From Hyphomicrobiaceae bacterium (GTDB lineage Bacteria > Pseudomonadota > Alphaproteobacteria > Rhizobiales > Hyphomicrobiaceae), in the NCBI GenBank assembly GCA_020442165.1, contig JAGRKV010000064.1, forward strand, positions 1-64,000: a DNA stretch of 64,000 bases, in the 5' to 3' direction. Shown here in pieces: positions 1 through 64,000 of the stretch. The translations under genes and the position numbers were made by a program. The number at the start of each line of letters is the position of its first letter. Position 1 is the stretch's first letter. The notes under the pieces are model-generated. The model worked only from the letters and a program-made list of their open reading frames with translations. It ran no database searches and was not told where the DNA came from.

Positions 1-713
1 AAAAAAAAAACATGCACTGGCTGGCTGGGCTTCCCAGCCCAGCGGCCACGATCCTCGCCGTCGCCGTCGGCATAGCAGCGGTGCTTGGCGCGGCGTGGCT
101 GGGCGCAACGCTGGGCAGCTGCATCCGCCGCGACGGTAAAGGTTCTGCTGCGGGCATCCGTTCGGGCATCGCGGCGCTGTCGGCCGTAGGCATAGCCTGC
201 GGTGCAGCCTTGCTCGTCCTCACGCCCATTGCTGACGTCAGGACGTTGCTCGCCTGGGGGCTCGCGCTGTCCGCAGCAGGTCTGGCACCGCCGTTGCTTG
301 CCGGAATATGGTGGCTGCGCGCTTCCGCGGCTGGCGCCGTTATTGGTATGATCGCGGGCGTCGGCGTGACACTCTACTACATTGTCGCGACGCGCTTTTA
401 TGCCCCCTCGTTCTATGAGATGTGGGGCAGCCTCTCGGCGGCTGGATACGGTGCAATAGCCGATTTCGAAGCGGCCAAGGAGGCGCTTGCTGGTGCGGCT
501 GGGGCGGCCGACCGCCAAGCGGTCCAGGCTGCCTACATCGACAGCGCGCGAGCCGTGGCGAACTGGTTCGGCCTGCGCGACGTTGCAGCCGGTATACTGG
601 GCGCGGCCGTGGCAGGCTTGTCCATCGGTCTCATTTCTCTGGTGACACCGCGCCCGGGCGCTGCGGCAATCGAGTTGATGGCGCGAGTCCGTCGCCCCCG
701 ACCAGGTGTATGA
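1..713 (+). CDS. Sodium:solute symporter, C-terminal fragment (VC_2705/acetate-symporter-like)
   Basis: C-terminal part of an inner-membrane sodium:solute symporter. The frame is open to the left edge (codons before the first ATG at 12 read Lys-Lys-Asn), so the 5' part of the gene is missing. About five hydrophobic segments are visible, and the block WWLRASAAGAVIGM...GVTLYY followed by a soluble insert and a last hydrophobic segment ending LVTPRP resembles the C-terminus of the VC_2705 subfamily of the SSS family. The first ten bases are all A, which may be a contig end rather than real sequence. The stop is 9 nt before glpD. Family assignment is fairly firm; the substrate cannot be told. Confidence 0.7.
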   Translation, partial: KKNMHWLAGLPSPAATILAVAVGIAAVLGAAWLGATLGSCIRRDGKGSAAGIRSGIAALSAVGIACGAALLVLTPIADVRTLLAWGLALSAAGLAPPLLAGIWWLRASAAGAVIGMIAGVGVTLYYIVATRFYAPSFYEMWGSLSAAGYGAIADFEAAKEALAGAAGAADRQAVQAAYIDSARAVANWFGLRDVAAGILGAAVAGLSIGLISLVTPRPGAAAIELMARVRRPRPGV

Positions 714-722
714 TGGGCGCCC

Positions 723-2255
723 ATGGGTGATTCCGGGGCAGATGCAACCATATTCGATCTGGCCGTCGTTGGAGGCGGCATCAACGGCTGCGGCATTGCC
801 GCGGACGCGGCTGGTCGCGGCCTGAAGGTCCTGCTGGTCGAACAGGGCGACCTTGCTGCGGGCACCTCCTCAGCCAGTTCCAAGCTCATACATGGTGGCT
901 TGCGCTACCTGGAGCACTATGAGTTCAGGCTGGTCAAGGAATCGCTTGAGGAACGCGAGATCCTGCTTGCCAATGCGCCCCACATCGTCTGGCCCTTACG
1001 ATTTGTTGTGCCCCACGTACCGGAAATGCGCTCGCGCATGCTCATCCGCGCCGGCTTGTTTCTCTACGATCATCTGGCGCGCCGCCGCCGCATCCCAGCC
1101 TCAACCATCCTGGACCTGGCCCGCGACCCGACCGGCCATGCACTCTCCACGCGCTTCAAAAACGGTTTCAGCTATTGGGACTGCTGGGTGGATGATGCGC
1201 GCCTCGTGGTCTTGGTGGCGAAATTGGCTGAGAAGCACGGCGCTTCGATCCTCACGCGAACTTCGCTGCGCTCGGCGATTGCGGGCGAAAGGTATTGGCA
1301 GCTCACCCTGGCCAATGGGGCGGGCACGAGGACCGTGGCTGCCCACGTCCTCGTCAATGCCGCTGGTCCATGGGCTGGCGAGGTCGCTCGCAACGCCATC
1401 CAGCGGCACAATGCTTCAGTTGAGGTGCCAGTCCGGCTGGTCAAAGGCAGCCATATCGTTGTGCCGCGCATCGCGGGCGCCGACAGCGCATTTCTCCTCC
1501 AGGCCGAGGATCGCCGCGTCGTATTTCTTCTCCCATTCGCTGATCGCTTCACCTTGATCGGCACCACAGATGTGCCCTTCACCGGTGATCCTTCCAGATG
1601 TGAGATCTCCCATGATGAGGAGCAATACCTCTTGCAGGTCGCCAATGGCTTCCTGGCAACGCCCCTCAAAAGCGATGACATCGTCTGGCGCTATTCCGGC
1701 GTCCGCCCGCTCTACGACGATGCAAGCGATAATCCTTCGGTGGTAACGCGCGATTATCGGCTCGAACTCGATGCGTCCGGTGGCGGACCGCCGTTGTTGA
1801 CCGTCGTCGGCGGCAAGGTCACGACCTACCGCCGCCTGGCGGAGCAGGCGATGCAACTGATCGGGCCGTTGATGCCGCAACCATTGGGGCCTGCCTGGAC
1901 CGCGACAGCAGTGCTCCCGGGCGGCGACATGCCGGACGCTGATTTCGATGCCTACACCGATGCGTTCCTGGCCTGTTATCCGCACATCCCGGTCCCGCTG
2001 TTGATGCCCCTGCTGCGGAGGTACGGAACGATGGCCGCAGAGGTGCTTGGAGATGCTCGAACGGTTGCCGACCTCGGCGAGGATCTTGGCGGCGGTTTGA
2101 GCCTGCGGGAGGTTTTGTACCTGCGCAATAGCGAATGGGCGGTGACGCCTCAGGACATTCTTTGGCGGCGAACCAAGGCCGGATTGCATGTGATGGCTGT
2201 GCAACTGGCACAGGTGGAAGCCCGGCTTGAGAAGGCCCTCGCAACCGGCACTTGA
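723..2255 (+). CDS. glpD: Glycerol-3-phosphate dehydrogenase (FAD-dependent, aerobic)
   Basis: Oxidises sn-glycerol 3-phosphate to dihydroxyacetone phosphate at the inner membrane and passes electrons to quinone. The 510-residue length matches the family. The N-terminus has the FAD dinucleotide-binding motif VGGGINGCGIAADAAGRG at about residues 16-33, followed by the GlpD signature TSSASSKLIHGGLRYLE (about 49-65). The second family block GTTDVPFTGDP is near residue 280, and the C-terminal helical DAO_C domain covers the last ~120 residues. It starts 9 nt after the symporter fragment, so the two may be co-transcribed. No glpK or glpF is nearby. Confidence 0.93.
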   Translation: MGDSGADATIFDLAVVGGGINGCGIAADAAGRGLKVLLVEQGDLAAGTSSASSKLIHGGLRYLEHYEFRLVKESLEEREILLANAPHIVWPLRFVVPHVPEMRSRMLIRAGLFLYDHLARRRRIPASTILDLARDPTGHALSTRFKNGFSYWDCWVDDARLVVLVAKLAEKHGASILTRTSLRSAIAGERYWQLTLANGAGTRTVAAHVLVNAAGPWAGEVARNAIQRHNASVEVPVRLVKGSHIVVPRIAGADSAFLLQAEDRRVVFLLPFADRFTLIGTTDVPFTGDPSRCEISHDEEQYLLQVANGFLATPLKSDDIVWRYSGVRPLYDDASDNPSVVTRDYRLELDASGGGPPLLTVVGGKVTTYRRLAEQAMQLIGPLMPQPLGPAWTATAVLPGGDMPDADFDAYTDAFLACYPHIPVPLLMPLLRRYGTMAAEVLGDARTVADLGEDLGGGLSLREVLYLRNSEWAVTPQDILWRRTKAGLHVMAVQLAQVEARLEKALATGT

Positions 2256-2418
2256 CCGGGCCTGCCGGCGGCGTCTCCTGCAATTCCGGCCCCACAGTCG
2301 CCTGTCCATCCCGGCCGCACGCAGTTGAGCAACTTGCGTTCCGCCCGAGCATCGCCGCCTAAGTTCATGGCAAAGTGTTGCAATTTGGCTTCTGGTTTAA
2401 CGTCGCCTTAACCAGCAT

Positions 2419-3540
2419 GTGGCAGGCTCGCACAATGGTTCTGGTTCCGCGTCCCGCTTCGTCCGCAAAAGTCCGATTCCGACGAGCAAGGTTGAACAGA
2501 ACGTGCAACAGGTGTCCGCACATAAGGCATTGAAGGCGCTGCAACGCGGTATTCGCGTTCGCACAGACGCCGCGCGCCGCGCCCTGGCTAACGTCAACCC
2601 CAAAGCGATCGAGCGGTCCACGGTGATCGGCATTTCGCTTTTTGCCGCCAGCAGCATTGCACTTCAGGGCTTCGTTGTGGCGCAGGGAAACTTGAGCGGT
2701 CGCTCCGCTGGCGTGGCCCAGGCTGCCGTCGTGCCGCATCTCAATTCGATTGCTCCGGCGGCTGTTGCGACCGGACGTGCTGAACTTGATCCAGCCGAAC
2801 TGCAGCCGCTGAAGCGCGGTGACCGCTTGGAACTTGGTGCCGCCGGCTGGCAAGATGACGTGCGCATGCCGCGAGTAGCAGCCGGCACGGTTGCCGCTGA
2901 CACGGTTTTGACCAAGAGCGTTTCGGCTGCCGAAGTCGGTTTGCGCGTTGCGACGTTTGGGCCCGAGCTTAAAGTCGGCCATGCGCGAGGTTCGGTTGAA
3001 TTACGTCCCCAGACAACGGGTGGCGAGGTCGCGATGACCTCGCGGCTGCAATCTGGTGCGGAGCCGTCCAGCACTCCCAAGCCTACGCGCGTCGCATTCT
3101 TGTCCGCACCGGCCAGCGAACTCGGCCGCCAGGTCATGAAGGACACCGCCCGCATTATCGACGTGGCGCCGCCCAGCCGTTCAGCGCGCGTTGGCATGCG
3201 AAGCCAGCGCCGGGTACCAAAGGCCATCGTCGAGAAGGTTCACTTCCAGGATCACCCCGATCGTTGCCTGCCCAACGACCTACTCGATGTCATCTATGAC
3301 GTTGCCGAGCGCTATGGCGAGGTGCAGATCCTCTCCACGTTCCGTGATCGTGAGCGCAATCGCCGTGTCGGTGGCGCGCCACGCTCATTCCACCTGCGCT
3401 GCCAGGCGATCGATTTCCGTGTCATCGGACGCAGCAACGGATTGCTGGAGTATCTGGAAAAGCGCGCCGATGTTGGCGGCTTGAAGCGCTATCCCTTGGG
3501 CTTCTTCCACATCGACAACGGACCGCGCCGCACCTGGTGA
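2419..3540 (+). CDS. DUF882 / M15-like peptidase domain protein, membrane anchored
   Basis: A 373-residue protein with a cytoplasmic basic N-terminus, one hydrophobic segment at about residues 67-87, a long variable periplasmic linker, and a C-terminal domain (about 270-373) of the DUF882/peptidase_M15_3 type. Likely zinc ligands are visible: SFHLRCQAIDF (His and Asp) and FFHIDNG (His). This family relates to D-Ala-D-Ala carboxypeptidases and murein amidases, so a cell-wall role is likely. The start used here is GTG at 2419; an overlapping ATG at 2417 is out of frame. The linker shows no known motif. Confidence 0.75.
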   Translation: MAGSHNGSGSASRFVRKSPIPTSKVEQNVQQVSAHKALKALQRGIRVRTDAARRALANVNPKAIERSTVIGISLFAASSIALQGFVVAQGNLSGRSAGVAQAAVVPHLNSIAPAAVATGRAELDPAELQPLKRGDRLELGAAGWQDDVRMPRVAAGTVAADTVLTKSVSAAEVGLRVATFGPELKVGHARGSVELRPQTTGGEVAMTSRLQSGAEPSSTPKPTRVAFLSAPASELGRQVMKDTARIIDVAPPSRSARVGMRSQRRVPKAIVEKVHFQDHPDRCLPNDLLDVIYDVAERYGEVQILSTFRDRERNRRVGGAPRSFHLRCQAIDFRVIGRSNGLLEYLEKRADVGGLKRYPLGFFHIDNGPRRTW

Positions 3541-3651
3541 CGGGACCGATATGGCCAAGGCCGCAAGTCGCGCGTGGAATACTCCGGAAGTTGTGGCAGC
3601 GCCTCGACGCCACCGCGGCCTCAAAAGCAAACCCCGCCTGCTCCATGACCG

Positions 3652-5313
3652 TCAAGGACGCGACGGCGGCGGTGGCCCGTGTATCTCGGTCTTGAGCGCA
3701 TCCTGCAGGCGTTCACCGTTGACGGCCCACCATTCGGGATCGAACCGGATCGCCTTTTGCAGATTGGCTGGTGCCGTTGGCAGGAATGGCGCCAACTCCT
3801 GTCCGGTTACGGCATGGTGTGAGGCGAGCCGCAGTGCCGCAGAGCTCATTGGCCCGTAAGGCAGCTGTGCTGAGATCTTGGCAACCTGCTCTGGCGCGCC
3901 CGCAAACGTGACGAGCGCCAACGCCCGATCGCGCTCGCGTGCGGTCTTGGCAATCGCCAGGTAGTCGGCGCTGAGCACCTGGCCATCCCAGACGATTTCC
4001 AGTGGACCCGAGCGCGCACGTTCGATGAAAGCATGCGTGTTGGAGGTCATGGCAATTTCAGCTTTTCCATCGCGGATCAGGCCAATAGCCTCCCCCATCC
4101 GGTCGTACCATACGATGTTGCCGCTGAGAGATTTGAGCTTGCGCAGCGCGCGCTGCACCCCATTGAGCGACTCCAGCGTCACATAGATCTCGTCAGCCGC
4201 GACGCCATCGGCCGCAAGCAGCATCTCGAAGAGCCCGCGGCCGTTCGCAGGCAACGCGCGTTTGCCGGGAAAGCGCTTGACGTTGAACATGTCGGCGATG
4301 CTGGAAGGCGCACGCTTTTCAAAGTGTGTTGGATCATAGACGAACACCCGCGACCACGAGAGCCACGGGATGCCGCAATCGCTGTGTGCTCCTCGCATGT
4401 GCTGCAAGGCGCCGTCTTCCTCCGGTGCAGCGGCTGAAGTGGGCATGATCTCGGCGGTCGCGAACGAAAGCAGCGCCCCCGATTTGCAGCCCCGGTCAAG
4501 TTCGTCACGGCTGACGACAACGACATCGGCGCTTGCCGCATCGTTTGCGGATTGGGCAACCACCTCGATGCCAAACTCCTTGGCGAATGGTTGAAGGACA
4601 GCACTGCGATAGGCGTTTGCGAATGCGCCCGAGCCGCTGTCGACAGCAATTCGCGGTTTTGGTGGCTCGATTGCTGCGGCTGGTGAAACGGCTGGCGCCG
4701 CCGTCGATGCTGCATCAGGCATCTCGCGGGCGGGTGCAGCGGCCGATGCCGGTGCTTGGGGTGGGCTATCAGGCGCGGCGGCAGCCGCAGGAGTGGTCAC
4801 GGCGGTCGCGGGTGGTTGTGCCGCCGCTTGGTCTGGGGTGGTCGGCTGTTCTTCGCTCGGTGATTGAGGCCCATCTGCCTTTGCGTTTTGGGCGTCCTTG
4901 GCTGGCGTGTTGCCGGTAGGCGTTGCCGTGGTGTTTTCCTCTGCCTTGACGGCCGTTGCTGAACCAGAAGCATCCTTGTCAACCGATGGCGCGCGCGCGG
5001 CGTCTTTGGCTGGCGCCGCCGGCTCAACCATTGGCCCAGCCGTTTTTGCGCCGGTTGTCTTTGCCTCAGGCGCCTGCGGTGAATCGCTTGCCGTGCTTTC
5101 CGATGCGGCCGGCGTCGAACCCGGCAACGCCTTTTCCATTGCTACGGGAGCCGTTGCATCGGTAGTCGGTGAAGTCGAAGGATCGGCTGGCGGCGGTGCA
5201 ATAGCCGCGGGGGGATTGGGAGTCATTCCACCTTGAGGTGCGGATTGCGCCTGAACCTCGTTGCTCGCCGAGGCGAAGAACGCGATTAAGGCAACCATCA
5301 GGGGGATCCGCAT
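3652..5313 (-). CDS. Periplasmic PotD-like substrate-binding protein with long Ala/Pro/Thr-rich linker
   Basis: A 553-residue secreted protein. Residues 1-22 form a signal peptide ending VQA. Residues ~25-215 are low complexity, rich in Ala, Pro, Ser, Thr and acidic residues. From ~220 to 535 there is a type-2 extracellular solute-binding fold resembling spermidine/putrescine PotD proteins: it opens IAVDSGSGAF, contains GIPWLSWSRVFVYDP, and closes with FDPEWWAVNGERL. No ABC permease or ATPase gene is adjacent, and the linker suggests the domain is held away from the membrane or wall. The gene is convergent with the DUF882 gene. The ligand is unknown. Confidence 0.65.
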   Translation of the reverse strand: MRIPLMVALIAFFASASNEVQAQSAPQGGMTPNPPAAIAPPPADPSTSPTTDATAPVAMEKALPGSTPAASESTASDSPQAPEAKTTGAKTAGPMVEPAAPAKDAARAPSVDKDASGSATAVKAEENTTATPTGNTPAKDAQNAKADGPQSPSEEQPTTPDQAAAQPPATAVTTPAAAAAPDSPPQAPASAAAPAREMPDAASTAAPAVSPAAAIEPPKPRIAVDSGSGAFANAYRSAVLQPFAKEFGIEVVAQSANDAASADVVVVSRDELDRGCKSGALLSFATAEIMPTSAAAPEEDGALQHMRGAHSDCGIPWLSWSRVFVYDPTHFEKRAPSSIADMFNVKRFPGKRALPANGRGLFEMLLAADGVAADEIYVTLESLNGVQRALRKLKSLSGNIVWYDRMGEAIGLIRDGKAEIAMTSNTHAFIERARSGPLEIVWDGQVLSADYLAIAKTARERDRALALVTFAGAPEQVAKISAQLPYGPMSSAALRLASHHAVTGQELAPFLPTAPANLQKAIRFDPEWWAVNGERLQDALKTEIHGPPPPSRP

Positions 5314-5520
5314 GCAGTGGTCTCCGGCAGAATTGACATCGGAGCATATCGCCCCGTTCGGAAGCGGCGCACTTTAGACCGGCGAGGTGGCTTGTAGAAG
5401 GCCGTCGCGAAAAAAATCGGGCGCTGCGATCGCACGGGTTTGCACGCAACGGCTACGCGAGAACGCAAGCTCCAGGCTGCAAGTCGAAAGAGCGAACAGC
5501 TGAAACCGGAGCTGTCGGAT

Positions 5521-7452
5521 CTAGCCTTTGCCTGAAGCGTTTAGCGGCGACTTCGGTTGCCGGCCGTCGAACTTTTCGGGCTTGCGATCCGAAAGCGGAA
5601 GGAAGCGGATTTCGGGGTTGTCGAATGACCCCTGGATATGCAGCCCGCCGCCCGAAGTCTTCGCTTCGGAGGCTGAAGCGGGTGCTGCGGTTGGTGCTGC
5701 GCCGGCATGCGAGGCCGGTTCCACATCTGCTGGAGCGGTGTCGACGCGCGGATGAGTGATCCAGATCTTCAGGTCTCCGATACGATCGGGAAAATGCACG
5801 CCGCCTTCACCGCTGAGATTGGCGTCCCCTGCGCGTGCGGTCATGCGCTCGATGGTCATTTGACCATCCGCCAAACTGAAATTGGCCTGAAGTCCCTCAA
5901 TTGCGGTTTGGCCCCGCGCCGCTCCTCCCCATCCTGCCTGGGTCTGGGCCCGCGCTGTGGCGGCGAGGGTTTTCAAATCGAGGCCAAGCTGCCCTGCTGA
6001 AGGTTGAACAAGACTGACCTTTCCTTGCATGCCTGAAATGAGCTGCGGCCTGTCCTCGCCCGAAGCGGCGATGTCGATCGTCATATCCCCACCGCCTGAC
6101 AGCACGTCATAGGAGAACAGTGCGCGGGAGATCTGCCCGAGATCGATGGCTTCGGTTTTGCCTCTCAGCGTGTAGCGCGGCTGGTTGCCCGTCATGTGTA
6201 TGGCAAGCTGTCCCGTGCACCGCCCACCCTGGCCGAATTCCAGTTCGGCGAGATCAGCCAGGAGCATGCCATCCTTGATGGAAAGCGAAGCAGCGCCTTT
6301 GCCGAACGCACGTTCAGCGAAGCTGACCTTGGCGGCCGAAATCCGCAAATCCGCGTCAAGCTTGTCCAGCAATGGAAACGGCCTCTCTCCCGAGGGTCGG
6401 GGCAGATACCGCGACACGTCAAAAGCCGGGCTCGTATCCACGTTCGCAGTTTGCGGCTTGAAATATTCAGCGATGTCGAGAGTGGTGAAGCCAAGCGTGC
6501 CATCAAGCGAAGGCTTCTCGCCGCTCAGCTTGAGCGCAAGCGCGCCCGTGGCGGAATTGCCGTCAATCTTGAATTGAGCGTCCGCAAATGAGATCGCTTG
6601 CGGTGTGAATTCCAAAGGCCCGGTAGCTTCGAAGCTTGTGGGGCCAGGTATGTCCGCTGCTGCAAGGCCCACCCATTCGGCCATCAGCGGGATATTGCTC
6701 ACCGTCACTTTGGAGTTGGCGGCCACGAACTGTGGCTGATCTCCCGCCGATAGCGTTCCCTTGGCATCGAGCGAGAACAGGTCACTCTGCATTTTCAGCG
6801 CCAGGTTGCGGCCGATGGTTGCCTTGCCTTGCGCCTGGCCATTCTGCAGTTCGGCGGCAGTGGTCATGAATATGTCGAACGAGACAGTCTGTCCGCGGTG
6901 CTCGAAAGAGCCCGTGGCGTGCGCTTCATTCGCACGAGGGATAGTTACGTTGAAGTTGACGTTCGAAAGCGTGGCATCCGCGCCGGCACTGCGCCCCAGC
7001 CGGACCTTGGAGTTTTGCAAGTCGAGCTGTGAAAACGATAGCTTCAGCAAAGAGGCAAGAATCGGAGCGATTGATCCGTCCTTCTTGTCCGCAATGGGAT
7101 TTGACGATTGCGTGGGTGCGATTGACAGGACAGCGTCGTTGAGTTCCAGCCGGGCCTTGCCGCCGGAAAGTAACGCCAGCACAGCAGCTCCCGTTGATCG
7201 GGAACTCCCTGATTCGCTGGCGACTGAAAGGGTGCCGCTCTCGATCATGACGTTGGGCATCAGCGGCAACGCCACGGGAAAAGTCAGCGCATAGCCATCG
7301 CGGGTCGCGGCGACGACGACTGCGGAATGGAACGCAAGATCCCGGTCCGATGCGTCAATCAGCAATGGAACAGCAACTGCGGCGCCTGCCAGAGCGAGCG
7401 TGGCGACACGGGTCGCTTTTGAAATTTTTCGTTTTGGTTCCTGGCCGGTCAT
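5521..7452 (-). CDS. AsmA-family envelope protein
   Basis: About 643 residues from the ATG at 7452, chosen because it gives a short basic N-terminus (MTGQEPKRKISK) before a hydrophobic segment (VATLALAGAAVAVPLLI); the longer frame to 7590 adds an unlikely leader. The body is an extended beta-rich periplasmic region, and the C-terminal ~200 residues have an AsmA_2-like pattern with GGGDMTIDIAASG and later LSGEGGVHFPDRIGDLKIW. AsmA-type proteins act in outer-membrane lipid homeostasis and, by their bridge-like fold, in lipid transfer across the periplasm. It stands alone between the PotD-like gene and a long noncoding stretch. Confidence 0.75.
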   Translation of the reverse strand: MTGQEPKRKISKATRVATLALAGAAVAVPLLIDASDRDLAFHSAVVVAATRDGYALTFPVALPLMPNVMIESGTLSVASESGSSRSTGAAVLALLSGGKARLELNDAVLSIAPTQSSNPIADKKDGSIAPILASLLKLSFSQLDLQNSKVRLGRSAGADATLSNVNFNVTIPRANEAHATGSFEHRGQTVSFDIFMTTAAELQNGQAQGKATIGRNLALKMQSDLFSLDAKGTLSAGDQPQFVAANSKVTVSNIPLMAEWVGLAAADIPGPTSFEATGPLEFTPQAISFADAQFKIDGNSATGALALKLSGEKPSLDGTLGFTTLDIAEYFKPQTANVDTSPAFDVSRYLPRPSGERPFPLLDKLDADLRISAAKVSFAERAFGKGAASLSIKDGMLLADLAELEFGQGGRCTGQLAIHMTGNQPRYTLRGKTEAIDLGQISRALFSYDVLSGGGDMTIDIAASGEDRPQLISGMQGKVSLVQPSAGQLGLDLKTLAATARAQTQAGWGGAARGQTAIEGLQANFSLADGQMTIERMTARAGDANLSGEGGVHFPDRIGDLKIWITHPRVDTAPADVEPASHAGAAPTAAPASASEAKTSGGGLHIQGSFDNPEIRFLPLSDRKPEKFDGRQPKSPLNASGKG

Positions 7453-7994
7453 GAGCCTTGCTGAAGTCAACCACGAAGAGACGGATGCAGGGCCCGCCAG
7501 CAACCTGCAAAGGCATGTCCCGGCTAACCGGGCGAACAGAGCGATTATTGATACAGCTTCCTTTCTAGTGCTGCCCCCCAAAGCTGGCAAGCGTCATCGC
7601 AACACCATCAACATTCCCAATGACCGGACTATTGAAAGCCGGGGCCGGGCCTTGAGTGAGGGCATTGCCTGCGTAGGGAAATGCGGCGTAGTGGCGATCG
7701 CGACGCTTCTCCGCCGCGCAGCCGGTCACCACCTGCTATTGATGCTGCCAGACTGTCGTTGACGCGACTTGTGCCCCGCTAATCTGACGCGGTTATGACG
7801 CAATATGCTCTGCACGCCATAATTATTTGTGCAATTTTCAGGTCTCAGAATTGGCCGGCGGGGAGGGGGGGACGGCGCTGCCGCACGCGACCCGATGCTG
7901 AGGTCGAACGCGGTTCCCTTGCCGCCAAAACGATTGCTGCTTCCGGCACCGCGCACGAGGGTCTCCGTGCCGGGATCCTTGTGTCAGGAAGTTG
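7453..7994. other. Noncoding stretch between asmA-like gene and small membrane peptide
   Basis: About 540 bases with no gene supported on either strand. The short frames here have no ribosome binding site or recognisable protein. Promoters for the leftward AsmA-like gene must lie in its right-hand neighbourhood (7453 upward). An AT-rich patch near 7800-7840 is the only compositional feature seen. Confidence 0.5.
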
Positions 7995-8117
7995 TTATCG
8001 GCGCGCGGGAAGCTTTTTCAGCACGAACACCAATATTCCGATCGATACAACCATGAGGATCGCAAATCCGCCAAGAGCAATCAAGGCCAGTGAGTCGGTT
8101 CCAGCGATCAGGTCCAT
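7995..8117 (-). CDS. 40-residue single-pass membrane peptide, unknown
   Basis: A small frame from ATG 8117 encoding MDLIAGTDSLALIALGGFAI and then a strongly hydrophobic run ending in the basic tail KKLPARR. A GGAG ribosome binding site lies about 9 nt upstream of the ATG, which supports translation. One transmembrane helix with a positive-inside C-terminus is predicted by eye. It lies 155 nt downstream of the iron permease stop on the same strand, so it could be read from the same transcript. No family was recognised. Confidence 0.45.
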   Translation of the reverse strand: MDLIAGTDSLALIALGGFAILMVVSIGILVFVLKKLPARR

Positions 8118-8272
8118 GTTGTGGTCTCCATTCAATCGGATAGCGCCGCAGGCAACGGGATCCGTTGCGGTTTCCCGGACTGGGCAGACGTAATGGAGGC
8201 GGATGGTGGGCAGCACAGGCCAATGCCGCATTGCGGGGCATCAAACCGCGACACAATATCTTGGCAATTTTG

Positions 8273-10030
8273 TCAGTTCTTGGTGGACGCTGGCCCGGCG
8301 CGGCTGCCTGCACGCCCACCCGCTACGGCCTTGTGCAGCAGCAATACGGGAATAAGTCCCGCGGCAACGATCGTGAGCGCGCCAAGAGCCGCCTCCTCGA
8401 ACTGCTCCAGAGCGGCAAACGAATAGACGTGGGTTGCCAGTGTGTCGAAGTTGAACGGCCGCAACAGAAGCGTTGCCGGTAGTTCCTTCATGCTGTCGAC
8501 AAAGACCAGCAGGCCGGCGGCACCAAGCGATGGCAGCAGAAGCGGCAGATGAACGCGCCGCAGCGTTGAAAGCGATGTTTCGCCAAGAGCACGCGCCGCC
8601 GCGTCAAGGTTTGGCGAAATGCGCTCAAGTCCGGATTCGATTGAGCCGAGGGCCACGGCGAGGAAGCGGACCGCATAGGCGATGACAAGCGCCAGCATCG
8701 TTCCCGATATCATGAGGCCGGTAGAGATGCCCAGTGTCGCGCGCATGAAGCGGTCGATCACGTTATCCAGCCCCGCAAGCGGTATCAGAAGACCGAGCGC
8801 CAGCACCGTTCCGGGGATCGCATAGCCAAGTCCCGCCGCCCTCGCGGCAAGAAAAGTGAAACGGTTGGGGTCGATGCGCTTGGCATAGCCGAGCACCAGC
8901 GCAACCGTCACAGCAACAAGCGCGCTGATGGTGGCGAGCATCAGTGAATTGGAGGCGGCACTGAAGAACCCGCGCTCAAGCCCGGCATCGGCGTAAAGGA
9001 ATGCGTGTCTCGACAACTGAAGGAAGGGGAACAGGAAGCCGATGACGAAAGGCATGATGGCGAACGCGCCAGCCGCATAGCCGCGCCAACCAAGCAGATC
9101 CTGAAATGGAATCGAGCGATACCGGCCCGTGGTGTGATGCACCTTGGCGCCGCCACGCGCCCAGCGTTCGGCGGTGAACATCGCCACGATGAGCAGCAGC
9201 ATCACCGTCGCAATCTGGGCAGCACCGCCGAGGTTGGAGCGCTGCAGCCATGTGGCGTAGATGCTTTGCGAAAGTGTCTGAACGCCCAGATATTGAACGG
9301 CGCCAAGGTCGTTGAGGCATTCCATCAAGACGAGTGCCACTCCGGCCGCCAGGGCAGGACGGGCCAGCGGCAGCGCCACCGCCCATAGCGTTGCCAGAGG
9401 CGTTCGACCCAGCGTTCTGGCGACTTCGAGCGCGCAGACCGATTGCTGCACGAAGCTGGCCCGCGCGCTGAGATAGACATAGGGGTACAGCACCGACGAC
9501 ATCACGAAAATGGCGCCAGGCAGCGAGCGGATATCGGGGAACCAGTAGTCGCGCATGCTGGTCCAACCGAACAGCGAACGCAGTGTGCTCTGTACCGGGC
9601 CGGAATAGTCGAGCAGCTCGACGTAGCAGTACGCCACGATGTAGGTGGGCATTGCCAGCGGTATCACCAGCAGGCGATCGGCCAGCGCCCGTCCGGGGAA
9701 CCGGTACATCGTCACAAGCCAGGCCGCGGCGGTTCCGGTGGCTAGTGTCAGCGTGCCCGCGCCAGCCATGAGTGCCAGCGTCTGTATGAGCGATGGCGGC
9801 AGCACGGTCTGCAAAAGATGCGGCCAAATGTTCTCCTTGGGCGTGATCGCCAGCCACACCGTGGTGGCGATCGGTAATGCCATCACGGCCATGATGATGA
9901 GCACGGTCACGCCCCACGCCAGCGACGTTGGCCGCCGCGCATGCCAGGTACGCAGCTTCTCCAGCCTTCCCGGATTTGAAGCGGCTTTTCCTGGCGGTGG
10001 TTGCGGCATGCGTTGTGGTGCCGCTGTCAT
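8273..10030 (-). CDS. Ferric iron ABC transporter permease (fused, FbpB/SfuB type)
   Basis: About 585 residues from the ATG at 10030 (MTAAPQ). It is a tandem fusion of two MetI-like permease halves, each with about six membrane segments, as in FbpB/SfuB/HitB ferric iron permeases. The EAA-type loops ALEVARTLGRTPLATLWAVALPLARPAL (shown here only as a region, around residue 210) and, in the second half, the block from AARALGETSLSTLRRVHLPL are visible. The family imports Fe3+ delivered by a periplasmic binding protein. The partner ATPase and binding protein genes are not in this window. The longer frame to 10216 is not supported. Confidence 0.82.
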   Translation of the reverse strand: MTAAPQRMPQPPPGKAASNPGRLEKLRTWHARRPTSLAWGVTVLIIMAVMALPIATTVWLAITPKENIWPHLLQTVLPPSLIQTLALMAGAGTLTLATGTAAAWLVTMYRFPGRALADRLLVIPLAMPTYIVAYCYVELLDYSGPVQSTLRSLFGWTSMRDYWFPDIRSLPGAIFVMSSVLYPYVYLSARASFVQQSVCALEVARTLGRTPLATLWAVALPLARPALAAGVALVLMECLNDLGAVQYLGVQTLSQSIYATWLQRSNLGGAAQIATVMLLLIVAMFTAERWARGGAKVHHTTGRYRSIPFQDLLGWRGYAAGAFAIMPFVIGFLFPFLQLSRHAFLYADAGLERGFFSAASNSLMLATISALVAVTVALVLGYAKRIDPNRFTFLAARAAGLGYAIPGTVLALGLLIPLAGLDNVIDRFMRATLGISTGLMISGTMLALVIAYAVRFLAVALGSIESGLERISPNLDAAARALGETSLSTLRRVHLPLLLPSLGAAGLLVFVDSMKELPATLLLRPFNFDTLATHVYSFAALEQFEEAALGALTIVAAGLIPVLLLHKAVAGGRAGSRAGPASTKN

Positions 10031-10240
10031 GGCGCCGGCCGGCGGGATTTGCAGCAGTGTGAGCTGCCGGCAGCGGTAAGGGCCGCGGTGGGGTCTTTGA
10101 AAAACACGTTTGGAAACCGCCGATAGGTTAGGGGACTTCAAGTGCGTCAGCGCGCGGCGCGACTTTAGTGCTTCGGGCTGCAGATGCAAAGTGCGCAGGC
10201 CGTGTGGCACAGGCACGTCGGATCGCCGGTATGCGCCAGG

Positions 10241-12298
10241 TCAAATGGGGATCTGGCGCGAAAGCGGGAATATCAGCCTGATCTGCGTGCCGCCGTGTTT
10301 TGGGCTGTTGATCGTCAGGTCCGCGCCATTGGCCATGGCCAGTTGCCGCGCCAGCGGCAATCCAATTCCGAGCCCGCCGGATGGGCGCGGCGCAACAGTT
10401 TCAGGCGAGGTATCCTGCATTGCCTTGGCAATCTCCTCACCGGACATCCCGGGCCCGGTGTCGCTGACCTCGATCACAAGCGGCCCGCCCGGCTGGGCCT
10501 GCGTTGAAATCGTCACCGTGCCGCCGCGCGGCGTGAATTTCAAAGCGTTGGTGAGCAGATTGAGGATGATTTGCCGGATTGACGTCGCATCCGCAACGAC
10601 AAGAGGCAGTCGCGGCGCCAGGCGCAATTGAAGTGCGACAACCGCGTCGACGGCCAACTGCTCGACGCTCGATCCGAGCGCCTTGATGACGTCATTGAGA
10701 TCGAGGTTGGTAAACGACAAGTCGGTGACATGGCTGTCGGTCATCGGCGCTCCGAGGATACGCTCGACGACCAGCAGCGCATGCCGGGCGCTTTCGTGGA
10801 TGTCACGCGCATAGCGCAGGTAGCGCTCGTCTCCGATCGGGCCAAGGCGCTCGTCCTTCATCACTTCAGCCGCCGATACAATCGCACTGATGGGCGTTTT
10901 CAGTTCGTGTGCAAGACGGTGCAGTACGGTTCGGCGCGTCGCTCGGCTACGCGTTGGATCATCGAGCACCGCGCCTGGACGGCGACGAGACTTCATCGAT
11001 GAAATGCTCTGTCCCGGTGTGCAGCCACCCTCCGCGACAGGCGGCTGCAAGGGCAGCTCCGGGGTGTCCTGCCGCCGTTTCTCGAAAAGTACTTCCGCGC
11101 GCTCGGGCGTAACACCCGCCTCCGCCAAGCTGTTGGACCTTTTTGGGGCTGGCCGGTCCTCGACTGCTGAGGGCACTGGCTCCTTGGGCGCTTGCGTTGA
11201 CCTGCGTACATCAACCGAGGAACTACGCGCAGCCATGGGCAGCGTTGTCGCTTGGCCGTGACCAGTCGTCCCGCTCTTGCCGCCGCGTGCGGGTTGATGG
11301 TCTGATCTGGAGGCGCCCGCGTCTCGCGTTGGCGCCCGTCCCGTATCAGTTGCAGCTGGTTGCTTGCGGCCAGCGAGGATCTGCCGCGCGATAGCCTTGA
11401 GTGTGTCGTGATCGCTGAGTTGCAACGGTGGCGGCGGCGGAACGGGGGGCGCTGGCGGCATATCCTTAACGACCGGCACGTTCCGCGGCTCCTGCGCGTC
11501 CTGCACCTCTGGCGATGTACTTGGCCGTATGTCTTCGTGAGCCTCGTATTGATCTTCACTTCCCAGTCTCGCCGGTGCACCTGCGACGGCAGCTATGTCA
11601 GGCGCATTTTGCCCAGGGATCGACGCTTCGGTGGGAGGGGCGGTTTCCTCGGCCGGCTCGCGTACTGGTGCGTGGCCGGATGGCATTACGGCTGCCTCGC
11701 CCCTTTTGCCGTTCGATGCACCGTCGTTCGCCGCCGCACGGTCCGAGGGGATTTCGGCGGATGATTGCCGATCGCCCTGGTTCCCGCCCTTGCCACCATC
11801 TTCGCTGGCAAAACGCGAAAGATCACTCAGTGCCGCCTGCCGGTCGGCCGGAACCGTCGCCAGACGCGCTTCTCTGTGTGTTCGTTCAGCCGTGTCAGTA
11901 GCAGAGGCACTGCCGCGATCCGTATTCGGCACCTCCACGAGAACAAGGCGCTCCGGTCCCTCATCGCCCAAGACTTCGATAAGGCAGTCGAGCCGCGTGG
12001 CACCTGCCGCCGTCCAGAACATCAATGTCTGAGTTGCGTTGCTGGGGCCTCTCGCCCCGCGCGCTGCCGCCCGCCGCAGCGCGACGATTGCCGGCATTGC
12101 ACCGTCGAGCGCAACTGGGACGTCCAGCTTGCCTGCCAGACCGAGGATACTGGCGCCAAGTTCGTTGGCCGCGATCAGGCGAGCAGACTGCGGAGCAATG
12201 ACCAGCGCTGGGCCGCGTGCCAACTGGAGCCGCCGGGCAAGCTCGTCGCTCGTCCCGGGCCCCGCGGGCTCAGCGCCAGTCAGCCGCTCCGTCATCAA
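10241..12298 (-). CDS. Sensor histidine kinase, orphan
   Basis: A 685-residue kinase without obvious transmembrane segments. An N-terminal PAS-like or sensor region (about 1-130) is followed by a long low-complexity Pro/Ala/Arg-rich region (about 140-440). The HisKA domain has the H-box LAHELKTPISAI near residue 460, and the C-terminal HATPase has the N box NLLTNALKF, G1 box DTGPGMSG and G2 box GGLGIGLPLA. No response regulator gene is adjacent, so its partner is elsewhere. It probably autophosphorylates on the H-box histidine in response to an internal signal. The start is one of two adjacent ATGs at 12298/12295. Confidence 0.85.
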   Translation of the reverse strand: MMTERLTGAEPAGPGTSDELARRLQLARGPALVIAPQSARLIAANELGASILGLAGKLDVPVALDGAMPAIVALRRAAARGARGPSNATQTLMFWTAAGATRLDCLIEVLGDEGPERLVLVEVPNTDRGSASATDTAERTHREARLATVPADRQAALSDLSRFASEDGGKGGNQGDRQSSAEIPSDRAAANDGASNGKRGEAAVMPSGHAPVREPAEETAPPTEASIPGQNAPDIAAVAGAPARLGSEDQYEAHEDIRPSTSPEVQDAQEPRNVPVVKDMPPAPPVPPPPPLQLSDHDTLKAIARQILAGRKQPAATDTGRAPTRDAGASRSDHQPARGGKSGTTGHGQATTLPMAARSSSVDVRRSTQAPKEPVPSAVEDRPAPKRSNSLAEAGVTPERAEVLFEKRRQDTPELPLQPPVAEGGCTPGQSISSMKSRRRPGAVLDDPTRSRATRRTVLHRLAHELKTPISAIVSAAEVMKDERLGPIGDERYLRYARDIHESARHALLVVERILGAPMTDSHVTDLSFTNLDLNDVIKALGSSVEQLAVDAVVALQLRLAPRLPLVVADATSIRQIILNLLTNALKFTPRGGTVTISTQAQPGGPLVIEVSDTGPGMSGEEIAKAMQDTSPETVAPRPSGGLGIGLPLARQLAMANGADLTINSPKHGGTQIRLIFPLSRQIPI

Positions 12299-12747
12299 CC
12301 CGAAACCTCTTGAACCAATAACCTGTTAGCGGCGCGGCCTCTGCCCGTCTATGAGCTTTTTGGCACGCCTGGGCGGACAAAGCGCCCATATCACGTCCGC
12401 TGGAAAAAATTACGTCGGGCGCTCCGCTTGCTTTGGCTGGTCATGGTGCCCGTTTTGGGCGCTCCGCACCACTGCGCCGGGCGCGCATCCGGCGTCAGCG
12501 CGGCACCTATAGGGCCAGTCCGCCCGGGGTTAACCGGCCAGCGCGATAGGACCGTGCCTCGCCCAGCGGTGTGCCTGATGCGGCAATTACCGCAAAAAAG
12601 GGAACGGCACCTGGCGCACGCGCAGGACAGAGCCGTTACCCTGGCGCCCCATGCCGCAATGCCGTATTTTTACTTGACGGGTGAGGCCCCTTCCGGCTTT
12701 ACACACGGCTCGCCGCGGAATTGACAACGCAATCTGCGGATGCCTGT
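12299..12747. other. Noncoding stretch upstream of tRNA-His
   Basis: About 450 bases without a supported gene. The right end holds the likely tRNA promoter (listed separately); the rest is GC-rich with nothing recognised. Confidence 0.5.
12674..12703 (+). promoter_or_regulatory. Putative sigma-70-type promoter of tRNA-His
   Basis: TTGACG at 12674-12679 and TTTACA at 12698-12703, separated by 18 nt, lie 45 nt upstream of the mature tRNA. The -35 is near consensus and the -10 is moderate. This is inference from spacing and position only. Confidence 0.4.
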
Positions 12748-12824
12748 GCCGCCTTAGCTCAGTTGGTTAGAGCGCTAGATTGTGGATCTAGAGGTCCCCT
12801 GTTCAAGCCAGGGAGGCGGTACCA
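12748..12824 (+). tRNA. tRNA-His (GTG), CCA encoded
   Basis: A complete 77-nt cloverleaf: acceptor GCCGCCT pairs with AGGCGGT (first pair G-T), D-arm GCTC/GAGC, anticodon loop containing GTG flanked by CTAGA/TCTAG, and T-arm CCCTG/CAGGG with a GTTCAAG-type loop (stem pairs read around the loop with one weak position). CCA is encoded at 12822-12824. The discriminator is A73 and position -1 is T, so the usual G-1:C73 identity element of tRNA-His is absent. That exception is known for alphaproteobacteria and helps place the organism. Confidence 0.95.
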
Positions 12825-13000
12825 AGTTTCTCAATAGGTTAGCTGGATCGCGTCGAGGGCAGTGTCTAGTCCGGTAGACTGGCTGGAAGGTCGTTGCTTC
12901 CCGGTATCCGATCGTAAAGGCCGATCAACCGACTGCAGCCATCGATGCAAACACAATGACATCATCATAAGTTTCCGCGCCGCCCCATTTGCCGCCCTTG

Positions 13001-13270
13001 CGCGCTCGTTGGATGGTTGCGGCAGAGCTGAATGCTGACGGCAACAGGGGCAAATAGGTCATGCTGTTCGGAATTGCCGATACGCTTGGCAGTGGACCTG
13101 CGAATGAAAGGCTGTCGTTGGCTCGCGCGCAGTCCGTCGAGTCTGCACTTCGCGCGGTAGGATCCACCGGCGCTGCCGTGGCGGGTTATGGCGAAATGTC
13201 ACCGGTCGCCTGCAACGATACACCTGAAAGCCGGAATTTGAATCAGCGCGTTGAATTCTGGATCAGGTAG
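13001..13270 (+). pseudogene. OmpA C-terminal domain remnant
   Basis: The frame from 13061 reads GIADTLGSGPANERLSLARA, then GAAVAGYGEMSPVACND and NQRVEFWIR, which is the second half of an OmpA-like peptidoglycan-binding domain. The same frame upstream (13001-13054) continues the expected helix (VAAELNADGNRGK) but meets a TAG at 13055-13057, and the first beta-alpha part and signal peptide are missing. This looks like a decayed gene copy. A shorter real protein starting at 13061 is possible but would lack half the fold. Confidence 0.6.
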
Positions 13271-13324
13271 TCGATGTGCCACCGCACGCCCGCTAGGCGG
13301 GCCACCGGAAGGCCAGCGCATGTT

Positions 13325-13416
13325 TAGCTGAAGTGAGCAGCGGTTCAGCGTGAAAAACATGCCCATCACAAAAGGCTAGAGCGCGTTCCCGATCCTATCG
13401 AAAATGAACGCGCTCT
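13325..13416. repeat. Dispersed hairpin repeat family R2, copy a
   Basis: About 92 bp similar to the copy at 50402-50495. Both begin AGCTGAAGTG, share CGGTTCAGCGTGAAAAACAT, and end in a long hairpin. Here the hairpin arms are AGAGCGCGTTC and GAACGCGCTCT; in copy b they are GAGCGTGTTC and GAACACGCTC, a compensatory change. It lies between two convergent coding ends (OmpA remnant and the DUF1111 gene), where it may act as a bidirectional terminator. Confidence 0.7.
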
Positions 13417-14905
13417 AAAGAGAATTGACGAAGGCAATAAGCGCCTCGCGTTCGGCCTTTGAGAGTGCGGCATAAGCTTCGCGCGCCGCTGATGCTTCGC
13501 CGCCGTGCCAGAGAATTGCTTCCTCGACAGTCCTGGCCCGGCCGTCGTGGAGCAGTTCGCTGTGGCCGCTGACGATATGCGTGAGCCCAATGCCCCACAG
13601 CGGTGCGGTGCGCCACTCGGTGCCCGACGCCACGCCTTCCGGTCTGTGATCGGCGAGCCCCTCGCCCATGTCGTGCAGCAGCAGGTCGGAGTATGGCCAG
13701 ATCTTCTGTCCGGAAAGGTGGGGCTGATCCGGCACGTCGCCAGTCGTCATGCTCGGCCGGTGGCAGGCAATACAACCGATCACCGCAAACGTCTGCTTGC
13801 CGCGAAGCACATCGTCGCTGTCGGCATCGCGGCGAAGTGGTACAGCGAGATTTTGTGCATAGAACGTGACGAGATCGAGTAGCTGATCGGAAACCTCTGG
13901 ATCGGTGGGCTTTGGTGAGTTGCCGTTGGGTGCGGTCAGGCATGCCTCTTCCGCTTTCGTGCAGTCGCCAGAGGGTCGCGCAAAGAGGGAAGTTGAAAGC
14001 CCCATGTCGCCATTGAATGCATCGGCGCTTTGCTGGCGGATGGATGGGTTGCCGGCCTTCCACCCGAAGCGGCCCAATGCGACGCCATTCGTCACCCGTG
14101 ACCACACCTCGTTGGCGCGGCCGGAAATGCCATCACCGTCCTTGTCGCCGGGGTCGGCAAACGTCCGGATCGTTGCTTCTGGCACGGCTTCGATGAGCCC
14201 CAGACCGATCATCTGCGGCGCCACGCGCGGCGACAGCATCACATCGGCTGCGAGCGGCCCATACCCAGGCTCGGCAACGGAATAGGTCGGCGCGCGCAAC
14301 GTGACGATGCTCCCATCGCCCAGCGTGACAGGCATATCACGGTAGCTGATCTGCATTTGCCCTTCCGGTGTGTGGCCCTGGATGGCGAAGTTCTGCAGCT
14401 GCCCTCCGTAGGTCGGTTCGGCAATGACGTTGACGCGATGGCTGGCGAGAAGCGCCTTTTCCTCGGCGGTGCGCGGCGGAACCGAAAGACGCAGGAACAT
14501 CGAGGCAGCGGGCTCGTTCGCGCCCGGTGTGTGGCCTCGGCCATCCTTCAGGTGGCAGTTCTGGCACGCGCGTGCGTTATAGAGCGGACCGAGGCCGTCC
14601 GATGATCGCGTGGAGGACGGGGCTGATACCCATTGCTTGCGGAAAATGGCGTTGCCGAGCTTGAAGCGCGCTTCGCCCGCAAAGCCCATACCATTCGAGA
14701 AGCGTGAGAAGGCGTCGTGGTGATCGGTCGAGCCCCGCGTGGTCGCCTCGCCGCCCGGTAGCAATTCCCCTGGCTCCAACGCCGCAGTTGTGGTGGCGGC
14801 CTGGGCAACAACAATATGCCGCGCAGTGCCAGTCGTCATCACCACTGCTGCTGCGACAAGCAATGGCGGCAACGAGTTGCTCAATCCCGCGGATCGTTTG
14901 GTCAT
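13415..14905 (-). CDS. Di-heme cytochrome, thiol oxidoreductase family (DUF1111)
   Basis: A 496-residue exported c-type cytochrome. An N-terminal hydrophobic signal is followed by two heme-binding motifs, CQNCH near residue 110 and CIACH near residue 380, in the spacing of the DUF1111 di-heme oxidoreductase family. Such genes commonly sit with imelysins and DUF1513 proteins in iron-responsive clusters, as here. The biochemical reaction is not established; the old name thiol oxidoreductase is based on annotation. It is the last gene of a leftward run after the imelysin and porin. A distal Met or His ligand was not assigned. Confidence 0.82.
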   Translation of the reverse strand: MTKRSAGLSNSLPPLLVAAAVVMTTGTARHIVVAQAATTTAALEPGELLPGGEATTRGSTDHHDAFSRFSNGMGFAGEARFKLGNAIFRKQWVSAPSSTRSSDGLGPLYNARACQNCHLKDGRGHTPGANEPAASMFLRLSVPPRTAEEKALLASHRVNVIAEPTYGGQLQNFAIQGHTPEGQMQISYRDMPVTLGDGSIVTLRAPTYSVAEPGYGPLAADVMLSPRVAPQMIGLGLIEAVPEATIRTFADPGDKDGDGISGRANEVWSRVTNGVALGRFGWKAGNPSIRQQSADAFNGDMGLSTSLFARPSGDCTKAEEACLTAPNGNSPKPTDPEVSDQLLDLVTFYAQNLAVPLRRDADSDDVLRGKQTFAVIGCIACHRPSMTTGDVPDQPHLSGQKIWPYSDLLLHDMGEGLADHRPEGVASGTEWRTAPLWGIGLTHIVSGHSELLHDGRARTVEEAILWHGGEASAAREAYAALSKAEREALIAFVNSL

Positions 14906-15020
14906 GGCCTCATATGCACCGCACGCGACAATCGGTGTTCCTGCATTCAGCTGAAATGACGACCGGAAGCCGCGAGGCGGCTTCCGGACAATTCAGAATT
15001 GAGCCCGCAGAAGAACCGGC

Positions 15021-16322
15021 TCAGAATGAGATCTTCGAACCAACGACAACAGATTGGAAATCCTCGATCGGCTCCCCGGCGACATCCGCGCCACCAGCAT
15101 CGACAAGATCGAAGTCGAAGCTGTGATGGCGATAGCCGATATAGACCTGCATTTCAGCCGCCTCGATGTGCTGCACCACGCCGAGCCCCCACACTTGCGC
15201 GGTATTGCCAGCAATGCGTACGGCCCCGGCACCACCACCTGCGTCCGCGAATACGTCAAAGTCCTCGGTCGCCGAGATGAAGTTACTGAAACGGCCATAT
15301 TCGCCGTAGAACGCTGTCGGCCCGAGGCTCGTCAATTTGGCCAGCCAGCCGAGTTTTGCGTAGATGAAGTGAGCGTCCTTCGGCTTGCGCAGCGTGCCAA
15401 GTCCCTGGTCGTCGACAGCATCATCGAAGCTGCGGTTGCCCGCCGCCACCAGTGCATTCAAACCCGTCGGCTCATGCAGCACCGCGAACGATCCAACCAG
15501 CGTCCTGTGGTCCGCATCTCCCGAGCCGTCGAGGCCGTTCCCGTCCGTCGAATGCGTATAGGCGATGGCACCGGCAAGCTTGATCCCGTTGAACGATCCT
15601 TCATACCGGCCGCCAACGTCCCAGATGTCATCCTCGCCATAGCTGGCCGACAACACGAACCCTGCAATTACCGGCGTGTCGTAGCGCACGACGTTCGCGG
15701 TATCGCCATTGAAGTGATTGTAGACGTCGCCAAGCGTGATGCCGGACAGCGCACCTGACTTGAATCGCAGGAAGAAGCCGCCACCCATGTCCTGCACGCC
15801 GGCGTATCCAGGCAACCCTGACTCGGACAGATCCGTTTCGGGTGCGGTGTCGGAAACGCGCGAGACCTGACCGACTGACAACTTGCCGTAACGCTCGCTC
15901 TCCAGGAACCAGTAGGATTCCCAGATAACAAACCCGGCCTCGCCATCGTCGCTGTTCTGGTTCACCTCGTCGGACAGGTTGTCTTTCAATCGGATGGTAA
16001 TCGCATAGCCCGCCTTCAGCCCCTTGGCGATCTCGGCGTCACCCGTGAACGAGAAGTTAGACTGATCGTTCTTGTTGCCGGTGACATATGTGTTGCGTTC
16101 GTGGCCATCATCCCAGAACAGCACCGCATGGTTCACATGCCCCGTGATGGCCAGAGAAACCTTCCGGTTCCCCTTGCGGGCGGTGGTCGCCTCCAGTTCC
16201 GCGATGCGTTCTTCCAGGTCCGCGCAGCAGTTGCCGCCCAGATCAGCGGCGTATGCCGGGCTCATGATCGCGAGAAGACCGGAAATCGCGGCAACACCAG
16301 TCATGGAAAGTATTTGCTTCAT
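15021..16322 (-). CDS. Outer-membrane porin
   Basis: A 433-residue beta-barrel protein from the ATG at 16322, preceded by a G-rich stretch that can serve as ribosome binding site. The signal peptide ends SPAYA near residue 25. It is followed by a short coiled segment (LEERIAELEATTA), then a barrel of alternating residues typical of alphaproteobacterial general porins, with a C-terminal Phe that the outer-membrane assembly machinery recognises. Its place between an imelysin and a DUF1111 cytochrome suggests it serves passage of an iron-related substrate, but this is inference. The longer frame to 16556 is not used. Confidence 0.8.
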   Translation of the reverse strand: MKQILSMTGVAAISGLLAIMSPAYAADLGGNCCADLEERIAELEATTARKGNRKVSLAITGHVNHAVLFWDDGHERNTYVTGNKNDQSNFSFTGDAEIAKGLKAGYAITIRLKDNLSDEVNQNSDDGEAGFVIWESYWFLESERYGKLSVGQVSRVSDTAPETDLSESGLPGYAGVQDMGGGFFLRFKSGALSGITLGDVYNHFNGDTANVVRYDTPVIAGFVLSASYGEDDIWDVGGRYEGSFNGIKLAGAIAYTHSTDGNGLDGSGDADHRTLVGSFAVLHEPTGLNALVAAGNRSFDDAVDDQGLGTLRKPKDAHFIYAKLGWLAKLTSLGPTAFYGEYGRFSNFISATEDFDVFADAGGGAGAVRIAGNTAQVWGLGVVQHIEAAEMQVYIGYRHHSFDFDLVDAGGADVAGEPIEDFQSVVVGSKISF

Positions 16323-16389
16323 CTTTTTATCCCCCAAGGCGGCAGTGACCCTATCGAGCCGCCCGTCGCTTTCACCAGTGTCGTCGCTT

Positions 16390-17670
16390 CTAGTTCTTTC
16401 CAACCTTCTCGGGCTGATCGAGACTGTCGGACCCCTCAAAATTTGCTTTTCCAAGTTCCAGCACCGCCATGGCGCGCTCAAGCTCCTTGGCCTGCGCGAT
16501 AAGCGCATCAATGGCGGCTTGAACCTTTGCGTTGCCCTCGGTGTTGCCCTGGCCAATCATCTGGTCGTATCGCTCACCACCTTCTGCGCGCGCCTTTATT
16601 GCGGTCATTTGGTCGATCGTTGCGTTAAGCGCCTTGCGCACGGCGGCATCGGTCTCCGGAGACTTGGCGCGGACGATGTCGGACAAGCTCGGCCCGGCAA
16701 CATCGCTTCCATCGACGCGCTTGTAGGTGCCCAGATAAACGTTGCGGATGCCGAGTGCGTCGTAGAAGTGCGAGTTGTGGGTATTGTCGGAGAAGCAGTC
16801 GTGCTCCTCCTCCGGATCGTGCAGCAGAAGGCCGAGCTTCATGCGCTCGCCCGCCAGCTCGCCGTAAGAAAGCGAACCCAGACCGGTGAAAATCGTAACG
16901 AGCCCATTGTTGCCTTCGGATGTCAGAACGGCCTGACGCGCGGCGCCGTCCTTGCCCCATTGCGACACCATCCACTTGAGGTCATCGACAAGCAGTTCCG
17001 TGACCGCCTTCAGGTAGGCGACGCGGCGGTCGCAATGCCCACCCGTGCAATTCTTCATATCAAAATCGGTTGCGGACCGGTTGCCGGCGCCGGCATCTGT
17101 ACCGTTGAGATCCTGCCCCCAAAGCAGGAATTCGATGGCGTGATAGCCGGTCGCAACATTGGCCTCGACACCGCCTGCCTCCTGCAGCTTGTCGGCAAGC
17201 AGCTCCTTTGTGATCGTCGTCAAATCAACGGTTTCGCCTGCGATATTGATCGACGGGCTGGCGATGACGTTGGCGGCATACAACGAGTTTTCAGGGTTGT
17301 CTGTTCCATAGGCCGCATCGACGTAATCGATCAGCCCCTCGTCGAGCGGCCACGAATTCACCTTGCCTTCCCAATCGTCGACGATCTTGTTGCCAAAGCG
17401 GAAGGCTTCTGTCTGCTGGTAGGGTGCGCGGGCCGCTATCCACGATGTCCGGGCAGCTTCAAGGTTGGCGGCAGTGGGTTCGGCAACCAACTTGCCGACG
17501 GCGGCATTGAGAGCCTCGGCGGCTTTGAGCGCATCGCCATAACCGGCCTCGGCCATGTTCGCGTAGTTTGCCAGCACTTCCTTTATGGATGCCGCCGGAT
17601 CGGCTGATGCCGCTGTGGCGGCCAACAAGAACGGAGCGGCAAGTGCGCCGCGCGAAATACAATTCAGCAT
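16390..17670 (-). CDS. Imelysin-family protein (first copy)
   Basis: A 426-residue exported protein with a signal peptide ending TAASA. The imelysin GxHxxE motif is intact: GYHAIEFLLWG near residue 175. Imelysins (peptidase M75-like, IcmP/EfeO-related) are periplasmic or surface proteins tied to iron uptake; proteolytic activity is doubtful for most. The gene heads a leftward run with the porin (68 nt downstream) and DUF1111 gene, and faces a second imelysin across a divergent intergenic region. It has the length expected for the long imelysin subgroup that pairs with DUF1111. Confidence 0.88.
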   Translation of the reverse strand: MLNCISRGALAAPFLLAATAASADPAASIKEVLANYANMAEAGYGDALKAAEALNAAVGKLVAEPTAANLEAARTSWIAARAPYQQTEAFRFGNKIVDDWEGKVNSWPLDEGLIDYVDAAYGTDNPENSLYAANVIASPSINIAGETVDLTTITKELLADKLQEAGGVEANVATGYHAIEFLLWGQDLNGTDAGAGNRSATDFDMKNCTGGHCDRRVAYLKAVTELLVDDLKWMVSQWGKDGAARQAVLTSEGNNGLVTIFTGLGSLSYGELAGERMKLGLLLHDPEEEHDCFSDNTHNSHFYDALGIRNVYLGTYKRVDGSDVAGPSLSDIVRAKSPETDAAVRKALNATIDQMTAIKARAEGGERYDQMIGQGNTEGNAKVQAAIDALIAQAKELERAMAVLELGKANFEGSDSLDQPEKVGKN

Positions 17671-18042
17671 TTTTCCTCTCCGATATCTCAGGGTTCAAGG
17701 CCCTGGGTTCGGGACACCGACGAGTTCCGCATTTAAAACACGCTCCTGCCAGCACCGTGCGGCCATCTATTTCATTCTATACGAATCGAGTCAATATTTT
17801 AATGATGACACGCTGCGTAAGGAAACCTATATGTGTCCTGCGGCATACAACGCGCACATTTGGCAGCTCGCGGTTTGCCACAAGTTTGAAGCAAGCTCAG
17901 CTCGACGATGCCTGTTTTGTGGGGCGGCGCTTTATGCGTCGGCGGGTGCTTTAAGCCGGACCCGGGAATGAATTGGATAGTGGCCCGCCATGGAGCAGCA
18001 CAGCTGCGGTATCGCGGGACCAGACTTCATGTTGGAGGACGA
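17671..18042. promoter_or_regulatory. Divergent intergenic region between the two imelysin genes
   Basis: About 370 bases that must hold promoters for both arms of the imelysin locus. An AT-rich stretch lies at 17760-17815. No convincing Fur, Irr or RirA-type operator could be picked out by eye, so iron control is inferred only from the gene families. No gene is supported inside. Confidence 0.4.
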
Positions 18043-19209
18043 TTGACGCATCGCGATTCATTTTCGACGGCAAATAAGGGGCGGCGCCGGGTTCTGATGG
18101 CAATCCTCATGACGGTGTCCGCCATAACGGCAGTGCCGTGTGGCCGTGCGGATGCGCAAGAAAAACCGAAGGTCGCACCTGAGCTGGCGGCAATGGTGAC
18201 ATCCGCCGTCGACAACACGATCGTGCCTGCCTACCAGTTCTTCGCCGATGTGAGTGGCAAGACGACCGCTGCAATTGCCGAATGGTGCGACCACCCAAGC
18301 CCGGCCACGCAGGAGGCGGCACGCAAGTCGTTCCATGGCAACGTCCATGCCTGGGCGCGGATCCAGCACATTCGTTTCGGTCCCGCGCGTACCAACAATC
18401 GATGGCAGCGTATAGCATTCCTTCCTGATCCGCGCGGCGTCGTCCGCCGGCAAGTCGCGAAGGTACTGGCAGAACACCCGCAAAATCTACTAACCGTTGA
18501 AGCCATCGCAGAGCAGTCGGCAGCCTTGCAGGGTCTTCCCGCTCTCGAACTCGTTCTTTTCGCGGCGACCAAGGCCGAAGCGTATGACGCTCAAACCTAC
18601 CAGTGTCGCCTCGCCAAGGCGATCTCAGGCCATGTCACCAAACTCGCAAACGAGATGGCTAGCGATTGGGACGGACCGGCCGGTTGGCGCCATCGGCTAT
18701 TTACCGCTGGCCCAGGCAACAAGGACTACCAGTCACCGAACGAAGCAGCCTCGGAGCTCGTCCGCACGTTGCTGACAGGCCTGCAGCTCGTTCGCGAGGA
18801 AATGTTGCTTGTGTGGCTCAAGGCAGCCGAAGCCAAGATGGCATGGGCCGGACTGCCGTTCGAGAAGTCGGGGCAGGCTCGCGACGTGGTTGCGACGTCG
18901 GTCGTGGCGCTGCGCAACCTCCACAATGCACTGCACCTCGATCGCGTCATCAGCGAAATCGGCGCCAAGGACAAGAGCAAGGCCTGGATGAAGGGCTGGA
19001 TCGCCAAGGCCTATGGCGACCTCGAACATGACGCCAAGACGATGGTCTTGCCCGCCAAGAACTCGGCTGCCGAGATCGCCTCGGATTACAACCTCATGGC
19101 GTTGAGGCGGTCGCGCATAAACATCAATGCTCTGCGGCAGCTGATCGGCCGCGAGATTGCCCCGGCTTCGGCTCTGACGATTGGATTTAATGAACTCGAT
19201 GGCGATTGA
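18043..19209 (+). CDS. Imelysin-family protein (second copy)
   Basis: About 388 residues from a TTG at 18043, chosen because GGAGGAC lies just upstream and because it yields an Arg-rich N-region (KGRRR) before the hydrophobic signal core ending GRADA. Longer and shorter starts exist (ATG 17968, ATG 18097). The body matches the second imelysin of imelysin/DUF1111/DUF1513 clusters, with LQGLPALELVLFA replacing the GxHxxE motif of the first copy, so the His-x-x-Glu pair is not conserved. It overlaps the following DUF1513 start, indicating translational coupling. Confidence 0.78.
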   Translation: MTHRDSFSTANKGRRRVLMAILMTVSAITAVPCGRADAQEKPKVAPELAAMVTSAVDNTIVPAYQFFADVSGKTTAAIAEWCDHPSPATQEAARKSFHGNVHAWARIQHIRFGPARTNNRWQRIAFLPDPRGVVRRQVAKVLAEHPQNLLTVEAIAEQSAALQGLPALELVLFAATKAEAYDAQTYQCRLAKAISGHVTKLANEMASDWDGPAGWRHRLFTAGPGNKDYQSPNEAASELVRTLLTGLQLVREEMLLVWLKAAEAKMAWAGLPFEKSGQARDVVATSVVALRNLHNALHLDRVISEIGAKDKSKAWMKGWIAKAYGDLEHDAKTMVLPAKNSAAEIASDYNLMALRRSRININALRQLIGREIAPASALTIGFNELDGD

Positions 19210-20305
19210 CCGCAGAAGACTGATTGGCGGCGGCGCTGCCCTGCTGGCATGCGCACCCTTGGCACTTCCGTTAAGCGGCCAGGCCGCGGCACGGTCCCGT
19301 TACGTTTCAGCCGCGCGTGGCAAGGACGGCAACTATCAGATCGTGTTCCTGTCGCAGGATGGCGTGGTTGAACGCACCGTGCCGCTCTCCGGCCGTGGAC
19401 ATGACATCGCGTTGTCGCCGGATGGCAGAACAGCCGTCGCGTTTGCACGCCGCCCCGGCACCTTCGGCGTCGCCATCGACGTCGCAGGACGCAAGGCACC
19501 TGAGATCTTCACTGCCACCGCCGGGCACCATTTCTACGGCCACGGCGTGTTCTCTACCGATGGCCGGTTGTTGTATGCGACCGAGAACGTCTACGACGAT
19601 GCGCGCGGCGTGTTGGGCATTTATGACATTGGCGCCGGCTACAAACGTATCGGCGAATATGCAACCCATGGTGTTGGACCGCATGAAGTCTTGATGATGG
19701 CCGACGGCGTGACGCTCTGCGTGGCCAATGGTGGCATCGAGACCCACCCCGACGCCGGACGCGCCAAGCTCAATCTTGATACCATGGCGCCCTCGGTCGC
19801 CTTCATCGACAGCCGCACAGGCGGCCTGAAGTCGCTTCATGCCCTGAGTGCCGGCCTCCATCAGCTGTCGCTGCGGCACATGTGCGGCGATGCGTCCGGT
19901 CGCGTTTGGTTCGGCGGTCAGTGGGAAGGCGGGGTGGATGACACGCCATGGCTCATTGGCAACGTCGCTATCGACAGACAGATCGCACTTGCAGAACCAC
20001 CCGCATTCTCCGGCAAGGAACTCAAGGGTTACATTGGCTCCATGGCGTCGAGCGCCGACGGGCGTATCGTTGCGGCATCCGCACCACGCGCAGGCCGCGT
20101 CCTCTACTTCGAGGCAGCAAGCGGCAGGCTCGTTGGCGAGGCTTCGATAGCCGACGGCTGCGGTGTGGCGCCTGCCGGCGGCGAGAGGATGGCGCTGACG
20201 AGTGGAGAAGGGATCTTTGAGGTCTCATCCCCCGGCGCCAAAGTCGGACATGAAAGCCGGACAGAAGGCATTTCGTTCGACAATCACCTGCGTCGCATCG
20301 CATAG
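19190..20305 (+). CDS. DUF1513 beta-propeller-like exported protein
   Basis: About 371 residues from the ATG at 19190 (another ATG at 19199). The N-terminus has a twin-arginine-like signal, DRRRLIGGGAALLACAPLA. The body is DUF1513, a WD40-like repeat protein with blocks such as GHDIALSPDGRTA, HFYGHGVFSTDGRLLY and GVGPHEVLMMADG. The family accompanies imelysins and DUF1111 in iron-regulated gene clusters; its function is not established. It overlaps the second imelysin by about 20 nt and ends 47 nt before the convergent rtcR stop. Confidence 0.82.
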   Translation: MNSMAIDRRRLIGGGAALLACAPLALPLSGQAAARSRYVSAARGKDGNYQIVFLSQDGVVERTVPLSGRGHDIALSPDGRTAVAFARRPGTFGVAIDVAGRKAPEIFTATAGHHFYGHGVFSTDGRLLYATENVYDDARGVLGIYDIGAGYKRIGEYATHGVGPHEVLMMADGVTLCVANGGIETHPDAGRAKLNLDTMAPSVAFIDSRTGGLKSLHALSAGLHQLSLRHMCGDASGRVWFGGQWEGGVDDTPWLIGNVAIDRQIALAEPPAFSGKELKGYIGSMASSADGRIVAASAPRAGRVLYFEAASGRLVGEASIADGCGVAPAGGERMALTSGEGIFEVSSPGAKVGHESRTEGISFDNHLRRIA

Positions 20306-20352
20306 CTTCAGTAGAAATCTTACGCTGCGCCGTGCACTCTCGCTTATTCGCG

Positions 20353-21951
20353 TCAGACAATACGTTCAATATCGCTCCAACTGATTCCATAGCGCGCCAG
20401 GTACTTCTTCAGCCGATCGGCGTCGTTGCTGGTGGACTTGGCAAGCCGCGATACCGCGAACAGTTTTCGCCCCGCATCGCTCAGCGAACGCGAGCCCCTG
20501 CAAACGCGAATGACGCTGGCGAGTTGCGCGCGGTCGAACAGATCGATTGATTCCAGACGCTCGGTTCCAACGATATGCTCGATCTCACTGGCATCGGAAT
20601 TGGGTTCGTCGCGCCGCCAGCGCCCTTTCAGTCGTTCGATTTCCTCCATCACGATCGCTTCGGTGATACGGCCCGACCGGGACAGCGTCGCCATGCGCGT
20701 GACCGAGGCGCCAAGATCGCGGAAATTGGCGAGCCATTCCGCATCAGCCGATGTGGCAAATCCAATGTACCGCTCGCGCGCTTCCTTGTTGATCGTGACG
20801 GTATCGCCCGTCGCCTCCGCGTAGCGCGCAAGCTCATAGTCGAGGTTGGGCGCAATGTCTTCACGCCGTTCCTTGAGGCCAGGCAGGCGGAAAATCCACA
20901 GGTTGAGGCGTGCTAACAGATCCTCGCGGAACCGCCCGGCCGCCACGCTCATGTTGAGATCGCGGTTGGTGCCGGCAATGAGCTGGAATTCGCTTTGCGC
21001 TTCCTTGTCGGCACCCACGGGCAGGAATCTCTTCTCTTCGATCGCGCGCAGGATCATGGCCTGCTCGTCGAGGCCCAGTTCCCCGATCTCGTCGAGGAAC
21101 AGCACGCCGCCGTTGGCCGCCTTGAGCAGTCCCGGCCGGTCGGTGGTGGCGCCGGTGAATGCACCTTTGACATGGCCGAACAGCGCACTCATCGCCTGGT
21201 CGCCACGCAGCGTCGCGCAGTTGACCTCCACGAATGGCCCCTTCACCTGATGCCGCGCGTGCTTGAGTTCATAGATCCGCCGCGCCAGTTGCGATTTTCC
21301 CGCCCCCGTCGGGCCGGTCAGCAGCAGCGGTGCCTTCGACTTGATGGCGACATGCTCGATGCGGTCGATCATGTGATTGAAGGCCGGGTTCCGCGTCTCG
21401 ATTCCCGACTTCAGGAACGATTGTGCCTCTGTCTGTTCCGCCTTGTAGCGCGCGGAGATGAGGTCATACCGCGACAAGTCGAGATCAATGATTCCGTAAG
21501 TTCCCGGCTCCCCATCCTTCCAGCGCTTCGGTGGTGTCATTTGCAGCAATCGGCCGGGAAGCACGCGCGCTTCCGTCAGCAGGAACCAGCAGATCTGCGC
21601 GACGTGCGTGCCGGTTGTGATGTTGACGAGATAGTCCTCGGCGTCGGTGTCGAACTGATAGGCGCGCGAGAAGTCATAAAGCCGCGCATAGACCTCCTCG
21701 AAGTCCCACGGATCGCGAAAGTCGACCAGATGCCGCCGCACGACAGTCTCCGGCGAGACTTGCGCGATGTCTTTCTCCACCCGGTTGGCGAGAGCGATAT
21801 GCGGCCGCCCGTGAAGCAGCTCCAGCCGGTCGATGACAAAGTCTTCGTGTTGGCAAATGGCGATCGTCGGCCGCCAGCGCTGCCAGCGATCGGGGTTCTT
21901 GCCCTGGTCCAGTGTCGAGCCCAGGAAGCCGATGACGACCCTCGGTTTCAT
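20353..21951 (-). CDS. rtcR: RtcR, CARF-domain sigma-54-dependent activator of RNA repair
   Basis: About 532 residues from ATG 21951 (a TTG at 21960 would add three). The N-terminal ~180 residues are the RtcR-type CARF domain, with VVIGFLGSTLD at the start and LVNITTGTHVAQI around residue 115. The central AAA+ domain carries Walker A LLTGPTGAGKS and the sigma-54 contact loop GAFTGAT, then LFLDEIGEL. A short C-terminal helical DNA-binding region follows. In other bacteria RtcR activates rtcBA when RNA ligands reach the CARF domain. It is transcribed away from the rsr-rtcBA operon, the usual arrangement. Confidence 0.93.
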   Translation of the reverse strand: MKPRVVIGFLGSTLDQGKNPDRWQRWRPTIAICQHEDFVIDRLELLHGRPHIALANRVEKDIAQVSPETVVRRHLVDFRDPWDFEEVYARLYDFSRAYQFDTDAEDYLVNITTGTHVAQICWFLLTEARVLPGRLLQMTPPKRWKDGEPGTYGIIDLDLSRYDLISARYKAEQTEAQSFLKSGIETRNPAFNHMIDRIEHVAIKSKAPLLLTGPTGAGKSQLARRIYELKHARHQVKGPFVEVNCATLRGDQAMSALFGHVKGAFTGATTDRPGLLKAANGGVLFLDEIGELGLDEQAMILRAIEEKRFLPVGADKEAQSEFQLIAGTNRDLNMSVAAGRFREDLLARLNLWIFRLPGLKERREDIAPNLDYELARYAEATGDTVTINKEARERYIGFATSADAEWLANFRDLGASVTRMATLSRSGRITEAIVMEEIERLKGRWRRDEPNSDASEIEHIVGTERLESIDLFDRAQLASVIRVCRGSRSLSDAGRKLFAVSRLAKSTSNDADRLKKYLARYGISWSDIERIV

Positions 21952-22094
21952 GGCAAACAATCATATACAAAATTATAAAATAGTCGATTAAAATATCAGA
22001 TTTTTAAGAACTGGATCTGGTTGAGTTTGGTTTGGATGAAATAAAAATCAACATTATCAATAGCCTAAGGTGGTGCTGGGGTGAGCGGCACGCA

Positions 22095-22114
22095 TTGGCA
22101 CGCGCGCTGCAATT
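22095..22114 (+). promoter_or_regulatory. Sigma-54 promoter of the rsr-Y RNA-rtcBA operon
   Basis: TTGGCACGCGCGCTGCAATT fits the -24/-12 pattern: the GG at 22097-22098 and GC at 22109-22110 are separated by exactly 10 nt. It points toward rsr, 100 nt upstream of its ATG, and the divergent gene encodes the matching sigma-54 activator. The AT-rich region 21960-22060 between rtcR and this promoter is the likely activator-binding area. Confidence 0.8.
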
Positions 22115-22132
22115 GTTGTTGGTGTCCGAACC

Positions 22133-22182
22133 GCTCCCGCCGCCAAGGCGGCCGATTAAACCGCCACTCGGGCGGCGGGAGC
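22133..22182 (+). promoter_or_regulatory. Stable stem-loop in the rsr leader
   Basis: A perfect 12-bp stem, GCTCCCGCCGCC (22133-22144) with GGCGGCGGGAGC (22171-22182), encloses a smaller stem GGCGG/CCGCC. It lies between the sigma-54 promoter and the rsr ribosome binding site (GGAGG at about 22204). It could protect the 5' end of the mRNA or act as a protein-binding leader. Confidence 0.55.
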
Positions 22183-22216
22183 TGGAGGAGCCGATTGCAA
22201 CCGATGGAGGCCCGTC

Positions 22217-23770
22217 ATGGCCAACAAGTCACTTTTCGCCACTTACGCCGGCAAGCTCTTGCCGCGCGCCACGGCGAAGAACCGCGAAGGCGCCAAGGCC
22301 TATAAGCTCGAGGCGCGCCACCAGATCGCCCAGCTCGCCATGACGGGTACGCTGTCGCGCACGTTCTATGCGGATGCGCACGCCCAGCTTGCCGATGTGA
22401 TGGCGCTGGCGGAGAAGGTGTCGCCTGAGTTTCTGGCCAAGGCCGCGATCTATGCCCGCAAGCGTGGGCACATGAAGGACATGCCCGCGCTCATGCTGGC
22501 GGTGCTTTCGCGTCGTGACCCGGCGTTTTTCGCTCTCGCGTTCCCGCGCGTGGTCGATAACGGCCGCATGCTTCGCACGTTCGTGCAGGTGATGCGTTCG
22601 GGTGCCACGGGCCGCAAGTCTCTTGGCTCGCGTCCGAAGTCTGAGATCCAGGGTTGGCTCAATTCTGCCTCGGATCAGGCGTTGATGCGCGCTGCGGTCG
22701 GCTCCTCGCCGTCGCTCGCGGACATCGTCAAGATGGTGCATCCGAAGCCCGCCTCGCCGGAGCGCCGCGCTCTCTACGCCTGGCTGGTTGGGAAGCCCTA
22801 CGATGTAGCGATGTTGCCGGCGCCTGCGCGTTCGTTCGAGGCCTTCAAGCGTGATCGCATGAACCCCGTGCCTGATGTTCCGTTCCAGATGCTCACGGCA
22901 CTGGAGTTGACGCCGGAGCACTGGGTTGAGATCGCGAAGAGGGCTGGCTGGCAGATGCTGCGCATGAACCTGAACACGTTCGACCGCCAGTGTGCATTCG
23001 CCATCGACGGTTTCGCGGAGATGGTTGCGGCGCGGTTGAAAGACCCGGCTGAGATCGCCAAGGCGCGTGTGCTGCCCTACCAGTTGATGATGGCCTACAA
23101 AGCCGCATCGAAGGACGTGCCGCATCAGGTGCGCGAGGCGTTGCAGGACGCGATGGAAGTTTCACTCGCCAACGTCCCGGCTGTGTCGGGAAACGTGGTG
23201 ATCTGCCCCGACGTGTCGGGTTCGATGTCCTCGCCCGTGACAGGTGTCCGCAAGGGTGCCACGTCCGCGGTCCGCTGTATCGACGTGGCGGCTCTGTTTG
23301 CAGCGGCGATGCTGCGTCAGAAACCGGCTGCCAAGGTACTGCCATTCGAGAACGATGTGGTGAACGTCGCCTTGAATCCGCGCGACTCGGTAATGACCAA
23401 TGCGGCCAAGCTCGCGTCGGTCGGCGGTGGTGGAACGAATTGCTCGGCGCCGTTGCAGGTGCTGAACAAGGCGCACGCCAAGGTGGATCTCGTCGTGTTC
23501 GTCTCGGACAACCAGTCCTGGATGGATGCCCGGCATCCCGACCGCACAGGAATGATGACGGAGTGGACGAAGCTGAAGCGCAAGAACCACGGCGCCAAGC
23601 TGGTCTGCATCGACATCCAGCCCTACGGCACGACGCAGGCGCCCGAGCGCGACGACATCTTGAATGTCGGCGGGTTCTCGGACGCGGTGTTCGAGATCGT
23701 TGCCGACTTTGCCCGCGGGTCGCTTGGCCCGGAGCATTGGATGGACGAGATCGAGAAGGTCGCGCTGTGA
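22217..23770 (+). CDS. rsr: Ro60 orthologue Rsr (TROVE plus vWA domain)
   Basis: A 517-residue RNA-binding protein. Residues ~1-330 form the TROVE HEAT-repeat ring (KAAIYARKRGHMKDMPAL and TFVQVMRSGATGRKSLG are typical), which in known Ro proteins binds Y RNAs on the outside and misfolded RNA ends in the hole. Residues ~340-510 are a von Willebrand A domain with a MIDAS motif, DVSGSMS, and a second metal-loop GGGGTN. A GGAGG site precedes the ATG. It is the first gene after the sigma-54 promoter and is followed by the structured RNA array and rtcB, so it is the likely partner of the Y-like RNAs. Confidence 0.95.
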   Translation: MANKSLFATYAGKLLPRATAKNREGAKAYKLEARHQIAQLAMTGTLSRTFYADAHAQLADVMALAEKVSPEFLAKAAIYARKRGHMKDMPALMLAVLSRRDPAFFALAFPRVVDNGRMLRTFVQVMRSGATGRKSLGSRPKSEIQGWLNSASDQALMRAAVGSSPSLADIVKMVHPKPASPERRALYAWLVGKPYDVAMLPAPARSFEAFKRDRMNPVPDVPFQMLTALELTPEHWVEIAKRAGWQMLRMNLNTFDRQCAFAIDGFAEMVAARLKDPAEIAKARVLPYQLMMAYKAASKDVPHQVREALQDAMEVSLANVPAVSGNVVICPDVSGSMSSPVTGVRKGATSAVRCIDVAALFAAAMLRQKPAAKVLPFENDVVNVALNPRDSVMTNAAKLASVGGGGTNCSAPLQVLNKAHAKVDLVVFVSDNQSWMDARHPDRTGMMTEWTKLKRKNHGAKLVCIDIQPYGTTQAPERDDILNVGGFSDAVFEIVADFARGSLGPEHWMDEIEKVAL

Positions 23771-23810
23771 TGCAATTGCACTTGCTGCAATTGCGTCGGT
23801 TCGAAAGTAG

Positions 23811-24017
23811 CCGCGCCCGCGATCGTCGAAGGGACTGATGCGCAGCATCGCCCTTCGGCGTGAATCGCTGGCGCAAACATGACGCTCGCGATCGTTCGAC
23901 GGACTGTCACGCAGTGTCGCCGTCGAACGTGAATCGCTAGCGCAAACACCGCGCTCGCGATCGTCCAAAGGCCAGATGCGCAGCATCACCTATGGTCGTG
24001 AATCGCTGGCGCAAACA
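23811..24017 (+). repeat. Three exact-length 69-nt tandem hairpin repeats
   Basis: Units at 23811-23879, 23880-23948 and 23949-24017, each ending GCGCAAACA. Each folds into a long hairpin: outer stem GCGCC-GCGAT with ATCGC-GGCGC, inner stem, and an apical stem with a GCA loop. Inner stems differ but remain paired: CGAAGGG/CCCTTCG in unit 1, TTCGACGG/CCGTCGAA in unit 2, CCAAAGG/CCTATGG (one mismatch) in unit 3. The outer stem shows C-G, T-A and T-G at one position. This compensatory pattern supports selection for RNA structure. Function unknown; the place is directly after rsr and before the Y-like RNAs. Confidence 0.8.
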
Positions 24018-24020
24018 AAA

Positions 24021-24107
24021 GTGAGGCCGGGGGGAATGCTGCCCGGGACTACATCGCTCCAAACCGAAGAAAGTCTCGAGCGAACGACCTCGTCCCCCCG
24101 GCCCCGA
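24021..24107 (+). ncRNA. Y-RNA-like structure A
   Basis: Closing stem GGCCGGGGGG (24025-24034) with CCCCCCGGCC (24094-24103), 10 bp. Directly inside is the conserved 5' box GAATGCT...ACTACAT (24034-24054) and, before the 3' stem, CTCGTC (24089-24094). The interior is short: a hairpin CGCTC/GAGCG with an A-rich loop, and no tRNA-like part. The same two boxes recur in three further structures, each with a different closing stem. Ro60/Y RNA partnership is known from other bacteria; assignment here rests on position after rsr and on covariation. Confidence 0.65.
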
Positions 24108-24145
24108 AATGCAGTGTAGCGAAGTGAAGGAGTTGATCGACTGAA

Positions 24146-24368
24146 GGGGGTGCTCACCTGGAAAGGCGCGGGTACCGGGAAAAGTCTTGGATTGAAACCG
24201 GCGGATTGAGATCCGGTTGTCGGCGCAAGTCATCATCGGGGTCTTTGCAGTTGCACCGAAACAGCCAGAGAGGGCCGAGTAGGGAAGCGCATTTCAAACC
24301 GGTGATGGGCCTTGGGTAATGCCTCGGTTCGGCGATTGTCGCGGGTTCGAACCCCGTCACCTCCACCA
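24146..24368 (+). ncRNA. tRNA-like element with encoded CCA and long internal insertion
   Basis: The 3' part is a good tRNA 3' half: T-arm GCGGG-TTCGAAC-CCCGT (24341-24357), acceptor strand CACCTCC (24358-24364), A73 and CCA (24366-24368). The complementary acceptor strand GGGGGTG is at 24146-24152, about 205 nt upstream, with one G-T pair. The region between folds into several hairpins (for example ACCGG/CCGGT around 24196-24215) but no standard D-arm and anticodon arm could be placed. It could be an elongated tRNA mimic or part of a larger Y-type RNA. It is not a normal tRNA gene. Confidence 0.45.
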
Positions 24369-24429
24369 GTCAAACGAACGACACTACAGTTTAGACAGTT
24401 GAGAAAGGAACAGTAGCAGGGAACGAATA

Positions 24430-24579
24430 CGTGACGAATGCCGGCAGGAACTACATCATTGCTAATGACCGGGTCGCGGGTTCGAATCCCGCCGGGTCCG
24501 CCATAACCCTTCTAGGGAAGCGTATGGACCCGTAGCTCAGCGGATAGAGCAGGAGTTTCGCCAAACACTCGTCGTCACG
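24430..24579 (+). ncRNA. Y-RNA-like structure B enclosing a circularly permuted tRNA mimic
   Basis: Closing stem CGTGACGA (24430-24437) with TCGTCACG (24572-24579). The 5' box GAATGCC...ACTACAT is at 24436-24456 and CTCGTC at 24568-24573. Inside, in order: small hairpin TCATT-GCT-AATGA; T-arm GCGGG-TTCGAAT-CCCGC (24476-24492); acceptor 3' strand CGGGTCC (24493-24499) followed by GCCA; a 22-nt connector with hairpin CCCT/AGGG; acceptor 5' strand GGACCCG (24526-24532); TA; and D-arm GCTC-AGCGGATA-GAGC (24535-24550). The tRNA-Arg-like halves are thus in 3'-then-5' order, and the anticodon arm is replaced by the Y stem. Confidence 0.75.
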
Positions 24580-24622
24580 ACAAATGCTGCTGAACCGAAC
24601 TGAAAGGAAGAACGAAAGAGAA

Positions 24623-24733
24623 TCCGGCGAATGCCTGTGGGAGTACATCCTCCGCCAATGAGCGATTGCGTCTGGAAAGCGCACCCGACCCACCGTTATC
24701 GGGAGCTCGCCTCTCACATCTCTCGTCGCCGGA
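24623..24733 (+). ncRNA. Y-RNA-like structure C
   Basis: Closing stem TCCGGC (24623-24628) with GCCGGA (24728-24733), extended by GA/TC. The 5' box GAATGCC...AGTACAT is at 24629-24648 and CTCGTC at 24722-24727. The interior forms two adjacent hairpins, TGCG/CGCA and CCCGA/TCGGG, enclosed by GCGA/TCGC, a three-way-junction shape. It shares the 3' flank CTCACATCTCTCGTC-like sequence with structure D. No T-loop consensus is seen inside. Confidence 0.62.
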
Positions 24734-24744
24734 GCCTGACTGTA

Positions 24745-24860
24745 AGAGCGTGGCGAATGCCGATGGGACTACATGGGAAGGGCGCAAGCCCGAGAGGTTC
24801 GAGTCCTCGCGCGCGCCAAGCGGTGTGCGAAGTCTCATCACCCCTCGTCGCCACGGCTCT
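24745..24860 (+). ncRNA. Y-RNA-like structure D with T-arm-like module
   Basis: Closing stem AGAGCGTGGC (24745-24754) with GCCAC-G-GCTCT (24850-24860, one bulged G). The 5' box GAATGCC...ACTACAT is at 24755-24774 and CTCGTC at 24844-24849. Inside are a GGGC-GCAA-GCCC hairpin, a T-arm-like hairpin with loop TTCGAGT, and a 7-bp stem GCGCGCC/GGTGTGC closed by AAGC, comparable with the acceptor stem of structure B but capped. It ends 49 nt before rtcB. Confidence 0.62.
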
Positions 24861-24909
24861 TCTTGGCTGCATGCTGGAAATCGACTCTTGAGAAAATGGA
24901 AGACGTGTC

Positions 24910-26157
24910 ATGACCCGCGATTTTGAATTCCTGGCAGAGCGTTCCGAAGCCGCTAAGGCTGCGGGCGGCAACGCGCGACCGGTCAAGATGTGGACGCGCG
25001 GCGTGCCCGTCGAGGATCAGGCCAAGCAGCAGCTGCTCAACACGGCATCGATGCCGTTCATCTTCAAGCACCTCGCTGTGATGCCGGACGTGCATTACGG
25101 CATCGGCTCGACGGTTGGCTCGGTGATCCCGACCAAGGGCGCGATCATTCCCGCTGCAGTCGGTGTGGACATCGGTTGCGGCATGATGGCGTGGCAGCTG
25201 ACGCTGTCGGCGAAGGACCTTCCCGATAGCCTCGCAGCAATCCGCACGGACATTGAGCGTGCGGTGCCGCATGGCTTCGTCACGACGCAGGGCCGTGCGC
25301 TGAAGGGCGGCTGGGAGACGGCGCCGGCAGCGGTATCGACTCGTTGGCGCAAACTCGAAGGCCGCTACAACGCGATTCTAGAGAAGCATCCCAGGATCGC
25401 GCACAAGCGGCCGGTGCATCAGCTGGGTTCGCTCGGCACGGGCAACCACTTCATCGAGCTGTGCCTCGATGAAAGTGATGCCGTGTGGGTGATGCTGCAT
25501 TCGGGTTCGCGCGGTCCCGGCAACCAGATCGGTCAATACTTCATCGAGTTGGCGCGCCAGGACATGCGCACGCACTTCATCAATCTGCCCGACCGTGATC
25601 TTGCCTATCTGGCCGAGGGCACGGAGCACTTCGACGACTATTGGGAGGCGCTCACCTGGGCGCAGGAGTATGCGTGGGAGAACCGGCAGGCGATGATGGA
25701 CAGCGTGCTGCGCGTGCTGCGTGACCACTTGCCGCCCTTCAAGATTGGCGAGCAGGCGGTCAACTGTCACCACAACTACGTCGCGCGTGAGACACACTTC
25801 GGCGAGGATGTGCTGATTACCCGCAAGGGTGCGGTGCGCGCGGCTGAAGGTGTGATGGGCATCATCCCCGGCTCGATGGGCGCCCGCTCGTTCATCGTTC
25901 GCGGCAAGGGCAACGTGGAAAGTTTCTGCTCGTGCTCGCACGGCGCGGGACGTGCGATGTCGCGCACGCAGGCCAAGAAGCAGTTCACGCTTGAAGATCA
26001 CGCCCGTGACACCGCCGGCATCGAATGCCGCAAGGACGCCGACGTGATCGACGAGACTCCCAAGGCCTACAAGGACATCGATGCCGTCATGGCGGCGCAA
26101 GCGGCCCTCGTCGACATCGTCCACACTTTGCGGCAAGTGGTGTGCGTGAAGGGGTGA
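24910..26157 (+). CDS. rtcB: RNA 3'-phosphate/5'-OH ligase RtcB
   Basis: Joins RNA 2',3'-cyclic phosphate or 3'-phosphate ends to 5'-hydroxyl ends using GTP and Mn2+. The 415-residue length fits bacterial RtcB. Conserved parts are present: VGVDIGCGM (metal Cys) near residue 90, GTGNHFIEL, HSGSRGPGNQIG, NCHHNYV, and the C-terminal SCSHGAGR with the histidine that becomes guanylylated. A GGAAG site lies upstream of the ATG. It follows the Y-like RNA array and precedes a small unknown gene and rtcA, all in one direction from the sigma-54 promoter. Confidence 0.96.
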   Translation: MTRDFEFLAERSEAAKAAGGNARPVKMWTRGVPVEDQAKQQLLNTASMPFIFKHLAVMPDVHYGIGSTVGSVIPTKGAIIPAAVGVDIGCGMMAWQLTLSAKDLPDSLAAIRTDIERAVPHGFVTTQGRALKGGWETAPAAVSTRWRKLEGRYNAILEKHPRIAHKRPVHQLGSLGTGNHFIELCLDESDAVWVMLHSGSRGPGNQIGQYFIELARQDMRTHFINLPDRDLAYLAEGTEHFDDYWEALTWAQEYAWENRQAMMDSVLRVLRDHLPPFKIGEQAVNCHHNYVARETHFGEDVLITRKGAVRAAEGVMGIIPGSMGARSFIVRGKGNVESFCSCSHGAGRAMSRTQAKKQFTLEDHARDTAGIECRKDADVIDETPKAYKDIDAVMAAQAALVDIVHTLRQVVCVKG

Positions 26158-26246
26158 AGCAAGCGGCAGGCAAAGCATCGCACTCGGAATTGACTGCTCA
26201 ATTAGCTTTGGATGAGCTATTGAACCAAACTTTTGGAGGGAGAGGT

Positions 26247-26885
26247 ATGGATAGGGCGCTTGCAGAAAGACGACTATTCGGTGGGCACTTCTTCGACACA
26301 TCGATTGTGCGGAGGAATATCCTCTATTTGACGGGTATCGTCTGCGGTTCCGAGTTTGCGATAAAGCACGCAGCGTCAGAAGGGCGGAACTTGGCGCAGT
26401 GGGGTCACAGATTCCACCCCGTCGAAATGATATACGATGATACTTTCACCGCTGAGGTATCCCGGCTGCTCATCGAAATTGCGGCAACGTTGAGAATCTT
26501 GGACGATATAGCAGGTTCGCACGTCGTAGCTATCAACTTCCCAGTTGGAAATTTGCTCGGTCCAACAGGCGGTACGCCCATGCGCCTCCGTGATTGCTGC
26601 AACAAAATCATACATGCGCGACAATTGTCGTTCGAACTCGGCGGAGGGATCATGACCTACGTCGACAAGAATGGTGAAGAAGTTGGAGAATGCATTTCCT
26701 ACGCGTTGCCGACCATCCTGGAGATGCGTGGTGAGCAGTCCGGTGTTGAGTGGATCGCAGAGCTTGATTTCATGGCATTTATCAAAGCAGCTACAATGGT
26801 CACGTATCGCTATGATGATGCGATCGACGAGCTGTATGAAGAGCCGGACGCCGAGCGGGACACGACGCGCTCCATTAAGTGCTGA
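26247..26885 (+). CDS. Unknown protein encoded between rtcB and rtcA
   Basis: About 212 residues from ATG 26247, which has a strong GGAGGGAGAGG site just upstream; the longer frame into rtcB is a shadow. Base composition is visibly more AT-rich than rtcB and rtcA. No signal peptide or transmembrane segment is evident. The protein has an N-terminal RRLFGGHFFDTSIVRRNILY, a mixed helical middle (VSRLLIEIAATLRILDDIAG) and an acidic tail. I recognise no family. It overlaps the rtcA start region by a few bases, which suggests coupling and a role with RNA repair, perhaps as accessory or as a recently inserted gene. Confidence 0.7.
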   Translation: MDRALAERRLFGGHFFDTSIVRRNILYLTGIVCGSEFAIKHAASEGRNLAQWGHRFHPVEMIYDDTFTAEVSRLLIEIAATLRILDDIAGSHVVAINFPVGNLLGPTGGTPMRLRDCCNKIIHARQLSFELGGGIMTYVDKNGEEVGECISYALPTILEMRGEQSGVEWIAELDFMAFIKAATMVTYRYDDAIDELYEEPDAERDTTRSIKC

Positions 26886-26887
26886 AA

Positions 26888-27907
26888 ATGCTAACTCTAG
26901 ACGGCAGCTTCGGCGAAGGCGGCGGGCAGGTCGTGCGCACTGCCTTGACGCTTTCAATGATTACCGGGACGCCGTTCCGGATCGAGCGCGTGCGCGCCGG
27001 GCGTAAGAAGCCAGGCCTGCTTCGCCAGCACCTCACCTGCGTGAAGGCGTCAGGGCGCGTTGCAAGCGCGCGCGTCACCGGAGCGGAGCTGGGCGCGACA
27101 TCCTTCACCTTCGAACCCGGCGTCATCAATGCCGGTGAGTACGAGTTCGCGATTGGCTCGGCAGGCTCCACCATACTCGTTTTTCAAACCATACTGCCCG
27201 CGCTGCTTAAAGCGAATGCGCCGTCGCGCGTGACGCTGAAGGGCGGCACTCACAATCCGTTGGCGCCGACGTTCGATTATCTGGAGCGCGTTTTCCTGCC
27301 GCTGATTGCACGCATGGGCGTGGCGGTCGAAGTGAAGCTCCATAAGCCCGGCTTCTTCCCTGCGGGCGGCGGCTCATGGCATGCGCTTGTGCAGCCCGCG
27401 CGCGAACTCACTGCCCTTGTGATTGAAGAAGCAGGTCCCACATCCGCGCAGCACGCGCGCGCCGACGTCGCAAACTTGCCATTCGACATCGCCGAGCGCG
27501 AAGCCGCCGAAGCCGTGCGTTTGATGAGCTGGCCAGCAAAGGCGGCTCTCCCGCGTTCTGTCAACGCCGATGGTCATGGCAACGTGTTGGCGCTGGAAAT
27601 ATGGCGTGGCGGCATGGCCGAGATTTTCACGGCCTTCGGTGCCCGCGACATCACTGCGGAGCAGGTCGCTGCCGATGCAGTGGCCGAAGCGCGCGACTAC
27701 ATTGCGGCGGGCGTTCCCGTTGGCCCGCATCTGGCCGATCAGCTCCTGGTGCCGATGGCGCTGGCGGGCGGCGGCAGCTTCGTGACCATGCGCCCGACCG
27801 CCCACACGACGACCAATATTTCGGTCATCGAAAAATTCTTGCCCGTCGAATTCGAAGTAAAGCAGATCGATGGCAAGAATCGCTGGCGGATCGCTGTTGT
27901 GTCGTGA
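26888..27907 (+). CDS. rtcA: RNA 3'-terminal phosphate cyclase RtcA
   Basis: Converts RNA 3'-phosphate to 2',3'-cyclic phosphate with ATP. About 339 residues from ATG 26888 (GTG at 26879 would add three, overlapping the previous gene). Family blocks are present: LDGSFGEGGGQVVRTAL at the N-terminus, RAGRKKPGLLRQHLT, the inserted domain, and near the C-terminus TAHTTTNISVIEKF with the histidine that is adenylylated in the family. No clear ribosome binding site precedes the ATG, so translation is probably coupled to the upstream gene. It closes the repair operon. Confidence 0.94.
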   Translation: MLTLDGSFGEGGGQVVRTALTLSMITGTPFRIERVRAGRKKPGLLRQHLTCVKASGRVASARVTGAELGATSFTFEPGVINAGEYEFAIGSAGSTILVFQTILPALLKANAPSRVTLKGGTHNPLAPTFDYLERVFLPLIARMGVAVEVKLHKPGFFPAGGGSWHALVQPARELTALVIEEAGPTSAQHARADVANLPFDIAEREAAEAVRLMSWPAKAALPRSVNADGHGNVLALEIWRGGMAEIFTAFGARDITAEQVAADAVAEARDYIAAGVPVGPHLADQLLVPMALAGGGSFVTMRPTAHTTTNISVIEKFLPVEFEVKQIDGKNRWRIAVVS

Positions 27908-28086
27908 CGCCCTGATCTATTACGGGGGACCATTGGCCTCTTGTCGCGCAGGTTGCCTGTGGCGCGGCGGCGACGCCACACCCAATTGCCGGTGGGCATC
28001 CGGGCGGCGGTTGGGTGTGTTGTCTCGACAGCGCCATTCTCCCCCGCTACCTCCTACCCCGATGGCATGAAGAAGCGAGGACCGCC

Positions 28087-30420
<2,334 letters not shown>

Positions 30421-30520
30421 CATAAGCGTATATGTCCCGTCGCACCCAAGGGCATTCATCGCCATAAACAGAGCCCGGCGACGTCATGTCACCGGGCTGC
30501 TGAATGTCATCGGGCTGCCT

Positions 30521-30670
30521 AGAGCGATTCCGACCTAGACGGAATCGATAAGGCCGCGATTGCGGCCCGAAGCCTAGCGCCGCCGCCGCGGAGCAGCCCG
30601 AGCGATAGCGAGGGTTAGCTGCGTGAGAGAAGAAATCCGGATCGTTTCAACGTAAGTCTGAAACGATCTA
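30521..30670. repeat. Dispersed hairpin repeat family R1, copy a
   Basis: About 150 bp closely similar to 57885-58033. Shared landmarks are GCGATTCCGACC at the start, GCGGAGCAGCCCGAGCGATA in the middle, AGGGTTAGCTGCGTGAG, and the end hairpin ATCGTTTCA/TGAAACGAT. The first hairpin is GATTCCG/CGGAATC. It lies between the convergent stops of tex and the DsrC-like gene, and copy b likewise lies between convergent genes. Confidence 0.8.
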
Positions 30671-30700
30671 ACGGGCGCGCCCTCTCTAATTGTAGCGGGG

Positions 30701-31039
30701 TCAGTATCCACCCTTGCGCCGGCTCTCAGGCAAACCAGCGATGCGTCCGGCGATCTTCGAAGGGTCACCGTTGAAAAGATCGTAGACCTCTTTCTGGTCG
30801 ACGCTACGGCCCCACTCCTCGGCCATCGCCTTGACAATGGTGCGTGTGTTGGGCTGCGTCTGGTTGTTGTTGAAATATTGGTCACGCAGGAAGTTGATGA
30901 TCGACATCTGCTCTTCGCCAAGCGTGATGCCGTCCTGCGCCGCCAGGACATGCGCGAGTGCTTCGCTCCAGTCCTCGTGGTTTTCGAGATAGCCGTTGGC
31001 GTTGGTCTCGATCTCCTGTCCGTTGAACTCGATGGCCAT
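30701..31039 (-). CDS. DsrC/TusE-family paralogue without cysteines (RspA-like)
   Basis: A 112-residue DsrC-fold protein with the family pattern: N-terminal GQEIETNANGYLENHEDWSE, the helix around MSIINFLRDQYFNNNQ, and the segment EVYDLFNGDPSKIAGRIAGL. The C-terminal arm ends GLPESRRKGGY, so both the penultimate redox cysteine (CysA) and CysB are missing, and the protein has no cysteine at all. Family members without the cysteines are called RspA and are thought not to carry sulfur; a regulatory or scaffolding role is proposed. It is the last gene of the cysG operon, 41 nt after cysG. AAGGAAA precedes the ATG. Confidence 0.85.
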   Translation of the reverse strand: MAIEFNGQEIETNANGYLENHEDWSEALAHVLAAQDGITLGEEQMSIINFLRDQYFNNNQTQPNTRTIVKAMAEEWGRSVDQKEVYDLFNGDPSKIAGRIAGLPESRRKGGY

Positions 31040-31080
31040 GTTTCCTTTCCCTTTCGTTCAAGTCGTTGGATGGTTGTGGC

Positions 31081-32580
31081 TCAGGGATGCTTCCCTTGAC
31101 CGTTTGAAGTTGCGCTGGCGGCGACAGCGCCAGATGAATCGGCCGGCGCACCGAATGCGGCTGTGGCTGCGGCATCGCTCGTTGGTGGCGGGTTAAACCA
31201 GGCGAGCTTGTCGCGCAGAGAAACCACCGAGCCGATGATGATGAGGGCGGGGCCAACGACGCCTTCAGCGCGCGCTACCTCAGCGATGTTTGCAAGCGAC
31301 CCCGTTGCGACCTTCTGGTTGGGTCGCGTGCCGTTTTCGATGATGGCAACCGGCAGCGATGCGTCCGCGCCATGGGCGATGAAGTCGGCGGTGAGCTCGG
31401 CAAGATAGGCAAGGCCCATGTAGACGACGACGGTCTGGCCAGGCTGCAAAAGGCTCACCCACTCGGCGGAAAGCCGCCCCGTCTTCGTGTGCCCGGTGAC
31501 GAAGACACAGGCCTGGGCATGGTCGCGATGGGTAAGCGGGATGCCGGCAAAGCTTGCGCAGCCGGATGCTGCGGTGATGCCGGGCACGATCTGGAAGGGT
31601 ACGCCTTCGGCCGCCAGCAATTCGATCTCTTCTCCTCCGCGTCCGAAGATGAAGGGATCGCCGCCCTTGAGCCGCAGCACCCGTTTGCCTTCACGGGCAA
31701 GCCTGACAAGCAGTTTGGAAATCTCTTCCTGCGGCAGCGCATGCTCGTTGCGCTTCTTGCCGACGTATATGCGCTCCGCATTGGGGCGCACCAGATCCAT
31801 GATGGCGCTGCCAAGCAGCCGGTCGTAGACGACGACATCGGCACGTTGCATCAGCCGGAGCGCGCGAAAAGTGAGAAGGTCGGGATCACCTGGCCCACCG
31901 CCCACGAGATAAACTTCGCCGATCTCGGGTACGCCGCTCGCCACATATCGTTCCGTCTCGCGTTCGAGAAGCACCTGGGCACGAGCCTCGTCGCCCGCGA
32001 GTACCAGGTCCGAAACGGGACCATCGACCAGTGTCTCGATGAAATGGCGGCGCGCGCGGCGTTCAGGGATACGCCTCGAAATCGATTCGCGTGCTCTGCC
32101 CAGGAACCGCGTCAGCTTGCCGAACGCTGCCGGAATGGAGGCTTCCAGGCGCTGCGCGATGAGCCGCACCAGCAGCGGTGAGGTGCCCGCCGACGAGATC
32201 GCCACCAGTAGCGGCGAGCGGTCGATAATGGACGGCATGGTGAAATCGCAGCTTTCGGAATTCTCCGACGAAATGAGAACGCCGTGCGCGCGTGCCAGTT
32301 CGCAGACCCTGGCGTTGCTTGCGCGATCCTCCGACGCTGCGAAAACCAGCATCGCACCCTTGAGGTCGTCGGCGGAAACCTCGCCTGTCCGGATCTCGAT
32401 ACCGTGCTGTTGCGCCACCTCGTCGAGCGCGTCGCTGCGGCGGTCTGCGACCACTAGAACCTTGGCGCCGGCACGCATGGCCGTGCAGGCTCGACGTACC
32501 GCTTGCCGTCCGTTGCCGCTGACGACGACGGAGCGGCCCTTGAGGTTGAGGCAGATCGGAAGCTGCTCCATCTCATTCAC
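31081..32580 (-). CDS. cysG: Siroheme synthase CysG
   Basis: A 499-residue trifunctional enzyme for uroporphyrinogen III methylation, precorrin-2 oxidation and iron insertion, giving siroheme, the cofactor of DsrAB. The N-terminal ~210 residues are the dehydrogenase/ferrochelatase module (the usual glycine-rich motif is changed to VVVSGNGRQAVRR). From about 217 the SAM-dependent methyltransferase begins VYLVGGGPGDPDLLT, followed by LRLKGGDPFIFGRGGEE and PGITAASG. The C-terminal ~35 residues are low complexity. It lies divergent to dsrA, next to a DsrC-like gene, so it probably supplies siroheme for the Dsr system. Confidence 0.95.
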   Translation of the reverse strand: MNEMEQLPICLNLKGRSVVVSGNGRQAVRRACTAMRAGAKVLVVADRRSDALDEVAQQHGIEIRTGEVSADDLKGAMLVFAASEDRASNARVCELARAHGVLISSENSESCDFTMPSIIDRSPLLVAISSAGTSPLLVRLIAQRLEASIPAAFGKLTRFLGRARESISRRIPERRARRHFIETLVDGPVSDLVLAGDEARAQVLLERETERYVASGVPEIGEVYLVGGGPGDPDLLTFRALRLMQRADVVVYDRLLGSAIMDLVRPNAERIYVGKKRNEHALPQEEISKLLVRLAREGKRVLRLKGGDPFIFGRGGEEIELLAAEGVPFQIVPGITAASGCASFAGIPLTHRDHAQACVFVTGHTKTGRLSAEWVSLLQPGQTVVVYMGLAYLAELTADFIAHGADASLPVAIIENGTRPNQKVATGSLANIAEVARAEGVVGPALIIIGSVVSLRDKLAWFNPPPTSDAAATAAFGAPADSSGAVAASATSNGQGKHP

Positions 32581-32659
32581 TCCGGTCTATGCGATCTGCC
32601 AGTACCAGTCGGCACAAGCGCCTGATCCAGTCGCAAGCTGTTCTCGGGCCGCAAGGTGT

Positions 32660-32905
32660 TCAAGTGTCTTCGCCTTTATCGCTGGTGCTGTCTGGCAGCT
32701 CGCCGCGCACCCATTGCTGCATCAGGTCCGCCCACGCCATGGCCGTCGTGTCATCGATGTCGAGAATGGTGAAACGCCGGCCTTCGCGGATACGAATTCG
32801 CAACAGCCGCATGCCGCTTTCGTGCAGCACGTTCTCAAACACCACCTCACGCCGGTAGGGGGCATTGAGGCGGCCGATCTCGCTGGCCTCGCCGCCCTCG
32901 CTCAC
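32660..32905 (-). CDS. Small unknown protein in cysG operon (81 aa)
   Basis: 81 residues from a GTG at 32905 whose GTGA overlaps the stop of the preceding gene, a sign of translational coupling. The core reads REVVFENVLHESGMRLLRIR followed by IREGRRFTILDIDDTTA, a compact beta-rich pattern ending in an amphipathic helix (MAWADLMQQWV) and acidic tail. No cysteine or signal peptide. I do not recognise a characterised family. The next gene is cysG, 79 nt downstream. Its conserved-looking core and tight spacing suggest a real protein working with siroheme or sulfur metabolism. Confidence 0.7.
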   Translation of the reverse strand: MSEGGEASEIGRLNAPYRREVVFENVLHESGMRLLRIRIREGRRFTILDIDDTTAMAWADLMQQWVRGELPDSTSDKGEDT

Positions 32906-33111
32906 GACCGGCCCCTGAGATAGCGGCCACCGAGCGCAAACACCCGCTCGATATCGGTCTGCCAGCTGCGCGGCGTATCGGTGTAGTCGGGTTTGACATC
33001 GAAATTGACGAAGCGCGCGCCGTCATCGGCGGCTTGCGCAACGAGACGCAGCAAGCCCTCGAAGTCATGGACTTGTGGATTGTAGATGATGAGGTCGCTC
33101 AGGTTCACCAT
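32902..33111 (-). CDS. Small unknown protein in cysG operon (about 69 aa)
   Basis: About 69 residues from ATG 33111 (GGGAG about 7 nt upstream); a GTG at 33141 would add ten. Sequence features are VNLSDLIIYNPQVHDFEGLL and GARFVNFDVKPDYTDTPRSW, with no cysteine, signal or membrane segment. Its stop overlaps the GTG of the next gene. No family recognised. It follows the dioxygenase gene on the same strand after 125 nt. Confidence 0.65.
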   Translation of the reverse strand: MVNLSDLIIYNPQVHDFEGLLRLVAQAADDGARFVNFDVKPDYTDTPRSWQTDIERVFALGGRYLRGRS

Positions 33112-33236
33112 ACCTGGCTCCCGTTCGAGGCTGTGGCTCACCTTGCGTTTCCCTTTTGTCGTTACGGCGGGTTGTTATGGTTTTTCCGCCTGTTGAACTT
33201 GCCGCGCTACGCCGTGCGTGACTTGCTGGCACCTCT

Positions 33237-34187
33237 CTAGGTGCCTGATAGCCGCTCACGATAGCGCACACGATAAAGCAGCCGCTGGGCGGTGTCGTCA
33301 TTCTCAAAGGCCGTGCGGGTGTGAAGCACGTTGTTGGATATGAGACCCTCGCCCGCCGCCATCTTGTATTTCAGGATGAGCGGCTCTTCTTCCTGTCCCA
33401 GCAGCCTGTCGAGAAGTGCGACGGCCGCCTGGGTGTCGGCATCGTCCCGCCAGATGATGTTGCGCTTCCGCGCCGTGTAGCGCATCGTCATGCGCCCGTT
33501 ATCGTCGAATAGAAAAACCGGTCCGGTACTGGTCGGCCGCACGCTGCCGTCCTCTTCAACGGATTCGGGTATCGTCATCGCTTCAGGATGCAGCATGGCG
33601 GAGATAAGCGCCCGCCCTGCGTCGCGCATGCGGATGTAGACGATATCGGGATCGAGCAGCGCGTTGATCCCGCCTTCCTGTGCTGGCCGGACACAGTGCA
33701 GCAGCATCGCCCGGATCGGGTCGTCAGGCGGATTGTAGTAGCCGTCCGTATGCCAGGAGAGCGCCTTCGTCGTATAGGGGATGAACCCGCGCTTGGATTC
33801 CGCGCTTGTCACCTCGATTGCGACGATGCCGTCGTCTTCCGCTGAGCGGTGCGATTCCATCGATTTCAGGCCGAAGGCATGTCCGAAATCTGTGAGGGCA
33901 AGGCGCATGCTCTTGTCGCCGGCTGCCGATTCGCTGCAGGGGTCCGTCACGTAGATCGCCATGTTGGCTCGGCGGCAGCAGTTCACGATTGCGTCATTTT
34001 CCACTGCGGAGGGGCGCCTGAGGTCGGCAACGGGCACGCGCAGCGCGTCAATGTCACGCGGATAGGCTGAGAGCTTCTCCTCCCGCCATGCTCCGTAGGC
34101 GATATTATCGTCGAATTCGAATGGATTAGCGCCCGCCCCGCCCCGCTTTAGCGAATGTCGGAAGGTCGGCTCAACGCTCGTACTCAT
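33237..34187 (-). CDS. TauD/TfdA-family Fe(II)/2-oxoglutarate dioxygenase
   Basis: About 316 residues from ATG 34187 (nine more from 34214). The iron-binding facial triad is visible: HTD in ALSWHTDGYYNPP near residue 150 and the distal histidine in SNNVLHTRTAF near residue 290, with an Arg in the last helix region (RVRYRERL) for 2-oxoglutarate. TauD-type enzymes oxygenate substrates such as taurine to release sulfite. Position at the head of the cysG operon, divergent from dsrA, suggests a sulfur-linked substrate, but the sequence does not identify it. Confidence 0.8.
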   Translation of the reverse strand: MSTSVEPTFRHSLKRGGAGANPFEFDDNIAYGAWREEKLSAYPRDIDALRVPVADLRRPSAVENDAIVNCCRRANMAIYVTDPCSESAAGDKSMRLALTDFGHAFGLKSMESHRSAEDDGIVAIEVTSAESKRGFIPYTTKALSWHTDGYYNPPDDPIRAMLLHCVRPAQEGGINALLDPDIVYIRMRDAGRALISAMLHPEAMTIPESVEEDGSVRPTSTGPVFLFDDNGRMTMRYTARKRNIIWRDDADTQAAVALLDRLLGQEEEPLILKYKMAAGEGLISNNVLHTRTAFENDDTAQRLLYRVRYRERLSGT

Positions 34188-34651
34188 GTCTTGAACCTTG
34201 TTCACCAGCCACACCGGAGAGGATTATTCACCCCCACTGTGGCACCAGCCCGCGAATTCCCACTAGACAGCTCGGCAAAAAGCAAACGAAATTGCAAGCA
34301 TGCGCGGCGGTTGGTCACGCAATTCGACAGACTTGGACTTTAGACTTGTGCGACCAATGCTGGCAGTTCTAATATGCAAACCTACGAATATGCAAGAGTG
34401 CGACGATCGCCCTCGGAAGCTGTTTGCTACGAGCTAGATTTAAAGCACCGAGACTTTGGTTCACGTAGGCTGCTGGGCTGACCGGCAAGAGCTGGCAATA
34501 GGTTCGCCACGCGCGGCGCTTCGATTTTATCGTCGGGCGTTTCGATCGGCAACGAGCCTGGATTGTTTTACGGCGAGAGAGCTCGGCGGCTCTCGATATG
34601 GACTAGATCGCAGCCCTCCCCATCGGGGAGGAAAACGAAGGGAAGAACGCA
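34188..34651. promoter_or_regulatory. Divergent control region between the dioxygenase and dsrA
   Basis: About 460 bases, AT-richer than its surroundings, with no gene. It holds a direct repeat AATATGCAA at 34371-34379 and 34387-34395 (16-nt period, one and a half helical turns), a possible operator. Near dsrA are two hairpins: CGAGAG/CTCTCG (34574-34595) and CCTCCCC-ATC-GGGGAGG (34615-34631). The second lies just before the dsrA ribosome binding site (GGGAAG) and has no T-run, so it may control translation or mRNA stability rather than stop transcription. Confidence 0.5.
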
Positions 34652-35968
34652 ATGGCGGATCAGGCGAAATATGAGGGTGTCGGCAAGGTGGGCGCGGAGT
34701 TCGAGACGCGCAACACGCCGAGGCTCGACCAACTCGAGGGCGGCCCGTGGCCGAGTTTCGTGACCGGCCTGAAGAGGCTGCGCGATTCAAAGGACAAGCC
34801 CTACGCCGAGTACATGAACGATTTGCTCGGCCAGCTCGAGCACTCCTACACCGAGCGCCTCGGCTACTGGAAGGGCGGTACGGTTTCCGTGTTCGGTTAT
34901 GGCGGCGGCATCATCCCGCGCTTCTCCGAAGTTGGCGACAAGTTCCCCAAGTCCAAGGAGTTCCACACACTGCGTGTGATGCCTCCGGCGGGCTACCACT
35001 ACACGACGGATATCCTGCGCAAGATGTGCGACGTGTGGGAGCGTCATGGCTCGGGCCTGATCGCCTTCCACGGTCAGTCCGGCGACATCATGTTCCAGGG
35101 CACGACGACTGAGGGCTGCCAGAAGGCCTTCGATGAGCTCAACGAGATGGGCTTTGACCTTGGCGGTGCCGGCCCGGCATTGCGTACGTCGATGAGCTGC
35201 GTTGGTCATGCGCGCTGCGAGATGTCGATGTACGACGAGTCGCGCGCTCACCGCGAAATCCTGAATGAGAACGTCAGCGAGATCCATCGTCCCGCGCTGC
35301 CCTACAAGTTCAAGTTCAAGTTCTCTGGTTGCGCCAACGACTGCGTCAATGCCATCCATCGCGCCGACTTCGCGGTGATCGGCACCTGGCGCGACGACAT
35401 CAAGATCAACCAGGAAGAGGTCAAGACCTACGTCGAGGACCACGGTCGCAAGTACACCATCGACCACGTCGTCGCCATGTGCCCGACGCGCGCCGTTTCA
35501 CTCAACGACGACAACACGCTCGACATCGACAACAAGAGCTGCGTGCGCTGCATGCACTGCATCAACGTCATGCATAAGGCTCTGGCACCCGGTGACGACC
35601 GCGGCGTCTCGATCCTCATCGGCGGCAAGCGCGCCCTCAAGATCGGCGATCTGATGGGCACGATGGTCATCCCGTTCATGAAGCTCGATACAGACGAGGA
35701 CTTCGACAAGCTGCGTGAGTTCGCCACCGGCATGATCGAGTTCTTTGCCGAGAATGCTCTGGAGCATGAGCGTGTCGGTGAGACCATTGACCGCATCGGC
35801 TTGCCGGCATTCCTAAACGCCATGGGCATCGAACCCGATCCCAACATGGTCAAGCATCCCCGTACGTCCTGCTATGTGCGCACCGACGACTTCACCGAAG
35901 AGGCGGAGAAGTATTTCGCGCGCAAGGGCCTCAACAAGGACGGTTCGGCGCGCGACGCCGCCGAATAA
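34652..35968 (+). CDS. dsrA: Dissimilatory sulfite reductase alpha subunit (reverse type)
   Basis: A 438-residue siroheme protein, subunit of the cytoplasmic alpha2-beta2 sulfite reductase that in sulfur oxidisers runs toward sulfite. The 4Fe-4S/siroheme ligands are at Cys183 and Cys189 (CVGHARC) and Cys227 and Cys231 (CANDC). The inserted ferredoxin domain has CPTRAV and CVRCMHC near residues 270-305. The ATG follows a GGGAAG site. It starts a rightward operon dsrABEFHCMKLJOPN. The presence of dsrEFH and dsrL supports the oxidative, not sulfate-reducing, type. Confidence 0.97.
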   Translation: MADQAKYEGVGKVGAEFETRNTPRLDQLEGGPWPSFVTGLKRLRDSKDKPYAEYMNDLLGQLEHSYTERLGYWKGGTVSVFGYGGGIIPRFSEVGDKFPKSKEFHTLRVMPPAGYHYTTDILRKMCDVWERHGSGLIAFHGQSGDIMFQGTTTEGCQKAFDELNEMGFDLGGAGPALRTSMSCVGHARCEMSMYDESRAHREILNENVSEIHRPALPYKFKFKFSGCANDCVNAIHRADFAVIGTWRDDIKINQEEVKTYVEDHGRKYTIDHVVAMCPTRAVSLNDDNTLDIDNKSCVRCMHCINVMHKALAPGDDRGVSILIGGKRALKIGDLMGTMVIPFMKLDTDEDFDKLREFATGMIEFFAENALEHERVGETIDRIGLPAFLNAMGIEPDPNMVKHPRTSCYVRTDDFTEEAEKYFARKGLNKDGSARDAAE

Positions 35969-35984
35969 GGGTCACAGAATCGGG

Positions 35985-36016
35985 CGGGCCCGGCGGCCTT
36001 CGGGTGGCCGGGTCCG
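35985..36016 (+). promoter_or_regulatory. Intercistronic hairpin between dsrA and dsrB (TTCG tetraloop)
   Basis: A 14-nt arm pairs across a TTCG loop with one mismatch and two G-T pairs. It lies 16 nt after the dsrA stop in a 171-nt gap and has no T-run, so mRNA stabilisation or processing is more likely than termination. Confidence 0.55.
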
Positions 36017-36139
36017 TTGCCGGAAACACCGGTTGACGGTGGCAGCATTCGCCAGGGCTTCGGTCGATCTCACCGATGCACGGGCTGCCCGCGTCCGGGC
36101 GCAAGCAAAAAAGCAATTCGCTAGTCGAGAGGAATTACG

Positions 36140-37237
36140 ATGAGCCAAGGAGCAGCGACGCAGGCGCCGCCGAAAAAGCGAACGCCGATCGAGTCGGGCG
36201 TACCAGATCCGAAGCAGTACATGCATCCGGTCATGGTCAAGAACTACGGCCAGTGGGCCTATCACGAGCGTCCACGTCCGGGCGTTCTGCGTCACGTCGC
36301 CAAGAGCGGTGATGAGATCTTCACGGTCCGCGCCGGCACGCAGCGTCAGATGGACGTCTATACGATCCGCACGCTATGCGACATCGCCGATAACGTCGGT
36401 GACGGCTTCGTTCGCTTCACCACGCGCTCGAACATCGAATTCCTGGTGTCCAAGTTCGAAAAGGTGCCGGCGCTCATCAAGGCGCTGGGCGAAAAGGGTT
36501 TCCCCGTCGGCGGCACAGGCAATTCCGTGTCGATGATTTCGCACACACAGGGTTGGCTGCACTGCGATATTCCAGGCACCGATGCCTCGGGCGTCGTCAA
36601 GAGCTTGATGGACACGCTCCATGAGGAGTTCATCAAGGAAGACATGCCAAACCGCGTGCGCATCACGACTTCGTGCTGCCAGATCAACTGCGGCGGCCAG
36701 GGCGACATCGCCATCAACGTCCAGTACACCAAGCCGCCCAAGATCAATCACGATCTCGTCGCCAATGTCTGCGAGCGTCCGGCTGTCGTTGCGCGCTGCC
36801 CGGTTGCTGCGATCAGGCCGGCCATGGTCAATGGCAAGCCGTCGCTCGAAGTCGACGAGAAGAAGTGCGTGTGCTGCGGCGCCTGCTATCCGCCTTGCCC
36901 GCCCATGCAGATCAACGGTGCCGAGTCGACCAAGATCGCCATCTGGGTTGGCGGCAAGCACTCCAACGCACGTTCGCGCCCAACATTCCACAAGCTGGCG
37001 GTCGCCAATCTGCCCAACAATCCGCCGCGCTGGCCGGAGGTTGAGGATGTCGTTCGCAAGATCCTCAGCGCCTACAAGAACGGCGCGAAGGATTGGGAGC
37101 GCATGGGTGAATGGATCGAGCGTATTGGCTGGCCCCGCTTCTTCGAGGAGACGGGTCTCGCCTTCACCAAGCATCACCTCGATACGTGGACCGGCGCCCG
37201 CCACACGATGAACATGTCGGCGCACGTCCGCTTCTGA
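36140..37237 (+). CDS. dsrB: Dissimilatory sulfite reductase beta subunit (reverse type)
   Basis: A 365-residue partner of DsrA. The siroheme/4Fe-4S site shows TSCCQINCGGQGD near residue 175, followed by CERPAVVARCP, and the ferredoxin domain has CVCCGACYPPCPPMQI near residue 245. In known Dsr the beta subunit carries the catalytically competent siroheme. GAGAGGAATTACG precedes the ATG and supplies the ribosome binding site. A 171-nt gap separates it from dsrA, longer than is usual for this pair, and holds a stable hairpin. Confidence 0.97.
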   Translation: MSQGAATQAPPKKRTPIESGVPDPKQYMHPVMVKNYGQWAYHERPRPGVLRHVAKSGDEIFTVRAGTQRQMDVYTIRTLCDIADNVGDGFVRFTTRSNIEFLVSKFEKVPALIKALGEKGFPVGGTGNSVSMISHTQGWLHCDIPGTDASGVVKSLMDTLHEEFIKEDMPNRVRITTSCCQINCGGQGDIAINVQYTKPPKINHDLVANVCERPAVVARCPVAAIRPAMVNGKPSLEVDEKKCVCCGACYPPCPPMQINGAESTKIAIWVGGKHSNARSRPTFHKLAVANLPNNPPRWPEVEDVVRKILSAYKNGAKDWERMGEWIERIGWPRFFEETGLAFTKHHLDTWTGARHTMNMSAHVRF

Positions 37238-37248
37238 AGCAGTTGTTG

Positions 37249-37280
37249 CCCGCCGCTGTGACCTCAGTCACTGCGGCGGG
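37249..37280 (+). promoter_or_regulatory. Intercistronic hairpin between dsrB and dsrE
   Basis: CCCGCCGC (37249-37256) pairs with GCGGCGGG (37273-37280); GTGA/TCAC extends the stem inward after one mismatch. It is followed by TTCGATC and no T-run. It may mark a processing or partial-termination point between the reductase genes and the sulfur-trafficking genes. Confidence 0.5.
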
Positions 37281-37393
37281 TTCGATCTGCTTGGATGCTT
37301 CATGAAAGTGCAGCGTAATGCCCGGCTCCATGCGGGTCGGTCGCGGGACGCTGCCGAAGAAGAAGAAAACGCTCAATAGGGAGAGGTGCTCCA

Positions 37394-37792
37394 GTGAAGC
37401 TGAGCATCCTGGTCAACGAAGGCCCGTACACGCACCAGTCTGCGGATTCGGCCTATCAATTCACGAAGGCGGCCCTTGAGAAAGGTGTCGAGATCTTTCG
37501 TGTCTTTTTCTACCACGACGGTGTCAACAACGGCACGCGCCTCACGGTGCCGCCGCAGGACGACCGCAACATCCAGAAGAACTGGTCGGAGCTGGCCGAG
37601 CAATACAAGCTCGACCTCGTCGTCTGCATCGCCGCGGCCCAGCGTCGTGGCATTCTTGACGAGGGCGAAGCGAAGCGGCACGGCAAGGGTGACGGCGCCG
37701 CCAACATAGCACCTGGTTTCCGCATCTCGGGTCTTGGTCAGTTGATCGAGGCCGGCATCGAGGCCGATCGCCTCGTCGTCTTCGGCGATTGA
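37394..37792 (+). CDS. dsrE: DsrE, sulfur-transfer protein (TusD-like)
   Basis: A 132-residue subunit of the cytoplasmic DsrE2F2H2 hexamer, which passes persulfide sulfur to DsrC. The sulfur-carrying cysteine is at residue 78 in LDLVVCIAAAQRRG, the same number as in the characterised Allochromatium protein. The N-terminus MKLSILVNEGPYTHQSADSA is typical. GAGAGG lies upstream of the ATG. dsrF follows after 11 nt. DsrEFH in this operon is the usual marker of oxidative Dsr pathways. Confidence 0.96.
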   Translation: MKLSILVNEGPYTHQSADSAYQFTKAALEKGVEIFRVFFYHDGVNNGTRLTVPPQDDRNIQKNWSELAEQYKLDLVVCIAAAQRRGILDEGEAKRHGKGDGAANIAPGFRISGLGQLIEAGIEADRLVVFGD

Positions 37793-37803
37793 GGGAGAGG
37801 CAG

Positions 37804-38211
37804 ATGTCGCAGGTCAAGAAATTCCTCTACGTCAACCGCAAGGCGCCATACGGCACCATTTACGCTCTGGAAAGTCTCGAGGTCGTGCTGATCGGCGCGG
37901 CGTTCGATCAGGACGTAAGCCTTGCATTCATCGACGACGGTGTCTTCCAGCTCGCAAAGGGGCAGGACACCAAGGGTCTCGGAGTAAAGAACTTTTCGCC
38001 CACGTATCGTGCGCTGGGCGACTACGGAGTGACGAAGCTGTACGTCGAAAAGGAGGCGCTGGCCGAGCGCGGGCTCTCCGAGGACGACCTGATGCCGGTC
38101 ACCTACGAGGACGAGAATGATGGATTTGCTGAGAAGCCGTCGCTCATCTTCGTCGATCGCGCTGAAATGGCGCGGGTGATGGCTGAGCAGGACGTCATTT
38201 TGAGCTTCTGA
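37804..38211 (+). CDS. dsrF: DsrF, sulfur-transfer complex subunit (TusC-like)
   Basis: About 135 residues from ATG 37804, which has GGGAGAGG upstream. It starts MSQVKKFLYVNRKAPYGT, the DsrF/TusC pattern, and contains no cysteine, consistent with its structural rather than sulfur-carrying role in the DsrEFH hexamer. It lies between dsrE and dsrH with short spacers. The frame extends upstream to 37789, but that start lacks a site. Confidence 0.95.
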   Translation: MSQVKKFLYVNRKAPYGTIYALESLEVVLIGAAFDQDVSLAFIDDGVFQLAKGQDTKGLGVKNFSPTYRALGDYGVTKLYVEKEALAERGLSEDDLMPVTYEDENDGFAEKPSLIFVDRAEMARVMAEQDVILSF

Positions 38212-38238
38212 CACGTGGTAAATGCAGGGAATATCGCA

Positions 38239-38547
38239 ATGTCGACATTGCACATGGTCAACAAGTCGCCTTTCGAGCGCGGTGCGATGCAGAGCTGTCT
38301 CGAGCATGCACTCGAAGGTGATGGCGTATTGCTGTTCGAAGACGGTGTTTATGGCGCCGTCAAGGGCAGCGCGGTGACCGGGCTGATCGAGAACAAGGCC
38401 GGCTCGGTGAAGGTATACGTTCTGGGCCCGGATCTGGCGGCGCGCGGCATTGCTGGCGGCCGATTGATCGAGGGCATTACTGTTGTCGATTATCCAGGCT
38501 TTGTTGATCTGGTGACGGCGCATAAGGGAACGCAGTCCTGGCTGTGA
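38239..38547 (+). CDS. dsrH: DsrH, sulfur-transfer complex subunit (TusB-like)
   Basis: 102 residues from ATG 38239 with GGGA upstream. The N-terminus MSTLHMVNKSPFERGAMQSC puts a cysteine at position 20, the conserved DsrH/TusB site. It completes the DsrEFH trio and is followed 66 nt later by dsrC, its sulfur acceptor. Confidence 0.95.
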   Translation: MSTLHMVNKSPFERGAMQSCLEHALEGDGVLLFEDGVYGAVKGSAVTGLIENKAGSVKVYVLGPDLAARGIAGGRLIEGITVVDYPGFVDLVTAHKGTQSWL

Positions 38548-38613
38548 GTGGCGCTTGCCACGTTATCCGCCCCCAAAGGGGCGCAACCCATTCGCGAAAA
38601 AGGGAGACAAGCG

Positions 38614-38946
38614 ATGGCTTACACTGTGAACGGAAATACCGTCGAGCACGACGAGGAAGGCTACCTGACCGATCTGAACGAGTGGAGCGAGGACATCGCT
38701 CTGGAGATCGCAAAGGCACAGAACCTTGAAATGAACGAAGAGCGCTGGGAAGTCGTCAACTTCCTGCGCAACTACTACGACGAATACCAGGTTGCGCCCG
38801 CTATCCGCGTGCTCACCAAGGCGCTCGCCAAGACGATGGGACCCGAGAAGGGCAACAACAAGTACCTCTACGAGTTGTTCCCGTATGGCCCCGCCAAGCA
38901 GGCATGCATGATCGCCGGTCTGCCGAAGCCCACGGGCTGCGTCTGA
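38614..38946 (+). CDS. dsrC: DsrC, sulfur-carrier protein with both redox cysteines
   Basis: 110 residues from ATG 38614 after AAAAGGGAGA. The C-terminal arm ends GPAKQACMIAGLPKPTGCV, so CysA is penultimate and CysB lies ten residues before it, the pair that forms the DsrC trisulfide and its oxidised disulfide. It takes sulfur from DsrEFH, presents it to DsrAB, and is thought to be recycled by the DsrMKJOP membrane complex. This is the only one of three DsrC-family proteins in the window with cysteines, so it must be the functional carrier. Confidence 0.97.
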   Translation: MAYTVNGNTVEHDEEGYLTDLNEWSEDIALEIAKAQNLEMNEERWEVVNFLRNYYDEYQVAPAIRVLTKALAKTMGPEKGNNKYLYELFPYGPAKQACMIAGLPKPTGCV

Positions 38947-38978
38947 TCGCGTCTGCGATGCCATCGCAATAGCGCTTA

Positions 38979-39032
38979 CCCCGCGCGTCCCGAGAAGTTT
39001 CGGACGCGAACCGAGCCAGTGTGCGCGCGGGG
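38979..39032 (+). promoter_or_regulatory. Large intercistronic hairpin between dsrC and dsrM
   Basis: CCCCGCGCG (38979-38987) pairs perfectly with CGCGCGGGG (39024-39032). An alternative inner stem CGCGTCC/GGACGCG shares bases with the outer one, so the two are partly exclusive. The gap is 121 nt. dsrC is usually in excess over the membrane complex, and this element could lower read-through into dsrM or stabilise the upstream transcript. Inference only. Confidence 0.5.
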
Positions 39033-39067
39033 AGTTTCTGGGGGGACAGTTTTAAGGAGCGTGGCCC

Positions 39068-39805
39068 GTGCTGACGGGACTTTATGCAATCTTGTTCTAT
39101 GTGGCGACAGCCGTGCTGGTGGGCGGATTGGCCTATCGCATCCGGCTGTACTGGAACACACCGGCACCACTGAAGATCCCGACCACACCGGCCCCGACGA
39201 CAGAGGCAGGCGTTGCGCTGCGCCTTGCTCGTGAAGTCGTGCTCTTCGAAAGCCTGTTCAAATCGAACAAGTGGATCTGGCTGTTCGGGTGGATTTTCCA
39301 CGCCGCGCTGCTGCTCGTCGTATTGCGCCATGTTCGCTACTTCATCAATCCCGTCCCCGACATCATCGTCTTCGTGCAGGAGTTCGGCATCTATGCCGGC
39401 TTTGCCATGATTGCGGGTCTTGCCGGACTGTGGGCTCGCCGCTTCCTGGTGCCGCGCGTCCGCTATATCTCCGCCCCCTCCGACCACCTGATGTTGGCGC
39501 TCCTGATGGCCATCGGTCTCAGCGGCCTGACAATGAAGTTCGTCGCCCACACCGACATTGTCGCGGTCAAGGCGTTCTTCATTGGCCTGATGACGTTCAG
39601 CTGGCAGCCACTGCCCGCCGACCCGGTGCTGCTCGTCCACCTAACGCTGGTCGCGCTGCTCATGATTATCTTCCCCTTCTCCAAGTTGCTGCATGGAGTG
39701 GGCCTGTTCTTCTCGCCGACGCGAAACCAGGCAGACAACCCGCGTGAGAAGCGCCACCTCGCGCCCTGGGCTGCCAAACTCGAAGCCGGTGAAGGGCCGA
39801 AATGA
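39068..39805 (+). CDS. dsrM: DsrM, membrane cytochrome b of the DsrMKJOP complex
   Basis: 245 residues from GTG 39068 with AAGGAG about 8 nt upstream. Five to six hydrophobic segments and NarI-like histidines (FHAALLLVVLRHVRYF near residue 80; FSKLLHGVGLFF near 215) fit a di-heme b-type quinone-reactive subunit. It anchors DsrK and exchanges electrons with the quinone pool. It ends just before dsrK, whose start is 45 nt further on. Confidence 0.94.
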   Translation: MLTGLYAILFYVATAVLVGGLAYRIRLYWNTPAPLKIPTTPAPTTEAGVALRLAREVVLFESLFKSNKWIWLFGWIFHAALLLVVLRHVRYFINPVPDIIVFVQEFGIYAGFAMIAGLAGLWARRFLVPRVRYISAPSDHLMLALLMAIGLSGLTMKFVAHTDIVAVKAFFIGLMTFSWQPLPADPVLLVHLTLVALLMIIFPFSKLLHGVGLFFSPTRNQADNPREKRHLAPWAAKLEAGEGPK

Positions 39806-39850
39806 TGAAACATGCTGCCAAACCGGTCGGCCGATCAGGAGAGTTACGCC

Positions 39851-41413
39851 GTGGCTGACATGAGCGATTACATCATGGACGAAAGCGAGATCCCTGATCC
39901 GCTCGAGCGTCCCGAGATAATGCCCGGCTCGATGGAAGGCCTGAAGCCGTTCATCGCCAAGCCGGACCATCAATCCGCGCTCGGTTTTCCCGGCGAGCTT
40001 GTCGACAACTGGCAGGAAAAAGCCATCGGCAAGATGGGCGAACTGCTCGGCAAGTACCGCTCGCTTCAGGTCTATCTCGATAGCTGCGTGAAGTGCGGCG
40101 CCTGCACCGACAAGTGCCACTACTTCCTTGGAACTGGCGATCCCAAGAACATGCCGGTCGCACGCCAGGATCTGCTGCGCTCGGTCTACAGGCGCTACTT
40201 CACCTTCTCCGGCAAGTATTTTCCCAAGCTCGTCGGTGCCCGCGACATGACCAAGGAGGTGCTGGACGAATGGTACAGCTACTTCCACCAATGCTCGCAG
40301 TGCCGCCGCTGCTCAGTCTATTGCCCATACGGCATTGACACCGCCGAGGTATCGATGGCCGCGCGCGAGATCATGGATTCCGTTGGCGTCGGCCAGAAGT
40401 ACTGCAACGAGATCATCGGCAAGGTCTACAAGATCGGCAACAACCTCGGCCTGCCCAAGAAGGCGATCCAATCGACGCTGGAAGGTCTCGAGGAGGAGCT
40501 TGAGGAGGAGACCGGCCTAAAGATCCGCATGCCCATCGACGAACCGGGCTGCGAGGTCCTGCTGATTACGCCATCGGCTGACCTCTTTGCCGAGCCCCAC
40601 ATCCAGGGCTTGATGGGGTACGCCAAGGTGTTTCACGAAGCCGGCATCAGCTGGACACTTTCATCCTACGCGTCGGAAGCGGCGAACTTCGGCATGTTCA
40701 TCGGTTCCTACGAGAACATGCGAGAAGTGTCGCTGCGCATCCGCAAGGCGGCTGAGGAACTCGGCGTAAAGCGCATCATCTTCGGCGAGTGCGGCCACGC
40801 CTGGCGTGTCGCCTACTCGTTCCTCAATACGCTTGCCGGTCCGTTCGACTTCCTTGATCCACGCTATCCTTCTCCGCAGCACATCTGCGAGTTCACCTAT
40901 GACCTCATGCAGGAAGGCAAGCTGAAGTTCGACAAGTCGAAGAACGACCAGTACCGCCTCACGTTCCATGACAGCTGCAACGTCGCGCGTGCTTCGCGCA
41001 TGGGCGACAAGCCTGGCGGCCAGTTCGAATTGCCGCGTGCGATCCTGCGCGCGACCTGCAATCACTTCTTCGACATGGCCGAGGACACGATCAAGGAAGC
41101 GACGTTCTGCTGTGGCGGCGGCGGCGGTCTTTTGACCGACGACTTGATGGACATTCGCATCAAGGGCGCCCAGCCGCGCATGCGTGCGCTCCAGCAGGTG
41201 CGCGAGGAGCACGGCGTCACGCACATGGCCGCGATCTGCGCGATCTGCAAGGCGCAGTTCACGAAGGTGATGCCGCACTACGGGTTCGACATGGACTCGA
41301 TCCTCTCGGTTCATCAGATGGTCGCCAACGCCATCGTCATGACAGGGTCCATCCAGGCCAAAGAGCTTGAAGAGAATGCCAATGCAGCCGCCGCCGAAGG
41401 CCAGGCTGCTTAA
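39851..41413 (+). CDS. dsrK: DsrK, HdrD-like iron-sulfur subunit of DsrMKJOP
   Basis: About 520 residues from GTG 39851 with AGGAGAG upstream (ATG 39860 is an alternative). Two ferredoxin-type clusters are bound by CVKCGACTDKCHYF and CSQCRRCSVYCPYG (residues ~80-155). The catalytic CCG domains have GECGHAWRVAY and the C-terminal CCGGGGGLLTDD, as in heterodisulfide reductase HdrD. It is peripheral to the cytoplasmic side of DsrM and is thought to act on the DsrC disulfide/trisulfide. dsrL follows after 15 nt. Confidence 0.95.
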   Translation: MADMSDYIMDESEIPDPLERPEIMPGSMEGLKPFIAKPDHQSALGFPGELVDNWQEKAIGKMGELLGKYRSLQVYLDSCVKCGACTDKCHYFLGTGDPKNMPVARQDLLRSVYRRYFTFSGKYFPKLVGARDMTKEVLDEWYSYFHQCSQCRRCSVYCPYGIDTAEVSMAAREIMDSVGVGQKYCNEIIGKVYKIGNNLGLPKKAIQSTLEGLEEELEEETGLKIRMPIDEPGCEVLLITPSADLFAEPHIQGLMGYAKVFHEAGISWTLSSYASEAANFGMFIGSYENMREVSLRIRKAAEELGVKRIIFGECGHAWRVAYSFLNTLAGPFDFLDPRYPSPQHICEFTYDLMQEGKLKFDKSKNDQYRLTFHDSCNVARASRMGDKPGGQFELPRAILRATCNHFFDMAEDTIKEATFCCGGGGGLLTDDLMDIRIKGAQPRMRALQQVREEHGVTHMAAICAICKAQFTKVMPHYGFDMDSILSVHQMVANAIVMTGSIQAKELEENANAAAAEGQAA

Positions 41414-41428
41414 GGGAGGTTTTGATCG

Positions 41429-43420
41429 ATGAACGACATGGCCAATAAGCCCAAACCGGGAAAAGAGCCGTCAGGCGACGAAACGAAGCTGACGTTCCGC
41501 CGTTACGAAAATGGCGAGAACATGTGGACCGGTTGGGATGATCTCACTGAGAAGATCTTCCAGGCCGATCACTCCTACAAGTGTCCGACCTATGTGCATC
41601 GCACGCCGCCCTGCCAGGGTTCGTGCCCGTCGGGTCATGAAATCCGCGGCTGGCTGGCCATCGCCCGTCAGATGGACAAGCCGCCGACAAAGGACATGAC
41701 CTGGCAGCAGTACGCCTTCAACCGCATGGTGGAAGCCAATCCGTTCCCCGCCACCATGGGCCGTGTCTGCCCCGCTCCCTGTGAGGATGGCTGCAACCGT
41801 AACGAGGTCGACGATTTCGTCGGAATCAACGCCGTCGAGCAGTACGTCGGCGACTGGGCCAACGACAATTCACTGAAGCTGCCTGACGCCGGCGAGTTCT
41901 CCGGCAAGAAAGTCGCCGTCATCGGTGGTGGCCCGGCTGGCTTGGCGGCTGCCTACTTCCTCCGCCGCAAGGGCCACGCGGTCTCGATCTTCGAGGCGCA
42001 CGAGAAGCTCGGCGGCATGATGCGCTACGGCATCCCCGGCTATCGTACGCCGCGCGAGATGCTCGACACCGAGATCGACCGCATCCTCGACATGGGCGTT
42101 GATGTCCGCGTCAACACCAAGGTCGGAACCAACGTCACCGTTGAGCAGCTTGAGCAGGAGTTCGACGCCATATTCTGGGCCGTCGGTGCGCAGAAGGGCC
42201 GTGGCCTGCCGGTGCCGGGCTGGGAGGGCACCGAGAACTGCATCACCGGTGTCGAGTTCCTCGATGCCTTCAACCAGGGCTGGGTCGTCGGAACCGCCAA
42301 GAAGGTGATCGTCGTTGGCGGTGGTGATACCTCCATCGACGTTGCATCTGTCGCCCGCCGTCTGGGTCACATCACCCACAAGGCCGAGAAGGACATCGAT
42401 CCGCACAACGCATTGGGCTTCACCGCGCACGACGTCGCCGGTGCCATGCGCCGCGAAGGTCTGCAGGCAACGCTGACCTCGCTGTTCCCGCTGGAGAAGA
42501 TGACGGCGTCCGAGCGCGAGCGCGAGGATGCGATGCGCGAAGGCGTCACCATCATGGGCGGTGTCATGCCGATCGAGGTGCTGCGCGACGAGAATGGCCA
42601 TGCTCGTGGCTTGCGCATGTGCAAGTGCAACATGAAGGGCATGACCCCTGAGCCGATCGAGGGCTCCGAATTCGAGGTCGAGGGCGACATCATCATCTCG
42701 GCCATCGGCCAGATGGGCGATCTCGGCGACGGACTGGAAAGCCTCAACAACGGCAAGGGTTACATCGGCACCGATGCCATGTACCGCGTCAAGGGCAAGC
42801 CCAAGCACTTCGCTGGCGGTGACGTGGTGCGCCCCCACCTTCTGACGACGGCAATCGGTCATGGCCGCATCGCGGCGGAGAGCATCGATCACTTCCTGGC
42901 GGGCTCGCCGGTCGACAAGCGTCCGAAGGTCGACGTGCACCACTTCAACCTGCTGCGCGAACTGCATCAGCGCGCTCTTGAGCCCGAGCCCTACACCCAG
43001 GGTCAGATTCGTGGCACATCGGGTGCAAAGTTCGCCATCCACAACTACGAGGATCGTTCGGCGAGCCAGATCATCCCGCACTCCGATCTGTTCAAGGGCC
43101 ACTTCAAGTATGAGGCCCGCGGACGTCGCGACGAGATCCATATCAGCGCCGAAAAGGTGCTGGGCAACTTCGATGAGCGCATCAAGGGGCTCACCGAGGA
43201 ACAGGCGATCAACGAGGGCAAGCGCTGCATGTCCTGCGGCATGTGCTTCGAGTGCGACAACTGCGTGATCTTCTGCCCGCAGACCGCGGTCAAGCGCGTG
43301 CCCAAGAAGGAACGTGCGGTCGGACGCTACGTCTACACCGACTACTCCATGTGCGTCGGCTGCCACATCTGCGCGGATGTCTGCCCCACTGGCTACATCC
43401 AGATGGGCCTGGGCGAGTAA
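41429..43420 (+). CDS. dsrL: DsrL, NAD(P)H:acceptor iron-sulfur flavoprotein
   Basis: A 663-residue flavoprotein related to the glutamate synthase small subunit. The N-terminal cysteines are CQGSCPSGHEIRG and CPAPCEDGCNRNE; the FAD site is VIGGGPAGLAAAYF near residue 160; the NAD(P) site VVGGGDTSIDVASVAR near 295; and two C-terminal 4Fe-4S sites are CMSCGMCFECDNC and CVGCHICADVCPTG. DsrL is needed for sulfur oxidation with reverse DsrAB and takes its electrons to NAD(P)+. AAGGGAGG precedes the ATG. Its presence is a strong sign of the oxidative direction. Confidence 0.96.
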   Translation: MNDMANKPKPGKEPSGDETKLTFRRYENGENMWTGWDDLTEKIFQADHSYKCPTYVHRTPPCQGSCPSGHEIRGWLAIARQMDKPPTKDMTWQQYAFNRMVEANPFPATMGRVCPAPCEDGCNRNEVDDFVGINAVEQYVGDWANDNSLKLPDAGEFSGKKVAVIGGGPAGLAAAYFLRRKGHAVSIFEAHEKLGGMMRYGIPGYRTPREMLDTEIDRILDMGVDVRVNTKVGTNVTVEQLEQEFDAIFWAVGAQKGRGLPVPGWEGTENCITGVEFLDAFNQGWVVGTAKKVIVVGGGDTSIDVASVARRLGHITHKAEKDIDPHNALGFTAHDVAGAMRREGLQATLTSLFPLEKMTASEREREDAMREGVTIMGGVMPIEVLRDENGHARGLRMCKCNMKGMTPEPIEGSEFEVEGDIIISAIGQMGDLGDGLESLNNGKGYIGTDAMYRVKGKPKHFAGGDVVRPHLLTTAIGHGRIAAESIDHFLAGSPVDKRPKVDVHHFNLLRELHQRALEPEPYTQGQIRGTSGAKFAIHNYEDRSASQIIPHSDLFKGHFKYEARGRRDEIHISAEKVLGNFDERIKGLTEEQAINEGKRCMSCGMCFECDNCVIFCPQTAVKRVPKKERAVGRYVYTDYSMCVGCHICADVCPTGYIQMGLGE

Positions 43421-43437
43421 GTGTGAGCAGGACCATC

Positions 43438-43917
43438 ATGTGGATGAAGGGGAGTTGGCCGAGGCTTGTTGTTGCGCTGGCGCTGATCGCCAGTGTGATG
43501 GCGGGCACTTTGGCGGCGCCGGCCCTGGCCGGACCGCCAACTCCGGCCAAGGGGCAGGGTGACAAATGCGTGGCACCTACCGATTGGATGCGTCGCAATC
43601 ACATGAAGGGTCTGATGCATCATCGGCAGCGGACCGTTCATGAAGGCATTCGCACGCCGCAGTTCGATCTCAACCGCTGCATCGATTGCCATCAGGTCAA
43701 GGGCGACGACGGCAAACCCGTGACGGTGTCTGACAGCAGGCACTTCTGCCGCACCTGCCACGACTACGCGGCGGTGAAGCTGGATTGCTTCGAGTGCCAT
43801 GCCTCGCGTCCCGGCGAAACCACCACCACCGGCGGTCTCGAAGGCTCGCCGCATGGTGCACCGGGCGCCGGTGACGTTGCCTCGCTCAATCGATATCTGG
43901 AAGGAGCGGGCCGATGA
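43438..43917 (+). CDS. dsrJ: DsrJ, periplasmic triheme cytochrome c
   Basis: About 159 residues from ATG 43438 (AGGA upstream; GTG 43423 also possible). The uncleaved-type signal anchor LVVALALIASVMAGTLAAPA is followed by three heme-binding motifs: CIDCH, CRTCH and CFECH. DsrJ is the triheme subunit of DsrMKJOP on the periplasmic side. It overlaps dsrO by 4 nt and starts 17 nt after dsrL. Confidence 0.94.
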   Translation: MWMKGSWPRLVVALALIASVMAGTLAAPALAGPPTPAKGQGDKCVAPTDWMRRNHMKGLMHHRQRTVHEGIRTPQFDLNRCIDCHQVKGDDGKPVTVSDSRHFCRTCHDYAAVKLDCFECHASRPGETTTTGGLEGSPHGAPGAGDVASLNRYLEGAGR

Positions 43918-44741
43918 CGTGCAAGACCGACTCCAGCTCATGCGGCTCGGGCGGAAGCTGCGGTTGCCGAAGCGGCAGCGAAGCCGCCGCGCATGATCCC
44001 GTGGACGCGGGACGCCGTTGGTTCATGAAGGCCGCCGCCGCGTTTTCAACGACAGTGCTCGGCCCCGGCGTCACGCTTCTGGCATTTGCCGAGAGCGATG
44101 CCGCGCATGCCAAGCCCGCCGATCAGCCGGTGTCGTCCAAGCAGCGCTGGGGTCTGTTGATAGACGCGGGCAAGTGCCAGGACGGCTGTACGGCCTGCGT
44201 AACTGCCTGTTCCACCGAGAATGGATGGAAGACGACCGGCCATCCCGAAACCGACCCGCAGTGGATCCGCAAGCTTACGGTGACGAGCCCGCAGGACGGA
44301 TCATCGTTCTCCATGCCGATGCTGTGCCAGCATTGCGCCGAGCCGCCGTGTGTCGATGTCTGCCCGACGGGTGCTTCGTTCAAGCGTGCTGACGGAATCG
44401 TTCTGGTCGATCGGCACATCTGCATCGGCTGCCGCTATTGTATGATGGCCTGCCCCTACAAGGCGCGCTCGTTCATCCATGAGCCGCTGGAAGACCAGAA
44501 GCCTTATGCGCCGCGCGGCAAGGGCTGTGTCGAAAGCTGCACCATGTGCGTGCATCGGGTCGATGCCGGCGGCATTCCAGCATGTGTCGAGGCCTGTGCG
44601 AAGACTGGCAACGCGGCGATGATCTTCGGCGATCTCAACGACAAGAATTCCGAGATCGCAAAACGCGTCGCAACCTATCGCACGACCCGCGTCCGCGCCG
44701 ACCTCGGCACTGAGCCCGGCGTCTATTACCAGAACATCTGA
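43914..44741 (+). CDS. dsrO: DsrO, periplasmic iron-sulfur subunit
   Basis: 275 residues with a twin-arginine signal GRRWFMKAAAAFSTTV, here placed unusually far in (residue ~33) after a cysteine-rich N-terminal stretch with CGSGGSCGCRSG. Four ferredoxin-type cysteine groups follow: CQDGCTACVTAC, CQHCAEPPCVDVCP, CIGCRYCMMACP and CTMCVHRV with CVEAC. It transfers electrons between DsrJ and the membrane subunit DsrP in DsrMKJOP. The cysteine-rich leader before the Tat motif is not standard for the family and could be a real extension or a start misjudged; no later start keeps the Tat motif intact. Confidence 0.93.
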   Translation: MTCKTDSSSCGSGGSCGCRSGSEAAAHDPVDAGRRWFMKAAAAFSTTVLGPGVTLLAFAESDAAHAKPADQPVSSKQRWGLLIDAGKCQDGCTACVTACSTENGWKTTGHPETDPQWIRKLTVTSPQDGSSFSMPMLCQHCAEPPCVDVCPTGASFKRADGIVLVDRHICIGCRYCMMACPYKARSFIHEPLEDQKPYAPRGKGCVESCTMCVHRVDAGGIPACVEACAKTGNAAMIFGDLNDKNSEIAKRVATYRTTRVRADLGTEPGVYYQNI

Positions 44742-44782
44742 TCGGCAGCCGGCGGTGGCGCCGGCAACGAAGGCAAGAACAA

Positions 44783-46003
44783 ATGGCCCGGATCACATTC
44801 CAGAAGCTCGACGATCACAGCCCCGCATTCTGGGGCCTGCTCGCCATGCACGCCGCTATCATCGCAATCGGGCTCGGCGCATTCTTCTACATGGAGCACC
44901 ACGGGCATATCGTGACCGGCATGAACAATGCCGTCGTCTGGGGGACGCCGCACGTCTTCGCCGTGTTCCTGATCGTCGCGGCGTCCGGGGCGCTCAACGT
45001 CGCCTCCATCTCGTCGGTGTTCAACAATCTTGCCTACAAGCCTTTTGCGCGGCTATCCGGCATTCTGGCGATTTCGCTCCTCGTCGGCGGGTTGACGGTC
45101 CTGGTGCTTGATCTTGGCCGGCCAGAGCGCCTGACCGTCGCCATGACGACCTACAATTTCAAGTCGATCTTCTCCTGGAACATCTACCTGTATACCGGCT
45201 TCATAGTCATCGTCGCCGCCTACCTCTTCACGATGATGGACCGCTCGGTGTCCAAGTCCGGCAAGGCGACCAAGGTCATGGGCTGGACCGCCTTCGTCTG
45301 GCGCCTCGCGTTGACCACCGGCACCGGTTCGATCTTCGGCTTCCTGGTTGCGCGCGAAGCCTACGATTCAGCCATCATGGCGCCGTTGTTCATCGCCGCC
45401 TCGTTCCTCTATGGCCTCGCCTTCACGGTGCTGGTCCTGCTCACCATGTGCCGCGAGACGCAGCAGGAACTGATGGGCGACGAGATGCTCTACAAGTTCC
45501 GCAACCTCGTCATGATATTTGCTCTGGCGGTCTTGTATTTCACAGCGGTCAAGCATCTTACCGCGCTCTATGCCACCGAGCACCACGGGGTCGAAGCCTT
45601 CATTCTGCGTGATGGCGGCATCTATACGGCCCTGTTCTGGATCGGTCATGTCCTGGTCGGCAACATCTTGCCGATCGTCATCGTGGCGTTCCTCGCTGGA
45701 CAGGGCAAACTTCTGACCGCGCGCCAGGGGCTGGCCGCCGCATCCGTGCTGGCGCTGCTCGGCGGTCTCGCCTTCATGTACGTGACGATCATCGGCGGCC
45801 AAGCCTATCCGCTGGAACTGATGCCGGGCATGCAGATCAAGAGTTCGTTCCTGGATGGCGAGGTGGCGCAATACAGCCCGTCCCTGCCCGAGGTGCTGCT
45901 TGGGATCGCGGGCGTGTCCATCGCCATGCTGATAACGGGTGTGGCAGCCAAAGTGATGCCGTTCCTGCCCCGCGGCACGGAATTGGAACATAAGGCCGCA
46001 TGA
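44783..46003 (+). CDS. dsrP: DsrP, NrfD-like membrane subunit
   Basis: 406 residues with about ten transmembrane segments, the NrfD/PsrC-like integral subunit of DsrMKJOP that interacts with quinone. Typical parts are LDLGRPERLTVAMTTYN near residue 110 and FSWNIYLYTGFI. Spacing after dsrO is 41 nt. It is followed by a 105-nt gap and dsrN. Confidence 0.94.
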   Translation: MARITFQKLDDHSPAFWGLLAMHAAIIAIGLGAFFYMEHHGHIVTGMNNAVVWGTPHVFAVFLIVAASGALNVASISSVFNNLAYKPFARLSGILAISLLVGGLTVLVLDLGRPERLTVAMTTYNFKSIFSWNIYLYTGFIVIVAAYLFTMMDRSVSKSGKATKVMGWTAFVWRLALTTGTGSIFGFLVAREAYDSAIMAPLFIAASFLYGLAFTVLVLLTMCRETQQELMGDEMLYKFRNLVMIFALAVLYFTAVKHLTALYATEHHGVEAFILRDGGIYTALFWIGHVLVGNILPIVIVAFLAGQGKLLTARQGLAAASVLALLGGLAFMYVTIIGGQAYPLELMPGMQIKSSFLDGEVAQYSPSLPEVLLGIAGVSIAMLITGVAAKVMPFLPRGTELEHKAA

Positions 46004-46108
46004 CCGGTAGCGCCGCCGTGTGGGGAATTACGGGCTGAAACGAGGGACGGGAGTGCGAGGACGACGGGACGGTCCTGACGCCTCAAGGCATTGTGGAGTT
46101 GTCCGAAC

Positions 46109-47590
46109 GTGGCCCAGATCCTGATCGCAGCTGCACACAAGTCGTCGGGCAAGACGACTGTCACGCTTGGGCTCGCGCGTGCCCTGCGCAACCAGGGGCT
46201 GACAGTTCAGACCTTCAAGAAGGGCCCCGACTACATCGACCCGATGTGGCATGCGCGTGCGACCGGACGCCCCGCCTACAACCTCGATTTCAATACGCAG
46301 AGCCACTCTGAGATCATCGACATGCTGGCGGCACGTTCGAACGGTGCCGACATTTCGCTGATCGAGGCCAACATGGGTCTTTACGACGGCGTCGATCTGG
46401 AAGGCCGCGACGGCAACGCCGCGCTGGCGAAGCTGACGAGCACACCAGTCATCCTGGTCGTCGATACGGAAGGCATGACGCGCGGCATAGCGCCCCTGTT
46501 GCTCGGCTACCGTGTATTTGATCCCGAAGTGCATCTGGCGGGCGTCGTGCTCAATCGCGTTGCTGGCGCACGGCACGAGGAAAAGCTGCGCGCTGCCGTC
46601 GAGCGCTACACCGAGGTGCCCGTCATCGGTGCGCTTCCGCGCGAGCAAGAGCTGATGCTGCCGGAACGTCACCTGGGTTTGACGACACCGGCCGAAACCG
46701 ATGCGGTGGAAGCATTCATTGCACGCATTGGCGAGCGGGTGGCGGCGCGCTTCGATCTTGAAACGGTCAAGGGTATCGCAAAGCTGGCACCACCGCCATT
46801 CCCGCCCATGCGCCACCGCCCGTCGGCGCCAGCAACCATTGTTTCCGACCAGCGCGTGAAGATTGCAGTCGCGCGCGATGCGGCCTTCGGCTTCTACTAT
46901 CCAGACGATCTGGAAGCCTTTCGTGCAGCGGGCGCCGACCTCGGCTTCTTCGATGCGATGCGCGATCAGCACCTGCCGGCGGCGGACGGCCTTTTCATCG
47001 GCGGCGGTTTCCCCGAGACGCACATGGCGGCACTGGAGGCCAATGCAACGCTTCGCGCCGAGATCCGTGCTGCCATAGAAAATGGACTGCCGACCTACGC
47101 CGAATGCGGCGGGCTGATGTATCTGACGCGCGCGATCCGCTGGGGTGAGGCTCGCGCCGAGATGGTCGGCGTGATCGACGCCGAGGCTGTCATGCACGTA
47201 AAGCCGCAGGGCCGTGGCCAGGTCATCGTCGCCGAGACGGAAGAATTTCCCTGGCCGGAGGTGGTCGCACACGGCCAGGCGCGCCGTGACGGAACCCACG
47301 CGCACGAATTCCACCACGCGGCCCTTGTCCAGCTCTCAGCCGATACCAGATACGCTCTTGAGATGCGTCGCGGCACCGGAATTGACGGCCGCCACGATGG
47401 CATCCTCGTCCACAACACGCTGGCGGCATTTTCCCATCAGCGTGCGACAGCCGCAAATCCGTGGGTCGAGCGCTTCGTTGCGTTTGTCCGGCAGGTCAGG
47501 GCTGGCGTCGGGCAGGAGAGTGTGCACGAATTGGCAAGCGTGACCGCGGATAGGACATTGCGCTCGGTCCCGTCGGCGTCGTCGCCGTGA
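46109..47590 (+). CDS. dsrN: DsrN, siroheme amidase (CobB/CbiA-like)
   Basis: About 493 residues from GTG 46109 with GGAG upstream. The N-terminal ATPase part has ILIAAAHKSSGKTTVTLGLA (P-loop) and GPDYIDPMWH; the C-terminal glutamine amidotransferase part has FIGGGFPETH and YAECGGLMYLTR with the catalytic cysteine. This is the cobyrinate a,c-diamide synthase fold; in dsr operons DsrN is thought to amidate siroheme to the form used by DsrAB. It links functionally with cysG. Confidence 0.93.
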   Translation: MAQILIAAAHKSSGKTTVTLGLARALRNQGLTVQTFKKGPDYIDPMWHARATGRPAYNLDFNTQSHSEIIDMLAARSNGADISLIEANMGLYDGVDLEGRDGNAALAKLTSTPVILVVDTEGMTRGIAPLLLGYRVFDPEVHLAGVVLNRVAGARHEEKLRAAVERYTEVPVIGALPREQELMLPERHLGLTTPAETDAVEAFIARIGERVAARFDLETVKGIAKLAPPPFPPMRHRPSAPATIVSDQRVKIAVARDAAFGFYYPDDLEAFRAAGADLGFFDAMRDQHLPAADGLFIGGGFPETHMAALEANATLRAEIRAAIENGLPTYAECGGLMYLTRAIRWGEARAEMVGVIDAEAVMHVKPQGRGQVIVAETEEFPWPEVVAHGQARRDGTHAHEFHHAALVQLSADTRYALEMRRGTGIDGRHDGILVHNTLAAFSHQRATAANPWVERFVAFVRQVRAGVGQESVHELASVTADRTLRSVPSASSP

Positions 47591-47624
47591 AAGCGAAACG
47601 GCCACAGATACGAAAGGCGACCCC

Positions 47625-48269
47625 ATGACGAACGACAGCAAGAGGTTCGAGGCAGTCATCAAGGCCATCGATGCAGCCAATGCCGATGATCCCCGCACGA
47701 CAACGGTCAACGGCGCGGCGCGGCCCTACGAGATCGTTTATGCCGAACGCATGACCGAGCGTATGGCCGCGATTTACCCCGACGCTTCCGAAATTCTCCG
47801 CATCGCCGCCCGTGCGCAGCACATCCGCCGCTGGGACATCCCGCGCGGCAACTACCCCGAAGGCCGCAACGGCTACAACGACTGGCGAAAAGCCTGTCGC
47901 AAACATCACGGCGAGGTCATCTCGCGCATCATGGCCGAGCACGGCTACGCTGCCGACGAGATCGCGCGTGTTGTCATGCTCATCAAGAAGGAGCAGTTGA
48001 AGAAGGATCGCGACAGCCAGGCGCTCGAAAACGTCGTCGATGTCGTGTTCGTGGAGCACTACTTCGACGAGTTCATCGGCAAGTATTCCAAATACGATGA
48101 CGACAAGATCGTCGACATCGTCGGCAAGACGTTGCGGAAGATGTCGCCCAAGGGCCATGCCGCGGCTTTGTCGCTCGATCTGCCGCAGCGGACCCGCGAT
48201 TACATCATGGCTGCGGTCGAACGCGAGAAGGAAACGCTGGCGAAGCTGGCGGCGGTTGCAATCGACTAG
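47625..48269 (+). CDS. DUF4202 protein of sulfur-oxidation loci
   Basis: A 214-residue cytoplasmic, mostly helical protein matching DUF4202: FEAVIKAIDAANADDPRT at the start, LRIAARAQHIRRWDIPR with the conserved His-x-x-x-Trp region, and VEHYFDEFIGKY. The family occurs beside sulfur-oxidation genes in several phyla, but its role is unknown; the histidine and acidic pattern recalls HD-type hydrolases. It lies 34 nt after dsrN, in line with the dsr operon. Confidence 0.85.
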   Translation: MTNDSKRFEAVIKAIDAANADDPRTTTVNGAARPYEIVYAERMTERMAAIYPDASEILRIAARAQHIRRWDIPRGNYPEGRNGYNDWRKACRKHHGEVISRIMAEHGYAADEIARVVMLIKKEQLKKDRDSQALENVVDVVFVEHYFDEFIGKYSKYDDDKIVDIVGKTLRKMSPKGHAAALSLDLPQRTRDYIMAAVEREKETLAKLAAVAID

Positions 48270-48415
48270 CTGCCACACAGCCGATACGGGCGCGTGCGTC
48301 GTCAATTGACGAACGCTCCCAGAGCGGCGGTGCCTGACTTGGGCATCGCCAGAAACAGACAGCAACCCGGCGCCGCAACAGGAGCGATCGGGTTGAGGCG
48401 AGGAGTGAGAGATCG

Positions 48416-49894
48416 ATGAGCGTTACGAAGAACCAGGTGCAAGAGCGCCTTCGGGGCATCGGGGGATTGGATGGTGCCGGTAACATCGTCGATCAGGGCC
48501 GCGTCTCCGAAATCATCATCAAGGAGGATCGCGTCTACTTCTCGATTACCGTGCCGATCGACCAGGCGGGCGATCTGGAACCGCTTCGGCAGGCGGCTGA
48601 AAAGGCCGTCGCTGGCTTGGAGGGCGTTGGCTCCGTCACGGCAGTGCTGACGGCTGAGACCGCCGAAGGACGCTCCGGCAATGGTTCCGCTGCGGCCGCA
48701 GGCGCGCCACCGAAAATGGGCAATGTTCCGGGTGCCGGTGCTTCACCGCTCGGACATATGCCGGGCATCCCCGGCGTCAAACACATCGTCGCCGTGGCGT
48801 CTGGCAAGGGCGGCGTCGGCAAGTCGACGACAGCTGTCAACATCGCGCTCGGCCTGCAGTCCCTGGGTCTCAAGGTCGGCATGTTCGACGCCGACATCTA
48901 CGGCCCCTCACAACCGCGTTTGTTGGGATTGACCGGCTCCCAGCTCGAAATGACGGAAGACCAGCAGAAATTGATTCCGCTGCAGGCTTTCGGGCTAGCG
49001 GTTATGTCGATGGGTTTTCTCGTCGACGAAGACCTGCCGATCGTCTGGCGCGGACCGATGGTCACGCAGGCTCTGAATCAGATGCTGTTCGACGTTGCCT
49101 GGAACCGCAACGGCGATCTCGACGTGCTCATCATCGACATGCCGCCGGGAACGGGCGACGTGCAGTTGACAATGGCGCAGCAGGTGCCGATGTCGGGAGC
49201 GGTTATCGTATCGACGCCGCAGGACCTCGCTCTCATCGATGCGAGGAAGGGTCTCAACATGTTCCGCAAGGTCGACGTGCCGGTCATCGGCATCGTCGAG
49301 AACATGAGCTACTTCATCGCGCCGGATACGGGCAAGCGCTACGACATCTTCGGTCATGGCGGCGCCGAACGCGAGGCAGAAAAGCTCGGCCTCAAGTTCC
49401 TTGGCGGCGTGCCGCTGCACATGGACATCCGCGAGCTGTCGGATGCCGGCACGCCTGTGACCGCCGTTCGTCCTGACGGTCCGGAAGCCGCCGTGTTCAA
49501 GGCTCTTGCGGCGAAGGTGTGGGAGGCCGTGCAGGGCTCCAAGGGCATCGAGGCGCCGATCATCAAGGTGTCTTCGGAGCGCGACAGCTTGAAGATCACT
49601 TTCAAGGACGGCTACTCCTATGATCTTCCGGCAGAGATGCTGCGCGTCATGAGCCCGTCAGCCGAAGTGCAGGGCCATTCCGCTGAACAGCGCGTGACGG
49701 TGCCCGGCAAGCGCAACGTCAAGATCAAGCAGTTGACACCGGTCGGTAAGTACGCGGCAAAGATCACCTTCGACGACGGTCACGACACCGGCCTCTATCC
49801 CTGGTCGTATCTGCTCGAACTAGGCCAGCATAAGGACGCCAAGTGGAAGGCGTATCTGGAAGAGCTGGCAGCAAAGGGAATGAGCCGCGGCTGA
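48416..49894 (+). CDS. Mrp/NBP35-type Fe-S carrier ATPase fused to DUF971
   Basis: 492 residues in three parts: an N-terminal MIP18/DUF59 domain (~1-95), an Mrp P-loop ATPase with the deviant Walker A ASGKGGVGKST near residue 128 and DMPPGTGDVQL, and a C-terminal DUF971 domain (~385-490; ITFKDGYSYDLPAEMLR and FDDGHDTGLYPWSYL). Mrp proteins carry and insert 4Fe-4S clusters. The usual CxxC of Mrp/NBP35 is not evident after the ATPase part. Location after dsrN/DUF4202 suggests it matures the many iron-sulfur proteins of this locus. Confidence 0.9.
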   Translation: MSVTKNQVQERLRGIGGLDGAGNIVDQGRVSEIIIKEDRVYFSITVPIDQAGDLEPLRQAAEKAVAGLEGVGSVTAVLTAETAEGRSGNGSAAAAGAPPKMGNVPGAGASPLGHMPGIPGVKHIVAVASGKGGVGKSTTAVNIALGLQSLGLKVGMFDADIYGPSQPRLLGLTGSQLEMTEDQQKLIPLQAFGLAVMSMGFLVDEDLPIVWRGPMVTQALNQMLFDVAWNRNGDLDVLIIDMPPGTGDVQLTMAQQVPMSGAVIVSTPQDLALIDARKGLNMFRKVDVPVIGIVENMSYFIAPDTGKRYDIFGHGGAEREAEKLGLKFLGGVPLHMDIRELSDAGTPVTAVRPDGPEAAVFKALAAKVWEAVQGSKGIEAPIIKVSSERDSLKITFKDGYSYDLPAEMLRVMSPSAEVQGHSAEQRVTVPGKRNVKIKQLTPVGKYAAKITFDDGHDTGLYPWSYLLELGQHKDAKWKAYLEELAAKGMSRG

Positions 49895-49924
49895 GCCGGG
49901 AGCGCCGATGCAACCTTGCAGAGC

Positions 49925-50386
49925 ATGACCATGGACCAGACCGAAGTCGAAACCATCGTTTGCCCGAGCTGTGGCGCCTTGAACCGCGCCCCGGCCGGCA
50001 AGCTCGCAAGCGGTGCGCGGCCCAAGTGCGGCAAGTGCCGTGCGCCGATGTTCACCGACACGCCGGTAGCGGTCGATAAGGCCACGACGTTTGACCGCCA
50101 CGTTGCGCAGGGCACGCTTCCTGTTCTGGTGGACTTCTGGGCGGAGTGGTGTGGCCCCTGCAAGATGATGGCGCCAATGTTCGCCCGCGCGGCGCAGACG
50201 CTGGAGCCTGAGGTGCGGCTGCTTAAGGTCGATACGGAAGCGCTGCCGGATGTCGCCGCGCGCTATGGCATCCGCTCCATTCCAACCCTGATCCTGTTCC
50301 GCAATGGACGCGAGATCGCGCGGCAGGCCGGCGCAATGGATGCGGCGTCGATCGAACGCTGGACCCGTCAGGCGATGGCGCGTTGA
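49925..50386 (+). CDS. trxC: Thioredoxin 2 (TrxC-like, zinc-ribbon N-terminus)
   Basis: About 153 residues (ATG 49925 or 49931). The N-terminal zinc ribbon has CPSCGALNR and CGKCRAP; the thioredoxin domain has the active site WAEWCGPCKMM and the cis-proline RSIPTLILF. Such proteins reduce disulfides in the cytoplasm and resist oxidative stress. It ends the rightward run that starts with dsrA, 30 nt after the Mrp fusion, and could serve DsrC or other thiol recycling. A dispersed R2 repeat follows directly. Confidence 0.88.
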   Translation: MTMDQTEVETIVCPSCGALNRAPAGKLASGARPKCGKCRAPMFTDTPVAVDKATTFDRHVAQGTLPVLVDFWAEWCGPCKMMAPMFARAAQTLEPEVRLLKVDTEALPDVAARYGIRSIPTLILFRNGREIARQAGAMDAASIERWTRQAMAR

Positions 50387-50401
50387 CGTTGGTGCATGTT
50401 G

Positions 50402-50495
50402 AGCTGAAGTGCGTAGCGGTTCAGCGTGAAAAACATGCTCAAGATTATGATAAGAATGAGCGTGTTCGCGAGACTATCGAAAGTGAACACGCTCT
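50402..50495. repeat. Dispersed hairpin repeat family R2, copy b
   Basis: About 94 bp similar to 13325-13416. The end hairpin GAGCGTGTTC/GAACACGCTC differs from copy a by a paired change. It lies between the convergent stops of trxC and an RNA methyltransferase gene. Confidence 0.7.
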
Positions 50496-50543
50496 GGAAA
50501 GCGCATGCCGGGATCGCCATCGCTCCGATACCGTTGCACTGCT

Positions 50544-51662
50544 TTATGGCAGCGGGCCGGTCTGGTAGAGCGCCACGCGCAAGCCCCCATGGAGAACAGG
50601 TGCACCGCCGGGTTTGAACTTCAGACCTGTCGCATTGGCGAGCATGGCATCGCTGGTGATGAGCCCGACACGCCATCCTGAAAACCGCTCCATCAACGTC
50701 CGGCCAAGAGCCCGGTATAGCGCCGTCAGCTGCTGCTTCTCGCCGATCCGCGATCCATAGGGCGGGTTGACGATGACAAGGCCGGGCGGCCCTGGAGGTC
50801 GCACAAGCTCACTGATGGCGTGCTGTGCAAATTCGGTGAAATCGATGACGCCCGCTCGCTCCGCATTCGCCCGGCTCATGGCGATGGCACCCGCATCGCG
50901 GTCGCTGCCATGAAATTTGAAACCCGTTATCGCGCGCGGCACCGCCGTGGTCTGCATGTCCTTCCAAGCCGCGGCATTGAAGGTTGCAAGCTTCTCGAAT
51001 GCAAAGTGGCGCGACCGCCCGGGATTGAGCCCAGCAGCAATTTCAGCCGCCTCGATCACGAATGTACCCGATCCGCACATCGGATCGACAACCGGTTCAG
51101 TGCCGTCATAGCCGCAAAGGCGCAGGAACAGATACGCCATCGTCTCTCGCATCGGCGCCTTGTTCACCTGCTCCTTGTGTCCGCGCTTGTGCAATGGCGC
51201 GCCGGAGGTGTCGACCCCGATCGTACACAGGTCATCTTCGATGCGGACCTTGATGACAACCTCAGCATCCTCGCTGATCGGGCAGCCAAGCTCCTCGTGG
51301 ATCGCGCGCGCGATGCGCTGTGCTGTGGCGCCGGAGTGGTAGATCTTGGAGCTGCTGCAGGCAGCTTCGACATGCACCGGCACATCCGCCCGCAGTACAT
51401 CGCCCCAGGCGACGCGGCGCGCGCGCTTGTCGAGCTGTGCCAGATGGAATGCGCGGAATGTAGCAATGCGGGCGATGATGCGGGTTGCACCTCTGCTCAT
51501 CAGGTTGGCCCGCCAGACGTCCTTCCAGCTCCCGGCAATGGTGACGCCACCCTTGATGACCTTCGCGGACTTGAAGCCGAGCGCTCGCGCTTCCATGCCG
51601 AGTGCCTGTTCCAGGCCCGGTGCGGCGACGAGAAAGAATTCGATGGCGGCAGGTGCGGTCAT
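50544..51662 (-). CDS. THUMP-domain class I RNA methyltransferase (RlmL/YpsC-like)
   Basis: 372 residues. The N-terminal ~150 residues hold a ferredoxin-like and THUMP RNA-binding part; the C-terminal Rossmann methyltransferase has MCGSGTFVIEAAEIA (SAM site) near residue 195 and VIVNPPYGSRIG near 310, the NPPY motif of N6-adenine or N2-guanine RNA methylases. It most resembles 23S rRNA N2-guanosine methyltransferases. It is leftward and convergent with trxC. The exact target base is not known from sequence. Confidence 0.82.
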   Translation of the reverse strand: MTAPAAIEFFLVAAPGLEQALGMEARALGFKSAKVIKGGVTIAGSWKDVWRANLMSRGATRIIARIATFRAFHLAQLDKRARRVAWGDVLRADVPVHVEAACSSSKIYHSGATAQRIARAIHEELGCPISEDAEVVIKVRIEDDLCTIGVDTSGAPLHKRGHKEQVNKAPMRETMAYLFLRLCGYDGTEPVVDPMCGSGTFVIEAAEIAAGLNPGRSRHFAFEKLATFNAAAWKDMQTTAVPRAITGFKFHGSDRDAGAIAMSRANAERAGVIDFTEFAQHAISELVRPPGPPGLVIVNPPYGSRIGEKQQLTALYRALGRTLMERFSGWRVGLITSDAMLANATGLKFKPGGAPVLHGGLRVALYQTGPLP

Positions 51663-51727
51663 GCCGCCTGCATATCGGCAAGCGGCCGGCGTTGCGACAT
51701 CTTTCTCGCGTCGGTTCGCTTATGCCA

Positions 51728-52744
51728 TCAGGAGCGTGTGGGCGGCTCCGGCGCGGGCGCGGCCACGGCTTGCCCGGGTCCAGAGGCGTCCGGGCTCAGG
51801 GCCTGAATCCAGGTGCTTTCCGAGCGCACAACTTCATAGGCGGCCCACGATGCCAATTCCTGGGGAGAAGAAACGCCTGACGCATTCCGGTCCTTGCCGG
51901 CGACCACCCGCCAGATGATGTCGCCTGCCTCGCCGCCCTTGCCTGCTGGCGCCGCGTCGATGACACGGCGGACGGACCAGTCAGCCCCGAATGCGCCGTT
52001 GGAGTAGTAGGCGCCAAGCTTAATCTGATCTGCACGCACATGACGCGCTTCAGCGGCTTCCCGCATCAGTCCGCGCAGTTTGATGAACTCGTCCTCGGAA
52101 ATGTCGACGAATGTGCCGATGCTTTCCAGCGCGGCAACGAAGTCTGCGTGAGTGATGCTGTCGCCTGTGGCTGTGGCCTCTTCCTGCTCTGTAAGCGCCC
52201 GCCGCCCCAGGGCTGCCGGATACCGGCGCCAGTGGAAGAATGCATTCACCAGCACCGCGACGACGAGGATGGTGAGTGCGTTAAGGAGCACCGGGGTGAT
52301 GACGAATGCAAAGCCGAGCGCGTGGACCTGCGGCCCGCCGATGACCGCCGTCAACGCCGTCGCGCCCCCTGGAGGATGGATTGCCCTGAGGTAGTGCATG
52401 GCGGCTATGGCGAGGCCGACGGCAAGTGCCGCAGCAAGCATCGTATTCCCGACGACCTTGCCGCAGGCAACGCCGATCACCGCAGAAGCGACATGTCCGA
52501 TAACTACTGCCCAGGGCTGAGACAAGGCACCGTGCGGAACCGCGAACAGCAGCACGGCTGAAGCGCCCATCGATGCAACCATAATCGCGGCGCCGACCTC
52601 ACCGATGACGTCCTGTTGAAGCAGGAAGATCAAGTAAATGGCAATGAACCCGCCAATGCCCGATATGAGCCGCTCGACGTGGCCGACCGGTGCCAGCTCA
52701 ATTCCGGCGAGGCGCCGCAGCTTGGTAAGTGTGGATTGGGGCAT
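51728..52744 (-). CDS. HPP-family integral membrane protein
   Basis: 338 residues. The first ~180 form four transmembrane helices with the signature RAIHPPGGATALTAVIGG near residue 125, defining the HPP family. The soluble C-terminal part (~190-338) is charged and ends in a Pro/Ala-rich tail; CBS pairs often occur here but were not clear. Function is poorly known; plant homologues have been linked with nitrite transport. It lies leftward, 102 nt after the oxidoreductase gene stop region. Confidence 0.8.
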   Translation of the reverse strand: MPQSTLTKLRRLAGIELAPVGHVERLISGIGGFIAIYLIFLLQQDVIGEVGAAIMVASMGASAVLLFAVPHGALSQPWAVVIGHVASAVIGVACGKVVGNTMLAAALAVGLAIAAMHYLRAIHPPGGATALTAVIGGPQVHALGFAFVITPVLLNALTILVVAVLVNAFFHWRRYPAALGRRALTEQEEATATGDSITHADFVAALESIGTFVDISEDEFIKLRGLMREAAEARHVRADQIKLGAYYSNGAFGADWSVRRVIDAAPAGKGGEAGDIIWRVVAGKDRNASGVSSPQELASWAAYEVVRSESTWIQALSPDASGPGQAVAAPAPEPPTRS

Positions 52745-52845
52745 GAAACGAGCTCAGCCGAAGCCGCAGCGCGACGGCGCCGGACAAATGTTCGATCTCG
52801 GCTGATGTCCAATGCGCAATCGTCCGCATGTTGGCAGCGCGCAGC

Positions 52846-54303
52846 TCATGAAATGACCTGCGCTTTCCATTGTGCTTCAGGCAGACCCGCTTCGAGGCAG
52901 CGATACTTCACGGCATCGATGACGTTTTGATCTCCGATCGCATAGACGTCGCAACTGGCAATGCCGGGCGCCATGGCCGTGACGGCATCGAGCAGTTCAA
53001 CAATGGGCGTGCCTGCTGGCAGGGCAACGTAATGGAAATCGTCAAGTGCGTTGGCGTAGGACTTGAGCAGGTTCTCTTGGTAGAGACCCTCCTCGTTGCC
53101 GAGCCGTATGAGCGAGATCGAGGGTGCATGCTCCAGCGACAGGGCATGCTGCAGAATGCCTTTCGCTTGCGCGAAGCCGCCGCCTTCCGCAACCAGAACG
53201 ACTGGCCGCTCTGACGCATCGTCGAGTACGAAGGTGCCGAACGGCCCACGGATCGTCACTTCAGCGTTGGGCAGCAGCGCGGAAAGCGGTCCCTCCATCG
53301 TGTCATCGCCTGCGTCACCTTCGCAAAGTACGTGCAGTTCGATCCGCCGCTCGTCGCATGGACAGCTCGCTGCGGGAACCAACCGGCTCTGGCCGCCTAC
53401 CGAAATCTCCAGGTATTGCCCTGCCATATAGCGCATGCGTTCCGCGCGCGAAGTCATAAGGTGCAGCGCGATGCGACGTCCGCCAAGCGGCTCGATGTTG
53501 CGCACGCGCGCCCTGATCGTCTGCTCGGGAATGTCGGCAGCGCCGATATCCGCCATTTCGAGGCTGACGTCACCGATGGCGGTATAAGAGCACGTCAGCG
53601 TGAAGCCCTGTTGCTTGTCCGCTGCCGTAAGCATGTAATCGTGCGGTCTTACCTTGACCACGTCTCCCGAAATGACGCGGCATTTGCAATCCCCGCAGCT
53701 GCCGTTCGAGCAGCCATAGGGCATGGGCATGCCGGCCCTGAGGCCAGCCTCCAGCAGCGACTCGTTGCCGACGATCTCGAAGGTCTGGCCCTTCGGCAGC
53801 AGAGTAACTTGGGCTGTCATGACGCGCATGATGCGCTCCCTCGCCAGAACCATTTCCCAGCGTGCGAGGTCGCCGGGCGTGGTCTCAAGTTCGGTTCTTA
53901 ACCATTGAAGAAAGCTGTCGGCAAACCCGGAGGCCGTCTGCCCCTCTTCCTCGGCCTCGGCAAGCTTATCGCCGATCCAGCCGAGAACTCGCTCATAATG
54001 CATCAGCTTGCCGCGCGCCGCAGCATACTCTCGCCCCAGCACGCGAAGCCGTTCGTACATGACGTGCGGCTCTGGCATGTCGAGCGGTGGCGCCTTGCTG
54101 GAGGCCTGTTCCTTGATCTCCTCGACGCGCCGCAGCTCCGCGTCATCCCCGAGCTTCACGTCGGGGAAATGCCGCAGCACCTCTTCCAGTTCGACGAAGC
54201 CATCGAACGTAGTGAGCACGCCGGTCTGCGCCATTCGCTGCAATTCGGAGCGTGGCTTGTCGACCAGACGAGCAAGGCGGCTGAGAGGAATGAGGTGGGA
54301 CAT
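52846..54303 (-). CDS. 2Fe-2S ferredoxin/flavin reductase fusion with helical N-terminus
   Basis: 485 residues from ATG 54303; the longer frame is not used. Residues ~1-165 are helical and unusual for the class (MSHLIPLSRLARLVDKPRSE, then a coiled region). A plant-type 2Fe-2S domain follows with CSNGSCGDCKC near residue 205 and a fourth Cys in LTCSY. The FNR-like half has the flavin motif RYMAGQYLEISV and the NAD region VVLVAEGGGFAQAKG. It resembles CDP-6-deoxyglucoseen or phenol hydroxylase reductases. It lies 134 nt downstream of a cysteine-free DsrC-like gene on the same strand, which suggests a redox role next to that protein. Confidence 0.8.
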   Translation of the reverse strand: MSHLIPLSRLARLVDKPRSELQRMAQTGVLTTFDGFVELEEVLRHFPDVKLGDDAELRRVEEIKEQASSKAPPLDMPEPHVMYERLRVLGREYAAARGKLMHYERVLGWIGDKLAEAEEEGQTASGFADSFLQWLRTELETTPGDLARWEMVLARERIMRVMTAQVTLLPKGQTFEIVGNESLLEAGLRAGMPMPYGCSNGSCGDCKCRVISGDVVKVRPHDYMLTAADKQQGFTLTCSYTAIGDVSLEMADIGAADIPEQTIRARVRNIEPLGGRRIALHLMTSRAERMRYMAGQYLEISVGGQSRLVPAASCPCDERRIELHVLCEGDAGDDTMEGPLSALLPNAEVTIRGPFGTFVLDDASERPVVLVAEGGGFAQAKGILQHALSLEHAPSISLIRLGNEEGLYQENLLKSYANALDDFHYVALPAGTPIVELLDAVTAMAPGIASCDVYAIGDQNVIDAVKYRCLEAGLPEAQWKAQVIS

Positions 54304-54437
54304 GGCGAATTGGGCGGTGCTTGGTGGGAAGGGCGGCTGGCAACCTGAGCAGGCGTCACGAGTTCGCGTCGGTGGCCGTCCGCCAGAATCTAATTCACGT
54401 CGTCTGCGCCGCGGAACGGGACGCCGAAATCCAGACC

Positions 54438-54812
54438 CTAGAAGGTCGAGCCAAACGAGTCGTCTTTGGCGTCGTGCGGTGCGGGCACACCTGCGAGCCG
54501 GGAACCCTGCGTCACGGGACCGCCAGGAAACAGCTGGTAGAGGTATCGGCTGCCGCCCTGCGCTTCGAACGCCTCGTTGAGCATGTTGGAAACAAGTCGT
54601 GCGTGCGGGGCAGGACCGCGCTCGACATAGAGCTTTTGCAGCATTTCGATGACACGCCAGTGATCGGCACCAAGTTCCAGTCCGTCGGCGGCGGCCCGTT
54701 CCCGCGCAACGTCCTGCGACCACGACTGGATTTCGTCAGCTCTGGACATCTGGCTCAGGTCTGCGTCAGACGTTTGCGCAGCAATCGCCTTGTTGATGTC
54801 GACATCCGCCAT
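54438..54812 (-). CDS. Second DsrC-family paralogue without cysteines (RspA-like)
   Basis: 124 residues from ATG 54812 with AAGGAGG upstream. Family features are the N-terminal helix SQDVARERAAADGLELGADH, HWRVIEMLQKLYVERGPAP and the C-terminal SRYLYQLFPGGPVTQGSRLAG. The expected CysB position is replaced (QGSRL) and the arm continues past the normal end to DDSFGSTF with no CysA, so it cannot carry sulfur the DsrC way. It sits upstream of the 2Fe-2S/flavin oxidoreductase on the same strand. Confidence 0.85.
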   Translation of the reverse strand: MADVDINKAIAAQTSDADLSQMSRADEIQSWSQDVARERAAADGLELGADHWRVIEMLQKLYVERGPAPHARLVSNMLNEAFEAQGGSRYLYQLFPGGPVTQGSRLAGVPAPHDAKDDSFGSTF

Positions 54813-54969
54813 TCCATTTCCTCCTTTAGTTTCCGCCGGGTTGTGTCCCCGCTGTCGCTGATTTGTTGTTTACGTGATGTGTTATAGCAATCTGTAGCCT
54901 GTGCTCACTGCGGCATGCTTACTTCGGTGCTTGTTCTAGGCTCGGCTCATGAGAGCACTCGTCGAGAGA

Positions 54970-55281
54970 CTAGCTTGGCTCCTGGGGCTTGCACCGCCGC
55001 ATTGGGACGCCGCGGCACTGTTCGAACCAGTCATCAGGGATGTCGGTATACTCCGGCGTCTCGATTTCGAACTGAGCGCCAACGAGGCCAAGCCGGTCCC
55101 TGAGGTAGGGTGAAAGCCCGCCGACGAATTGGCGCAGGTTCCCGCACACGTCGCAAAGGATATAGACCCGCCCATCGATCCGGCGCGGTCGCCAGCCCTT
55201 CGGCAACGCATCTTTCAAAAGCGTTGGCCCGCTGACGGCAACGTCATGTTCGGCATTGCAGGCCTCGCAGCGGATTTTCAT
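54970..55281 (-). CDS. Small four-cysteine protein, paralogue 1
   Basis: 103 residues. CEACNAEHD near the N-terminus and CDVCGNLRQFVGG near residue 45 give a CxxC pair that could bind zinc. The core between them, PKGWRPRRIDGRVYILC, and the following LSPYLRDRLGL recur in the next gene, so the two are tandem paralogues. The C-terminal tail has two more cysteines. Family not recognised. Confidence 0.65.
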   Translation of the reverse strand: MKIRCEACNAEHDVAVSGPTLLKDALPKGWRPRRIDGRVYILCDVCGNLRQFVGGLSPYLRDRLGLVGAQFEIETPEYTDIPDDWFEQCRGVPMRRCKPQEPS

Positions 55282-55316
55282 CGAAGCCTCTCCTCAAGGG
55301 CTGGGGCGAAGTCGCC

Positions 55317-55601
55317 TCATCTGCGTCGTGCCAGCCGGTTGCGGTGCAGTCCACCGCCGGCCCCCTCTTCAAACTCGCATTGGGCATATTCAGGCACGCC
55401 GAGGTTTTCCTGGAGGTAGGTCGAGATGCCGCCTTTGAAATGGCGGATATTGCCGCAGCAGTCGCATAGAGTGTAGGCGCGACCGTTGATGCGCCGCACA
55501 ACCCAGCCCTTCGGCAGACCGCTCTCGGCGTCGCGCTCGGCATCCACTGGATAGGGTGCCAATTTGCAGGCATCGCAGGAGAGGTCTGCGGGATTGCTCA
55601 T
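55317..55601 (-). CDS. Small four-cysteine protein, paralogue 2
   Basis: About 94 residues from ATG 55601 (the frame reaches 55643). CDACKLAPY and CDCCGNIRHFKGG are the cysteine pairs, and LPKGWVVRRINGRAYTLC and STYLQENLGVPEY match paralogue 1. A four-cysteine zinc-ribbon-like fold is likely. Both genes lie leftward, 35 nt apart, after the DsrC-like/oxidoreductase pair. Function unknown. Confidence 0.65.
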   Translation of the reverse strand: MSNPADLSCDACKLAPYPVDAERDAESGLPKGWVVRRINGRAYTLCDCCGNIRHFKGGISTYLQENLGVPEYAQCEFEEGAGGGLHRNRLARRR

Positions 55602-55850
55602 GAAACGGCCTCCACCAGCCAACGGAACCCTTGCAGCCGGCATTATCGCGTTCTCCGAACGGCCGATGCAAGAACCATAGGGCCGCAGGGCGGGTGTATT
55701 CCCGTCCGCCCAGGTCAGTCATGGCGCTGCCGGAGATTGCCCCGCCGACAAACGCCTTGGTTTGCGAGTGGGCGCTTGTGTCATAGAAGAGGCGCCTGAA
55801 GGGCCCGAAGCGGTACTGGCGGGCATTGGGGACTTAGTTGAAGGGATCGC

Positions 55851-57668
<1,818 letters not shown>

Positions 57669-57784
57669 GCATCGCTCTCATCTCCAACAGAATTGCCACT
57701 CTACTGCCACGGCCGCCGGACGTGAACGCCAGATGAATGGCGCGTTCAGGTTCGGTGCATGCGTGCCATGGCTATATCACACCA

Positions 57785-57884
57785 ACGCATGGCCTTCTCC
57801 TGATCCCGGCACTCGCTTCCCCCCAGCGATCCGCCGGTTCTCGAGGGCGCAGCCCGGGGAGGGACTGCGCCCTTTTTCTTTTTT
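57785..57884 (+). ncRNA. Candidate small RNA with C-rich hairpin loop and strong terminator
   Basis: A stem TCGCT/AGCGA (57813-57817, 57825-57829) presents a TCCCCCC loop, a sequence that could bind Shine-Dalgarno regions. A strong terminator follows: GGGCGCAG (57845-57852) with CTGCGCCC (57865-57872) and a T-rich run to 57884. A TATATC at 57773-57778 could be the -10. The start is a guess. It might equally be the 3' end of the abc-F transcript. Confidence 0.4.
57845..57884 (+). terminator. Rho-independent terminator
   Basis: Perfect 8-bp GC-rich stem with a 12-nt loop followed by TTTTTCTTTTTT. It is 176 nt after the ABC-F stop. Confidence 0.85.
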
Positions 57885-58033
57885 AGAGCGATTCCGACCA
57901 AGTCGGAATCATGAAGGCCGCAACTGCGACCCGGCGCCTTGTGCCGCCCCCGCGGAGCAGCCCGAGCGATAGCGAGGGTTAGCTGCGTGAGCGAAGAAAT
58001 CTGGATCGTTTCAACGTAAGCCTGAAACGATCT
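57885..58033. repeat. Dispersed hairpin repeat family R1, copy b
   Basis: About 149 bp similar to 30521-30670, starting directly after the terminator. First hairpin GATTCCG/CGGAATC is conserved, and the end hairpin ATCGTTTCA/TGAAACGAT too. It lies between convergent genes (ABC-F and GST). Confidence 0.8.
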
Positions 58034-58135
58034 ACAACAGCTTAGGAAACAAGGGTCGGGAAGGACTTGCGATCAGACCATAGCTGAAGTCACGGCATTG
58101 TGCGGTGCTCAGGAATATCGCGTCCGATTCCGGCT

Positions 58136-58783
58136 TCATCGCGATCGCGTTTTGTCCGCGGCGGCAAAGTGAGCCATCTGGTCTGCGTGGGCCTTGCGGA
58201 ACGCTGGGCGGTCAATGATGCGCTTGATGTAGGCCTCGGTTGCTGGACGGTCGCCATAGGCGCGAACGAGGCCGACACGCAACACATCCGCCATCAGAAG
58301 GTCCGCGACTGTAAAGCGATTTGCTGCCAGCCACTCGCGCTCGTTCAGCACGTTTTCAATGTGGGCAAGCCGCTGATTCATCCAGCCGGTGAGCCCGTTT
58401 TCGGTCTGGCCTGTAACCGTCAGGAACCACCACGGTACAGTAACCAGCTCCACCGAGTTCAGGGCCGCGATGACCCATTGGAGAGTTTCGGCTTCGCCAA
58501 CAGGTTCACGCGGCATCAATGTCTCGCTGCCGCGAGCCAAGTGAAGTAGACACGCTCCGCTCTCGAACATGTTGACGTCGCCATCGGTCAGATAGGGTAC
58601 CTGTCCAAATGGTTGGCGGTCGAGATGATTTGTCGCTCGATCATCGAAGGGTACGGTGCGCACCTCATACTTCAAGCCTGCTTCCTCCGCCGCCCATCGC
58701 AAACGTAGGTCGCGCACGAACCCGCGTGGAGCTTCACCGGAGGGGACCCAGTCCAGTGTCCAGATGACCAATTTTTTCGTCAT
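58136..58783 (-). CDS. Glutathione S-transferase family protein
   Basis: About 215 residues from ATG 58783 (MTKKLVIWT). The thioredoxin-like N-terminal part shows RLRWAAEEAGLKYEV and the cis-proline region GQVPYLTDGDVNMFESGACLLHLA; the all-helical C-terminal part has the N-capping-type NRFTVADLLMADVLR. This is a typical small GST, probably cytoplasmic; the substrate is not known. No catalytic Cys is seen near the first helix, where Trp/Ser positions would be candidates. It is convergent with the ABC-F gene. Confidence 0.85.
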   Translation of the reverse strand: MTKKLVIWTLDWVPSGEAPRGFVRDLRLRWAAEEAGLKYEVRTVPFDDRATNHLDRQPFGQVPYLTDGDVNMFESGACLLHLARGSETLMPREPVGEAETLQWVIAALNSVELVTVPWWFLTVTGQTENGLTGWMNQRLAHIENVLNEREWLAANRFTVADLLMADVLRVGLVRAYGDRPATEAYIKRIIDRPAFRKAHADQMAHFAAADKTRSR

Positions 58784-59193
58784 GGTTGGAATCCTAGAAG
58801 CAATTTGCGCCAATGCAACAAAGCGTCACGTCTGCAGACTGTTACTAACCGGACGAACAATCCGCCGGTCATCGTGAAACGCGCGACGGCAGCAGGTGAC
58901 CCAAGGCGGACATGAGCAATTGCAGCATGCGGAGCACGTAGCACGCCACAGCGAGGGCAAAGCGGTCGAAACGACCGACCGCCAACGCGTGTCAGGCTGA
59001 CCTGTTCCCCGTCATCCCTAGACCGCGCGCCTCACCTTGATGACGGCATCATTGAAAGTGCCGCGCTCACGTCGGACGCCGCCTTTGCACCTATTGGCAA
59101 TGGCGCACCATCTATATCCAAACGAACATGGCTTGTGCTATATCCGTCCAGACATAGATGGGCGGTCAACGCTCCAACTCCCGGGAGGAGACC
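58784..59193. other. Noncoding stretch between gst and aldehyde dehydrogenase
   Basis: About 410 bases without a supported gene. A short minus-strand frame near 58870-58990 reads as a hydrophobic peptide but has no start signal. The right end must hold the promoter for the aldehyde dehydrogenase gene, whose GGAGGAG site is at about 59181-59187. Confidence 0.5.
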
Positions 59194-60714
<1,521 letters not shown>

Positions 60715-60817
60715 GATCAACCGAAGCGATCCCGCACCAGCTTCACTGGCGGGAGAGCAAGCGGCGCGCGACCTCCATCGCGCGTCGCCCCCAAACCGAG
60801 GTTAGAAGAGTTGATCC

Positions 60818-61201
60818 ATGATAGAACGCGTGTCCGCAACGCCGGAAGCCCTGGCACTCATCGCCTTGCTCGCCAACCGCAACGGCCCGTTGCTGTTTCA
60901 CCAATCAGGCGGCTGTTGCGATGGTTCCGCGCCGATGTGCTATCCGGCGGGAGAGTTCCGCATCGGCGGCCAGGATGTGCAGCTCGGCGAAATCGGCGGC
61001 ATGCCATTCTATATGAGCGCGTCGCAGTTCGAGTACTGGCAGCACACCCATCTCATCATCGATGTCGTCAAGGGGCGTGGGTCGGGCTTCTCACTCGAAG
61101 CACCGGAAGGGGTGCGTTTCATCACGCGGTCCCGAGTCTTTACCGAGGATGAGCTTGCGGAATTGGAACAGGGCGCAGGCGATAGAGCCTGCACACCATG
61201 A
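60818..61201 (+). CDS. DUF779 protein
   Basis: 127 residues of the DUF779 family, with the conserved HQSGGCCDGSAPMCYPAG near residue 28 and QFEYWQHTHLIIDV near 70. Three closely spaced cysteines suggest metal binding. Members are commonly adjacent to aldehyde or alcohol dehydrogenases, as here, but the function is unknown. Confidence 0.88.
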   Translation: MIERVSATPEALALIALLANRNGPLLFHQSGGCCDGSAPMCYPAGEFRIGGQDVQLGEIGGMPFYMSASQFEYWQHTHLIIDVVKGRGSGFSLEAPEGVRFITRSRVFTEDELAELEQGAGDRACTP

Positions 61202-61236
61202 AACATGAAATCTAGAGCAGTACAGTCGCCGTTCAG

Positions 61237-61434
61237 ATGAGCAAACCAATCGACATCAACCGCGCGGCCTGGTGCCTCATTCAGCGCTATGGCGATGATT
61301 GCGCCAAGGTCGCCTATGCACGCTCAAGGTGCTGCCGCTGTCTCGGTGATCCTCGCGGCGAAGGCGAGTGGAAGCTTGTCATTGAGAAGGTCGTCCAGCT
61401 CCACTTTTCAACACCAAGCGGCAAGCTTCATTGA
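61237..61434 (+). CDS. Small helical protein, unknown
   Basis: 65 residues: DINRAAWCLIQRYGDDCAKV and then GDPRGEGEWKLVIEKVVQL, an all-helical pattern seen in many small uncharacterised alphaproteobacterial proteins. Four cysteines are present, three of them clustered in RCCRC. No clear ribosome binding site is seen; it lies 35 nt after DUF779. Confidence 0.55.
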   Translation: MSKPIDINRAAWCLIQRYGDDCAKVAYARSRCCRCLGDPRGEGEWKLVIEKVVQLHFSTPSGKLH

Positions 61435-61473
61435 AATTGACCACGTCCTGCAAAAATAAGAAGGAGCTGGCAT

Positions 61474-62289
61474 ATGCGCCACCTACTCTCAACTCTAGCA
61501 CTCGCCGTGATGACCATGACATCTGCCGCACAAGCCGAGACACTCAACCTCTACGCTGCAGGCAGCCTCAAGGCAGCGTTGACCGATGCTGCTCGTGCGT
61601 TTGAGGCCGCGTCAGGTGGCAAGCATTCAGTCAAGACGGAGTTCGCCGCCTCCGGCCTGCTTCGCGAACGCATCGAAAAGGGCGAGCCGGCGCACGTATT
61701 CGCCTCCGCCAACATGAAGCACCCAAAAACGCTGGCGGACGCCGGCCGTGCCGCAGGCACGGTGCGCATGTTCGCTCGCAACCAGCTCTGTGCAATAGCC
61801 CGGGACGATGTCGATGTTACGACCGACACGCTTCTGGAGAGGATGCTCGACGAAAAGATACGGGTCGGAACCTCCACACCCAAAGCCGATCCGTCCGGAG
61901 ACTACGCCTTTGCGTTGTTCGGAAAGGCCGATGCGCTGAAGTCCGGCGCAAAGGCGACACTCGAAGCCAAGGCGCTGAAGCTGACCGGCGGCCCAACTTC
62001 GCAGAAGGCCCCGGAAGGGCGCAACCAGTACGGTTGGGTGATGTCGGAGAAGCAGGCCGACATCTTTCTCACCTACTGCACGAATGCCGTGCTGGCAAAG
62101 AAGGATACAGCCAGCCTGAAGATCATCGCAATCCCGACTGCACTTGCCGTGGGCGCAGACTACGGCATGATTGTGCTGAAGGATGCACCCGCGGGTGCAG
62201 TAGCGTTGGCCGACTTCATACTTGGCTCGCAAGCCCAGAAAATCCTCAGCGACTACGGATTTGGCGCGGGTGACGACAGCGCCAAGTAG
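61474..62289 (+). CDS. modA: ModA-like molybdate/tungstate binding protein
   Basis: 271 residues with a signal peptide ending SAAQA. After it LNLYAAGSLKAALTDAARAF is the ModA opening with the oxyanion-binding serine, and EFAASGLLRERIEKGEP holds a second ligand serine. AAGGAG precedes the ATG. It would bind molybdate or tungstate in the periplasm. The nearby FecCD-type permease and ATPase, convergent to it, probably form its transporter, though modB and modC of the usual type are absent. A substrate other than Mo or W cannot be excluded. Confidence 0.8.
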   Translation: MRHLLSTLALAVMTMTSAAQAETLNLYAAGSLKAALTDAARAFEAASGGKHSVKTEFAASGLLRERIEKGEPAHVFASANMKHPKTLADAGRAAGTVRMFARNQLCAIARDDVDVTTDTLLERMLDEKIRVGTSTPKADPSGDYAFALFGKADALKSGAKATLEAKALKLTGGPTSQKAPEGRNQYGWVMSEKQADIFLTYCTNAVLAKKDTASLKIIAIPTALAVGADYGMIVLKDAPAGAVALADFILGSQAQKILSDYGFGAGDDSAK

Positions 62290-62306
62290 CTCGCCACGCA
62301 AGCAAA

Positions 62307-62334
62307 CGCCACCCTGCACATGAGCAGGATGGCG
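62307..62334. terminator. Bidirectional terminator-like hairpin between modA-like gene and mop
   Basis: CGCCACCCTGC (62307-62317) pairs with GCAGGATGGCG (62324-62334) with one mismatch around a 6-nt loop, between convergent stops. No T-run. Confidence 0.5.
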
Positions 62335-62363
62335 TCACGCGTGTTGTGCGTGAGAGTACGCGA

Positions 62364-62573
62364 TCACTCGACGCCAAGGATCACTTCACTGGCCTTGATG
62401 ACCGCAGACACCGGACTTCCGACCTTGAGGCCGAGGTCTTCCACGGCATCGACAGTCACCGTCGAGGTGATGACGTTACCGCCGCCAATGTCGATCTTAA
62501 CCTGAGCGGCGACAGCGCCCTTCTTGATGTCCTTCACGGTTCCCTTGAGGATATTGCGGGCGCTGAGTTTCAT
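62364..62573 (-). CDS. mop: Molbindin (Mop-type TOBE domain protein)
   Basis: 69 residues from ATG 62573. A single Mop/TOBE domain: MKLSARNILKGTVKDIKKGA at the start, then VKIDIGGGNVITSTVTV and SAVIKASEVILGVE, the molbindin pattern. Such proteins assemble as oligomers and store or buffer molybdate in the cytoplasm. It is the last gene of a leftward set with the ABC ATPase and permease, supporting a molybdenum role for that transporter. Confidence 0.88.
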   Translation of the reverse strand: MKLSARNILKGTVKDIKKGAVAAQVKIDIGGGNVITSTVTVDAVEDLGLKVGSPVSAVIKASEVILGVE

Positions 62574-62672
62574 CGTTTTTCTCCGTTCAAAAGTGAGTGG
62601 CGTGGCCGGGACATAGCAACGGTCCGCCCGGATTTGAAGGGGTATCACTGGGGTAGCCCGAGGATCGCTCTT

Positions 62673-63464
62673 TCAAGCCCCGAAATTCGGCGCGCAGACC
62701 GTGCTGCCCTCAGACAGCGTCTCGATCGTCACCTTGACGCCATAGACGGTATTGAGTCGCTCGGGCGTCAAGACCTCGCGCGGCAGTCCATCGGCGATTA
62801 GACCACCGTCATGCAGAAGCAGGACGCGGGATGCCGTCGCTAGTGCATGATCGGGATCGTGCGTGGAGAGGACAACGCCGAGCCCGCGCGCGGCGAGCCG
62901 CTTCACCTCCCGCAGCACTTTGACCTGATTGCCGAAGTCGAGGCTGGCGGTCGGCTCGTCCATGACGATGAGGCGCGCCTCCTGCGCCAGTGCGCGGGCG
63001 ACCAGTGCGAGCTGTCGCTGCCCTCCGCTGATGCGCGTGTATGCTTGATCGGCAAGGTCTGCGATTCCGAGTAGATCGAGCGCCGCACGGGCCTTGGCGC
63101 GATCTGCCTCTGTCGGCGCGGCGAAGAGGCCCAGATGCGCGGTGCGGCCCATCACCACCATATCGATGACGGAAAAGGGAAACGTCGCCGCGTGCGCCTG
63201 CGGAACATAGGCGATGCGCCGCGCGATCTCCTGGCGCGAAAGGCTGGCGAGCGACGTACCTTCGATCGATACGCTTCCTGCCTGTAACCGCAACAGACCG
63301 AGCAAAGTCTTGAACAGCGTGGTCTTGCCCGATCCGTTCGGACCGAGCAGGCATACGACTTCGCCCGCGCGAACATCGAGATCGACGTTGCGACCAACAG
63401 CCTTGCCCGGATAGCCGAAGCCCAGACCGCGCGCGCTGATGAGGTTTTCAACCCTCGTGCTCAC
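62673..63464 (-). CDS. FecE/BtuD-type ABC transporter ATPase (MolC-like)
   Basis: About 263 residues from GTG 63464, whose GTGA overlaps the permease stop. Walker A LLGPNGSGKTTLFKTLLG, signature ISGGQRQLALVARAL and Walker B RLIVMDEPTASLDFGN are complete. It belongs to the family of ATPases for iron-siderophore, cobalamin and, in the MolBC case, molybdate/tungstate uptake. Context with ModA-like and Mop favours the oxyanion substrate. The longer frame to 63497 is less likely. Confidence 0.87.
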   Translation of the reverse strand: MSTRVENLISARGLGFGYPGKAVGRNVDLDVRAGEVVCLLGPNGSGKTTLFKTLLGLLRLQAGSVSIEGTSLASLSRQEIARRIAYVPQAHAATFPFSVIDMVVMGRTAHLGLFAAPTEADRAKARAALDLLGIADLADQAYTRISGGQRQLALVARALAQEARLIVMDEPTASLDFGNQVKVLREVKRLAARGLGVVLSTHDPDHALATASRVLLLHDGGLIADGLPREVLTPERLNTVYGVKVTIETLSEGSTVCAPNFGA

Positions 63465-64000
63465 GACCAGCCCTCCTGCCCACGCGCCAGGAGCCACAGG
63501 AAGAACGGCGCGCCGATGATCGCGGTAAGAACCCCGAGCGGGATTTCGATCGCCGCAATAGTCCGCGCAAGCGTGTCGATCAGCAGCATGTAGCCGCCAC
63601 CCATCACCAATGCGGCGGGTAGCAATCGATTGAAATTCGGCCCCACCAGCATGCGGGCGAGATGCGGGATGACGAGACCGATCCAGCCAATCACGCCTGC
63701 TACCGCGACGACACTCGCAGTCATCAATGTCGCCGCCGCGATCACGATCAAGCGCAGGCGGCCCGCCTCCACGCCGAGCGCTTTCGCCTCCTCATCGCCA
63801 AGTGAGAGCACGTTGATGCGCCAGCGCAGTAGTACCAGCGGGATCAATCCAAGCAGCACCAGCGGTGCGGCAGACCAGATCTCCGCGCCGCGCACGCTCG
63901 ATAGACTGCCTAAAAGCCAGAATACGATTGCTGGCAGTTGGTCATAAGGATCGGCAAGAATCTTGAGTAGCGAAATTGCAGCGCCCGCCAGCGAGCCGAC
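63461..64000 (-). CDS. FecCD-type ABC permease (MolB-like), partial at window end
   Basis: The frame is open to the right edge, so this is the C-terminal ~179 residues of a permease. It shows about five transmembrane segments, VFWLLGSLSSVRGAEIW, the coupling-region VIGWIGLVIPHLARMLVG, and GGGYMLLIDTLARTIA, all typical of the BtuC/FecCD family. Stop and ATPase start overlap. The N-terminal half lies beyond the window. Confidence 0.87.
   Translation of the reverse strand, partial: VGSLAGAAISLLKILADPYDQLPAIVFWLLGSLSSVRGAEIWSAAPLVLLGLIPLVLLRWRINVLSLGDEEAKALGVEAGRLRLIVIAAATLMTASVVAVAGVIGWIGLVIPHLARMLVGPNFNRLLPAALVMGGGYMLLIDTLARTIAAIEIPLGVLTAIIGAPFFLWLLARGQEGWS

Follow-up and report, generated by a model that had tools for sequence, protein, structure and literature searches.

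The window (the whole stretch of DNA that was analysed, 64,000 nucleotides) carries a dsr gene cluster on its plus strand and, divergent from dsrA, a set of genes that run on one strand in the order tauD/dsrQ-orf79-DUF6967-cysG and end with a gene for a cysteine-free relative of DsrC. This relative and its subfamily are named KGGY here, after the C-terminus. The features of the locus are as follows.

30701–31039, minus strand: KGGY gene, cysteine-free DsrC-family protein of 112 aa plus stop codon (Pfam, NCBIfam, AlphaFold2, Foldseek)
30704–30727, minus strand: invariant tail ESRRKGGY (residues 105–112), which replaces KPTGCV of canonical DsrC (orthologue alignment, translation)
30707–30709, minus strand: Gly111 codon, in the alignment column of DsrC's penultimate redox cysteine (CysA)
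30746–30748, minus strand: Gly98 codon, where DsrC has its first redox cysteine, CysB (alignment)
31081–32580, minus strand: cysG, siroheme synthase (profile match); the ORF opens with GTG and the true start may lie inside it
32660–32905, minus strand: DUF6967 protein (profile match, 9.9e-27)
32902–33141, minus strand: orf79, an ORF for which other dsr loci have homologues in the corresponding position
33237–34214, minus strand: TauD-like 2OG-Fe(II) oxygenase (profile match, 2.1e-18), called dsrQ in dsr loci (name from a passage of PMC7596348)
34215–34651, no strand: intergenic region that separates dsrA from the divergently transcribed tauD-cysG-KGGY operon (ORF coordinates)
34652–35968, plus strand: dsrA (profile match)
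36140–37237, plus strand: dsrB (profile match)
37394–37792, plus strand: dsrE (profile match)
37789–38211, plus strand: dsrF, named from its position and from conserved homologues in the equivalent position
38215–38547, plus strand: dsrH, named in the same way
38614–38946, plus strand: canonical DsrC gene with both cysteines (profile match, alignment); the ORF opens at 38548 and the ATG is at 38614
54438–54812, minus strand: second cysteine-free DsrC-family gene, of another subfamily, with the ending DSFGSTF (PF04358, tree)

The KGGY gene lies 41 bp after cysG and starts with an ATG preceded by gaaagggaaaggaaac, a plausible ribosome-binding site. The encoded protein (MAIEFNG...AGLPESRRKGGY) contains no cysteine and is acidic, with a computed pI of 4.63 and a charge of -8.3 at pH 7. 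It matches Pfam PF04358 (DsrC) at 2.9e-30 (105 bits, cut-off 24.9) and NCBIfam TIGR03342 with 93 bits (cut-off 53.5), and these curated sequence cut-offs, together with the fold, place it in the DsrC/TusE superfamily. The AlphaFold2 model of the monomer has a mean pLDDT of 90.1, falling below 50 at residues 109–112, and all eight Foldseek matches in the PDB at E ≤ 0.001 are DsrC-family chains, with DsrC of A. vinosum (1yx3, TM 0.82) at the top; 1yx3 is also the best solved DsrC chain by sequence (1.1e-17). A Foldseek search of the model against viral proteins returned nothing at E ≤ 0.001. The canonical DsrC of the window, read from the ATG at 38614, ends ...KQACMIAGLPKPTGCV and has both cysteines; its gene lies 7.6 kb from the start of the KGGY gene. 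The first-pass annotation of this DNA had described a protein with the DsrC fold but neither redox cysteine, encoded 8 kb from a normal DsrC, all of which is borne out here; it was silent on the minus strand and on the second cysteine-free DsrC-family gene at 54438–54812.

The loss of the cysteines is a trait of the subfamily. At the CysB place, all 28 DsrC rows compared have a cysteine, and the 39 KGGY rows have glycine (30), alanine (5), leucine (3), or cysteine (1). The CysA place holds cysteine in 28/28 DsrC rows and glycine in 39/39 KGGY rows, the latter count being partly by construction, as added rows were labelled by their ending. Five of the 39 rows retain a single cysteine, which in one case occupies the CysB position, so the hallmark of the family is the tail together with the loss of the penultimate cysteine and not the strict absence of cysteines. 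Among 25 aligned orthologues picked by homology, every one ends with RKGGY; 33 columns are invariant, seven of them within the last eight residues (E105–Y112), and the arm DPSKxxGxxAGxxESxRKGGY is almost fixed. When 100 relatives of the window's genome were searched, full-length matches of 56%–100% identity were found in 14 genomes, and the next-best matches reached 41% identity at most and ended at residue 105, before the tail. The gammaproteobacterial order represented by L048 has 29 complete proteins ending with RKGGY (21 of the full-length type and 8 shorter ones), plus one protein that a contig end truncates ahead of the tail (G505) and one fragment (G513). The ending GKGGY occurs in four genomes of another class of the same phylum (G856, G751, G725, and G773) and in the alphaproteobacterium G443. 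A KGGY gene is also carried by Rhodobium orientis DSM 11290 (L045), for which dsrA was found as well (G486).

With the tail included, the KGGY rows form one clade (39 rows, support 97/91) in a tree that omits G725, L045, L046, identical rows, and all but 7 of the 30 gammaproteobacterial rows. After removal of the last 14 residues of every row they again form one clade (41 rows, 100/92), recovered in 100% of 200 bootstrap trees; in this tree G725 and L045 were added and the GGM group was dropped. In both trees the window's protein falls among the KGGY rows and separates from DsrC, TusE, and other paralogues. On this sequence evidence, KGGY is a subfamily of the DsrC superfamily in its own right, monophyletic and non-redox, and an old and well-kept one. 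The label "cysteine-free paralogue" in the first-pass annotation was correct about the loss and understated it, the loss being common to an entire clade that has an invariant C-terminus of its own.

Judging from its frame and length, which are kept in orthologues, and from dN/dS values of 0.086, 0.139, and 0.149 against three congeners, the ORF behaves as a real gene, and these ratios show a signature of purifying selection. It could be supposed that the gene is a relic, a DsrC duplicate drifting once the cysteines were lost, as the cysteines are gone, a normal DsrC is present, and the gene is missing, by loss or from the outset, in a minority of dsr genomes. We consider this extremely improbable: the dN/dS range of 0.086–0.149 and the invariant tail rule out a pseudogene, and the KGGY proteins form one old clade across two classes and more.

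The genome of the window has eight PF04358 matches: one canonical DsrC, one KGGY protein, four proteins ending with AWSTG that have the first cysteine only, one FGST protein, and one protein ending with LGGM. Further DsrC-family genes lie on contigs C19, C82, C85, C46, and C23 (L003–L006, L008). The set of DsrC-family sequences extracted for this comparison leaves out one DsrC of L048. The FGST protein, encoded at 54438–54812 on the minus strand, belongs to a separate clade (13 rows, 100/99), and its gene adjoins an ORF with a 2Fe-2S ferredoxin domain (52846–54723); as far as shown, it stands outside the KGGY/dsr system.

At the level of gene content, the KGGY clade goes with the oxidative Dsr system. 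The gene is found in 14 of the 16 dsr-positive genomes among the 100 relatives and in none of the other 84; the 16 comprise 15 genomes with dsrA over the cut-off and G069, in which dsrA is split at contig ends and dsrB and DsrC are present. In genus g25, G053 has dsrA and KGGY and G027 and G042 have neither; in genus g20, both genes occur in G022 and are missing from G038 and G049. PF04358 genes as a whole occur in 17 of the 100 relatives, 16 of them dsr-positive. In a class-wide sample of 385 genomes, dsrA occurs in six and KGGY in four, all among those six (G000, G293, G386, and G443). A phylum-wide sample of 398 genomes has dsrA in 53 and KGGY-type matches in 10, all with dsrA; the remaining 43 dsrA genomes have no match reaching the tail at E ≤ 1e-18, a criterion (match reaching model position 112 at that E-value) which more divergent members may escape. 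Twelve further genomes were reached via their loci, and dsrA is present in 11 of them and absent from the KGGY carrier G491. Within the gammaproteobacterial order, dsrA was found in 26/31 KGGY carriers (a fragment included) and in 7/10 non-carriers, the carriers without it being G498, G518 (which has a dsrB-like fragment), G524, G526, and G533. Genomes that have dsrA and lack a KGGY match (G028, G072, G100, and G143, the first two being those missing the gene among the 100 relatives) indicate that KGGY is dispensable for having dsr. All these counts come mostly from draft genomes, in which single absences mean little either way, and relatedness inflates them. One of the 84 other relatives, G056, has dsrEFHCMK genes (L025, L070) and no dsrA match, so that dsrA was lost in assembly or the Dsr system of this genome does without DsrAB.

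The position of the gene relative to dsrA recurs. The order tauD-orf79-DUF6967-cysG-KGGY, divergent from dsrA, is found in the window's genus (4/4 genomes), G022, and G053, and in G698 KGGY follows dsrN, cysG, and one further gene. In the gammaproteobacterial order, KGGY lies on the dsrA contig in 22 of the 26 genomes with both genes, and in 22/22 it is divergent and within 4 kb; it is likewise divergent beside dsrA in G856, G751, G725, and G773 (4/4), where the order from dsrA is DUF6967, Cas6-like gene, KGGY, and tauD. In the nine gammaproteobacterial loci that were read, KGGY is divergent from dsrA beside a Cas6-like gene, with tauD in eight and orf79 in three. The gene orders at these loci rest on tblastn tables, clustering of all neighbouring ORFs being noisy and the gene caller having missed real genes in several loci. 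Together with the co-occurrence, the position next to dsrA upholds the tie to the Dsr system that had been proposed for this gene. Its place at the end of the cysG operon, also part of that proposal, holds as a location; as a clue to function it does not, as the fetched flanks of 19 other alphaproteobacterial KGGY loci contain neither dsr genes nor cysG (one of these loci, L180, has another DsrC paralogue) and G028 and G143 have the cysG operon without KGGY. For these reasons we rejected a function tied to CysG as a general rule; cysG is a local neighbour of KGGY.

Parts of the neighbourhood persist among 13 dsr loci taken from genomes with no KGGY match. The set tauD-orf79-DUF6967-cysG is kept in G028 and G143, tauD and DUF6967 in G072, tauD and orf79 in G100, and the Cas6-like gene in G501, G506, and G507; the contig ends before the place of the module in G502, G509, G528, and G530, and none of the module was found in the dsr loci of G568 and G594. 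In G022 (L183, 8851–9192) and G028 (L219, 8896–9168), a DsrC-family gene of the WSTG type sits on the opposite strand inside the tauD-DUF6967-cysG operon. The gene orf79 of the window (32902–33141) has no match in Pfam or NCBIfam. According to the relevant passage of PMC7596348, which cites Lenk 2012, the tauD-like gene of oxidative dsr clusters that is transcribed away from dsrA is dsrQ, so the tauD neighbour of KGGY is the dsrQ of the literature: the same gene in the same orientation here and in other loci, a neighbour of KGGY and not a homologue. Neither a DsrC-like nor a Cas6-like gene next to dsrQ is mentioned in that passage. The Cas6-like gene of the gammaproteobacterial loci matches PF09559 (8e-48 and 1e-54 in the two tested). 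It lies between dsrA and KGGY in L048 and L166–L173 (gammaproteobacteria) and in L213–L216, whose homologues are 27%–31% identical, and no further cas gene was recognised beside it in these loci. A Cas6-like protein linked to dsr is unusual, and this one may have been repurposed.

DsrC is a hub that passes sulfur between cytoplasmic carriers and DsrAB, and its arm enters DsrAB in the solved complexes. Lacking both catalytic cysteines, KGGY has no means of making the DsrC disulfide or of holding a persulfide on its arm, and the protein probably controls or assists the oxidative Dsr enzymes and does not carry sulfur. The tail is invariant although it is disordered in the predicted monomer, which would point to a binding partner. 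Since the arm is invariant between classes, the partner itself should be conserved between classes; the gammaproteobacterial loci and the window share 62%–66% identity in DsrA and 70%–73% in DsrB, and 40%–55% in DsrH. DsrAB, which the arm of DsrC enters, is the simplest candidate, and the DsrAB-DsrC complexes 2v4j, 2xsj, 3or1, and 3or2 are among the DsrC-chain matches of the KGGY protein. Fourteen positions are conserved at ≥ 90% in both KGGY and DsrC, among others Y86, F89, P93, K95, G102, and P104; these and L88, also kept in both, belong to the stretch before the arm. The invariant arm would then serve for binding: like the arm of DsrC, it would dock on a conserved component of the Dsr system, with the DsrAB cleft that leads to the siroheme as the likeliest site, and the docked protein would gate, stabilise, or restrain sulfur oxidation by DsrC/DsrAB. 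We give roughly even weight to this reading of KGGY as a non-redox Dsr accessory whose tail docks on a conserved component, likeliest DsrAB, and modulates sulfur flux, and no result singles out DsrAB over DsrEFH, DsrK, or DsrL. If a sister of DsrC has indeed kept the docking arm without the chemistry and has long been kept near dsrA, a non-redox control or helper protein is missing from current pathway maps.

The main rival to such a modulator is a regulator of dsr transcription with the DsrC fold, binding DNA in the divergent dsrA promoter region and having no use for a cysteine. Divergent placement by dsrA, as seen in 22 gammaproteobacterial and four other genomes, is common for regulators, and DsrC of A. 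vinosum binds DNA upstream of the dsr cluster, according to the pertinent section of PMC5944118. Foldseek also lists winged-helix regulators below the DsrC chains, but only at E-values of 0.4 or worse, so this likeness is not significant; moreover, the protein is acidic, its gene is mostly the last or third of its operon and not promoter-proximal, and what is conserved is a DsrC-type arm and not a basic recognition helix. A regulatory role is accordingly possible though unlikely. The adjacency of cysG in the window's genus, G022, and G053, and its position one gene away after dsrN in G698, would fit a role in DsrAB maturation, in which KGGY holds the active-site channel or takes siroheme from CysG during cofactor insertion or amidation, and DsrC is a known partner of DsrAB in solved complexes. 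The absence of cysG beside KGGY from the gammaproteobacterial loci, the four other-class genomes, and the 19 unlinked loci, as well as the cysG operons of G028 and G143 that lack KGGY, make this role quite improbable.

A pure competitor that replaces DsrC on DsrEFH or DsrK and blocks sulfur or electron transfer, as competition with DsrC had been suggested earlier, could make use of the surface before the arm, which is conserved in both subfamilies, and DsrE needs the DsrC arm. However, in the account of PMC3397948 available for this interaction, the contact between DsrEFH and DsrC strictly requires the penultimate cysteine that KGGY has lost, which makes DsrEFH a less likely partner and leaves the competitor as a doubtful option. 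Sulfur carriers of the ThiS/MoaD kind hold sulfur as a thiocarboxylate on a C-terminal Gly-Gly, and trimming of the GGY end could yield such a group, so that the sulfur chemistry would be changed and not lost. The KGG-Y end is fixed (39/39 rows, partly chosen by that end, and 25/25 rows chosen by homology), but the fold does not resemble that of ubiquitin, neither an E1-like activating enzyme nor a trimming protease turned up in the genes that recur around KGGY, and the idea is pure speculation from five letters, to which we attach very little probability.

Compared with its relatives, KGGY shares the fold, the superfamily, and the dsr context with canonical DsrC (38614–38946 in the window; 1yx3 of A. 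vinosum). Canonical DsrC has two arm cysteines (CysB and CysA) and a GC[VI] tail, whereas KGGY has neither cysteine and the KGGY tail; the former is encoded inside dsrABEFHCMKL and forms a separate clade, whereas the KGGY gene is divergent or unlinked. TusE, a component of the Tus relay for tRNA 2-thiouridine, is likewise a small protein of the DsrC superfamily, but it keeps the penultimate cysteine (as described in the section of PMC3397948 on this protein) where KGGY has a glycine, and KGGY scores 88.8 bits against the TusE equivalog, below the cut-off of 191. Most likely, KGGY belongs to an already known kind of DsrC relative. A DsrC-superfamily group that has no need of the cysteines was reportedly named RspA by Venceslau et al. 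in 2014 and linked to gene regulation; the name stands for "regulatory sulfur-related protein". RspA is reportedly a protein of sulfur-metabolising bacteria for which the conserved cysteines are unneeded, and KGGY, which would fit this definition, is probably the same group. The KGGY tail, the dsrA-divergent module, and the phage copy are not known to be part of the RspA description, and no paper on a KGGY-tailed or RspA protein was found in the open-licence PMC text. The contribution of the present analysis seems to lie in the KGGY signature, in the recognition of a dsr-associated clade, in the genes that recur beside it, and in the copy on a phage-like contig. Published genomes list additional DsrC/TusE genes close to dsr, without analysing them, in Thiocapsa bogorovii (LT988_06690, near dsrA LT988_06665), Thiohalobacter (FOKN1_1941/1943, before dsrA2B2 FOKN1_1945/1946), and Thiodictyon (THSYN_22565, near the dsr cluster ending with THSYN_22545), each given by annotation and position.

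The phage copy is a 113-aa KGGY protein, 57% identical to that of the window, on the phage-like contig IMGVR_UViG_3300032087_002997 (L134), and it groups with the gammaproteobacterial rows (100/84). Its neighbours encode a Mom-like DNA modification protein (3.9e-60), an endonuclease (2.4e-40), and a member of a nucleotide-kinase-related family; no capsid or terminase gene was found among the 10 of 23 ORFs checked. Scans of viral contigs gave this one KGGY contig, recovered again in two further scans, and the 15 plasmid and six phage records that match the KGGY protein are all below 60% identity, most of the annotated ones being called TusE. On these grounds a plasmid- or phage-borne origin was rejected. 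Phage DsrC-like proteins that likewise lack cysteines are known (Anantharaman 2014; Roux 2014, PMC4164917; Kieft 2021, PMC8190135), and the passage of Kieft 2021 on them counts five sequences with neither cysteine motif. The pertinent parts of PMC4164917 and PMC8190135 propose a modified or TusE function and do not name the KGGY family. KGGY offers a concrete reading of the cysteine-free phage "DsrC" so far ascribed to TusE function or functional loss, and a phage copy would fit a dominant-acting modulator. A broader scheme, which we regard as rather unlikely, would unite KGGY, as the core, with DsrQ/TauD, DUF6967, orf79, and the Cas6-like protein outside a cas operon in one accessory module of oxidative Dsr so far unrecognised, with the GGY tail of this cysteine-free pseudo-carrier gating the DsrAB channel and the gene captured by phages; if true, phages would have captured the KGGY gate to steer host sulfur metabolism.

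Scans of the region 30400–34700 gave one promoter-like match, at chance level, and three terminator-like matches against 3.6 expected. Two inverted repeats of 11 pairs each (30640–30668 and 30472–30498, minus strand) follow the KGGY stop codon and are terminator-like, the scan total being at chance level. Rfam and tRNA scans of the window detected one tRNA-His and nothing else. In the window, 280 bp separate the KGGY stop from the end of tex on the opposite strand, and in G443 (L174, 2719–5624) KGGY follows tex on the same strand; this proximity in both is possibly a coincidence. Beside the dsr region, positions 20353–30420 of the window encode an RtcR regulator, a Ro60/TROVE-like protein, RtcB, and RtcA, forming an RNA-repair cluster, and then Tex.
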